40,463 bases of DNA. Origin: Desulfoluna sp. (GTDB lineage: Bacteria > Desulfobacterota > Desulfobacteria > Desulfobacterales > Desulfolunaceae). This document shows positions 1 to 40,463 of the stretch, in pieces. The position numbers and the translations under genes are program-made. Numbering within the stretch: position 1 is the stretch's first letter; the number at the start of each line of letters is the position of its first letter. The stretch covers positions 1 through 40,463 of the forward strand of contig NZ_JAQYWB010000052.1 of NCBI RefSeq assembly GCF_030145185.1, given 5' to 3'. Below the pieces are notes generated by a model, which did no database searches, was not told the DNA's origin, and saw only the letters and a list, made by a program, of their open reading frames with translations.

Positions 1-1
1 C

Positions 2-190
2 TACAAGGCTTTTATCTGGGATATCAACCCCTTTGATCAGTTCGGGGTGGAATTGGGAAAGACCATTGCCAACGATCTTCGCCGTGAAATTGTCGCAAAA
101 AACAATGACGAAGACTACAATTTCAGCCACATGGATGAAATTACCCGTTTTTATTTGGAACGCCTCTTTGCCGGGGGCCTTCCCATGTAG
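2..190 (+). CDS. pgi: Glucose-6-phosphate isomerase, C-terminal end (partial)
   Basis: Only the last 62 codons are inside the window; the gene enters from the left edge and stops at TAG 188-190. The fragment begins YKAFIWDINPFDQFGVELGK. WDIN-x-FDQ-x-GVELGK is the C-terminal signature of phosphoglucose isomerases, where the Lys after GVELG belongs to the active site. The enzyme interconverts glucose-6-phosphate and fructose-6-phosphate in glycolysis and gluconeogenesis in the cytoplasm. The remaining residues form the usual C-terminal helix and end FAGGLPM. A strong hairpin terminator follows about 80 bases downstream and separates it from the convergent fabH gene. The start and main catalytic domain cannot be judged. 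Confidence 0.9.
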   Translation, partial: YKAFIWDINPFDQFGVELGKTIANDLRREIVAKNNDEDYNFSHMDEITRFYLERLFAGGLPM

Positions 191-260
191 GGCTGCCTGG
201 TTTATTCAGTTTTACAGGCCTTCGTTAAAAAACCAAGAACGGGCATGGCTACAGAGTTCC

Positions 261-306
261 AATAAAAAACGGAGCCACTTCAGGATGAAGTGGCTCCGTT
301 TTTATT
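261..306. terminator. Bidirectional intrinsic terminator between pgi and fabH
   Basis: A perfect 15-bp stem (268-282 with 286-300) encloses a GGA loop. It is followed by T-rich sequence on the plus strand and preceded by an A-rich run, which gives a U tract on the minus strand. It lies between convergent pgi and fabH and can serve both. Confidence 0.92.
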
Positions 307-331
307 TAATCGAGTGATACCGGGCAAGGTT

Positions 332-1345
332 TTATTCGCCGAATCGATAGATCATGGCTGCCCAGGTAAGTCCGGCCCCTAAGGCCGACAAGAGAACGGT
401 GCTGGACTTCGGATCGACAAGCCCCTGCTCGATGGTTTCATCCAAGGCAATGGGAATCGTCGCGGCGGTGGTGTTGCCGTATTTCTGGATGTTATTAAAC
501 ATTTTTTCAGCGGGAATTCCCAGAGTCTTCAGGTACGCTTCATTGATGCGCAGGTTGGCCTGATGCGGGATCACCATATCAATGTCATCCAGGGTCATCT
601 CTGCCTTGCCGAGAACCTCATGGGTAATTTCGGGAAGCTTTCGCAGGGCCAGCTTGAAGATACGGGTGCCGTCCATGGTCGGGTACTGACCACCGGTCTT
701 CAGCAATTCGGCGTTGATACGCTCCGGGTATTTAGAGGCCGGAAGTTCAAGCTTCAATTTTTCGGCATATTGTCCATCAGCCTTGAGAATGGTGCTGATA
801 ATCCCCACATTCTTGTCTGTCTCAATGCCTTCCAGACAGACAGCGCCAGCGCCGTCGCCAAAGAGCACGGCGACATCCCGGCCTGCGGTGGTTTTATCAA
901 GTCCGGTGCTGTGGACCTCGGCCCCGACCACGAGAACTTTGTTGTACATGCCGCTTCGAATATAAGCATCGGCGGTGCTCATGGCATAAAGAAAACCCGT
1001 GCACTGCTGACGGATATCAAGGGCCGGTGTCTCGGTGAGGCCCAGCTTGGTCTGAAGAAAGCAACCGGCGCCGGGAAAGAAAATATCCGGGCTCAGGGTC
1101 GCGAAGATAATGAGATCGATGTCTTCAGGCTTCCAGCCAGCGTTATCAAGCGCTTTTTTGGATGCCTCCAGAGCAAGGTCAGAGGTGCCAACGGTTTCCC
1201 CTTCGGGAATCCAGTAGCGGGTTTTGATCCCTGTTCTCTGCTGGATCCACTCGTCGTTGGTATCCATCATTTTTGAAAGGTCGTCGTTGGTGACGCACCT
1301 GGAAGGAAGATAGCGACCGGTGCCTTTGATCACGCTTCGTTTCAT
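332..1345 (-). CDS. fabH: 3-oxoacyl-ACP synthase III (beta-ketoacyl-ACP synthase III)
   Basis: A 337-residue protein, normal for FabH, which condenses acetyl-CoA or another acyl-CoA starter with malonyl-ACP to begin fatty acid synthesis in the cytoplasm. The thiolase-fold triad is visible: Cys115 in DIRQQCTGF, His261 in IPHQANLR and Asn291 in YGNTTAATIP. The C-terminal GAGLTWAAM block is also typical. The frame stays open 52 codons upstream to 1501, but that stretch resembles no FabH. The ATG at 1345 begins MKRSVIKGTGRYLP, the expected N-terminus, with a weak GAAAGGGA ribosome site ahead. DIRQQC instead of the E. coli-like AAC context is common in FabH-like proteins of deltaproteobacteria, so the starter acyl-CoA may not be acetyl-CoA. 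The gene stands alone, bounded by terminators on both sides. Confidence 0.93.
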   Translation of the reverse strand: MKRSVIKGTGRYLPSRCVTNDDLSKMMDTNDEWIQQRTGIKTRYWIPEGETVGTSDLALEASKKALDNAGWKPEDIDLIIFATLSPDIFFPGAGCFLQTKLGLTETPALDIRQQCTGFLYAMSTADAYIRSGMYNKVLVVGAEVHSTGLDKTTAGRDVAVLFGDGAGAVCLEGIETDKNVGIISTILKADGQYAEKLKLELPASKYPERINAELLKTGGQYPTMDGTRIFKLALRKLPEITHEVLGKAEMTLDDIDMVIPHQANLRINEAYLKTLGIPAEKMFNNIQKYGNTTAATIPIALDETIEQGLVDPKSSTVLLSALGAGLTWAAMIYRFGE

Positions 1346-1747
1346 ATATACATGTCCCTTTCGTTTGTATTGTTGATGAGGTTGTAAACGGTTAACGAAT
1401 GAGGTCCCACAACCCGCCTGGAGTGGCCCAGGTTTAATTCGTACACGACAAAGCCACCCTCTATTCATTCCAAGACCCTCATCGTAAGAGTCACAAGACA
1501 AAACAACCGGAAAAACTCATCCGGCTATCTCATCCTTATCTAATGAATGGCAGGCTTTGTCAAATTCAATTGGGGCTTTTCGCTTCCACACACCCGCCCA
1601 TGACAAGGGCTGTGAACGTTCCTGAAAGCGGGCGTAAAGCCATTTCGAACGGGATGCCGTCCGTAATGTTTACAATATATCATCGGTTCCCGGTTTAAGC
1701 ATCCATTTAAATAACAGGGCAGCTCCGGCAAAATGGGACTCTCCCCA
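1346..1747. other. Non-coding spacer upstream of fabH
   Basis: About 400 bases between the fabH start and the ppiC terminator. The frames through it, including the in-frame upstream extension of fabH and a 116-codon frame at 1540-1890, have no recognisable protein features. The fabH promoter should be here, but I could not pick a convincing -35/-10 pair. Confidence 0.5.
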
Positions 1748-1780
1748 CAAAAAAAGCGGGATGCCGATGGCATCCCGCTT
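1748..1780 (-). terminator. Intrinsic terminator of the ppiC-type gene
   Basis: A perfect 12-bp stem, 1754-1765 paired with 1769-1780, has loop GAT. On the minus strand it is followed by a run of seven T. It lies 58 bases downstream of the PpiC-type gene stop. A 13-base C tract (1803-1815) sits between the stop codon and this hairpin. Confidence 0.93.
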
Positions 1781-1837
1781 GGAAAGGAGTCTCTGTGCCC
1801 TGCCCCCCCCCCCCCGTGAGGATGGGAAGACGCGGGG

Positions 1838-2770
1838 CTATTGTTTGAGAGAAATCTTGATGTCGGCCTTGTCAGCCATGGCTTTTTCAAAATAAGACCG
1901 GCTTATCTGGCGTCTTTCCAGGGTCATATTTTTTTTGATGGACTTTTTGACGTCATCAAATTCATGGGTGGAGGAGGCAATGCGATCGGTGACTTCAATG
2001 ATGTGAAAGCCATTCAAAGACTTTATAATGCCGCTCCGTTCTCCGTTTTTCAGCGAAAAGGCAGCGTCCAGCAGAGATTTGGGCACCGGAGAGGCCTGAG
2101 TGATAAAGCCCACATCTCCGCCGTTCTTGGCATCAGGGGCATCGGAATTGGCCTTTGCCACGGCCGCAAAGGACTTCCCGGCGTCAAGCTCTTTTTCTAC
2201 GCCTTGAATTTTCGCAAGGCCTTTTTTCACTTCGGCATCCGAGGCATCGGTGGGAAGAGCGATATGGATATGGCTGATCCGCACCTTTAATGGATTGGTA
2301 AATAACACGAGCCGTTCATTATAAAAGAGCCTGGCCTCTTCATCGGTGATGACAATCTCGGTTTTTTTGTCGAGCGCCTCCATGAAGATCTTGACCATGA
2401 GCTGTTTTCGAATGCCCTCTTTCAGAGCTTTCTCCGTGGTTCCCCGAGCTTTTAAGAGTTTGTCGAACTCAGCTTTGTCGGTGGTGATCGACGTCATCAG
2501 CTGCTGGTAATTCTCGTCCACAAGGGACTCTTTCACTTTGACCCCGGTTTTCACGCTCTCCTGATAGTAGAGCGTGTTGATAATAACACGATTGAGGACC
2601 TTCTGTTGAAGCGTATGGTACTCAGGAAGGGTCTGCATGGCGTAGGTCAGTTCTTGCAGCGAGATGGCCTCTCCATTCACGGAGGCAACCTCCATAGCAC
2701 CGGCGCCTCCCGTCCAGATTATAAGCAAGGCAGAGGTAACGGCGAGAAGCCTGATGAAAGATTTCAGCAT
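1838..2770 (-). CDS. Periplasmic peptidyl-prolyl isomerase, PpiC/SurA type
   Basis: 310 residues. A signal peptide (about 1-25, hydrophobic LLAVTSALLIIWTGGAGA) is followed by a SurA-like N-terminal chaperone domain (about 27-150: SVNGEAISLQEL, then long amphipathic helices). A parvulin rotamase domain follows (about 163-263) with the landmarks VRISHIHI, FAAVAKANSDAP, GGDVGF and FHIIEVTDR. Such proteins catalyse proline isomerisation and help outer-membrane proteins fold in the periplasm. With one parvulin domain it resembles PrsA/PpiC-like SurA relatives rather than full two-domain SurA. The start has a GGAG ribosome site 9 bases upstream. The gene is monocistronic and ends at the 1748-1780 terminator. 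The exact subfamily is uncertain. Confidence 0.9.
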   Translation of the reverse strand: MLKSFIRLLAVTSALLIIWTGGAGAMEVASVNGEAISLQELTYAMQTLPEYHTLQQKVLNRVIINTLYYQESVKTGVKVKESLVDENYQQLMTSITTDKAEFDKLLKARGTTEKALKEGIRKQLMVKIFMEALDKKTEIVITDEEARLFYNERLVLFTNPLKVRISHIHIALPTDASDAEVKKGLAKIQGVEKELDAGKSFAAVAKANSDAPDAKNGGDVGFITQASPVPKSLLDAAFSLKNGERSGIIKSLNGFHIIEVTDRIASSTHEFDDVKKSIKKNMTLERRQISRSYFEKAMADKADIKISLKQ

Positions 2771-3265
2771 GTGTGAGCTCCAGATGTCTGTAAGGTGATG
2801 GTGTACATGGTTATGCAGGATATGTGGGCAGGTTCTTGCCTCAATCGCGCCCTGACACTTTACGCACTGGCATTCGATATGTCAAACCAAGGAATGGCGG
2901 GCTGTCACGGGGTCGAATCTAAAAAAGGGGCATCGTCCTGTTAGAAGGCAAACCTGCCTACCACCTATCAGAACTCGGGGGCCTTTCCGGCAGGCTCGCG
3001 GTATCTATGCCTTCGCATAGATCGTAATCCACCCTTACATTGCCCCTGTCATTAATCGTCACCGTCCGGAGGGGGTAGCATTCAGGTGTACGGACCTGGC
3101 CCCATCTTCGCGGTTTTTTCTTTTGCTTTAAATAAGTTGATGGCCATGGATGCTGATTTCTGGTATTCAGTTAGAAAAAGAGTCTGTCGTTTAGCGATAC
3201 CCTGACATCGATTGAAAAGGCCCCTGTGATCCGTGACGGATGCTTTATTTTAACCAAAGAATTCT
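2771..3265. other. Intergenic stretch with traces of a decayed reading frame
   Basis: No convincing gene. On the plus strand, codons from about 3176 to 3294 (stop TGA) read as plausible protein containing DTLTSIEKAPVIRDG and ILTKEFYEEKY, without a start codon, just before the small frame at 3266. This may be a decayed gene. The rest shows only minor inverted repeats. Confidence 0.3.
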
Positions 3266-3451
3266 ATGAGGAAAAATATGTCTTGTCTTGCTGATTTTAA
3301 GGTTTTAGCTATTTTAGGCGATGAAACAGACGAGATCGTTTGTGAACATCTGATAGAAAGAGATGCTTCCTTTTTGAAGAGAGTGACACGAAAATTTTTC
3401 ACTCGCACGATAAGAATAATCCGAAAATATATTTTCAGAAATATCTATTAA
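3266..3451 (+). pseudogene. Small frame of unknown family, probable gene remnant
   Basis: 61 codons. I do not recognise the family. Its last part (RVTRK...RIIRKYIFRNIY, stop) is repeated about 1.8 kb away at 5171-5274 as RVTRK...RIIRKYVFRNIW, stop. The differences are largely conservative, so this C-terminus was once under protein-level selection. No ribosome site precedes the ATG clearly, and flanking codons in another frame also look like decayed protein. I infer the 3' remnant of a gene that once existed in at least two copies. A short basic peptide gene is the alternative. Confidence 0.35.
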
Positions 3452-3656
3452 TAAAAACGACAGCTGTTCCAGCCTGCACCGTCGCAAGATGCGAATTTAC
3501 CGCTAAACCGGTATGGTTTTTATCACATTCTTTCCCTTTTATTGTTGGCTATTATCCAATATCTCCTCAATATTTTAGCCCTTATTCTAAACGATACCAA
3601 TGCTTTATATACAGTGACTATGGCCTCCTTCTCCATCAAAACAAGGGTAAATAACT

Positions 3657-4763
3657 ATGAAATCGTTTCAATGGGGTCCACATTTTGAAACTGGATTGAC
3701 AGACATTGATAAACAACACAGTCACCTTGTCGATATCATTAACCAGTTTGGCAGTCTTTTGGTTAAGAATGTCATCGATAGCGACGATGTAAATCGTCTG
3801 TATAATCAGCTCTCCGACTATGCGATATACCATTTTCAGGAAGAAGAAAAATTTATGTCGCGAGCCAGGATAGATGCCCGTCACATGAAGCGACATATTG
3901 AGGAACATCATGGCTTTTTGGATGAAGTGACATCAATCAATTCCGACATTTCTATAGGTAACCTCGAGCAGAACCATATCTTTCTGAAATTTCTCATCCA
4001 CTGGCTTGCCTATCATATTCTCGGCAAAGATATGGATATGGCCTGCCAGGTTAAGGCCATTCAATCTGGTATGAGTCCCCAGGAGGCATACCACAAATTG
4101 GAAATGGAAAGAGCCAACGCAACGGAACCATTGCTCGAAGCCTTGAATGGCTTATTCGAGCGGGTGATGATGCAAAACAAAGAGCTGAAACAACTCAACG
4201 AGTCTCTTGAAAAGAAAGTTGTATTACGGACCAAAGAACTCTCTGATGCCAACCTGCATCTTAAAGAGTTGTCGTTAACGGATGCTCTGACCGGGCTCCC
4301 CAATCGCCGTCATGCCGTGCGGAGTCTTGCCGGGCTTTGGAATGAAGAATTGCATAAAAATTCTCCATTGGTTTGTATGATGATCGATGCGGATCACTTT
4401 AAAGCAGTCAATGATGTTTATGGTCATGATGCCGGGGACAGGGTGTTAATAAAATTGGCTCATACCCTTCGGCATTCCTTTCGAAATGATGATGTCGTCT
4501 GTCGTCTTGGTGGTGATGAGTTCTTTATTATCTGTCCTAATACGGACAAAGAGGGTGGCAGGCATATTGCTGAGATAGTCCGTAAGGCCGTGTCGGAACT
4601 TCGAGTCCCCACGGGTGGCGAACCTTGGCATGGAAGTATCAGCATCGGTTTTGCGTCTCGATTGCCAGATATGAAGAGCTATGAAGAGTTAATCAAGGCG
4701 ACTGATCAAGGCGTATATGCCGCAAAAGCAGCAGGGAAAAATTGTGTTAAAACCGTATCATAG
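3657..4763 (+). CDS. Hemerythrin-domain diguanylate cyclase (GGDEF)
   Basis: 368 residues, soluble. Residues 1-130 are a bacteriohemerythrin domain with the full di-iron ligand set: His21, His59, Glu63, His80, His84, His120 and Asp125 (HILGKD). A coiled coil (about 165-205) leads into a GGDEF domain that starts SLTDALTGLPNRR. The active-site loop is an intact GGDEF at 285-289, preceded at the correct five-residue spacing by an RxxD inhibitory site (R276-N-D-D279). The enzyme should make c-di-GMP from two GTP, with oxygen or redox state sensed at the di-iron centre and product feedback at the I-site. Hemerythrin-GGDEF proteins of this architecture are known oxygen-linked cyclases. CAAGGG lies about 10 bases before the ATG. 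It is transcribed alone, away from the kinase operon. Confidence 0.95.
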   Translation: MKSFQWGPHFETGLTDIDKQHSHLVDIINQFGSLLVKNVIDSDDVNRLYNQLSDYAIYHFQEEEKFMSRARIDARHMKRHIEEHHGFLDEVTSINSDISIGNLEQNHIFLKFLIHWLAYHILGKDMDMACQVKAIQSGMSPQEAYHKLEMERANATEPLLEALNGLFERVMMQNKELKQLNESLEKKVVLRTKELSDANLHLKELSLTDALTGLPNRRHAVRSLAGLWNEELHKNSPLVCMMIDADHFKAVNDVYGHDAGDRVLIKLAHTLRHSFRNDDVVCRLGGDEFFIICPNTDKEGGRHIAEIVRKAVSELRVPTGGEPWHGSISIGFASRLPDMKSYEELIKATDQGVYAAKAAGKNCVKTVS

Positions 4764-4838
4764 AAAAACAGCCGCAGAGGTCAGGAAACATACACGATTT
4801 CTTTATGCCCCCAGTTTCCTCTCTTCCTCAAGAACCAA

Positions 4839-4873
4839 CAAACGCCCCCCGGCTTCATACCGGAGGGCGTTTG
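4839..4873. repeat. Terminator-like palindrome, family E copy 1
   Basis: The 14-bp stem 4839-4852 with 4860-4873 (CAAACGCCC-CCCGG with its complement, one mismatch) has loop CTTCATA. It lies 75 bases after the diguanylate cyclase stop and probably ends that transcript, though no T run follows. Near-identical copies are at 12416-12450 and 27629-27663, all preceded by ACCAA. Confidence 0.75.
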
Positions 4874-4910
4874 ACGTTCATCATGTTTATGGTATAGCCC
4901 TGTTATGCCT

Positions 4911-5053
4911 TAGCCCGGATATTTCATGAGAAAACGACCAATCTATAGAGATAAAACATTATTACAGACGGTTACATGGAAAAAAATCGGTTATTTCAAA
5001 AATGCAAAATGTAATTCACCGTTTTCGGCTCGCTTTTCTCACCCTTCGGGTTA
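4911..5053 (+). repeat. MITE-like palindromic element, family A copy 1
   Basis: About 143 bp. It begins TAGCCCGGATATTTCATGAG and ends CTTTTCTCACCCTTCGGGTTA; the two ends are imperfect inverted repeats (TARCCCG...GAGAAAA). The internal block GTTATTTCAAAAATGCAAAA recurs in copies at 21012-21123 and, inverted, at 36393-36535. It has no coding capacity. Size, ends and dispersion suggest a miniature non-autonomous element. Confidence 0.7.
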
Positions 5054-5170
5054 GATATAATCAAAATCTTCTTCGGCATCAAACCATTTGCCACGTCCCA
5101 GATGAAGCAGGCAGCAGAGACAGCCCATGATGACATAGGCAAGCACAAATTGAGAGGTGGGGAAGAAACC
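5051..5170 (-). pseudogene. Relic of an NCS2 permease 3' end
   Basis: The minus strand encodes the last ~39 residues of a permease almost identical to the complete one at 12604-14160 (GFFPTSQFV-AYVIMGCLC-LLHLGRGKWFDAEEDF). Differences are conservative (VIAY to VLAY, CYLL to CCLL, EYV to DYI). Similarity stops abruptly near 5170, where the fragment at 5171-5274 begins. On the other side the stop codon coincides with the end of the family A element. No start or membrane body remains, so this is the leftover of a duplicated gene. Confidence 0.85.
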
Positions 5171-5274
5171 GACTGAGAGAAAGAGATTCTTCCTTTTTTC
5201 AGAGGGTGACACGAAAAGTGTCCACTGGCGCACTGAGAATCATCCGGAAATATGTTTTCAGGAATATCTGGTAG
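5171..5274 (+). pseudogene. Second copy of the unknown C-terminal fragment
   Basis: The plus strand reads ERDSSFFQRVTRK...RIIRKYVFRNIW followed by TAG. It matches the 3' part of the frame at 3266-3451 in both DNA and protein. It abuts the permease relic directly on the opposite strand and has no start codon of its own. The parent gene is unknown. Confidence 0.6.
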
Positions 5275-5370
5275 GATGAACCCTGCAGTTCAATGCGTGA
5301 CTATTGAGCGGCTCTGTTCCCTTTCAAATCAGTCGTCTCTGCAGCCTGATATTTCATTTAAGTGGCCGGG

Positions 5371-7422
5371 TTAAAGAGCACATGATTTGGTTTCGTCAAG
5401 GACTCTGCGGACGATCATGGACAGCTTTCTTATAAAAATTGGCTTCATGATGTATCCCTTAATGCCAAGTGCTTCGGCTTTTTCTTTGTTGATCAGGTCA
5501 CTGTAGCCGGTGCAGAGAATAATGGGGATATCAGACCGGATAGCAAGAAGATTGCGACTGAGTTCGACGCCAGTCATCTCCGGCATTGTCATGTCGGTGA
5601 TAACAAGATCGAAATCATCCGGTGTCCTCTGGAATGTTTCTAACAACGCTTTGCCACGGATAAAAGTATTAACCCGATAACCCAGACTTTCGAGCAGCTG
5701 CTGCAGGATTCGGGTTATAGGCACTTCATCATCCACAAGGAGAATGTGTTCAGTTCCGGTTGGGCACACTCTTTGTTTTTCGCCTTCTTCAGAACCCTGT
5801 TCAGAATCTATTTGAGGCAGGTAGACCTGGAATGTTGATCCCTTTCCCTGCCTGCTGTTAACTAAGATATGGCCACCGCTGCTTTGAACAATGCCTTGCA
5901 CGGTGGCGAGGCCGAGACCTGTCCCTTCTTCTCTTTCCTTTGTTGTGAAGTAAGGGGTAAAAATATTCTCCATCGTTTCTTTATCCATTCCGTGGCCCGT
6001 ATCGCTTACCTCCAATTTCACATAACGGCCGGGAAGCAACTCATTATCACAGGATACGGCATCCTCTTTTTCAATCTGAACAGGCTTCAAGGTAATTGCC
6101 AGTTCTCCGCCTGTTTCGCGAATGGCATGATATGCGTTGGTAGCCAGGTTCATGACGATCTGGTGAATCTGGGTCGGATCGGCTAAAACACTATCAGATT
6201 GGGGATCAATATTATCCTTCAGTTTGATGGTGGTCGGGATTGTTGAACGCAACAATTTAATGGCCTCTTTCACCACAAGATGAATCTGGATAGGTATCCG
6301 CTCCTGTGGGGATTGGTGGCTGAAGGCGAGGATCTGCCGGATAAGCGTCCTCGCCCGGTTGCCGGCAGTAAGCACTTCCTCAAGTTTTTCTGAAACGGGC
6401 GTTCCAGGAAAAACGTCTTCTTGCGCCAGTTCCGTATACCCTATAATAGCGGTCAAAATATTATTGAAATCATGGGCAATGCCCCCTGCCAGTGTGCCGA
6501 TGGCCTCCATCTTTTGGGCCTGCTGCAGACGCCGTTCCAGTTTCTTCTGCTTCAATTCAGCCTGCTTGCGGGGCGTAATATCATGGGCAACCCCCTCAAC
6601 GGCGACAACCTCTCCTTTCTCATTAGCTATAGGATATTCGCTCACTTCCAAGATATGTTTAGAACCATTTTTGTGTAATATTTCGATTTCATAGGGAGTC
6701 TGGATTATGTTCTGAATCGCAAGGTCAGTCGTTCGCTTTACGTTTTGGTTCATGGGGTTGTCGGTTAAATATTCTGTATAGTGGGAGCAGAATTCACGTT
6801 CCGAATAGCCTAAGATTTGCTGAATCGATGGGCTGAGGTAGGTGAAAACGCCATCGGTGCCGTGGGAATAAAAAAAGTATTCTTGAAGATTTTCCACAAG
6901 TCGGCGGTATTTCTCTTCACTTCGACGTAACTGCTGTCGTTCCCTTTCTAATTCCAGGACTTTTTGTTCCAGTTTCCGCGCTAATCGGTCACGATGGGTT
7001 TCAATAAACCCCGCCTGTTGCAGTGGGTCAGCTGCAAGCCGGGCGGATATTTTCTGTGGTTTGGACAGGGACAATTCTATTGCCGCCGCCAACTCTTCCG
7101 GCCCGGCTGGTTTCATCAAGAAGCTTGCTGCACCGAGCTCCATGCCAAACTGTTCATCGCGTGTTTCAACGTAGGATGCCGTATAAAAAATAAAAGGAAT
7201 CCGTTTCAAATCGGGGTTGCATTTCATTTGCCGACAGAGCTCAAAACCGTCCATCTTCGGCATAAGGATATCGGAGATGACCACTGCCGGGAGGACTTGT
7301 TGTGAACGTTCCAATGCCTCCAGCCCATTCGAAGCGGTGCTGACTTCATGTCCCAGCTCTTGGAGTAACAACGCCATGGAGAGCCTGGCATCTTCATCGT
7401 CATCAACAAAAAGAATCCTCAT
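5371..7422 (-). CDS. Hybrid sensor histidine kinase (REC-PAS-HisKA-HATPase-REC)
   Basis: 683 residues, soluble. The N-terminal receiver (1-118) has acidic VDDDED and phospho-acceptor Asp51 in ISDILMP. A coiled coil (about 145-172) and a PAS/PAC domain (about 172-285: LVENLQEYFF, GYSEREF, VEGVAHDIT) follow. The kinase core has His317 in [11 protein letters not shown], the N box near MNLATNA (425-431), and DTGHGM and GTGLGL ATP-lid motifs. A C-terminal receiver has Asp610 in VITDMTMP. The GGIAHDFNN type of H box is typical of PAS hybrid kinases in deltaproteobacteria. The start ATG overlaps the upstream receiver gene's stop by four bases, so translation is coupled. Being last in the operon and carrying two receivers, it may integrate phosphate from the upstream kinases. 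Confidence 0.95.
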   Translation of the reverse strand: MRILFVDDDEDARLSMALLLQELGHEVSTASNGLEALERSQQVLPAVVISDILMPKMDGFELCRQMKCNPDLKRIPFIFYTASYVETRDEQFGMELGAASFLMKPAGPEELAAAIELSLSKPQKISARLAADPLQQAGFIETHRDRLARKLEQKVLELERERQQLRRSEEKYRRLVENLQEYFFYSHGTDGVFTYLSPSIQQILGYSEREFCSHYTEYLTDNPMNQNVKRTTDLAIQNIIQTPYEIEILHKNGSKHILEVSEYPIANEKGEVVAVEGVAHDITPRKQAELKQKKLERRLQQAQKMEAIGTLAGGIAHDFNNILTAIIGYTELAQEDVFPGTPVSEKLEEVLTAGNRARTLIRQILAFSHQSPQERIPIQIHLVVKEAIKLLRSTIPTTIKLKDNIDPQSDSVLADPTQIHQIVMNLATNAYHAIRETGGELAITLKPVQIEKEDAVSCDNELLPGRYVKLEVSDTGHGMDKETMENIFTPYFTTKEREEGTGLGLATVQGIVQSSGGHILVNSRQGKGSTFQVYLPQIDSEQGSEEGEKQRVCPTGTEHILLVDDEVPITRILQQLLESLGYRVNTFIRGKALLETFQRTPDDFDLVITDMTMPEMTGVELSRNLLAIRSDIPIILCTGYSDLINKEKAEALGIKGYIMKPIFIRKLSMIVRRVLDETKSCAL

Positions 7423-7790
7423 GGTTTCTTCTCCAATATGGTCTGGATCTGGCTGATGACCCGCAAGGGATCGATCGGTTTTTCTATATAGCCGTTGCAG
7501 CCTGCCGCGAGAAATCTCTGCCTATCACCGGACATGGCATATGAGGTGACAGCGATCACCGGAATCTGCCGGGTCCGGGAATTGGCACGCAAGCGTTTGA
7601 GGACCTCGATCCCGTTCATGTCTGATAACTGGATGTCCAGCAGGATAAAATCCGGCTGCTCTGCCACGGCCTTTTGGTAGCCGGCGTCACCTGTCTCAGC
7701 CTCTACAACCTGATACCCACCATTTTCAAGTAAGATCGCCATAGACACCCTGTTGTCTTCGTTGTCTTCGATCATCAATGCTATGTTCAT
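7419..7790 (-). CDS. Single-domain response regulator (DivK-like receiver)
   Basis: 123 residues, one receiver domain and nothing else. Phospho-acceptor Asp52 lies in FILLDIQLSDMNG, the acidic pair in IEDNEDN, the conserved Thr/Ser in AVTSYAM and Lys104 in YIEKPIDP. The Y-x-EKPID ending is common in CheY/DivK-type stand-alone receivers that carry phosphoryl groups between kinases rather than bind DNA. Both ends overlap neighbours by four bases (ATGA), with REC-kinase 7787-8959 upstream and the hybrid kinase 5371-7422 downstream. It is therefore very probably the shuttle of this phosphorelay. The exact partners are inferred from position only. Confidence 0.95.
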   Translation of the reverse strand: MNIALMIEDNEDNRVSMAILLENGGYQVVEAETGDAGYQKAVAEQPDFILLDIQLSDMNGIEVLKRLRANSRTRQIPVIAVTSYAMSGDRQRFLAAGCNGYIEKPIDPLRVISQIQTILEKKP

Positions 7791-8959
7791 GATAATTCCC
7801 CTTCCGAAAGCGTCTCGGTACTCACAATCACCTTTGGAACAGTCAGACAGAACGTACTGCCTTCTCCATGTTGGCTATCTACAGAGATCTCTCCGTTCAG
7901 AAAGTCAGTAACAAGTTTTCTGGTCAGGTATAGCCCGAGGCCGGTTCCACCTGCTTTAACGCGAAGATGGCTGTCAAGGCGCTCAAAAGCCTTGAACAGT
8001 TTGGACAGATCCCCTTCCGCGATACCGATTCCCGTATCCCGTACGGCGATCTCCACGGCCTCGCCCGTGTCGCTCACGAGCACCGTTGCCCCCCCTTCTT
8101 CAGTAAACTTCACGGCGTTACCGAGCAGATTGACCAGGCACTGCAACAGGCGCCTGCGGTCTGTATGCAGGACCGGCCAGGTGACGGCCGACACCGACAC
8201 CGTCACCGTCAAGCCCTTGGCCTCTGCCTGGGGACGAATTGTGTTCAGGGCCTCCTCCACCAACTCTTGCAGGCCAAATGTTTCGGGATAGACGTCGCTG
8301 CGCCCTGCCTCGATCTTGGAAATATCGATGACGTCGGTGATCAGGGAAAAAAGGTGCCGACCGGCACGGTCGATACGTTCCAGGCTGTCCCGCTGCCGTT
8401 CATTGAGGCCACCCAATATCTCTCGCAGCAGGATTCCCGAAAAACTGATGATGGCGTTCAAGGGGGTGCGAAGTTCGTGGGAGACGGAGGCGATGAACAG
8501 ACTCTTGAGCTTGTCCAGGTCCTGCAATTTTTGATTGGCCGCGGCAAGCTCCTGACTGCGTTTTTCAAGACTCTGTCGCATTCTGGACAGTTCCAGTTGG
8601 GCAGAAACCCGTGCCAGCACCTCTTCGCGCTGGATTGGTTTGGTGATGAAGTCCACCCCGCCGGCCTCAAACCCCCGCACCCTTTCACGCAACTCCTGGA
8701 GGGCGCTGACGAAGATGATGGGAACCTGTTCCGTGCACGTCTCCTGTTTTAGCCTTTGGCACAGCTCGAAGCCATCCATACCGGGCATCTTCACGTCGAG
8801 CAGGATCAGCTCGGGAGGGTTGGCGAGGGCCGATTCGAGCGCCAGCTTCGGATCCATTGTCGGACGCACTCTGTACCCCTCAGTCAGCAGGAGATCGGCC
8901 AGCAGCCGCAGGCTTTCGGGGGTATCATCAACAACGAGGATTTCGCCTTTTGGATCCAT
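7787..8959 (-). CDS. Receiver-histidine kinase (REC-HisKA-HATPase)
   Basis: About 390 residues, soluble. The N-terminal receiver (about 8-122) has VVDDTPE and Asp57 (counted from the TTG) in LILLDVKMPGMDG. A coiled-coil linker (125-155) leads to HisKA with His163 in SVSHELRTPLN. The HATPase motifs are LLGNAVKFTEEGG, DTGIGI and GTGLGL. A REC placed before the kinase suggests that its activity is gated by phosphorylation from another kinase. Two starts are possible: TTG at 8965 and ATG at 8959. The GAGGGG ribosome site is about ten bases from the ATG but only four from the TTG, so I chose the ATG. It begins about 26 bases after the BvgS-like gene and its stop overlaps the next gene's ATG. Confidence 0.93.
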   Translation of the reverse strand: MDPKGEILVVDDTPESLRLLADLLLTEGYRVRPTMDPKLALESALANPPELILLDVKMPGMDGFELCQRLKQETCTEQVPIIFVSALQELRERVRGFEAGGVDFITKPIQREEVLARVSAQLELSRMRQSLEKRSQELAAANQKLQDLDKLKSLFIASVSHELRTPLNAIISFSGILLREILGGLNERQRDSLERIDRAGRHLFSLITDVIDISKIEAGRSDVYPETFGLQELVEEALNTIRPQAEAKGLTVTVSVSAVTWPVLHTDRRRLLQCLVNLLGNAVKFTEEGGATVLVSDTGEAVEIAVRDTGIGIAEGDLSKLFKAFERLDSHLRVKAGGTGLGLYLTRKLVTDFLNGEISVDSQHGEGSTFCLTVPKVIVSTETLSEGELS

Positions 8960-8985
8960 CGTCAACGCCCCCTCAATTTTTTAGC

Positions 8986-11900
8986 TCATCGTTTTTCGTC
9001 CAGAAGCGACAGAATCTGGCCGAATTGATATGTGTCTGTCAGTATCAGCAATCCATCGGCGATTTCGGGAGAATCGATACGGATGCACTCAATCACGTGA
9101 GCTGTCGTCGAAACATCCAGGTTGCGCGCCGCCTCTGTCAACGCCTGCCGCAGATCAGCCGGCAGGCCCGCCACCAGCTCGCCGGTGAGATTAATCGCCG
9201 GCTGTGTTGTCCCTCGGCGGGCACTGTCTGTTGTCCTTTCCTCGTAGAGATAGCGCGCGCCCAAGTGCTTATTTATGGCGTCGAAGATCTTGTTGCTTTG
9301 ATAAGGCTTGTGCATCACCTCGTCGCAGCCCGCTGCCAGAATGCCCATGTGTTGCTCTTTGAAAACACTTGCGGTGAGCGCCACGATTTTCACCTCGTTT
9401 CCTCCGGGCAGGGAGCGAATTTTAGCTGTGGCCTCATAGCCATCCATGACCGGCATTCGTATATCCATCCATATGAAGTGGGGGTGCCACTGTTCGAATT
9501 GAGTGATCGCCTCTTCGCCATTCGTCGCCTCACGGGTTTCGAAGCCCGTATGTGCCAGCAGGGTTGTCAGCAGCCGCCGACTCCCGGGGTTGTCTTCCAC
9601 CACAAGAATGCGCCACCCTGGCTGACCAGGTTCCAAGCCCAGCACCGTGTTCCCCTTTGTCTCGATACATTCGACGTCCCCCGCCTCAGCAAGGGCCACC
9701 GGCAGTTCAACGCGAAACAGCGAGCCTTCTCCAAGCTTGCTCTCAACGTGAATCTCACCGTCCATCAGCTCAACAAAGGACTTGCTGATGGCCAGCCCCA
9801 GCCCGGTCCCCTTGACAGTGGAAGGAGACGATTCCGCCTGATGAAAGGGCTCGAAGATGCGCCCCAATTGTTCCGACGCGATGCCAGGCCCGCTGTCCTC
9901 CACCTCTATCTGCAGCATGACCATGGTGTGATCGCCACCCACTGGCCGGGTCCGAGCACGCAGGGTCACGCCCCCCTGTTCAGTGAACTTGACTGCGTTG
10001 CCCAGCAGGTTGATGAGGATTTGGCGCAGTTTGCCGGGGTCGGACTTGATGTGGTGGGCTCGTGTCGGGTTGATCTCCAAGTCGAAGCGCAACTGCGCTT
10101 TCTCGGCCCGCCCATCAAACATGCGCCCGATGTCTTCAAGCATAGCCGGAAGGTCGAATGCCTCCGATTCAAGATCGATGCGCCCCGCCTCGATCTTGGA
10201 CAGGTCCAGTACGTCGTTGATCATGCCCAGCAGATGCTCGCCGCTGTTGTTGATGATTGAGATCATGTTCTGTTGGGCATTGGTGGCACCGGGGTCACGT
10301 CCCAGCATCTCGGAGAAGCCGAGGATCGCGTTGAGTGGGGTGCGCAGTTCGTGGGACATACTGGCCAGGAAGGCGCTCTTGGTCCGGTTGGCTGTTTCGG
10401 CCTGGTCTTTGGCTTGTGCCAGCTCTTCGGTACGTTTTTTTACCTGATCTTCAAGGTGTTCTCTATAACCGGCGAGCTTCTCTTCGTTATGTTTGCGCTC
10501 CGTTATGTCTCTGATCGATTCTATCGCACCATATCGTCGACCCAGAGCGTCACGCAGAGCGGACGCGGTGACCCAGACGTGGGCGCCTTTGCCCTCAAAC
10601 AGGGCAGGGACATAGACTTCTGCACGCATCCGATCTCCATGGCGATGGATAAAGTCGTATTTGGCCTCGGTTTCAGGGGCCGGGCTCTCAATAAGGTCGA
10701 TTAAGATTGGGCGACGCTTACCATACAATGGAATGGCATATTCATAGTCACCCTTCCCGAGAACCTCAGCTTTCCTGACCCCCGTCATTTCCTCTATGGC
10801 TTTATTCCAGGCGATGACCTGTTTTTTGGTATTCACAACGAAAGTTGCATCGGGCAAAAACTCGATGATATCAAGCAGCCTGTGCTTCGCGCGCCTGTTG
10901 ACCCAGTAGAGCGAAACAAACAGCAACAAGGCCGCAATGATTGCCGTTCGCACAATTCTTGTGTAATCAAAACTGTGTTCAGCAGTGGCACTGAACCATT
11001 TGCGATAGATGTCGGCACGCTCCTCCTCAGATATCGCATCCAAGGCCTTCTGCATGGCAGAGAGCAGAAGAGGTTCACCTTTTTTGATACCTATAGCCAG
11101 GTCATAGGTATATGGGGTCACCCCGGATATCTTGAGGTTGCCGAGTCCTTCACGGGCGATGATCTGGTCGACGGTCGCCAGGTTGCAGACGAAAGCGAAG
11201 GTCTCACCCTCGACCACCGACAGCAGGCCCTCGTGAATATTCCGTGATGGGGCCAGGGCGATCTTCGGGTGATTGTTTCGGAGGAGGTCGTGTGAGGCGT
11301 AAGCCTTGCCAACCCCAACCTTTCTACCATGCAGGTCGGACATATCGCCGATATAGGGTACATTTTTATGGGTGACGATTACCATGGGAACGTGCAGATA
11401 GGGTTTGGTGAAGTCGAGAAACTCATCACGTTGAGAGGTGTGTACGACGGAGGACATGATATCCAACACACCGGCACGGGCTGCTTGAATCATCGATGTC
11501 CAGTCTCTGGGGGAGACCGGTTCAATTCTGATTCCCAACAATTTTTCTATCCGCGCCAGGTAATCGGCCGACAGACCTGAGAGCCCCTCTTTCTCCGTCC
11601 AACTCTCGATCGGCGGCCAATCAATATCGTAGCCAAGGCGAAGGACAGGATGCGCCTTTAGCCAAGCCTTCTCCTCGGGTGTCAAAGCTACCTGTTTCCT
11701 TTCAAGATCGAGAATGGTTGGTGGCGCCTTGACGCCCGGTTGGGAATGGATCACAGCCTTGGCAATGTCATCGTGTTGCTGAGGGAAATCGAATATCCTG
11801 TCGTGTTCTTTCGAGTCGGCTATCGCCAGCAGAAAACCCACATCGCCCGTTTCACGTTTTTTAAATGGGTCGGCCCAACCACCGTATTCAAACTCAAGCA

Positions 11901-12201
11901 GCCAATCCCCCCCTGCTGCAATCTCCTGCAGGTGGGCCGCGGAGAGTTCGGGGGCTTTTTCCGGGTTATCGGTAAAATATAAAGGCGTGTTGCAACAGGC
12001 CTCGCGAATGGTGCGTTCATTTTTGGCATGAGCCGGCAGTGCGAGAGATACGAGCAGCGCCAGTATCGCCAGATGAAAAACCCTCGGCCACAGGCGTCCG
12101 TTCCATTTTTGACGCAAGCGCTCCCACTGCCCCAAAGAGCCCGTACCGGCCTTATGGGTATGATTGAGCCTTTCTTGTTTTTTGAAAATCAGCTGCTTCA
12201 T
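8986..12201 (-). CDS. BvgS/EvgS-like hybrid sensor kinase with periplasmic binding-protein domain
   Basis: 1071 residues, inner-membrane. A basic N-terminal tail (1-40) precedes a signal-anchor helix (about 41-58). A periplasmic part follows: an unassigned segment (62-165), then a SBP_bac_3 domain (about 185-405: LRLGYDIDWPPIE, DIMSSVVHTSQRDEFLDFTKPY). A second membrane helix spans about 417-434. Inside are PAS (about 443-568), HisKA with His617 in SMSHELRTPLN, HATPase (LLGNAVKFTEQGG, GTGLGL), a receiver with Asp913 in WMDIRMPVMDG, and a C-terminal helical segment with DLRQALTEAARNLD. Small amino-acid-like ligands probably control it. It is the first gene of the four-gene relay and the only membrane-bound one, so it is likely the signal input. 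AGGGG precedes the ATG by eight bases. Confidence 0.95.
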   Translation of the reverse strand: MKQLIFKKQERLNHTHKAGTGSLGQWERLRQKWNGRLWPRVFHLAILALLVSLALPAHAKNERTIREACCNTPLYFTDNPEKAPELSAAHLQEIAAGGDWLLEFEYGGWADPFKKRETGDVGFLLAIADSKEHDRIFDFPQQHDDIAKAVIHSQPGVKAPPTILDLERKQVALTPEEKAWLKAHPVLRLGYDIDWPPIESWTEKEGLSGLSADYLARIEKLLGIRIEPVSPRDWTSMIQAARAGVLDIMSSVVHTSQRDEFLDFTKPYLHVPMVIVTHKNVPYIGDMSDLHGRKVGVGKAYASHDLLRNNHPKIALAPSRNIHEGLLSVVEGETFAFVCNLATVDQIIAREGLGNLKISGVTPYTYDLAIGIKKGEPLLLSAMQKALDAISEEERADIYRKWFSATAEHSFDYTRIVRTAIIAALLLFVSLYWVNRRAKHRLLDIIEFLPDATFVVNTKKQVIAWNKAIEEMTGVRKAEVLGKGDYEYAIPLYGKRRPILIDLIESPAPETEAKYDFIHRHGDRMRAEVYVPALFEGKGAHVWVTASALRDALGRRYGAIESIRDITERKHNEEKLAGYREHLEDQVKKRTEELAQAKDQAETANRTKSAFLASMSHELRTPLNAILGFSEMLGRDPGATNAQQNMISIINNSGEHLLGMINDVLDLSKIEAGRIDLESEAFDLPAMLEDIGRMFDGRAEKAQLRFDLEINPTRAHHIKSDPGKLRQILINLLGNAVKFTEQGGVTLRARTRPVGGDHTMVMLQIEVEDSGPGIASEQLGRIFEPFHQAESSPSTVKGTGLGLAISKSFVELMDGEIHVESKLGEGSLFRVELPVALAEAGDVECIETKGNTVLGLEPGQPGWRILVVEDNPGSRRLLTTLLAHTGFETREATNGEEAITQFEQWHPHFIWMDIRMPVMDGYEATAKIRSLPGGNEVKIVALTASVFKEQHMGILAAGCDEVMHKPYQSNKIFDAINKHLGARYLYEERTTDSARRGTTQPAINLTGELVAGLPADLRQALTEAARNLDVSTTAHVIECIRIDSPEIADGLLILTDTYQFGQILSLLDEKR

Positions 12202-12246
12202 GGACCATCCCCTGTCAGCCAGGCTGTCAATTGATGCTACACGACA

Positions 12247-12275
12247 AGTGTATAGAATATCTTGTGTTTAATCAA
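12247..12275 (-). promoter_or_regulatory. Candidate sigma70-type promoter of the phosphorelay operon
   Basis: On the minus strand TTGATT (12270-12275) and TACACT (12247-12252) are separated by 17 bases, 46 bases upstream of the first ATG. Between it and the ribosome site is an imperfect palindrome, TGACAGCC-T-GGCTGACA (about 12216-12233), which could be an operator. This is based on motif match only. Confidence 0.45.
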
Positions 12276-12415
12276 ATTTTGACTCGTATTTTCCATGCTC
12301 TACAGGGTTCATATCCTTTTGCAGTGTTTGACCAGGAGTGGTGGTCAAATAAACAGTCATTGCCCATACCCGGCTCACAACCGGGCAGCTGGGTATCTCC
12401 CCCCCCCAAAACCAA

Positions 12416-12450
12416 CAAACGCCCTCCGGCATGAAGCCGAAGGGCGTTTG
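12416..12450. repeat. Terminator-like palindrome, family E copy 2
   Basis: The stem CAAACGCCCTCCGGC pairs with GCCGAAGGGCGTTTG (one mismatch). A nine-base C run (12399-12407) and ACCAA lie on its left. It is 150 bases downstream of the permease stop on the minus strand and probably contributes to ending the purine operon transcript. Confidence 0.7.
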
Positions 12451-12537
12451 ATATTCATCATCTTTCCAGTCCCCCTGTTTGCGTTAAGGCATCAGGAAAT
12501 AAACAGATGAACAGTTCTTACAAAATACCGATGTGAT

Positions 12538-12560
12538 TTACCCCGAGCTACGCGGGGTAA
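12538..12560 (-). terminator. Short hairpin downstream of the permease gene
   Basis: The 8-bp stem TTACCCCG/CGGGGTAA has a seven-base loop, 43 bases downstream of the permease stop. No T tract follows on the minus strand, so it may be mRNA-stabilising rather than a true terminator. Confidence 0.4.
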
Positions 12561-12603
12561 CATGCTTTCAAGGTGGCTCATCTTTCCGCCGGAGGCACCC
12601 TCT

Positions 12604-14160
12604 TTACACATACTCAAAGTCTTCTTCGGCATCAAACCATTTGCCACGCCCCAGATGAAGCAGGTAGCAGAGACAGCCCATAATAACGTAGGCAATCACA
12701 AATTGAGAGGTTGGGAAGAAGCCGAGCATGGCGCTGTGGATAAAGCCGAACACGGAGAGACCCGCTGCGGCAAAGGAGACGATGGCAGCCTTATCAAGGC
12801 GACGGTCGATAATAAACACCACGAAGCTGCTCAGGATAATCCCGATGATGATGGCACCGGCTTTTACCGCCGGGACCCCATTCCACATCACGCCCGCTTC
12901 GAGCAGATTTTTCGTGACCTCGGAGCCATACCCGTTCAGACCGGAAGCCTGTGTCTCGGCCCACACCCCGGAAATACCCACCGCCCCGGTTACCTGCGTA
13001 TACAGATAATCTGCAATGGGGGGAACCATGGCAATGGCAACTCCGGCATAGTGCTTTGGCTTGCAGACCTTGAATGCCTGGGCAAGCATAATGGTGGCAC
13101 ACCAGAGATAGGTGATGGCCGCCACCGCAGGAGGAACCAGGGCGCTGAAAAAGGTGAACAGGCCAAAAATACCGGAAAGACCGAGCAGAACGCCCCCCAC
13201 CCAGGAAAACCCGATGCAGGCCCCCGACTTTTTAAGACCGGCATGTCCCAGCCATACGGTGTTTGGAACCACACCGCCGAAGAGGGCAGAAATCATGGTC
13301 GCGATACCGTCTGCAAACTGGGCATTGCGCACGTTGTAGTTGTCGCCTGCGGCATTGGCTGCTTCCACGTTATCCATGGTCTCAATGAAGTTATAGACCT
13401 CGATGGGAATAATCACGGAGAGATAAGGAATCACGACGGCGAAACCATTGAGGAGAGCCTCGAAGCCTCGGACGGGGTTCGGGGTGTAAAATCCGATCCC
13501 GCTGAAGTCAATGGAGGTACGGCCAAGGGCAAGGGCGTACACAATCCCTCCCACGATGGCCACGGCAAAGGGGGGAATGCGCTTCGGAAAAAGGTATCCG
13601 CCAAAAACCCCCATCATGGCCACGGCAAGAACAGGCAGCCCCACCAAGGGATCGCTGTAGAGGTCGAACACCCCTTGGGTGGACATCCAGATAAAACCGA
13701 TCCCGGCGACGGTGCCGAGAAGTGCGGCACGGGGAATACGCTCCTTAAGCCAGGGACCGATAAAACCACCCAGAAACTCGATGCACCCCCCGATAAAGCA
13801 GGCAGCAACGGCAGCGGACCATTCCAGCTCGGGGTTATCCAGTGCGTAGTGCAGCGGCATGATGACGCCGAACAGGATCACAAACATGGCAGGCGTGGAG
13901 ACACCTGAAGGGAGCGCGGTCACATCGCTGCGACCTTCCTTTTGGGCCAAACGCCAGGCATTGTATGCGTAATAGAGACCGCTTGCCATGAGCCCCATGG
14001 ATAGGCCGGGAATCACGCGTCCGTAGACGATGGCATCTGGCCAGCCAAGGACACCGGAGAGTGTCGCGATCACAATAATATAGTTGACGATATTGTTCGC
14101 CAGAACGTAGGTGAGGCCACCAATATCGCCTTTACAGAACAAGGGTAACTTTGTACTCAT
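12604..14160 (-). CDS. NCS2-type nucleobase permease
   Basis: 518 residues with about twelve hydrophobic membrane spans. Landmarks are the N-terminal GDIGGLTYVLANNIVNY, YGRVIPG (about 46-52) and DVTALPSGVST (79-89). These place it in the xanthine/uracil permease superfamily, in the branch with a DVTALP-G motif rather than the classical UraA branch. It presumably imports a purine base with a cation across the inner membrane. The two adenine-deaminase genes directly upstream make adenine or a related purine the likely substrate (inference). The frame is open to 14214, but ATG 14160 has a GGAAGG site and lies 28 bases after the ade stop. A relic of a second copy of its 3' end is at 5051-5170. 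Confidence 0.88.
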   Translation of the reverse strand: MSTKLPLFCKGDIGGLTYVLANNIVNYIIVIATLSGVLGWPDAIVYGRVIPGLSMGLMASGLYYAYNAWRLAQKEGRSDVTALPSGVSTPAMFVILFGVIMPLHYALDNPELEWSAAVAACFIGGCIEFLGGFIGPWLKERIPRAALLGTVAGIGFIWMSTQGVFDLYSDPLVGLPVLAVAMMGVFGGYLFPKRIPPFAVAIVGGIVYALALGRTSIDFSGIGFYTPNPVRGFEALLNGFAVVIPYLSVIIPIEVYNFIETMDNVEAANAAGDNYNVRNAQFADGIATMISALFGGVVPNTVWLGHAGLKKSGACIGFSWVGGVLLGLSGIFGLFTFFSALVPPAVAAITYLWCATIMLAQAFKVCKPKHYAGVAIAMVPPIADYLYTQVTGAVGISGVWAETQASGLNGYGSEVTKNLLEAGVMWNGVPAVKAGAIIIGIILSSFVVFIIDRRLDKAAIVSFAAAGLSVFGFIHSAMLGFFPTSQFVIAYVIMGCLCYLLHLGRGKWFDAEEDFEYV

Positions 14161-14188
14161 CTTAAGGACCTTCCAACCAAATCGGTGA

Positions 14189-15934
14189 TTATGCTTCAAT
14201 GGGCATAAAATCAAAACGGGTCACATCAAACAATCCCATATCGGTCAGTTTGATTTCCGGGATGACAGCAAGGGACATAAAACACAGGGTCATCACCGGC
14301 TCAACATCACCGTTTACTGACAAGACCTCGTGGGCTTTTTCATGAATGGCGGTGAGGCGTTCATCCACCCACTCTCCACTTTGATCGCTCATAAGGCCTG
14401 CAATGGGCATGGGCATGCATTCGACAACCTCACCGTTATTTGCCAGGAGAATACCGCCCCCCTGGGCAATCAGGGACTCCACGGCAAAGGCCATGTCCTC
14501 ATCGTTAACCCCGACAACAATGATGTTGTGGGAGTCGTGGGCCACGGAAAGGGCAATCGCCCCCTGCTTGATGCCATAGCCCTGAAGAAGAGCCACGGCC
14601 ACATTGCCGGTGTTCTGGTGGCGCTCTACCACAGCCACCTTCACCACATCCTGATTTTCGTTGTAGAGGAATTCATTTTTGCTGTTGCGGGTAACCTCGA
14701 CAATGCCTTTTTCTGTCACCACGCCGCCGGGCAGAATGTTGATCACATGTGCCTTCTCGGAGTTGATCACGAGGGTTAACTTCTCTTTGGAGAAGTCCTT
14801 TACTTTGAAGCGACCCTTGGTTGCAGAAATATCATGGCGCTGTACCTCCGGCAGATACCTGCCGCTGTCCCCTGCCAGCACGCCATCGATCCATACCTTT
14901 TGTACGGTAAAATCCGACAGACTATCAAAGAGAACGATGTCGGCTTTCAAACCCGGAGCAATGGCACCACGGTCGGTGAGCCCATAACATTCCGCAGCAT
15001 TCAGGGTGGCCATCTGGATGGCCATGATCGGGTCGATGGCTTCTTCTGCACAGATGCGCAGGTGGTTATCGATGTGACCGATGCTGAGAAGGGTCTTGGG
15101 CTGGCAGTCATCCGCGCAGAACAGGCAACGCCGGCTGTTGGCAGGGGTTACCCCCTTCAAAAGATCTTTGAGGTTATGGCAGGCGGAGCCCTGACGCAGG
15201 AGCACGTACATGCCGCAAGAGATACGGTGCTGCATCTCATCCACGGTGGAGCATTCATGGTCGGTGCGGATGCGGGCGGCAGCATAGGCGTTCAGGGCAT
15301 TGCCGGAAACGCCGGGGCTGTGTCCGTCAATGGGTTTGCCTGCGTTTCTTGCCACCAGCAGTTTATCAAGGGAATCATCCAGCCCATTGATGACGCCGGG
15401 AAAATTCATGAACTCGCCAAGGCCCATGACCTCATCGCGCTTCATGGGATCTTCCATGGATTTCGCATCAAGGGTGCAACCGGAATGCTCAAAAGGCGTT
15501 GCCGGCACGCAGGATGGCATCATCATCTGCACATCAAGGGCGGTGAGTTTTGATGCCGCGATCATGTAATCCAGCCCTTTAAGGCCGCATACATTGGCGA
15601 TCTCGTGGGGGTCGGCAACAAGGGTGGTCGTCCCGTGGGGGACCACCAGACGGCCAAGCTCCTCCGGGCTGACATAGGAGGATTCGATATGAATATGGCT
15701 GTCGATGAAACCGGGGGCCGCATACTGGCCCATGGCGTCCACCTCGTTGGCCGCGGAGTAATCCCCAACACCGGCAATCAGACCGTCCACCACGGCGATA
15801 TCACCCTCGGTGATTTTGCCGTTATGCACATCCACCACCCTGGCATGCTTGATGACCAGATCGGCCTGGACACGGCCTGCCGCCACATCGATCAGTTTTT
15901 TCAGTGCTCTTTTTTTCAGCTCTGGCTTTTTCAT
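14189..15934 (-). CDS. ade: Adenine deaminase
   Basis: 581 residues, full length for the COG1001 amidohydrolase family, which converts adenine to hypoxanthine and ammonia in the cytoplasm using a metal centre. All landmarks are present: FIDSHIHIES with His80 and His82, PHGTTTLVADPHEIANV (99-115) with DPHE, the conserved Glu in GLGEFMNFPG (Glu174), DGHSPG (His205), TDHECS, and FCADD (Asp275/276). The C-terminal domain with HDSHNIIVVG and the ALLQGYGIKQGA region is also typical. It is the second gene of a three-gene operon, 11 bases after the divergent paralogue and 28 before the permease, with a GGGGAGGAG site before the ATG. Together with the permease it supports purine salvage or use of adenine as a nitrogen source. 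Confidence 0.95.
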   Translation of the reverse strand: MKKPELKKRALKKLIDVAAGRVQADLVIKHARVVDVHNGKITEGDIAVVDGLIAGVGDYSAANEVDAMGQYAAPGFIDSHIHIESSYVSPEELGRLVVPHGTTTLVADPHEIANVCGLKGLDYMIAASKLTALDVQMMMPSCVPATPFEHSGCTLDAKSMEDPMKRDEVMGLGEFMNFPGVINGLDDSLDKLLVARNAGKPIDGHSPGVSGNALNAYAAARIRTDHECSTVDEMQHRISCGMYVLLRQGSACHNLKDLLKGVTPANSRRCLFCADDCQPKTLLSIGHIDNHLRICAEEAIDPIMAIQMATLNAAECYGLTDRGAIAPGLKADIVLFDSLSDFTVQKVWIDGVLAGDSGRYLPEVQRHDISATKGRFKVKDFSKEKLTLVINSEKAHVINILPGGVVTEKGIVEVTRNSKNEFLYNENQDVVKVAVVERHQNTGNVAVALLQGYGIKQGAIALSVAHDSHNIIVVGVNDEDMAFAVESLIAQGGGILLANNGEVVECMPMPIAGLMSDQSGEWVDERLTAIHEKAHEVLSVNGDVEPVMTLCFMSLAVIPEIKLTDMGLFDVTRFDFMPIEA

Positions 15935-15945
15935 GGTCTCCTCCC

Positions 15946-17730
15946 CTACTTCTCTGGATTCAAACCAAGAATCGGATCAAAGGTTTTAAGGGCGATACAG
16001 TCCACAGGCCCCACATCCGTGATGGCATAATCGGGAATCGCGGTGATGGGCAAAAAGAACATGTACATCAGTGGCTCAGGAAGATCACAGCCAAGGCCAT
16101 GTGCCGCCTTGTTCAGCAGAGTTTCCTGATATGCAATCTCCTTGGCGTCCAGATCACTGGCAATGCCGCCCACAGGGAGGGCAAGGAACTCTATAATTTT
16201 GCCGTCTGCCACAATAACCTGGCCACCGCCATTTTCGATCAGGTGGTTGACGGCAATGGACATGTCCTTAGCATCGGCACCCATCACAACGATGTTGTTA
16301 TCGTCCGGAGCTGCTGAAGAGGCCATGGCTCCTTTTTTCAGCTTCCAACCAGAGCAAAAGGCTAAGGATTTATTCCCATTGCGGCCAAACCGCTCAACCA
16401 CAGAGACCATCAGGACATCCAGATCGATATCTGGCTGAACGATATTATTCTCCACCTTCAGGGTCACATCACGACGCTTGCGAACAAAGGGGCCCACCAC
16501 ATTCATGGAGAGGACCTCGGCGGTGCCTTTTTCCATCTCCACACGGTACTGAAAGTCTGCCTGGGTGGTTTTTTCGCATTTAAGTTCGCTCGAAAGCACA
16601 GCACTGCGCTTGGGCGCGTTCAGCTCATAGGTCAGCGCCCTGCCCTTTGCCACCAGCTTTCCGCCTGTGATGACCGCCTCGACGTTGAAGGTTTCCGGGC
16701 TGTCCACCAGAAGGATGTCCGCGATTTTACCCGGAGTAATGGAGCCCACGAGGTGGTCAATACGATAGGCCTCGGCGCTGTTGATGGACCCCATCTGAAT
16801 GGCGGTCATGGGCTCAACCCCTGCCTTCATGGCAAGGCGAACCACATGGTCCATGTGACCTTTTTCGATGATATCTGTTGCGGTGACATCATCGGTACAG
16901 AAGCTCACCCTGCGGGCAAGTGCCGGGTTGACTTCGGTCACGGCGCGGATATTTTCTTCCAGAAAATGGGTCACAGAAGACTCCCGAACCAGCATATGCA
17001 TGCCGTTTCGCATCTTCTCAACCACCTCTTCATGGTCATAGCTCTCATGGTCAAGACGAACACCGGCACAGAGATAGCCGTTCAGCTCTTTCCCGCGTGC
17101 CATGGGCGCACAGCCGAAAATCGGCAGCCTGTTGGCATGGGCTTCAGCCAGGGCACCCAAGGTATCATCGTCTTCTTCTATAACGGCTTCACGAACGGTT
17201 TCCCACACGCCGAAACACTCAGGCCACTGTTGAACCTCTTTGTGGGTTTCCGGGGTAAAGTTGTAGGATACGGTGGATGTGGGGAAGGTATACGGGGTCT
17301 TGTAAGGCGCTCCCCAGAACACTTTCAAGGGGCTCTTCTTGATTTCTGCAAAGACCTCCTGCAGACCTTCAATGCCCGATACAGAGATATACTCGTCAAG
17401 ACCGGAAACAATACAGGTGGTGCCACAAGGGACAACCGCCTTTGCAAAACTTGTGATACTTAATTTACTGCATTCACTGTGCAGGTGCCCGTCGATGAGC
17501 CCTGGTACCAGGAATTTGCCGGTGGCATCGATGATCTCGGTTTCTTCGCCGATATAGTCTTTCACATCACCGATGGCGACAATGATGTCGTCATAGATGG
17601 CGACATCTGCCAGATAGATTTCGCTGGACATGACATTGACCAGGTGACCACCCTGTACAATCCTGTGCGCTGGAACAAGGCCTCTCCCGGCACGAATGCG
17701 TCGTTTCAGCCTATCTTTACCCTTTTGCAT
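15946..17730 (-). CDS. Divergent adenine-deaminase paralogue (amidohydrolase)
   Basis: 594 residues, same two-domain layout as ade. The metal-binding His82/His84 (LIDGHLHSE), LDHES, FCTDD (Asp280/281) and the C-terminal APDDNNIVVMG block remain. Two hallmark positions of true adenine deaminases have changed. PHGTTTLVADPHE is here PCGTTCIVSGLDE, losing the His of DPHE, and the His of DGHSPG is a Cys (Cys207 in FGCAPM). The substrate is therefore probably not plain adenine, or the metal centre differs. The family includes members that are annotated as adenine deaminase but act poorly on adenine. It is the first gene of the operon, with a strong AGGAGG ribosome site four bases before the ATG. 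Confidence 0.85.
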   Translation of the reverse strand: MQKGKDRLKRRIRAGRGLVPAHRIVQGGHLVNVMSSEIYLADVAIYDDIIVAIGDVKDYIGEETEIIDATGKFLVPGLIDGHLHSECSKLSITSFAKAVVPCGTTCIVSGLDEYISVSGIEGLQEVFAEIKKSPLKVFWGAPYKTPYTFPTSTVSYNFTPETHKEVQQWPECFGVWETVREAVIEEDDDTLGALAEAHANRLPIFGCAPMARGKELNGYLCAGVRLDHESYDHEEVVEKMRNGMHMLVRESSVTHFLEENIRAVTEVNPALARRVSFCTDDVTATDIIEKGHMDHVVRLAMKAGVEPMTAIQMGSINSAEAYRIDHLVGSITPGKIADILLVDSPETFNVEAVITGGKLVAKGRALTYELNAPKRSAVLSSELKCEKTTQADFQYRVEMEKGTAEVLSMNVVGPFVRKRRDVTLKVENNIVQPDIDLDVLMVSVVERFGRNGNKSLAFCSGWKLKKGAMASSAAPDDNNIVVMGADAKDMSIAVNHLIENGGGQVIVADGKIIEFLALPVGGIASDLDAKEIAYQETLLNKAAHGLGCDLPEPLMYMFFLPITAIPDYAITDVGPVDCIALKTFDPILGLNPEK

Positions 17731-17734
17731 ACAT

Positions 17735-17820
17735 CCTCCTATAAATAGTTATGAGATAGGCCGTCCATTTCTGGCAACTCAGGTTTCCCGTCCTGCAACA
17801 CACATCTCGACGAATTTATA
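17735..17820 (-). promoter_or_regulatory. Potentially structured leader of the purine operon
   Basis: In the transcript TATAAAT (17814-17820) can pair with ATTTATA (17740-17746), which touches the AGGAGG ribosome site (17735-17740). GAGAT (17804-17808) can pair with ATCTC (17753-17757). Inside is a CAGG/CCTG hairpin (17780-17795). This closes a multi-branch structure at the ribosome site. It lacks the conserved core of the classical purine riboswitch, and I cannot assign it to a known class. Confidence 0.35.
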
Positions 17821-18197
17821 AAAGATTACAGGCTCTTGCAATAGAACCCGCATTGTGGATGAGGGGTTATATTAAACTATATGAGAATAATTTCAATCTT
17901 TTTGAGCAATTAGAATTAAGGATATGCTTTTTTATGATTCCTTCAAAGGGTACATGCCTAAGGCAAACCCATGCAGTAGGAGATGCGGTGCTCTCTCGAG
18001 TCATGCTTTTGTTGCAGGTCTGCCAGGGAGGGGGGTGGAGAGGATTTATCTGTGAGACATGGCGTGCTGGCGCACCCTATATAAGCAGGATGACAATTCG
18101 TTGGTTTAGTCGAAATGCCGAAATATATGAAGCGGTCCTTTGCCATTCTTTCGGCCATCGGCGTTTTTACACCACCGCCTGAATACCCTTGGCCCCT

Positions 18198-18265
18198 GGA
18201 GCGCCGCACTCTGGTGCGGCATGAATAACGACAAGCTAAAAAGCCGCACCGGAGTGCGGCGCTCC
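18198..18265. repeat. Inverted pair of REP-like units (BIME-like)
   Basis: A 23-base arm (18198-18220, GGAGCGCCGCAC...) and its near-perfect reverse complement (18243-18265, one mismatch) flank a 22-base spacer. Each arm also folds on itself (GCCGCAC-4 nt-GTGCGGC). This is the architecture of paired REP sequences, and RAYT genes occur in the same window. Confidence 0.75.
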
Positions 18266-18336
18266 GTTTCAGCCCCTCTTTTTCGGGCTTTTTTAAGGCA
18301 GCGGCCAAAACGATCAGGCTGCCACGTCCACAGCGC

Positions 18337-18480
18337 CTCTCCTGGTCTCTGGTCTTATCGTTTCACGCATCCCGACCCCATGAACAGCCATGAAAATCCG
18401 ACCACGATTAGCCGCAGGGTTCATCATTAAAAAAGCCCCGAACAGGTCATTCTGTTCGGGGCTTTTTTAATAGTGATAAA
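18337..18480. repeat. Family D dispersed module, copy 1, with terminator 18427-18470
   Basis: About 140 bases shared with 27711-27855: CTCCTGGTCTCTGG, TTATCGTTTCACGCATCCCG, GATTAG-CGCAGGGT, then a hairpin identical in both copies. The hairpin is a 19-bp perfect stem (18427-18445 with 18452-18470) with A and T runs at its ends. It is an excellent bidirectional terminator and lies about 320 bases downstream of the lipoprotein pair. Confidence 0.85.
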
Positions 18481-18707
18481 TGGAGGTAAACCACTACATC
18501 TGCAGCTCTGGTGTCTTGAATATGAATGCACTCGACTCGTGAAATATCCGGGCTACGGGCCGACGCAAAAATAAAACATACAAAAAGCGATGCCACCGGC
18601 GGCAAGGGGAGCCACCTCGATAGCACTTTCCGCAGCGATTTAACCCTTGTTCCTCGGGTTAAAGCACATACGCATTTGGGACAACATAGATCTTAAATAT
18701 ATAATTA

Positions 18708-18772
18708 AGACCTGTTTGTTATACTTTTCAGATGCTTAGCCCCGGTAGGTCCGCCGGAGGCATAAGCTGAAT
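18708..18772 (+). repeat. Family B palindromic repeat, copy 1
   Basis: Pattern: CCTGTTTGT, a short variable part, then TTAGCCCC-GG-AGG-CCGCCGGAGGC, ending ATAAGCTGAATAGTTACGA. The core CCGGY-AGG-CC-GCCGG forms a small hairpin. Relatives are at 22302-22380 and 36303-36365. Confidence 0.65.
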
Positions 18773-18788
18773 AGTTACGATTTATTAT

Positions 18789-19385
18789 TCAAATTTTGTT
18801 TTTAGGGAAACTCTTCATCAAGTCTACGCTTGCCATTTTAATTGCTTCTTCAAGCATAAATCCTTTCATTAGCATACCTCCCAAACCGCTATATCCCGTT
18901 TTGCCAATGCCTTTATCCCGCCACAGAATAGAGCCCTCCTTTTTGTCAATTAAATAACCTGAGATTTCAGCATTACCTGTGCATCCAAACGTCAGCTTGG
19001 ACTTTGCATCCAATAAGGCCACAATAATGATCCACCGAGAGCCGGATGGACCCAAATTTTTAACCCATTCAGCATCAACTTCTTTTAAGTCTTCTTCAGT
19101 TATATTATCAACTATGGAAAGATCCGAAATTAACGTAAAAGTATATTTTTTGTATTTTAGTTTACCTTTTACAACGCGTTGAACCCATTTATCCAGTTTT
19201 GGTAATTCAGGTTCTTTGTTAAATCTCAGATCAACGATGGGAAGCACAAGAATATTTTCGACCATTTCCTGACCAAAGGTACTACTCAAGAAAATCGGTT
19301 GTTTTGCTCCCGCACATCCCATCAAAATCAATACCGGAAGAAAAATCAATAATTTGCGAAATGGTTTACCGAATAATTCATTCAT
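18789..19385 (-). CDS. Predicted outer-membrane lipoprotein, unknown function
   Basis: 198 residues. A type II signal peptide ends in lipobox LMGC with Cys24 as lipid site. The following Ala means no Asp inner-membrane retention signal, so outer-membrane sorting is likely. The mature part has alternating strands and helices (NILVLPIVDLRF, WIIIVALLDAKS, ISGYLIDKKEGSILWRDKG). This pattern resembles small CsgG/DUF799-type periplasmic lipoproteins, but I cannot name a family. The ATG lies one codon after the upstream gene's stop, and its GGAGGG site lies inside that gene's 3' end, so the two are translationally coupled. The region is AT-rich compared with the purine operon. Confidence 0.8.
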   Translation of the reverse strand: MNELFGKPFRKLLIFLPVLILMGCAGAKQPIFLSSTFGQEMVENILVLPIVDLRFNKEPELPKLDKWVQRVVKGKLKYKKYTFTLISDLSIVDNITEEDLKEVDAEWVKNLGPSGSRWIIIVALLDAKSKLTFGCTGNAEISGYLIDKKEGSILWRDKGIGKTGYSGLGGMLMKGFMLEEAIKMASVDLMKSFPKNKI

Positions 19386-19386
19386 T

Positions 19387-20097
19387 TCACCCTCCTTTAA
19401 ATGTTTTTAAATTTTTAAAAAGTAAGTTTATTGCCTTTTTATAGTTGGCATTATCTATCTTTGGTATCTCTCGAAGTTGGACTTCATTCTTCCATAAGCT
19501 ACGTCCGCTCACCGTCTCAACTAAAACGGCTTTCAACCTCGTGTAGCTCGATCCAGATGTAATCGCTCCGCCAAACGGTTCCCATGTTCCGCAGGGGCCC
19601 ACTTTTACTCTAACTAAAAGAACCAAAATATTTGTATTATTAGAAAATCCACTAAATTCTTTAAGGTCATTAGCCAAATCAGTACTTAAGGAAGACTGGA
19701 ATAAGTTTATCTGTTCATCGAGTATTCTATTATACGCCGTTTTGAACTTTGAATTTTCATCGGATAATGCATCGGCATTTAACACACCAAAGCCTTCTTT
19801 GCTCAGAATTTCCGCGGAATATTCCACTAACATAGTTCCAGCTTCTTTACCTTTATAAGTGGCTTGTGGTAACTCGGCTTCATTAGAGATCGATTCATAC
19901 CTCAATCTCGCGGGCATAATGATAATATTTTTATGAGCAATAATTGAGTCTTCTTTCACGCTATTACAGGATATGTGTCTCGCGGTAGTCGCGCAAGAAG
20001 TAACAAAAAAGAGAACCATTAAGAGAGCAACAGCAGGAAACTGCTTAAGACTAATTCTTGTAAAAGAATTCATTACGTTTTTCAGTTTGTCTATCAC
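19387..20097 (-). CDS. Predicted lipoprotein, unknown function, partner of the next gene
   Basis: 236 residues from a GTG start at 20097. A TTG seven codons upstream keeps the frame open, but AGAGGT lies seven bases before the GTG, so I prefer the GTG. A long hydrophobic segment ends in lipobox VTSC (Cys35). The mature domain contains NIIIMPARLRYES, ILVLLVRVKVGPCGTW and AVLVETVSGRSLWKNEV. The pattern of strand, G-S-Y and ETVSG-x-LW is also seen in lipoproteins with CsgG-like alpha/beta folds. I do not recognise a named family. With the downstream lipoprotein it forms a two-gene operon, so the two probably act together in the envelope. The decayed RAYT lies just upstream. Confidence 0.78.
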   Translation of the reverse strand: MIDKLKNVMNSFTRISLKQFPAVALLMVLFFVTSCATTARHISCNSVKEDSIIAHKNIIIMPARLRYESISNEAELPQATYKGKEAGTMLVEYSAEILSKEGFGVLNADALSDENSKFKTAYNRILDEQINLFQSSLSTDLANDLKEFSGFSNNTNILVLLVRVKVGPCGTWEPFGGAITSGSSYTRLKAVLVETVSGRSLWKNEVQLREIPKIDNANYKKAINLLFKNLKTFKGG

Positions 20098-20254
20098 GTT
20101 ATTACCTCTTTTTGACAAGGTTTATTTCAGCGTAAAAGGAGCTATACCCGGTGAGTACCAAGAAGGCCGTGAACAGGGGTTGCCAAAAATGAGTTTTCGG
20201 CAGAAGAGGTCAGCCCTACGCATCTTAAAAAACCAATTTCTTGAGGTATATGCA

Positions 20255-21242
20255 ATGATTTTAGGACAACTTTATCTTTACCGACGAAGACACAAAACCG
20301 TCTGCACACCTGAGAGACAGCTGGCTCCCCCAAACCGGATTTCTCCAATTTCTTTCAGTGTCGCTTCGGAGTATCGCTTCATGAGATACATTTTCATCTT
20401 ACGGGCTAACTCTTTCGCTACCTCATCAACGGCACGTGGAATGGTCTCAAACGATGGGAGGCTCTCAAGGGCTCGAAAAGCCGGCAATTCACGATCACTG
20501 CGCCGTCCTTCAAAAATACCTTTAATAAAAGACTCCTATCCCCAAATGGCCTTCGCCGCCTTTTTCAGAGGACTCGGATCATGCAGCCGATTTTTGTCTG
20601 AGACAAACCTCTCATACTCTCTCCGGGCCTGTGAGATCCGTTTACCGAAACAGCCATAAATATAGCCTTTTTCCAGTGAATTTGAGGCCTGAAATCTTTC
20701 GATATACGGCCCCATATATGTCGACCAGACATGCCCTTCTGCAACCTCAACTATGGCGGCCCTTAAAGTGTATAAATGAATGTATCGTGACAACTCCAGC
20801 GCATGATCGTCCTTGAAAACCAGATACGCATTGTCGCGTCCTTGAAATCGGTGGACAAACCGTTTCCTTTTGACATTGAAATACATGGTGTAGGATCTGT
20901 TGATACGCTCATGATCCATCAGGAGGCTCAATGATAAAATGGTGGCGGTTGGTCAACAGGCAATAAGCATGAATGATCGCGCCATAGCATTCATCCGTCT
21001 CGTCAGGAGACTATCCCGAATATTTCATGAGAAAACGATCGACCCAAAGCAACGAGCAGTTATTTCAAAAATACAAAATGTAATTTACGGTTATCTGTTC
21101 GCTTTTCTCACCCTTCGGGCGAGCCGGGATAGAGGAATTTCTTCTGGTCGCGTTTGCACTTATGAATGTTCTTTCGCTCGTTTCCTCGGGATGTCACATG
21201 GTAAAACACCTCGGGAAACTTTATCCGTAAGGGTCGTGCCTT
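20255..21242 (-). pseudogene. REP-associated tyrosine transposase (RAYT), broken
   Basis: Read across three frames, the minus strand encodes a nearly complete RAYT. It has N-terminal ARPLRIKFPEVFYHVTSRGN, then IIHAYCLLTNRHHFIIE-PPDG (the HUH region, normally TNHYHLL), YFNVKRKRFVHRFQGR, ELSRYIHL--LRAAIVE (catalytic Tyr block, normally YIHLNPVRA), FGKRISQARREYERF, ESFIKGIFEGRRSDRELPAF and the C-terminal KRYSEATLKEIGE...AVSQVCRRF helix-turn-helix. Lesions are an AAG where the initiator Met is expected (21240-21242), insertion of a family A element (21012-21123), and frameshifts near 20910, 20535 and 20370. RAYTs are single-strand nucleases that mobilise REP palindromes. This one is dead. Confidence 0.9.
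21012..21123 (+). repeat. MITE-like element, family A copy 2, inside the RAYT gene
   Basis: A shorter copy (about 112 bp). The left end TATCCCGAATATTTCATGAG, the block GTTATTTCAAAAATACAAAA and the right end CTTTTCTCACCCTTCGGGC match copy 1 at 4911-5053. RAYT codons lie on both sides, which marks it as an insertion. Confidence 0.75.
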
Positions 21243-21610
21243 GGGGTTGTTTTCGGTGTGTGGCCGATGATGAGTGATTTAATATCACTATATGTAACAT
21301 ACCTTATTCTATGTAATTTTTGTGTCTTGTCAAGGGTGCATGTCACCCTTTATACATATCTTTGCCCCATAAAAGCATTGACGCTCTTCTCACGGCTGGC
21401 TTGCCAGTGGTCCCTATAGTCGATGCACACTTCAAGAGGCCTGTCATTCAATTCTTCAAAAGAGATAACCCTGATATTGGAGCCATTTAGTTGCGACGGG
21501 CACACCGCTCCTGAAAATCCCACTTTTTGCCCCGATAAATTTTTGGACCACAGTGCTGAGATTTTCATGAATCAAGGTAGAATCAGGGAACGAAAAGAAT
21601 CAGAAATTAG

Positions 21611-21843
21611 GGGACAGGCGAAAAGCTTCTGATTTTGAATCTCATGTCATGAGGTTTTTTCTTGAGTGATTCCTGCCCCCAAAAAAACTTTACAACCACC
21701 GGTGGTTCGGTCTGAACTTAATATATAAGTGTGAATCTATGCCTGAATAGGCCGATGAAATAACAGCCATCACTGTTGCCATATCGCAGGATAAAACATG
21801 AATCGTATGATTCCCACGACAACGGAATGCGTGCTGATTTTGT
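21611..21843. repeat. Family C dispersed repeat, copy 1
   Basis: About 230 bp, related along its length to 39545-39765. Both start GGGACAGGC; 35 bases in, both end that block with AATCTCAT-TCATGAGGT. Both continue with GATTCC and A runs, then GAATCTATGCC/AAATCGATGCC, and end near GTGCTGA-TT-GTT. The inner CTCATRTCATGAG is palindromic. It has no intact coding. Confidence 0.65.
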
Positions 21844-22301
21844 TGTTCCCGGCATACACCAATCGCTTCCAAGTCTCTGCGTCCATCAGGTGACGCGTTG
21901 CGTTGCGTTGGGCTTAGGGCCTCGGCGAGCTCAATACAAAGCCTGACCGGGTTCAGGGCAAAGGCACGCAAAAATCATAAAATATTTATCCTTCTTAAAA
22001 TCATGATATTTAGATATAATTTAAGTGCACGTTGGTCGTGGCCTGGCTATAAATAAAGGTTTTTTGTCTGTAACTATTCAGCTCCAAAAAAAGCCTCCGA
22101 TGGCAAGAGCCACACCTTTAAAGCAGGTTGCGAATGCGTTTTTCCCCTTTGTAACGGCGTAGCTGAGTGAAGACGGATTGCTTGTCGCTCCATCGCCCAT
22201 TGGCGTGGGGCGAATGGAGACGCATGACATGGGCGCAGGCGGATTTGTCACGCCGGAGGATTTTGCGCAGGATGAAATTTAATCAGGATTATTTCTTGAT
22301 G

Positions 22302-22380
22302 CCTGTTTGTTAAACCCGCCTTTATAAATCAGGCAAAAGTTTAGCCCCCGGCAGGGCCGCCGGAGGCACAAGCTGTAATC
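22302..22380 (+). repeat. Family B palindromic repeat, copy 2
   Basis: GCCTGTTTGTTAAAC, then AAAAGTTTAGCCCCCGGCAG, GGCCGCCGGAGGCACAAGCTG and TCGTTACTA. It matches copy 1 (18708-18772) and copy 3 (36303-36365), and sits about 95 bases before the orphan kinase start. Confidence 0.7.
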
Positions 22381-22474
22381 GTTACTATTGTCTTTTCCTA
22401 AATCTATACAAAAAGTCACCTGAAAACTAAGAACTCGTCCAGTCTTTTTTCCAACGGTGGGGAAAAATTATAAA

Positions 22475-25400
22475 ATGACCCGCAATAAGACACCTAAGAT
22501 ACACTTGATAAATATATTATTACTATTTTTTTTGTTCACAGCCATGCCTTCGGCCGCAGTGACTAAAAAGAAAATACTCATTTTATATTCATTACAGCCA
22601 CGCATGCCCGCCTATGACGTTTTAGATCAAACTTTCCGGAATTTACAATTAAGTCAAGACATCCAGGTGGAATATTTTACAGAATATTTAGAACAATCCA
22701 GATTCAAAGATGAAGCCAGTATCAAACAGCAGGCCGATTTAGTAAACCATCGATACCGGATAAATAAGCCCGATATTGTCATTGCTGTCATGTCTCCCGC
22801 ATTGGATTTTATTCAAAAATATTGCAAGACTACCTTTGATAAAACGCCCATTGTTTATGCATTGATTGATAAAAAAATAGATCCTGAAAATATGAAAATA
22901 AAAGTCACCGGTGTCAATCTCCATATTGATTTACTTAAGACGTTAACATCGGCCTTATTAATTCAACCCGAAACGCGGGATGTTTATGTCGTCGCGGGAA
23001 CATCTCGCCTGGGACGTTCATGGGAGGCACAGGCAAAACAAAATTTTCAACAATTATCCGATCAACTAAATTTTCATTATTTGTCACACTTACCCATGGT
23101 GGATGTTTTAAAGAAAATCAAAAAGTTACCTCCCCATTCAATTGTTCTGTATTTGTTGACCATTAAAGATGCGACCGGCAAGTCCTTTGTCCCCAGAGAC
23201 GCATTGAACGCCATTTCGCGATCTTCAAGTGTGCCTGTTTATGGGCTATGGGATACCTATGTAGGACATGGAATTATTGGAGGGTACTTGTGCAGCACTG
23301 ATTTGCTTGCAAAAAGCGTTAATAACATGGTCATTCGTATTTTAAATGGCGAAAGCCTGGACACCGTTCAGCCATTATCATTGGGTCCCAGTATCTATAT
23401 GTACGATTGGCAACAATTGAAGCGCTTTGGAATAGATATAAAGAGAATCCCTGATGAAAAAACTATTTTATTTAAGACCCAAACGGTTTGGGACCGGTAC
23501 AAGATTTATATTGTGAGCTTTTTTCTGTTTGCCCTTGTCGAAGCCATATTCATTCTGGTCCTGACGATGAATATTAGAAAACGCAAGCGGGCGGAGGAAA
23601 ATTTAATAAAGAGTCAGACTCACTTAAAAGCAGCATTGGAAAGCATGACCGACGCGGTGTTCATCAGTGATATCACAGGACAGCCCATCGAATTCAATGA
23701 GGCTTTTGCAACCTTCTATCGATTTGTAAATAAGGAGGAGTGCCTTAAAAAATTGCCTGAATACACGGATATTTTTGATATTTACCTGTTAGACGGGACC
23801 TTGGTGCCGATTGACAGGTGGGCGGTAAAAAGAGCGCTGCGAGGTGAATTAGTCATCAATGCGGAACGCACTCTTCGACGCAAAGATACAGGGGAAACAT
23901 GGATCGGCAGTTATAATTTTGCGCCTATTCGAGACAAAGATGATTTGTGTGTGGGTTCGGTGGTGACCGTACGTGATGTCACTGAAATAAAAGACGCAGA
24001 AAGAAAAAAGATCCACCAACAAAAAATTTTAAACGCCATTATTGATAACATTCCGGCTTTAATAACTCTTTATGATCTAAAATCCAATTTGGTTTTAATA
24101 AACAAATCATTCGAATCGACCATTGGATGGACAAATAAAGAAATTCAGAAAATTGATATTTTCGAAGCCTGCTATCCAGATCCGGATGATCGTGCCACAG
24201 CCATAGAATATATGCAGAGGGCAACCAATGAATGGAAGGAATTTAAGGTAAAAACAAAATATGGCCATTCTATTGAATGTATGTGGTCAAATGTTCGTCT
24301 GGAAGATGGAACCCACATTAGTATTGGTATCGATATCACGGATCAAAAACGTTTAAAGGAAAAACTGCAGCAGGCGTATAAGCTGGAGTCAATCGGAACG
24401 CTTGCAGGCGGCATCGCCCATGATTTTAACAATGTTCTTGCCGCCATCATTGGCTTTACCGAATTATCGATTGAACAGGTAAAAAAGGGCAGCCCCCTTG
24501 AAGACAATTTACAAGAAATTTTTTTTGCTGGAAAGAGAGCCAAGGATTTGGTTAAACAAATCCTTACATTCGCTCGAAAATCAGATGAAGCAATCCATCC
24601 TATTCGGATTGATATCATCGCGAAAGAAGTCCTCAAATTTATACGTTCTTCGATCCCAGCCACAATTGAAATTAAATCGAACATTCAGAGTCATTCATTG
24701 ATAAGGGGAAATCCAACTCAGATTTATCAAGTCTTTATGAACCTTTGCACAAATGCCGCTCATGGCATGGAGAACAAGGGGGGTGTCCTTGATGTAAGCC
24801 TTAAGGATGTGGTTCTTGATGAAGCGCCTCGGATGAAGGATAAAAAAAAGGCATCCGGGGACTATATAGAAATAAAAGTCTCTGATACAGGCAAAGGGAT
24901 CCCCCCTGATATCGTCAATTTAATTTTTGAACCGTACTTCACGACCAAAGACCCTGGCGAAGGTACAGGCATGGGACTGGCTTTGGTCCACGGTATTGTG
25001 ACCAGTTATAACGGCCTTATCGACGTTGACAGCATCCCTGGCGAAAAGACCGTATTTACGATCTATATTCCTGTCGTCAAAGATATAAAAGAAAACCCTT
25101 TGTTGGAGCCAAAAGAGAGGCTTCGAGGCAAGGAGAAAATTTTGTTCATAGACGATGAACTCTCGATTGTAAAAATGGGAGCACTGACCCTGGAGCGCTT
25201 GGGCTATTCCGTAACCACCTTTACCGACAGCCTGGAAGCATTGAATCATTTTCTCCTAAAACCCGACCTCTATGATCTCGTCATCTCTGACATGACCATG
25301 CCAAAGCTCACCGGCGATCAATTGGCAGCCGAAATTCTTAAAGAAAAGCCAGAGATGCCCGTCATCTTGTGCACAGGCTATAACAAAAATATTTCCCCCG

Positions 25401-25492
25401 AAAGAGCCTCTGAAATGGGTGTGAAGGCCATTATTTACAAACCAATTGTTCAAAATGAACTGGCGAAAGCCATTCGAAATGCCTTGGATTGA
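22475..25492 (+). CDS. Hybrid sensor histidine kinase with ABC-type binding-protein sensor domain
   Basis: 1005 residues from ATG 22475. A GTG at 22457 in frame is possible but has no ribosome site. An N-terminal signal helix (about 11-29) precedes a periplasmic region (33-335) of the ABC_sub_bind/LuxP-like type ([59 protein letters not shown]). A membrane helix spans 343-365. Two PAS domains (about 384-505 and 515-625) follow, then HisKA with His649 in [11 protein letters not shown], HATPase ([23 protein letters not shown]), and a receiver with Asp939 in VISDMTMP. It should autophosphorylate on binding a small periplasmic ligand. No regulator gene lies beside it, so it is an orphan. It is noticeably AT-rich. 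A hairpin follows the stop. Confidence 0.94.
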
Positions 25493-25540
25493 GACCCGTC
25501 GGATGCTCAGGAAGATAACTCGTTCATTCGGCATCGGGGT

Positions 25541-25566
25541 AGGTAGTTTTCGTTTGAAAACTACCT
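25541..25566. terminator. Hairpin between convergent kinase and MBL genes
   Basis: A perfect 11-bp stem, AGGTAGTTTTC (25541-25551) with GAAAACTACCT (25556-25566), has loop GTTT, 49 bases after the kinase stop. It overlaps the stop codon of the convergent gene. There is no separate T run, so terminator strength is uncertain. Confidence 0.55.
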
Positions 25567-27396
25567 GGCGTTCTTCACGAAACGCCGAACCTTTGTCCCT
25601 TTTTGAACAGCGTCACCCTCCCCTGGGGCCTCCTGTGGGTGCCTGGTTATCGCGGTCCCCTCCCCCAACATTGACCGATCAGGACAAAAAGACAGGCAAA
25701 AACCTCTTTCCCCTGGGGTGTGTATCCTGGATAAAAGAGCCTGACAAACCTGGAATTTTCTGACCTGCATTTTAAATTTTCGTTCCATGATTATGTCGTT
25801 ATTGGAGTCATCTATCATGATTTTTATGCCAGTCCTATTTTCATCACTGAATGTTGATAGGGACAATTTTTTCACTTTCGCAACAGCAATCAGCTCCAAT
25901 AATCCTTTAAAGGCATCTGAAAATCGCTGGTAATCTGTAAAAACAGGTTTTATATCTTCTCCGTGGAAGACGTCTATCTGAAGCTCTTTGAAAATCGGGA
26001 CGTAGGCAATTCGGGTTGCCAGGGCTGTTAAAAAATCATCCCCAAGGGCATCGAAAATCGATTCGTCATCGTAAAGGCAGGTTTTTATCTCCTTAATCAG
26101 CGTATTGGAGAAATGATTTAGATTGATTTCTTCAAGGTCTATTGCATCGTCCACGCCCCTTATCACCGTAAGAAAATCCTTCAGCAGGCAAGAGACGCGC
26201 CGAAGGTAGGATTTGCTGATAATGACATCAAATTTTTTCTGGTCAAACACCTTAATAATTTTCCGGATGGCATTGGCCGCTTCAAAGACAAGATGAAGAT
26301 CGATCAGTTCGCCCTGATTTACTTGCTCAACCACGCTTTTAAAATCAATGATATAAAACTCAACCTGATCGGCATCAAACATGTTCAGGTATTTTTCTGC
26401 TTCTTCAGATTCTCCCAGTTTATCCAAATGATAAGAGAGAGCATAGAGGCGGCCTGCAAGAATCGTAAAGACATCACTGACTTCTTCGAGTAGATCAAGG
26501 GCGTATATTTTTGCATCGGTCAAACTGTCTCGGTTGAATTCCTTTAAACTGCCAAGCCCCTTTAAGTTATCAAGAATCCGCATCATCTTTTTTTTGGCGT
26601 TTTCTGCAGTCACAGGACCTCCGTGACCGGGAAAACAAAGTTGAATATCAGATGAATCCAGAAGCCAGATCAGATTACGGATGGAATCAATATAATTTTC
26701 CCTGTCCCACCCAACAATACCGGCCACCATGGGATTTACCGCTGAGAGCATATCGGAGATGAAAATGAGTGTACCGATTCGGTAGCAGACACTGTCCGGG
26801 CTGTGCCCCGGCGTATGATAGATTTCTAAAAAATCGCCTCCGCCCAGATCCATGCGTTGTCTTAGAAATTGCCTGCCTGTTTGATCGTGCAGATCATCAA
26901 TTTGACCATCAAAATCAGAGGACAAAAGAGGCGCTTGGGCTTTTTGTTCTGTTTGAAACAACACTATATCCGGTGTAAAGGGTGACAATGAATATCCGTA
27001 CAACTCAGCCATGGACATTTTTGTCTCCCCCTTGGCAAGAATCTGTGCACCGGCTTCATGTATTGCCACCTTTACATCCCTTGTCGCTTTAAGCTCGGTA
27101 CACCTTCCGATCATCAGACAGTGATCCACATGGCAATGAGTAAGATAGATCATAAGGGGCAATGATTTTTTTTCAGATAGCGGAGTCACAATGCCGGTAA
27201 GGTAGTCCCACTGGGTGGTATAACCGCCGGGATCAATGATGATGAACTGGTTTGCAGATTCAATGGCAAAAGAATTTGAAGACATGATATCCGGTGTGAC
27301 CATATGCGGGAAAATTCTTGCCTGTTTTGTCCCTGAAACGTCCTGCCATTTATTATTTTCAACTAAAATTTTTTCATTAAGCAAAGCGAACCCCAC
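25561..27396 (-). CDS. Metallo-beta-lactamase-fold protein with large unassigned C-terminal half
   Basis: 611 residues. Residues about 30-265 form a metallo-beta-lactamase hydrolase with the full metal set: THCHVDH (His87, His89, Asp91, His92), HTPGH (His198), FISD (Asp215) and FPGHGG (His258). Residues about 280-565 are helical then mixed and match no domain I know with certainty. The last part (VFTDYQRFSDAFKGLLELIA, then SLSTFSDENRTGIKIMID) loosely recalls the N-box half of a histidine-kinase ATPase domain with no G boxes. The final 40 residues, rich in Pro, Gly, Arg and Cys, look foreign. A frameshift or replaced 3' end is possible. The start is GTG, with no clear ribosome site. It is a single gene. 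The substrate is unknown. Confidence 0.82.
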   Translation of the reverse strand: MGFALLNEKILVENNKWQDVSGTKQARIFPHMVTPDIMSSNSFAIESANQFIIIDPGGYTTQWDYLTGIVTPLSEKKSLPLMIYLTHCHVDHCLMIGRCTELKATRDVKVAIHEAGAQILAKGETKMSMAELYGYSLSPFTPDIVLFQTEQKAQAPLLSSDFDGQIDDLHDQTGRQFLRQRMDLGGGDFLEIYHTPGHSPDSVCYRIGTLIFISDMLSAVNPMVAGIVGWDRENYIDSIRNLIWLLDSSDIQLCFPGHGGPVTAENAKKKMMRILDNLKGLGSLKEFNRDSLTDAKIYALDLLEEVSDVFTILAGRLYALSYHLDKLGESEEAEKYLNMFDADQVEFYIIDFKSVVEQVNQGELIDLHLVFEAANAIRKIIKVFDQKKFDVIISKSYLRRVSCLLKDFLTVIRGVDDAIDLEEINLNHFSNTLIKEIKTCLYDDESIFDALGDDFLTALATRIAYVPIFKELQIDVFHGEDIKPVFTDYQRFSDAFKGLLELIAVAKVKKLSLSTFSDENRTGIKIMIDDSNNDIIMERKFKMQVRKFQVCQALLSRIHTPGERGFCLSFCPDRSMLGEGTAITRHPQEAPGEGDAVQKGTKVRRFVKNAR

Positions 27397-27628
27397 AAAT
27401 TATTTTTTATGACTGCGTTGTATCTCTTGGTCTGGAAGAGAGACACGGTTCTATGAAACATGTCGTTATTTAAAGCTAAATCATGATGTGATGAAAAAAT
27501 AAAAAGAACGATTTCAACGCCAAGACAAACCCTTGTGATGGAGCCCTTGCCCTGGGTTATAGCAGATATAGGGTTAGGCAATATACGCTCTTTCTCCATG
27601 TTGTCTATATTCTTTCACCCACAACCAA

Positions 27629-27663
27629 CAAACGCCCTCCGGAATGAAGCCGGAGGGCGTTTG
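27629..27663. repeat. Terminator-like palindrome, family E copy 3
   Basis: A perfect 14-bp stem, CAAACGCCCTCCGG with CCGGAGGGCGTTTG, has loop AATGAAG and is preceded by ACCAA as in the other copies (4839-4873 and 12416-12450). Confidence 0.75.
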
Positions 27664-27710
27664 GCGTTCTTGGCGCATGGTGCCTGTCCCCCTTTCCCCC
27701 TTCCCTGCCC

Positions 27711-27855
27711 GTCTCCTGGTCTCTGGCCTTATCGTTTCACGCATCCCGACACCATGGACTTCCATGAAACCCGGTAACGATTAGTCGCAGGGTCACTATT
27801 AAAAAAGCCCCGAACAGGTCATTCTGTTCGGGGCTTTTTTAATGATGAGAAATGA
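27711..27855. repeat. Family D dispersed module, copy 2, with terminator 27799-27842
   Basis: Matches 18337-18480 over about 140 bases and contains the identical 19-bp-stem hairpin (27799-27817 with 27824-27842). On the minus strand it lies 29 bases after the stop of the second caspase gene and is its intrinsic terminator. Confidence 0.88.
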
Positions 27856-27870
27856 GGGGACGAGACCCTG

Positions 27871-30800
27871 CTAGTGGGAAAGAAGTATGGGGAAATCCTG
27901 CCCCCGCCCGTAAATGCTGGGGTATTGCGCATTGCCGCGATGGGTTTCGGTGAGTCCCGGCACTTTATCTTCTATAAACGCCGACAACTCACGCACGGTT
28001 GTCTTGCCGTCTTTTGGGCTGCCGTCCGCTTCACCCTGCAGGCCTTTTAAGAGAGCATAGGTGAAGACACCATGTTTTAAACTGGCAAATTCCGTTGCGA
28101 ACTGCTCGGACTGTGTGGCTGCCAGAAGGTAAATCCCGCTCGACCGACTAAGCTGCTTCAGGGCTTTTTCCTCAACGGCACCACGCATGGCAAAGGTCTG
28201 CTCAAAACCACCCGCCTGGCATGCATCCATGATCAGCATCTGCTTTCTGGCTTTGATCTTTTTCGAATATCCGGTAAGTTGCTCAGCCGATATTCCGTTT
28301 GCCCAGATATGTTGTTCCCGGTACAGGGAGGTCACTTCATGGGGCGCAATATAAAAATGTGGTGTTCCTTTTTCATTCTCCACCATGACACCATGGCCTG
28401 CATAATAGAGCACGAACACATCTTTCGGTTTTGCAGACGTAACGACGTTATCAAGTGCCCGGCTTATATTGTTTTTTGTTGCCTTCTTGTCGAACAGTTC
28501 AGTGACATGCAGGGTTTTAAAAAGTTTTTTGGATCTCATTCGAAAAACTGCACTGATAGCTTCAGCATCTGCCCTGCCGTAATTCAAGTTGTATTTTGTA
28601 TTTTTATATTTGTTAATGCCCACGATGACAAAATAGGCATCCGGCTTTTCAAACTCGGGATTTTTATATAAAACAGACGCGTTAAACGGCCTTGATTCAA
28701 TGCCGGTTTTGCTTTTTGCAACCGCCATAAAGGTGTTTTCACCATCAAGCAGTGTTACCGGAAAGGCAACGGTCTGCGACCTGCTGTCAGTACGGCTGAC
28801 TTTTTTGAGCCCACGCTGTTTTCCCTCAACAGGTTTTCCGTTATGAAACAGGGTAATCTCCTGGATCCCCCCACCGTTATTTTTAACGTTTAAAACAACC
28901 TCCAGGGTGGCCTTCGTGCTGGTGGCAATATCTTTCCCTCCGTATGTCAGTGCTTCGGGAGAAAGAATGGTAACTGTCGGCGGAGGCGACTCCATCATGA
29001 TGTCGATTGTTTTTCCGGCGACCATTTTTGGGGCGCCGCCTGTTTTCAATACCTGGTCCATTAAGCCCGGAATATAAAAAAGATCAAAAAGCTGATCCAG
29101 CTCCAGCACGTTCAGCCCTTTGACAACGTGAACCCCCTCAAAGCCAGGCGATTTATCATAATGACCGGAAGGTGTCACAACCAGCCATTCTCTGTTGCCT
29201 TTCGCGTTCTTCTTTTCGCTTTCCATTTTGGAACAGATCAGCTTCCCTGTCTCCACATTCCAGTAGCGGGTCATCCCGTCAGCACCGGTAGAGATGGCTC
29301 GTCTGCCGTTTTCAGTAAATTTTAAGGTGTAAACTCGCCCGTTGTGCCCGTCAAAGGCCTTGACAAGCTTATTGGTATAGACATTCCATAGCCCAATACC
29401 CCCAAGGCCCGAATTGACATTACCACTGATAACAAATTTACCGTCCGGAGAAAAATCGAAAATAGTGCCATTGCAATGAATGAAATCCGATACCGTTCGA
29501 TTGTTAATATCTATTCGTTTCATGCCACCATGTGAAGATACAAAAAGATAGTCGCCATTTTTGGAAAATTCCATTTGGGTCACTAAAGGTATCTTTACGG
29601 ATAAAATAATTTTACCCCCTCTGGAGACATTCACATGGTGTTTGGAATAATGCCCATCTACAAAACCTTCTGCAATTAAAAGCTGATCTGAGCCATGAAA
29701 AAATCCACAGTCCCTTCTGCTTGCACCTTTTCTGATGGCATCTTCAGTGATTCCACCAGAGGTGCCAGCCGAGCTGTTTTTAAATTTTAAGGCTAATTTT
29801 TTATTATCAATAGTCCATGTGGTTATCTCGCCACTATCTATAACGGTATACTGTTTTCCGTCGGGGGAAAGATCGAATTCACGACCCCCTGTTTTACCGA
29901 CGATAGACTCTGACATCCCGTTTGCCAAATTTATTTTATCAAAATAACTACCACATAGAAAAAGAGAATGACCGTCAGGTGAAAACTTAACTTGAGAAAC
30001 ATTGCGACCCATTTTTTGGGAAAGGACCTTTGCCCCTGTTTTAAGATTCCAAACACTGATGTTGCCACCTCGAAATCCCCCGGCAGCAAACTGACTGTCC
30101 GGGGAAAAAGCGACACTTTCCGCATCGTCTGGACCACTCATCGTGCTTAAGAGCGAACCCGTCTGCGCATCCCAGAGTTGCATGTAGGTGCCAAAGATGT
30201 CACAGCCTGACAGAATAAGTTTCCCGTTTGGAGAGAATTTAACACTACCGATGGCATTTGTAATACCTTCCATGGAAAGGACCTCTTTGCCACTGGAAAT
30301 ATCCCAAACCTTTAAAGGGTAATAAGAGATATAATCTCCAACCGACGCGCACCCTCCGGCAACCACTCTTTTTCCGTCAGGAGAATAATCAACACACCTT
30401 GCCCAGAGATAGTCTTTTTTGTATTCAGGGGCAAATAAAGGGTCAAGAGAAAAGGATTTAAGAAGGGTCCCGGTGATAATGTCCCATATTTTTATCTGGC
30501 CATCGCCGCCTGCAGTCACTATGTATTTTCCGTCAGGTGAAAAAGAAACATCATTGATCTCTTTGTCCTTGCCACGTTTCACCTTATTTTCGAAATCTTG
30601 CAGAAGATTTCCACTTTCAGCATCCCATATTTTTATCAGGCCATCTTCTGAGCAGGTGACAATAAGCTCCCCGTCCGGCGAGTATTCTAAAGCGGTTGCA
30701 CGCGTTCCAATACTGCCCGTATGAAGTTGCTGAATGACAAGCGTTGCTTTTATCTTTTTATGCAGGTCGACGGTCTGTTTCTTAAAGACGTCTGTTGATT

Positions 30801-30909
30801 TAATCTTTTCTGCCTGAAGGTAATAATCAGGCACGGGAACCGTTGGCAAGCCACAGCCCGTTAGTGTGAAAAATAACAGAGCCACAGCAATTACCCTAAA
30901 ATACCTCAT
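27871..30909 (-). CDS. WD40-repeat / caspase-like (peptidase C14) lipoprotein
   Basis: 1012 residues from ATG 30909, which has a GGAGGGGG site. The frame stays open 80 codons upstream, but the true start opens the signal peptide MRYFRVIAVALLFFTLTGC, with lipobox LTGC and lipid Cys19. Residues about 65-560 contain many WD40-type repeats (FSPDGK, GGDGQIKIWD, YSPDGKRVVAGG, FSPNGKLILSGC, TGADGMTRYW). A linker (SGHYDKSP; LFDLFYIPGLMDQVL) and a beta-rich segment (about 640-745, NNGGGIQEITLFHNGK) lead to a C14 domain (about 755-1005). Its dyad is intact: His839 in YYAGHGV and Cys897 in MDACQAGG. I expect a periplasm- or surface-exposed outer-membrane lipoprotein protease, with the propeller binding partners. 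It is the last gene of the omptin-caspase cassette and is followed by a strong terminator. Confidence 0.93.
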   Translation of the reverse strand: MRYFRVIAVALLFFTLTGCGLPTVPVPDYYLQAEKIKSTDVFKKQTVDLHKKIKATLVIQQLHTGSIGTRATALEYSPDGELIVTCSEDGLIKIWDAESGNLLQDFENKVKRGKDKEINDVSFSPDGKYIVTAGGDGQIKIWDIITGTLLKSFSLDPLFAPEYKKDYLWARCVDYSPDGKRVVAGGCASVGDYISYYPLKVWDISSGKEVLSMEGITNAIGSVKFSPNGKLILSGCDIFGTYMQLWDAQTGSLLSTMSGPDDAESVAFSPDSQFAAGGFRGGNISVWNLKTGAKVLSQKMGRNVSQVKFSPDGHSLFLCGSYFDKINLANGMSESIVGKTGGREFDLSPDGKQYTVIDSGEITTWTIDNKKLALKFKNSSAGTSGGITEDAIRKGASRRDCGFFHGSDQLLIAEGFVDGHYSKHHVNVSRGGKIILSVKIPLVTQMEFSKNGDYLFVSSHGGMKRIDINNRTVSDFIHCNGTIFDFSPDGKFVISGNVNSGLGGIGLWNVYTNKLVKAFDGHNGRVYTLKFTENGRRAISTGADGMTRYWNVETGKLICSKMESEKKNAKGNREWLVVTPSGHYDKSPGFEGVHVVKGLNVLELDQLFDLFYIPGLMDQVLKTGGAPKMVAGKTIDIMMESPPPTVTILSPEALTYGGKDIATSTKATLEVVLNVKNNGGGIQEITLFHNGKPVEGKQRGLKKVSRTDSRSQTVAFPVTLLDGENTFMAVAKSKTGIESRPFNASVLYKNPEFEKPDAYFVIVGINKYKNTKYNLNYGRADAEAISAVFRMRSKKLFKTLHVTELFDKKATKNNISRALDNVVTSAKPKDVFVLYYAGHGVMVENEKGTPHFYIAPHEVTSLYREQHIWANGISAEQLTGYSKKIKARKQMLIMDACQAGGFEQTFAMRGAVEEKALKQLSRSSGIYLLAATQSEQFATEFASLKHGVFTYALLKGLQGEADGSPKDGKTTVRELSAFIEDKVPGLTETHRGNAQYPSIYGRGQDFPILLSH

Positions 30910-31117
30910 ACATTTCCCCCTCCTTAAAAAACGGATGCAATCGATTTCATATCCAATCTGAATGACGTTCTTACCGGCCATAAGGTTGAAACTGTTTTCT
31001 GAATACGCCATTAGCCCGGATATTTCTCGAGATGAGTGCCTCACTGCCGGTATACGAAGACTATCTTGCCATGAATTCCAATAGGGATGAACGTATGGCG
31101 CCAAGGGATTCAGGCCA

Positions 31118-34100
31118 CTATTTTTTGATGATATGAAAATCATCACCAAAGTGATGGCTTACAGCCTGCTGCCTGCCATGAGAAAACTGGTTCGTCTTTT
31201 TTTTCGCATAGTCGGCCAGTTCAACGATGCTTAAAAATCCGTCGCTGTTTATATCGGAATCCGAAAAATGGCGGTATCCTTCCAGCAACGCATGCGTAAA
31301 CAACCCGTTGTCATGGTAGTTGTCAAGAGCGTCCTGATAGGTTGACGAGCCTGCAATGACGTGTATACCGGTGGAGTAGGCAAAGGTTTCGGTTTGAATG
31401 TTGTAGACATCAGCCATGGCAAGGTTCAGTCCACCGGCCCGGCACGTGTCTAAAATCAACAATTGATGTTGCGCCGGGTTTTTTGCATGCATCGCCATCA
31501 ATTCATCATAAAGGATGGTATTGGCGTGGGTGGCTTCACCATCGTAATCGTGGGTATACAACCTGAATTGCTTGTTGTTGATCGCTTCAGCGTGCGTCGC
31601 AAAATAGATGACAAAATAGTCTTCCGGGTTCATCTGTTCGGCCAGGCGATTGAAGGCGTTTATAATCGTCTCTTTTTGAGCGTTGGCGTTGTTCAATACA
31701 AGGGTTTCGCCAATCCTGAAAGCGGCATGTTTCCGTAAAAGGGCTTCAACATCGTTTGAATCTTTGACCGCATTTTTAAGGGTCGCATTGGGTTCTTTAA
31801 ATTGATCAATACCGATGGATAACACGAAGAGCCTCGGCCGGGATTTGTTTTTTCCGCCCTTTACAACACGATCTACAGGCGAGGATAACACGGTCCCTGC
31901 ACCGTTAAAGCCCTGAACGACGATCTGGTTGTTACCGGACGCCAACGGCACGGTGACGCTGAGTGGGTTCGGGATTTTTATGCTGGAAGCGGGAGCCTTC
32001 CCGGTTTTTCCAGCCCCTTTTAATGTGAGACCTCGATGGGCGTTTGCCTGAGCCACAACCTTTGGTGAAGCCGTGTCTTTTGGTTCATTTAACCGAAAAT
32101 GACCCTGATAGCTGTAAACAAATTTCCCGTTGTTTTTCACCCTGATATCGCCGATCCCTCCCCCGGAATTGTTGGCCCGAATTTTAAGCGTTGCCTGGTG
32201 GCGGTTTTTTGAACGTTTCACCGAAAAGTTTACCTCAGGCGGGGGAAGCAGCAGGGAGTCTTTCAGATTAACGAGGCGTACATCCTGTTCATAAGGGCCT
32301 TTATTTAAGACATTTTTAACGATATCAGGGCGAAAAAAAAGCTCGTACAATTGATTGTACGAGTACCACACCCGCTTTTCAGGTATGGAGAAGTGGATGA
32401 AATCCCCGGGATTTCCAATAAAATCAAAATACCCGTCCGGAGTCGAAAAGATAACACCGGAATTATTCCCTTGCTGATAATTAATGTATCCGCTCAAAAG
32501 GGGCTCGTGACTGTCACCAGAAAGGATATTGATTGATTGATCAAAACCGATTGTGATCCAATACCCATCCGAGGAGGTGACATGAGCAATGTGGTTTCCA
32601 TTTGATTCATGGGTGGAAATTTCGTTCCCATTCTTCAGGGAAACAATTTTTAGGGATTTGTGGACCATGGCAAGCTCCTGCGTTTTTGTGTTCAACGCAA
32701 GATCTCTGATAAAGGGCATATCCACTTTGATGTCACGTGATGAGCCCTTCTCAAGGTCGACCAAATGAACACGCCCATATCGGGTTCCCGCCGCGAAAAG
32801 GCTCTCATCTTCAGAAAAAGCAAAACATGGGGGACGAAAATCCCAGCTTGTATCTTCTTTTTCATCCACAAGGGTCGCAACCCGTTTTTTGCTTTTCAGG
32901 TCGACGATGCTTAAGGTCGGATACGAATGAATTCCGGACGTATGAAACAGGGAAGATAAAAAATCTTCTTCTATGTATACGCCAAAAATGACCAGGTAAC
33001 GGCCACTTCTGGATAAAGCCAGCCGGTAATCATCATCAAAAATACCTCCCTTTTCATTGTACCCCGGTAAGGGGAGCTTGAGCCCTGTCGGTCGCCCCAA
33101 ATGCCCCGGTAAATAATGGCGAATCGTGCGGCGTTCATAGTCATATGCGCCCGTCTTTCCATCCAGAAGGCGACTGTCTTTCCCCACAAAAGACGGTGGC
33201 TTCTTTTTTGGGGTTTGATTGGGGGCATTAAAATCGGTGAGGGTTTCGATGGATCCATTTTCGGTTAAGACCGTGAGGATACCTTCCGAATATCTGAAGT
33301 CTTTTATGTTGTCCCGGGAACATGTTTTTACGGATCTTTTTTTGAGGTTCACATCCATGAAATGGATACTGGAATTTTTGCCTCGCTTGTATAAGACAAA
33401 ACGCCCCTCTTTGACATGTGAAAAAACAACCCCGGTTTGATCGTAAACTGTAAATTGATCCTGGGGAAAAGCCGGCGGGGTATTAAACACCCGTTTGCCG
33501 GTTAAGGGGTTACTGGAAATCAACGCCCTGCTGTTTGTGATGATCGTTCCATTTGCGTAGAACAAGGCATTGATTGAATCATTATGCCTGTTGGGCAAGG
33601 TACGAAGGAGGCGCCCGGTTTTGAGCTCAAAGACACCTATTGTGTTGGTCACGTTTCCATTTTGAGGTGCCGCTGCTTTGCCCGTTTGAGCCGCAAACAA
33701 GGCATTGTTAATGAAGACGGGATCCGGCACGGTATGAACCATGCGGCAATCTTTTTTTTCAAAAGCCGTTTCCTTCATGACATATTCATCTTTTCGAACC
33801 TCTTTTAAACCGGGCATCTGATACAAATAGGAACGACCGGTTGTTTGATTCTCATCACCGGCGGTGACAACAATCAAACGCTCGGGCGTCAAGCTGACGA
33901 TGCTTTCGATATCATTTGAAAAACTAGTGAGTCGTTTTCTCTTTTTTAATGCGGGGTCATACGCGTATAGGTGCGATCCATATCCGATAAGCAGGGTCCC
34001 GTCATTTAAAAATTCTACGGCATTGGGAACAAATGGCCTGGATGATGCGTATCGTTCCAAAGCCGGGCAAATATGAAGAATATCCAAGGTATTGACGTCA

Positions 34101-34651
34101 CGTATCTCTACAAACGGGTAGTAGTCAGATTTGCTGCCAAGCCTTGACTCCGTAATCATCCCTCCCTTCCGGAAATAGGCCCCTTTAAAAAGCGCAACCT
34201 GTGTCCGGTCTCGGTTAAGGGTTGCTTTGAAGAAAGAGTATTTGTTTTTTTTGTCGTAGAGTATGTGTCCGGTACGGACATTAAAGACCAGGAGCCTGTC
34301 TGTTGCCGAGATCAGTAAGGTGTCTTTCTTGATCTCCAATAATGTCAGGATGGTATTTTTTATGGGGAGGTTGAGGGTCTGCAACAACCTGCCAGAGGCG
34401 GTGTCCCGGAGCAGTATCGTGCGGCCATCCCCAGAGACCATATAAAATATTTTTTTATCGATACTTAACTCGGAGGCGTTGCTGCCAAAATCAACGCCAC
34501 TGTTGATTTGAAAAACCGGCAGGGCCATTTCCAGGCGGCCATTTTTTATTGATTTTTCTGATGTTTCAATGTGCACGGTTTGCAGGTTGGCACATGCGGA
34601 TAAAACCAAACATAATCCCAAAAGAAACAATGCCCGATACCTGGTGGTCAT
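31118..34651 (-). CDS. Beta-propeller-like / caspase-like (C14) lipoprotein with EF-hand loop
   Basis: 1177 residues. The signal peptide has lipobox LSAC (lipid Cys20). Residues about 50-800 are a divergent propeller-like repeat region (SGDGRTILLRDTASGRLLQT, GVFELKTGRLLRTLP, AAGTRYGRVHLVDLEKG). A segment with LYELFFRPDIVKNVL and NNSGGGIGDIRVKNNGK resembles the linker of the downstream paralogue. The C14 domain (940-1177) has Cys1070 in LDTCRAGG and His1020 in YFATHAE, where the usual GHG is THA. A canonical EF-hand loop (1133-1144, DINSDGFLSIVE) lies near the C-terminus, so calcium may regulate it. A GGAG ribosome site precedes the ATG. It lies 92 bases after the omptin gene and 208 before the second caspase gene. 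Confidence 0.9.
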   Translation of the reverse strand: MTTRYRALFLLGLCLVLSACANLQTVHIETSEKSIKNGRLEMALPVFQINSGVDFGSNASELSIDKKIFYMVSGDGRTILLRDTASGRLLQTLNLPIKNTILTLLEIKKDTLLISATDRLLVFNVRTGHILYDKKNKYSFFKATLNRDRTQVALFKGAYFRKGGMITESRLGSKSDYYPFVEIRDVNTLDILHICPALERYASSRPFVPNAVEFLNDGTLLIGYGSHLYAYDPALKKRKRLTSFSNDIESIVSLTPERLIVVTAGDENQTTGRSYLYQMPGLKEVRKDEYVMKETAFEKKDCRMVHTVPDPVFINNALFAAQTGKAAAPQNGNVTNTIGVFELKTGRLLRTLPNRHNDSINALFYANGTIITNSRALISSNPLTGKRVFNTPPAFPQDQFTVYDQTGVVFSHVKEGRFVLYKRGKNSSIHFMDVNLKKRSVKTCSRDNIKDFRYSEGILTVLTENGSIETLTDFNAPNQTPKKKPPSFVGKDSRLLDGKTGAYDYERRTIRHYLPGHLGRPTGLKLPLPGYNEKGGIFDDDYRLALSRSGRYLVIFGVYIEEDFLSSLFHTSGIHSYPTLSIVDLKSKKRVATLVDEKEDTSWDFRPPCFAFSEDESLFAAGTRYGRVHLVDLEKGSSRDIKVDMPFIRDLALNTKTQELAMVHKSLKIVSLKNGNEISTHESNGNHIAHVTSSDGYWITIGFDQSINILSGDSHEPLLSGYINYQQGNNSGVIFSTPDGYFDFIGNPGDFIHFSIPEKRVWYSYNQLYELFFRPDIVKNVLNKGPYEQDVRLVNLKDSLLLPPPEVNFSVKRSKNRHQATLKIRANNSGGGIGDIRVKNNGKFVYSYQGHFRLNEPKDTASPKVVAQANAHRGLTLKGAGKTGKAPASSIKIPNPLSVTVPLASGNNQIVVQGFNGAGTVLSSPVDRVVKGGKNKSRPRLFVLSIGIDQFKEPNATLKNAVKDSNDVEALLRKHAAFRIGETLVLNNANAQKETIINAFNRLAEQMNPEDYFVIYFATHAEAINNKQFRLYTHDYDGEATHANTILYDELMAMHAKNPAQHQLLILDTCRAGGLNLAMADVYNIQTETFAYSTGIHVIAGSSTYQDALDNYHDNGLFTHALLEGYRHFSDSDINSDGFLSIVELADYAKKKTNQFSHGRQQAVSHHFGDDFHIIKK

Positions 34652-34743
34652 AAGTGCTCCGCTATGTGTAAAAAGATGACTTTCATCTGTGCCTTACGAC
34701 ATCCCCTACTGCCATTACCATCGGTCTCCGCCGGGCGGTTGGA

Positions 34744-35844
34744 TCAAAATCCGTACACCAGGGAGACAGACCCCATCCAGGAACTGTGTTGCAACCCGGC
34801 TTGGTCGGGGAAGCGGAAGGTTCCTTCAGCGATTGCCACGGAGATGTCCCCCGTGGTTCGGCTGTATTTGAGAATCCTCAGGTTGGAGGAAAGGGCAAGG
34901 TGGGTCGTGAGGGGATACGAGAGCCCGAGGGCGACCATCTGGTAGCGGATGTTGTCAAAGGTCTCTTGAGAGACCATACCGCGAAGAAGATGATGGTCTT
35001 CGTCTTTGGCCCATGCCCAGTTGCTTTTCGCGAAGCTGCCGGTCAGGGTCAGGTCGCGGACCTTGAGGTGGGCGCAAAATCCAAGGTAAGGTGCATACAT
35101 CCATTGCTCGAATGCGATCCCCGGAATGTTTTCAAAGTTGCCGTGTTGATCGCGAAACCCTTCCGGGGACGAATAGATGAACGTCCCGCCGTGATCCTCC
35201 CAGCCCCAATGGTCGTATCGAAAACCCACCAGTCCGGACATCCCCCAGGTCTCTTGTTTAAAAAAAGGGATGCGGAGCTGCACGTCGGCCATCTCTCCGT
35301 CGGTCAGGACGGTGGGGCTGACCGAATAATCTGACCAATCTGTGGGGTGTTGTTCCGACAACCAATCGTAGTCATCACCGAGGGAGGAAGCTCGCCCGAC
35401 GCGAGACCATGCGGAGAGGGACAGCGTGGCTTCATAAGGCAAGGGAATCGAGGCGGACAGGCCGACCACGGGAACATTTTCAAGGCGCCAAATCAACTCG
35501 CTGACTTTTTCCCCGACATCACCATAGACGATCTCATGGGACTCCCCGTTAACAATTCCCGCGTTGAGGCTCATGGAAAGGGAATGGTGTGACGAGGAGA
35601 ACCATTCAACACGTTGGGTGGGGCTTACGGCTGCTGCAACCGCCTGGCATGGCAAGTTCAGCGTTCCTGCCAAGATCAGGAACAGGGCCACGCCGGTTAT
35701 GCGCCTCGGCATCATGGGGGTGTTGGAAAAAAGAAAACCTACCGGCGAACATTCCCGCAGACATGACAAAAATGCATTATGACATTTCTTTATTTTTGAC
35801 AGGTGTGGCTGGAATTGAGTTGGATTGCGATGGGTTGTCTCCAT
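34744..35844 (-). CDS. Omptin-family outer-membrane protease
   Basis: 366 residues. After a signal peptide (about 46-72, GVALFLILAGTLNLPCQAVA) comes a ten-strand-type barrel like OmpT/Pla. Clear matches are SLNAGIVNGESHEIVY, GEKVSELIWRL, GGTFIYSSPEGFRD, APYLGF and the terminal aromatic SLVYGF. The four omptin catalytic positions are present: Asp158 and Asp160 in DDYDWL (OmpT D83/D85) and Asp283 and His285 in DEDHH (OmpT D210/H212). Omptins cut surface-accessible proteins and peptides, usually near basic residues. The start at 35844 is supported by a ribosome site (35856-35861) and a promoter just upstream, but gives 43 extra residues before the signal peptide. ATGs at 35715 and 35712 are alternatives without a ribosome site. 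It is the first gene of the cassette with two caspase lipoproteins. Confidence 0.92.
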   Translation of the reverse strand: METTHRNPTQFQPHLSKIKKCHNAFLSCLRECSPVGFLFSNTPMMPRRITGVALFLILAGTLNLPCQAVAAAVSPTQRVEWFSSSHHSLSMSLNAGIVNGESHEIVYGDVGEKVSELIWRLENVPVVGLSASIPLPYEATLSLSAWSRVGRASSLGDDYDWLSEQHPTDWSDYSVSPTVLTDGEMADVQLRIPFFKQETWGMSGLVGFRYDHWGWEDHGGTFIYSSPEGFRDQHGNFENIPGIAFEQWMYAPYLGFCAHLKVRDLTLTGSFAKSNWAWAKDEDHHLLRGMVSQETFDNIRYQMVALGLSYPLTTHLALSSNLRILKYSRTTGDISVAIAEGTFRFPDQAGLQHSSWMGSVSLVYGF

Positions 35845-35855
35845 ATCTCTGAGAT

Positions 35856-35881
35856 CTCCTTACACATTATGGAGTATAGCA
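35856..35881 (-). promoter_or_regulatory. Extended -10 promoter and ribosome site of the omptin gene
   Basis: On the minus strand, TGCTATACT (35873-35881) is an extended -10 element with no good -35. AAGGAG (35856-35861) lies 11 bases before ATG 35844. The predicted transcript start, about 35866, gives a very short leader and favours the 35844 start. Confidence 0.5.
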
Positions 35882-36302
35882 TCAACGGCTGCCCTGCCCC
35901 TCACCTGCCCCTTTAACGTGGGGCGCGGCGGGCCTATGGAAAAAAGCCCTCATACTTGTTAGTCAATGGAGCTTCTCTATCTTTTTTATTACTTGATTGT
36001 CAAATGATGAATTTAGTGGATTGGCATTGTACCTGCTGAGGACAAGGGGTAGCGGGGACAGGCAAGATACGTTCTCAATGGTTTAGGAACGACCACATAA
36101 TAAGTTGACCAAAAAACCTGCCTCCGGCGGGTCGCTTTTTGAAAAAAGCTCCCGTCTTCGCCTAAAGGCTACGCCGTGACAAGCCGCAAAAACTTTTGCG
36201 ATGAAATACCTTTCTCTTCTGCCTCAAGGTGGGAAGGCATAGTGAAAGCAATTATAAATAATATGTCGAGGTTGTCTTTAGTGTCGGGTGCCCGCAATCT
36301 TT

Positions 36303-36365
36303 TTAAAACCTGTTTGTCAAACTTTTCAAAAGTTTGGCCCCCGGCAGGGCCGCCGGAGGCTATTT
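36303..36365 (+). repeat. Family B palindromic repeat, copy 3
   Basis: AAACCTGTTTGTCAAAC, then TTTTCAAAAGTTTGGCCCCC and GGCAGGGCCGCCGGAGGC. The core is identical to copy 2 (22302-22380). The tail differs and runs into the family A element. Confidence 0.7.
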
Positions 36366-36392
36366 TGGCTACGTTATTCAATGTTCGTTCCT

Positions 36393-36535
36393 TAGCCCGA
36401 AGGGTTAGAAAATCGAGCCAAAAAATGTGGGTTACATTTTGTATTATTGAAATATCTGCACTTTTTATAATAACTTACTGTAATAAATACTTATTGCATT
36501 GGCATGATCGCTTTCTCATGAAATATCCGGGTTAG
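36393..36535 (-). repeat. MITE-like element, family A copy 3 (inverted)
   Basis: About 143 bp in the opposite orientation to copy 1. The plus strand reads TTAGCCCGAAGGGTTAGAAA, then GTTACATTTTGTATTATTGA, and ends TCATGAAATATCCGGGTTA. Length and order of blocks match copy 1. Confidence 0.7.
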
Positions 36536-36661
36536 ACCTCTTCTATTCCGACAGGCGCCCTTTGCCATGTATACCCTGAGGAATCATCCCCCATTTTGGG
36601 TGGTTTTCCCCCAAAATATCCCAAGGCCTTCAATGACCAGTGTTTTGAAAACAATCAAACA

Positions 36662-36690
36662 CAGGGCTGAGGAAGTCTTCCCCAGCCCTG
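36662..36690. terminator. Isolated hairpin, possible terminator
   Basis: CAGGGCTGAGGAAG (36662-36675) pairs with CTTCCCCAGCCCTG (36677-36690) with one mismatch. No gene ends close by and no T run follows, so its role is unclear. Confidence 0.35.
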
Positions 36691-37254
36691 CTCCGGCTTC
36701 TTGACTCTCAGCGTTTTTCTTTTGTCTCCATAAAATACCTCATAAGAACGGACATATACCGCATTTGTGGCACGCTTTATCTGTTTATGGCACAAATGAT
36801 GCTTTGAAAAATGCGCAAGATTCATCGATATGGGCCCAGGCAGTGACTCATTTGTACATCCTGCGACGGCTGGCTCCACATCAAATCCGGCGTAAATGAG
36901 CGCTGTAGCACATCTGCGCCAAGCCGATGATCACCTTACATTGGCACCATTCATTTTATAGGGCGGTTGCCCTTGCCTCACCTGAGATTCTAACGAAACC
37001 GGGCCTCCCCTACCCGGGTAATGACGACACCATTGCCAGTGACAACCGACACCACAGACACGATGCAATGCGATCCTTTTATGAACCCTGCGCAGCCATA
37101 AGGCGTGACGTAAGAAACAGAGCCACACCTGAAAAATCTATTCGTTCCGGTGTTTAAACGGCGACGCTCACCTGATACCGCTGGCCAGCGAAAACGCTGC
37201 AAAAGGCTGGAGAATAAACCTGCCCTACATGGAATTATGATGGAAGGAGATGTC

Positions 37255-39006
37255 ATGAAAGTAAACAGCAGCAACTCGCCCACGATCCCGTCACGGGTCA
37301 TGGAAACGCTCACCCAGAAAATCATCCACCTCATCTTTGTGGTTTCGCTCTATTTATCAGGGGGGGTGCTGTATCGCAGGTTAAAGAAAAAAAGCAAGCA
37401 CCCCATGGTGCATCAGAAAAAACTTCTCAGGCAAATCCTCCGGAAAAATCGGAACACGCAATTTGGGATGGACCACAATTTTCGCCACATCCAATCCATT
37501 CAGGATTTCCGACAACAGGTTCCCGTCCAAACCTGGGACACCATAGCGCCCTATGTCAAACACCATACAAGCGGCGGAAGCAATGCCCTTGTGCCCGGGA
37601 AGCCCGTTTCCTATGCCGCCACAAGCGGTACAACGGGCAGCCCCAAATACATCCCCATCACCAGCGAGATCATGAAGAAGTCCCACATCAACACCGGCAG
37701 GATCTTTACCTACAAGACCCACAAAGACTACCCGGAGTTGAAAAATGGCAAGATTCTCGCCGTGGTTTCACCTGCTGAAGAGGGTGTCGTGGAAGACGGA
37801 ACGCCTTACGGTTCCACATCAGGTCACCTGGTGAAAGGACTGCCCTCTGTGATTCGGCATAAATACCCGGTGCCCTATGAGATCTTCGCCATCAAAGATT
37901 ACAGCTCGAAATATTATGCCATTCTCAGGTGCTCCCTGGACCAGGATATCACCATGATCAATTCAGCCAACGCGAGCACCCTTGTCCTCCTCGCAAAAAA
38001 AGCCGATGAATGGAAAGATCGTCTGATCCGCGATATTCGATCGGGAACCCTCTGCGAGACCCTTACCCTTGACGAAAAGACAAGAACCCTTGTTGAAAAA
38101 CGACTCACCCCCCGGCCCAACCTGGCAGAGAGATTGGAACGGCTCATCAGGGAAGAGCCGGACAACCGCCTGCTGCCGAAGCACTACTGGCCGAGCCTGT
38201 TCCTGGCCGGATGCTGGACAGGGGGCAACTCCAGCATCTACCTTCAGGAGATGAAAGCCTGGTACGGTGAGATCACCATCCGAGACATCGGATACCTCGC
38301 CTCTGAAGTGCGGGGATCCATTCCCCTCTGGCGCGATTCCAATGCCGGAATCCTGACCTTCGATCAGAATTTTTTCGAGTTTGTCCCCCTCACCGATGAT
38401 GGCAGCCAGCCTGACGTCCTCACCCTGGACCAGTTGAAACAGGGCGAACAATATGACATCCTCGTTACCACCTTGGCCGGTCTCTACCGATACCGCATCA
38501 ACGACATCATCGAAGTGACGGGCTTCTACGAAAAGGTCCCCACCATACGCTTTGTTCAAAAAGGAAGCGGGGTCACCAGCATCACCGGCGAAAAACTCTA
38601 CGAGCAGCAGCTTATCGACGCCGTGGAAAAAACCAAAGCGACCCTCGGCGTCAAAACCACCTTCTACATGGGCCTGGCCCATGTAGAAAAAAGCCGCTAC
38701 GTACTCTATATCGAGTTTTCGCCCTCTCCCCCTGAAAACGCCAAAACCAAATTCACGGCCTTGCTTGATGAAAACCTCAAGGAGGTCAATATGGAATACC
38801 GAGTCAAACGGGACTCCATGCGGCTGCACCCCGTGGAGCTGCGGGAACTGGCGAGTGGGGCCTACGAAAAAATGAGACTCGAAAAAATCAGCCAGGGGTG
38901 CCGCGAAGCTCAGTTCAAACCCACCCTGCTCACCCAGGACATAACCATGATCGAAAGCTTTGAGGTCATTCGGGTGATCCAACCGGACTATCAGAAAGCG
39001 AGCTAA
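37255..39006 (+). CDS. GH3-family acyl-adenylating/amidating enzyme
   Basis: 583 residues from ATG 37255, preceded by an AAGGAG site. The open frame to 37150 upstream looks non-coding. The protein belongs to the GH3 branch of the ANL adenylating superfamily. Landmarks are ATP motif 1 SGTTGSPKYIP (124-134), motif 2 GYLASEVRGSIP (346-357) and motif 3 YRYRINDIIEVTGF (411-424). Plant GH3 proteins couple carboxylic acids such as jasmonate or auxin to amino acids through an acyl-AMP. Bacterial members have largely unknown substrates. Unusually there is a hydrophobic segment at residues 23-40 followed by RRLKKKSK, suggesting membrane anchoring. It is followed after 15 bases by the truncated alpha/beta hydrolase gene, so a biosynthesis/hydrolysis pair acting on a lipid or amide is a reasonable guess. 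Confidence 0.9.
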   Translation: MKVNSSNSPTIPSRVMETLTQKIIHLIFVVSLYLSGGVLYRRLKKKSKHPMVHQKKLLRQILRKNRNTQFGMDHNFRHIQSIQDFRQQVPVQTWDTIAPYVKHHTSGGSNALVPGKPVSYAATSGTTGSPKYIPITSEIMKKSHINTGRIFTYKTHKDYPELKNGKILAVVSPAEEGVVEDGTPYGSTSGHLVKGLPSVIRHKYPVPYEIFAIKDYSSKYYAILRCSLDQDITMINSANASTLVLLAKKADEWKDRLIRDIRSGTLCETLTLDEKTRTLVEKRLTPRPNLAERLERLIREEPDNRLLPKHYWPSLFLAGCWTGGNSSIYLQEMKAWYGEITIRDIGYLASEVRGSIPLWRDSNAGILTFDQNFFEFVPLTDDGSQPDVLTLDQLKQGEQYDILVTTLAGLYRYRINDIIEVTGFYEKVPTIRFVQKGSGVTSITGEKLYEQQLIDAVEKTKATLGVKTTFYMGLAHVEKSRYVLYIEFSPSPPENAKTKFTALLDENLKEVNMEYRVKRDSMRLHPVELRELASGAYEKMRLEKISQGCREAQFKPTLLTQDITMIESFEVIRVIQPDYQKAS

Positions 39007-39021
39007 ATTCCAGGAGGGACT

Positions 39022-39624
39022 ATGAAACATTTCGTTCAGATCAACCTGCTTGTGTTGGGGCTTTGGCTGGCCGTGCTGCAGCCCGGTGACGCCCTGGGGG
39101 CGGACCATTCATGCCTGCATCAGGTCCGATCCTTTTCAAGCGACCATCAGTTGAACAACCCTTTTGATGAGGAGCGGATCAACGGGGAGCCCTTTGAGTT
39201 TACCCAGGAGTATCTGAAGATCCCCTTTATTCCAGACTCCGGATTCCGATTTCTTATCCGCTACACAAGGTGGAAGCCATCTGCGGAGAACGCAAACGGA
39301 AAGGTTATTATTTATAACCACGGTCTTCAAAGCCACCGGGGATGGTTCAATGGTACAGCAGAAGATTTTTATGATCAGGGGTACACGGTCTACGCCTTTG
39401 ATCGCATAGGGTGCGGCGAATCCACCGTCATCCGGGGTTCCATGTTCGAACGCATGTTGTCCGATGATGAGGCCCTCACCTTGCCTGTTGCCCGGGGGGA
39501 TCTGCGGGCTCTTTTTCTTCTGCAGGACTCGGTACAGAAACCAAGGGACAGGCACCAGGCACCGGTCCGTAAATCTCATATCATGAGGTGTTCTTCTCAG
39601 CTGATTCCAGCACAAAAAAAATGA
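39022..39624 (+). pseudogene. Alpha/beta hydrolase, 3'-truncated by a repeat
   Basis: 200 codons with a GGAGG site. The signal peptide (about 1-26) precedes the N-terminal half of an alpha/beta hydrolase of lysophospholipase type: VIIYNHGLQSHRGW (oxyanion region) and YAFDRIGCGES (126-134). The nucleophile elbow (G-x-S-x-G) and the later catalytic Asp and His are missing. From about 39541 the frame runs into the family C repeat (GGGACAGGC at 39545) and ends with unrelated residues. The gene is therefore broken, or encodes an inactive exported fragment. The original was probably co-transcribed with the GH3 gene, 15 bases upstream, and the repeat arrival cut it. Confidence 0.85.
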
Positions 39625-39765
39625 TAACCCCGGTGATTCTATCTAAAGTTAATGTGTAATTGTAAATCGATGCCCGAAGAGGCCAATGCAGGAACAGCCC
39701 TTCCAGATGCCATAGCGAAGGACATATGCCCTCACGTCAACAGGAATGGGTGCTGAATTCGTTCT
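39545..39765. repeat. Family C dispersed repeat, copy 2
   Basis: About 220 bp matching 21611-21843 from GGGACAGGC through AATCTCATATCATGAGGT to GTGCTGAATTCGTT. The first 35 bases have exactly the same spacing in both copies. It interrupts the alpha/beta hydrolase and lies 41 bases from the 3' end of the RAYT gene. Confidence 0.65.
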
Positions 39766-39805
39766 TATCAATTGCAGACTTTTGCTATGCAGCGACAGAA
39801 AACCG

Positions 39806-40463
39806 TCAAGCCTCTCTCAATCGTTTCATGGAGTACATGCCGTCAAAGCCGTTGACCCGCTTTGGCACGCGTTCCCGGCTCCCATAAAGCCGATCCTTAA
39901 AGATTTCATAGGTTCCGATAACAAAAGACTTGGAGCCGATAATTCCCGAGTCGGTAAAATACCGGGTTCGGGACCTGAACTGCCGGATGCGATCCAGCTC
40001 AAAATTTTTCTCCTTTTCTGACTGAAACACCCGCGCCACAATCGCGGCCTTGCCCCGTTTTTTAACCGACCCCGCATGATAGAGAAATTCACGGTATTTT
40101 TGCAGTCGTTCAGCGCTCTCCACCCCGAACTCCACCAGCCCGAAGTCCAGGGAGAGAAAATCATCTCGGTTTCCCGTCTGCACATGGTGCCCGATGGAGC
40201 ACCAGCGGTAGTCCTCCGGCCGCTTTACAATACCCGCCCTCACAGCGTTTAAATCTATATAGGCCAAGCAGTTAATAACTGTCTCACCTTTCTCTACTAT
40301 CACGCTTTTAAACCGCTCGCCCCAGAGGGTCCCCCGGCGATTCTTTTTCCGGTTATAGATCCGTGAAAAGGTCTGCTTGATATCCTTTACATACCAGGAC
40401 AAGCTTGAAAACCGTTCTCGGTAGTGCTCCAGTTGGCCTTCAGGGAACTCCGTGCCTTTTGTG
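39806..40463 (-). CDS. REP-associated tyrosine transposase (IS200-like Y1), 5' end outside window
   Basis: The frame is open to the right edge (219 codons seen) and ends at TGA 39806. A TTG at 40402 could look like a start, but coding continues upstream (GQLEHYRERFSSLSWYVKD), so the N-terminus with the HUH motif lies outside. Visible landmarks are WYVKDIKQTFSRIYN, GTLWGERFKSVIVE, the catalytic tyrosine block CLAYIDLNAVRAGIV-RPEDYRW and the C-terminal RTRYFTDSGIIGS with FDGMYSMKR. RAYTs are domesticated IS200/IS605-type nucleases that act on REP hairpins. It has no disabling mutation in the visible part. It belongs to a different subgroup from the broken RAYT at 20255-21242. The neighbouring family C repeat is a candidate substrate. 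Confidence 0.9.
   Translation of the reverse strand, partial: TKGTEFPEGQLEHYRERFSSLSWYVKDIKQTFSRIYNRKKNRRGTLWGERFKSVIVEKGETVINCLAYIDLNAVRAGIVKRPEDYRWCSIGHHVQTGNRDDFLSLDFGLVEFGVESAERLQKYREFLYHAGSVKKRGKAAIVARVFQSEKEKNFELDRIRQFRSRTRYFTDSGIIGSKSFVIGTYEIFKDRLYGSRERVPKRVNGFDGMYSMKRLREA

Follow-up and report, generated by a model that had tools for sequence, protein, structure and literature searches.

A lone omptin beside two probably exported propeller-caspase lipoproteins in Desulfoluna sp.: candidate envelope proteases with apparently exchanged modules

The window, a stretch of 40,463 nt from a Desulfoluna sp. contig (NZ_JAQYWB010000052.1), carries three co-oriented ORFs on its minus strand in the order P0003 (34744–35844), P0002 (31118–34651) and P0001 (27871–30909). 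They encode an omptin and two proteins with a C14 caspase domain. This layout was confirmed from the original prediction, which had joined the three genes into one envelope protease cassette. The window is likely to hold two separate things instead: a lone, sporadically distributed omptin, which would sit in the outer membrane and cut on the outer side of the cell, and a pair of exported propeller-C14 proteases from a widespread Desulfobacterota family, which are separate from the omptin, probably have exchanged modules and likely serve envelope surveillance.

P0003 matched the Pfam family Omptin (PF01278) above the curated cut-off with an E-value of 4.7e-43 and 147.7 bits, covering 3–283 of the 283 profile positions and 34747–35586 of the minus strand. 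The residues D158, D160, D283 and H285 align with the catalytic positions of solved omptins and were invariant in the relatives aligned, in line with the claim that all four catalytic residues are present. P0003 resembles OmpT, Pla and Kop in its full-profile match and catalytic positions. It differs in its identity of about 24–35% to the relatives compared and in the fact that no omptin occurs in the seven other genomes of its taxonomic family. It is also the sole omptin of its own genome. As a member of this family, P0003 would form a ten-stranded barrel in the outer membrane, depend on LPS and cleave at dibasic sites. The start codon is uncertain, as the ATG at 35844 is preceded by AAGGAG and a signal-like stretch follows about 44 residues later. 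Omptin active sites face the outside of the cell according to the available part of PMC7356225.

P0001 and P0002 both matched C14 (PF00656) above the cut-off, with E-values of 6.9e-21 and 6.9e-14, and their His/Cys dyads are intact (motifs AGHG/DACQAGG and ATHA/DTCRAGG). The C14 end of P0001 comprises residues 756–1012 (27874–28644, minus strand), and the C14 domain of P0002 residues 943–1130 (31262–31825, minus strand). In P0001, a WD40 part (residues ~60–590; 29140–30732, minus strand) and a linker with an Ig-like part precede the protease, and one or more propellers are clearly recognisable with 149.7 bits for PF00400 against a cut-off of 27. The propeller-like part of P0002 is weak by sequence, with Pfam matches below the cut-off and a blade profile of 22.9 bits compared to a maximum of 2.2 in 50 shuffles; an AlphaFold model of P0002 made from two sequences reached a pLDDT of 29.9 and was discarded. 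The description as two propeller-C14 lipoproteins stood for the dyads, the lipoboxes and the WD40 repeats of P0001, and only in part for the propeller of P0002. The NCBIfam caspase model NF047832 (EACC1-associated type) also matched both proteins, but with 85.4 and 62.3 bits under its cut-off of 140, and neither is a member by this measure.

Lipobox signal peptides were found in both proteins by a PROSITE-like rule run as a script. The lipoboxes LTGC-G and LSAC-A have Gly and Ala at +2 and, in agreement with the original prediction, no Asp, which would indicate outer-membrane sorting by a rule that was established for enterobacteria and may not hold in Desulfobacterota. These features support P0001 and P0002 as predicted exported and lipid-anchored proteins. 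Their probable place is the outer membrane, on the side of the periplasm, which is the default orientation of lipoproteins in that membrane.

Like prokaryotic WD40-metacaspases and orthocaspases, the proteins join a C14 p20 with a His-Cys dyad to WD40 repeats, which are clear in P0001. Unlike in these, the propeller stands before C14, the proteins carry a lipobox, paralogues seem to have swapped sensor and protease modules, and no NACHT model occurred among 25 of the 43 Pfam families matched by P0001 and all three matched by P0002. In a 2012 survey, WD40 was the commonest partner domain of prokaryotic C14 with 10.9% (PMC3501461, available part). The view that caspase-WD40 proteins are usually cytoplasmic differs from the same text, in which the localisation of 529 out of 671 sequences is undetermined and most of the 98 membrane sequences have an N-terminal helix that is maybe a signal peptide.

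Export signals were also frequent in the wider family. With a home-made heuristic rule instead of a trained predictor, and with members of at least 400 aa counted, they were called in 24 of 30 fetched homologues compared to 77 of 350 other ORFs used as background, while six homologues failed. By such heuristic rules, the proposed signal-peptide check was positive for P0001, P0002 and most homologues. C14 was detected in 109 of the 194 genomes of the order, and P0002 had matches in 65 of 395 genomes of the phylum, own genome included in both cases. His and Cys were present in 38 of the 40 C14 ORFs aligned. Nineteen loci from 16 genomes (L135–L153) were hand-picked from the top of the P0002 match list, some for paired C14 matches, and the C14 profile matched every one of them. 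As this profile was derived from loci of the own genome and of the same family, its recovery of the genes in the window does not count as independent evidence. At 6 of 20 fetched relative loci there were two or more long C14 ORFs (same-genus locus included), a count that is biased upward because some loci were picked for close paired C14 matches. By these counts, exported propeller-C14 proteins are common and the family is widespread in the phylum. A constant partner of P0002 and its relatives was not supported by clustering of neighbouring genes, which yielded DUF4384 proteins, exported CHAT-TPR proteins and shadow ORFs, and the ORF at 3651–4760, in a small group, was the only window gene that joined a cluster. 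Membership in a defence system was rejected, as generic caspase and HEAT models alone matched in the defence-model library.

Mosaic recent paralogues were observed in three genomes, with the same protease end and different propellers twice (once in P0001) and with the same propeller and different protease ends once. The C14 end of P0001 has 91% identity to its C136 paralogue, while the WD40 part has diverged from it. Before C14, the two reach about 50–54% by global alignment; the 37% given by BLAST is due to repeats that align out of register. Four-fold sites differ at 28 of 112 positions in C14 versus 104 of 168 before it (p 1.3e-9). The number of blades is not the same in both copies, the C136 copy being 125 aa longer, and the linker/Ig part, which has no repeats, has diverged to the same degree as the propeller. 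In the G361 pair, the DNA is 90.7% identical along 1260 bp, at the C-terminal end only, and the G336 pair is 90.8% identical along 1984 bp of the propeller, followed by 22–37% amino acid identity per block. The breakpoints were chosen post hoc. Among 34 members with at least 600 aa and a C14 starting after residue 300, 30 pairs came from a single genome each; 23 of these could be aligned in both halves, and just 3 of the 30 were strong mosaics, while 4 of 456 cross-genome pairs had a gap of at least 40 points. The differing repeat number recalls the highly repetitive prokaryotic WD40 proteins of PMC5587647 and PMC9218822; in contrast, WD40 is fused here to an exported protease, and exported C14 fusions are not described in the available parts of these papers.

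The omptin-caspase cassette was searched for within the family, in samples of the phylum and of the class, and among the GTDB contigs, and was rejected as unsupported. Of 56 further omptin places in the phylum, none had a C14 gene in the flanking sequence examined. At least 5 kb were available on both sides of 25 places and on at least one side of 53. Downstream, 41 of the 56 places and 10 of 11 close omptins had at least 3.7 kb, which is enough to show C14 at the window's spacing, and 15 places had less. The genome that holds the window is the only one of eight in the family with an omptin, and one member of the genus has a lipoprotein gene resembling P0002 but no omptin. No relative was found in a first scan of genome contigs with P0003 alone as query. 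The neighbourhood search that had been proposed for the cassette gave, as far as tested, no conserved co-occurrence in relatives, an outcome that the original prediction itself had named as refuting. For an empty-site analysis, the flanking metallo-beta-lactamase gene had a close copy in none of the seven other family genomes and the flanking GH3 gene just distant matches in two of them, so that no orthologous site could be named. In the literature search, which left most subscription papers outside, no paper was found that links omptin with metacaspase or that combines peptidase C14/caspase, periplasm and propeller. By title and abstract, none on omptin in Desulfo- was relevant, and PMC3501461 was the sole relevant one on metacaspase lipoproteins in Desulfo-. 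The omptin link is probably incidental.

The omptin gene is separated from P0002 by 92 nt, and P0002 from P0001 by 208 nt. A promoter had been read before the omptin, but no sigma-70-like site of at least 9/12 was found close to its start on the omptin strand. The nearest sites lie ~410 nt upstream at 36287–36251, in a region where 17 sites were called and shuffled sequence gave 10.3 (sd 3.4); none of the 17 was useful. A copy of a dispersed repeat is located upstream of the omptin at 36390–36545 (no strand assigned). The strong terminator claimed after the last gene was recovered as a hairpin at 27798–27843 (no strand assigned) with A/T tracts on both sides, −31.7 kcal/mol and a z-score of −9.3. 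The pattern scan did not list this hairpin, probably due to its stem running into the A/T tracts. In the 92-nt gap, no strong hairpin and no structure beyond shuffles (z 0.44) was seen, and read-through from the omptin into P0002 is therefore possible. The 111-nt leader of P0001 likewise did not exceed shuffles (z 1.18). Between P0002 and P0001 stands an exact match to the end of the same dispersed repeat (31012–31026, minus strand), and next to it lies the 5′ region of P0001 (30910–31011, minus strand), a probable promoter region. Since the C136 paralogue has this 5′ region in common, with neither omptin nor P0002 beside it, P0001 probably has its own promoter and, judged from sequence, looks independently expressed.

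One operon in which one envelope protease processes another would agree with the co-orientation, the two gaps, the terminator after the last gene and the fact that the genome has six C14 genes, two of which adjoin its only omptin. This is very unlikely given the 56 omptin places and seven family relatives, the GC3 of the omptin (0.649), which differs from that of the caspases (0.459 and 0.515), and the 5′ region that P0001 has in common with a paralogue beside which neither of the other two genes is found. The cascade is unsupported, and the outward active site of omptins versus periplasm-facing lipoproteins argues against it by topology. It is also rather unlikely that the omptin and P0002 form a young unit, co-transcribed in this strain only and maybe with a recent joint role, while P0001 is separate. 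The short gap, its ordinary folding and the repeat end behind P0002 are consistent with such a unit, but a P0002-like gene occurs without omptin in the genus, the two genes differ in GC3 and no positive sign of a joint function was seen.

Regarding the mosaics, C14 and its codons could evolve slowly and the propeller fast by blade duplication, with uneven constraint taking the place of exchange. C14 is indeed slow-evolving across species as well, cross-species pairs also having a C14 more conserved than the rest, so that part of the contrast may be constraint, and the blade numbers of P0001 and C136 differ. As a full explanation it is improbable, since the divergence of four-fold sites jumps at the domain border, the linker/Ig part has diverged without repeats, the G336 pair is reversed and DNA similarity in the G361 pair is restricted to one end. 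Finally, the caspases might be secreted or surface effectors against other cells or phages, with a module exchange that mirrors polymorphic toxins. Tandem arrays and exchange are in line with this, and the available text of the 2012 survey discusses extracellular roles and suggests extracellular or fratricidal ones (PMC3501461). The lipid anchor on the window's proteins and the merely generic matches in the defence library speak against effectors, which are an unlikely reading.

For the preferred reading as separate envelope proteases, we infer location, ligand gating, cleavage specificity and a role in envelope surveillance as follows. The beta-propeller would most likely be the recognition part. 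Once it had bound a ligand or an envelope protein that is wrongly assembled, the His/Cys protease would be set free or brought into position. The protease would then cut after a basic residue, as characterised orthocaspases do after Arg/Lys (PMC6426788, available part). Recombination between paralogues would exchange sensor and protease modules, by which one protease could be reused with new sensors and the reverse.

As the omptin link is probably incidental, a false cascade model is averted. It is possible, though doubtful at present, that Desulfobacterota possess modular lipid-anchored or secreted envelope caspases whose propeller sensors and C14 domains are reshuffled by recombination and diversify like immune receptors or polymorphic effectors. 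The idea of envelope caspases is open to simple assays of localisation and activity. Most discussion of bacterial caspase relatives concerns cell death and immunity, with their location mostly undetermined. If it is true that a phylum-wide family is exported for the most part and lipid-anchored in part, and that it combines intact dyads and tandem arrays with an exchange of sensors and proteases, one branch of caspase biology would shift to the envelope.

The three minus-strand genes of the original prediction are present in the window: the omptin gene P0003 (34744-35844), P0002 (31118-34651) and P0001 (27871-30909). P0003 matched the Pfam Omptin profile over its whole length with 147.7 bits and solved omptins with an E-value of 1.4e-27. 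It retains all four predicted catalytic residues (D158, D160, D283 and H285), which are invariant among the close relatives aligned. According to Pfam and motif reading, P0002 and P0001 are both built of a lipobox, a propeller region and a C14 caspase domain that retains its His and Cys, as had been proposed. The propeller of P0001 is unambiguous; that of P0002 lies under the Pfam cut-offs and scored 22.9 bits with a blade profile versus at most 2.2 bits in 50 shuffles. GC3 was 0.649 for the omptin, 0.459 for P0001 and 0.515 for P0002. The expected strong terminator was found as a bidirectional hairpin 3' of P0001 (-31.7 kcal/mol, z -9.3), while no promoter of note was found upstream of the omptin, where one had been read. 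The observation as such is largely right.

The proposed omptin-caspase cassette is not supported. P0003 is the sole omptin of its genome, and omptins are absent from all seven other Desulfolunaceae genomes. The phylum sample contained 36 other omptin places (36 of 395 genomes matching, own included, one genome with two places), the class sample 18 more (21 of 389 genomes, counting the own one; two of these 18 score below the curated cut-off) and the contig collection two additional ones absent from both samples. A C14 profile search around these 56 places (831,593 bases) found no C14 domain, and the suggested conserved co-occurrence was thus not observed. At least 3.7 kb of downstream sequence was present at 41 of the 56 places, the remaining 15 ending at contig ends; the first C14 domain in the window lies 2.9-3.5 kb downstream of the omptin. 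Eleven places hold close omptins (phmmer E < 1e-25 with P0003), ten of them with at least 3.7 kb downstream; much of the remainder consists of remote members. A genome of the same genus without an omptin encodes a P0002-like lipoprotein, 29% identical across the final 413 residues. Two omptin-like ORFs lie side by side on a Desulfogranum japonicum contig (L112, 8466-10951).

By default, lipoproteins of the outer membrane are oriented towards the periplasm. The active sites of omptins point outside the cell and LPS is thought to be required (PMC7356225, in the sections available), so that the proposed proteolytic cascade would need surface-exposed caspases and is likewise not supported. The omptin and P0002 may still share one message in this strain.

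The P0001 paralogue on contig C136 of the same genome adjoins an lgt gene, with neither omptin nor P0002 adjacent. This lgt gene (prolipoprotein diacylglyceryl transferase, PF01790, 5.4e-69; L107, 3626-4465) is divergent from the caspase gene. As approx. 100 bases 5' of both starts are alike, P0001 probably has its own promoter, judging from sequence. At the point where the upstream likeness stops, a dispersed repeat has an exact terminus (31012-31026), an arrangement that fits a joining by rearrangement without proving it. Four such ends occur in the window and none in 100 shuffles, the pattern being derived from the repeat itself. The repeat is some 140-180 bases long and its ends are partly inverted; in the window it was located at 4899-5055, 18536-18559, 20998-21137 and 36392-36557. 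At least 43 full-repeat matches were listed for the genome (first look: 377 candidates, with 40 scored), with up to five long copies within one 20-kb locus of this same genome. An ORF at the right end of the window (39806-40462) and a related one in L107 (84-713) have no Pfam match, and the longest related ORF (L109, 3300-4226) matches the Y1_Tnp transposase (PF01797, 1.4e-7). The right end therefore probably holds a cut or decayed copy, perhaps linked to the repeat. The window also contains a GH3-family gene (37150-39006), with a second copy on contig C150 (308-2158) of 91% identity and two in-frame TGA, and two adjacent adenine-deaminase-like genes (14189-17730; PF13382 and PF01979).

Counting the own genome in each case, 109 of the 194 genomes from the order have C14 genes and 65 of the 395 from the phylum have P0002 relatives; the own genome has six C14 genes. 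A lipobox was detected by script in five of these six proteins and is readable by eye in the sixth if the start is later. Twenty relative loci were studied, 19 chosen from the top part of the P0002 match list (16 genomes) and one from the same genus. Among ORFs of 400 aa or more, a script rule assigns an export signal to 24 of the 30 C14 proteins in these loci (four lipobox, 20 Sec-like), compared with 77 of the 350 others. His and Cys are kept in 38 of 40 aligned C14 ORFs; of the remaining two, one has Tyr-Cys, and the other is a gapped row, a piece of a split gene (L147) whose second piece is among the 38. The long propeller-C14 ORF with Tyr at the catalytic His position (L153, 11223-15464) adjoins an intact one and is possibly an inactive partner. 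Two or more long C14 ORFs were found in six of the 20 loci, a count biased upward by loci chosen for closely spaced matches; in one locus there are four, with 18-base overlaps. In the loci L135, L137, L140, L141, L147 and L153, DUF4384 proteins repeatedly lie next to exported C14 genes, those tested by Pfam being three of 290-323 aa and one OmpA-TPR protein, and exported CHAT-TPR proteins adjoin the C14 genes of genome G361. Neither type was seen beside P0001 or P0002. Together with exported C14 genes they possibly form a conserved envelope protease neighbourhood.

Within this family, protease and propeller halves can differ sharply in their relatedness. Identity between P0001 and its C136 paralogue is 91% in C14 and falls to about 50% in the propeller. 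Among four-fold degenerate sites, 28 of 112 differ within C14 versus 104 of 168 at residues 31-740 (p 1.3e-9), and the non-repetitive linker/Ig part has diverged at such sites as much as the propeller. The first 24 residues are close again (88%), and the likeness stops at the stop codon. A G361 gene pair is 90.7% identical over 1260 bp at the C-terminal end, with propellers 19-39% alike per 60-residue block and no DNA match. The pattern is reversed in a co-oriented pair of genome G336, 3.1 kb apart, with 90.8% identity over 1984 bp of propeller and protease ends only 22-37% alike per block. Thirty within-genome pairs were compared, of which 23 can be aligned in both halves, and the mosaics are these three; they also account for three of the four recent paralogue sets seen, and in the fourth (L152) there is a mild tendency in the direction of P0001/C136 (p 0.002-0.046). 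Slow evolution of C14 contributes to the contrast, as cross-species pairs show it too: four of 456 have a gap of at least 40 points between C14 and the rest, and in one pair C14 is more conserved at four-fold sites as well (p 0.002). It cannot explain the reversed G336 case.

The anatomy of the caspases and their mosaic pattern are observed; for location, gating, specificity and role we infer the following. Most likely, recognition would fall to the propeller and output to C14, the lipid would hold the protein in the envelope, and binding of a ligand or partner might gate proteolysis after basic residues. The omptin would work alone, by analogy on surface peptides.

WD40 is the commonest partner of prokaryotic metacaspases, for which probable signal peptides and extracellular roles have been noted (PMC3501461, in the part available); export of such caspases by itself is therefore not new. 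No description of lipid-anchored, module-exchanging members of this family was found in the literature searched, as far as its accessible text goes. The part worth following is an exported caspase family with exchangeable halves.
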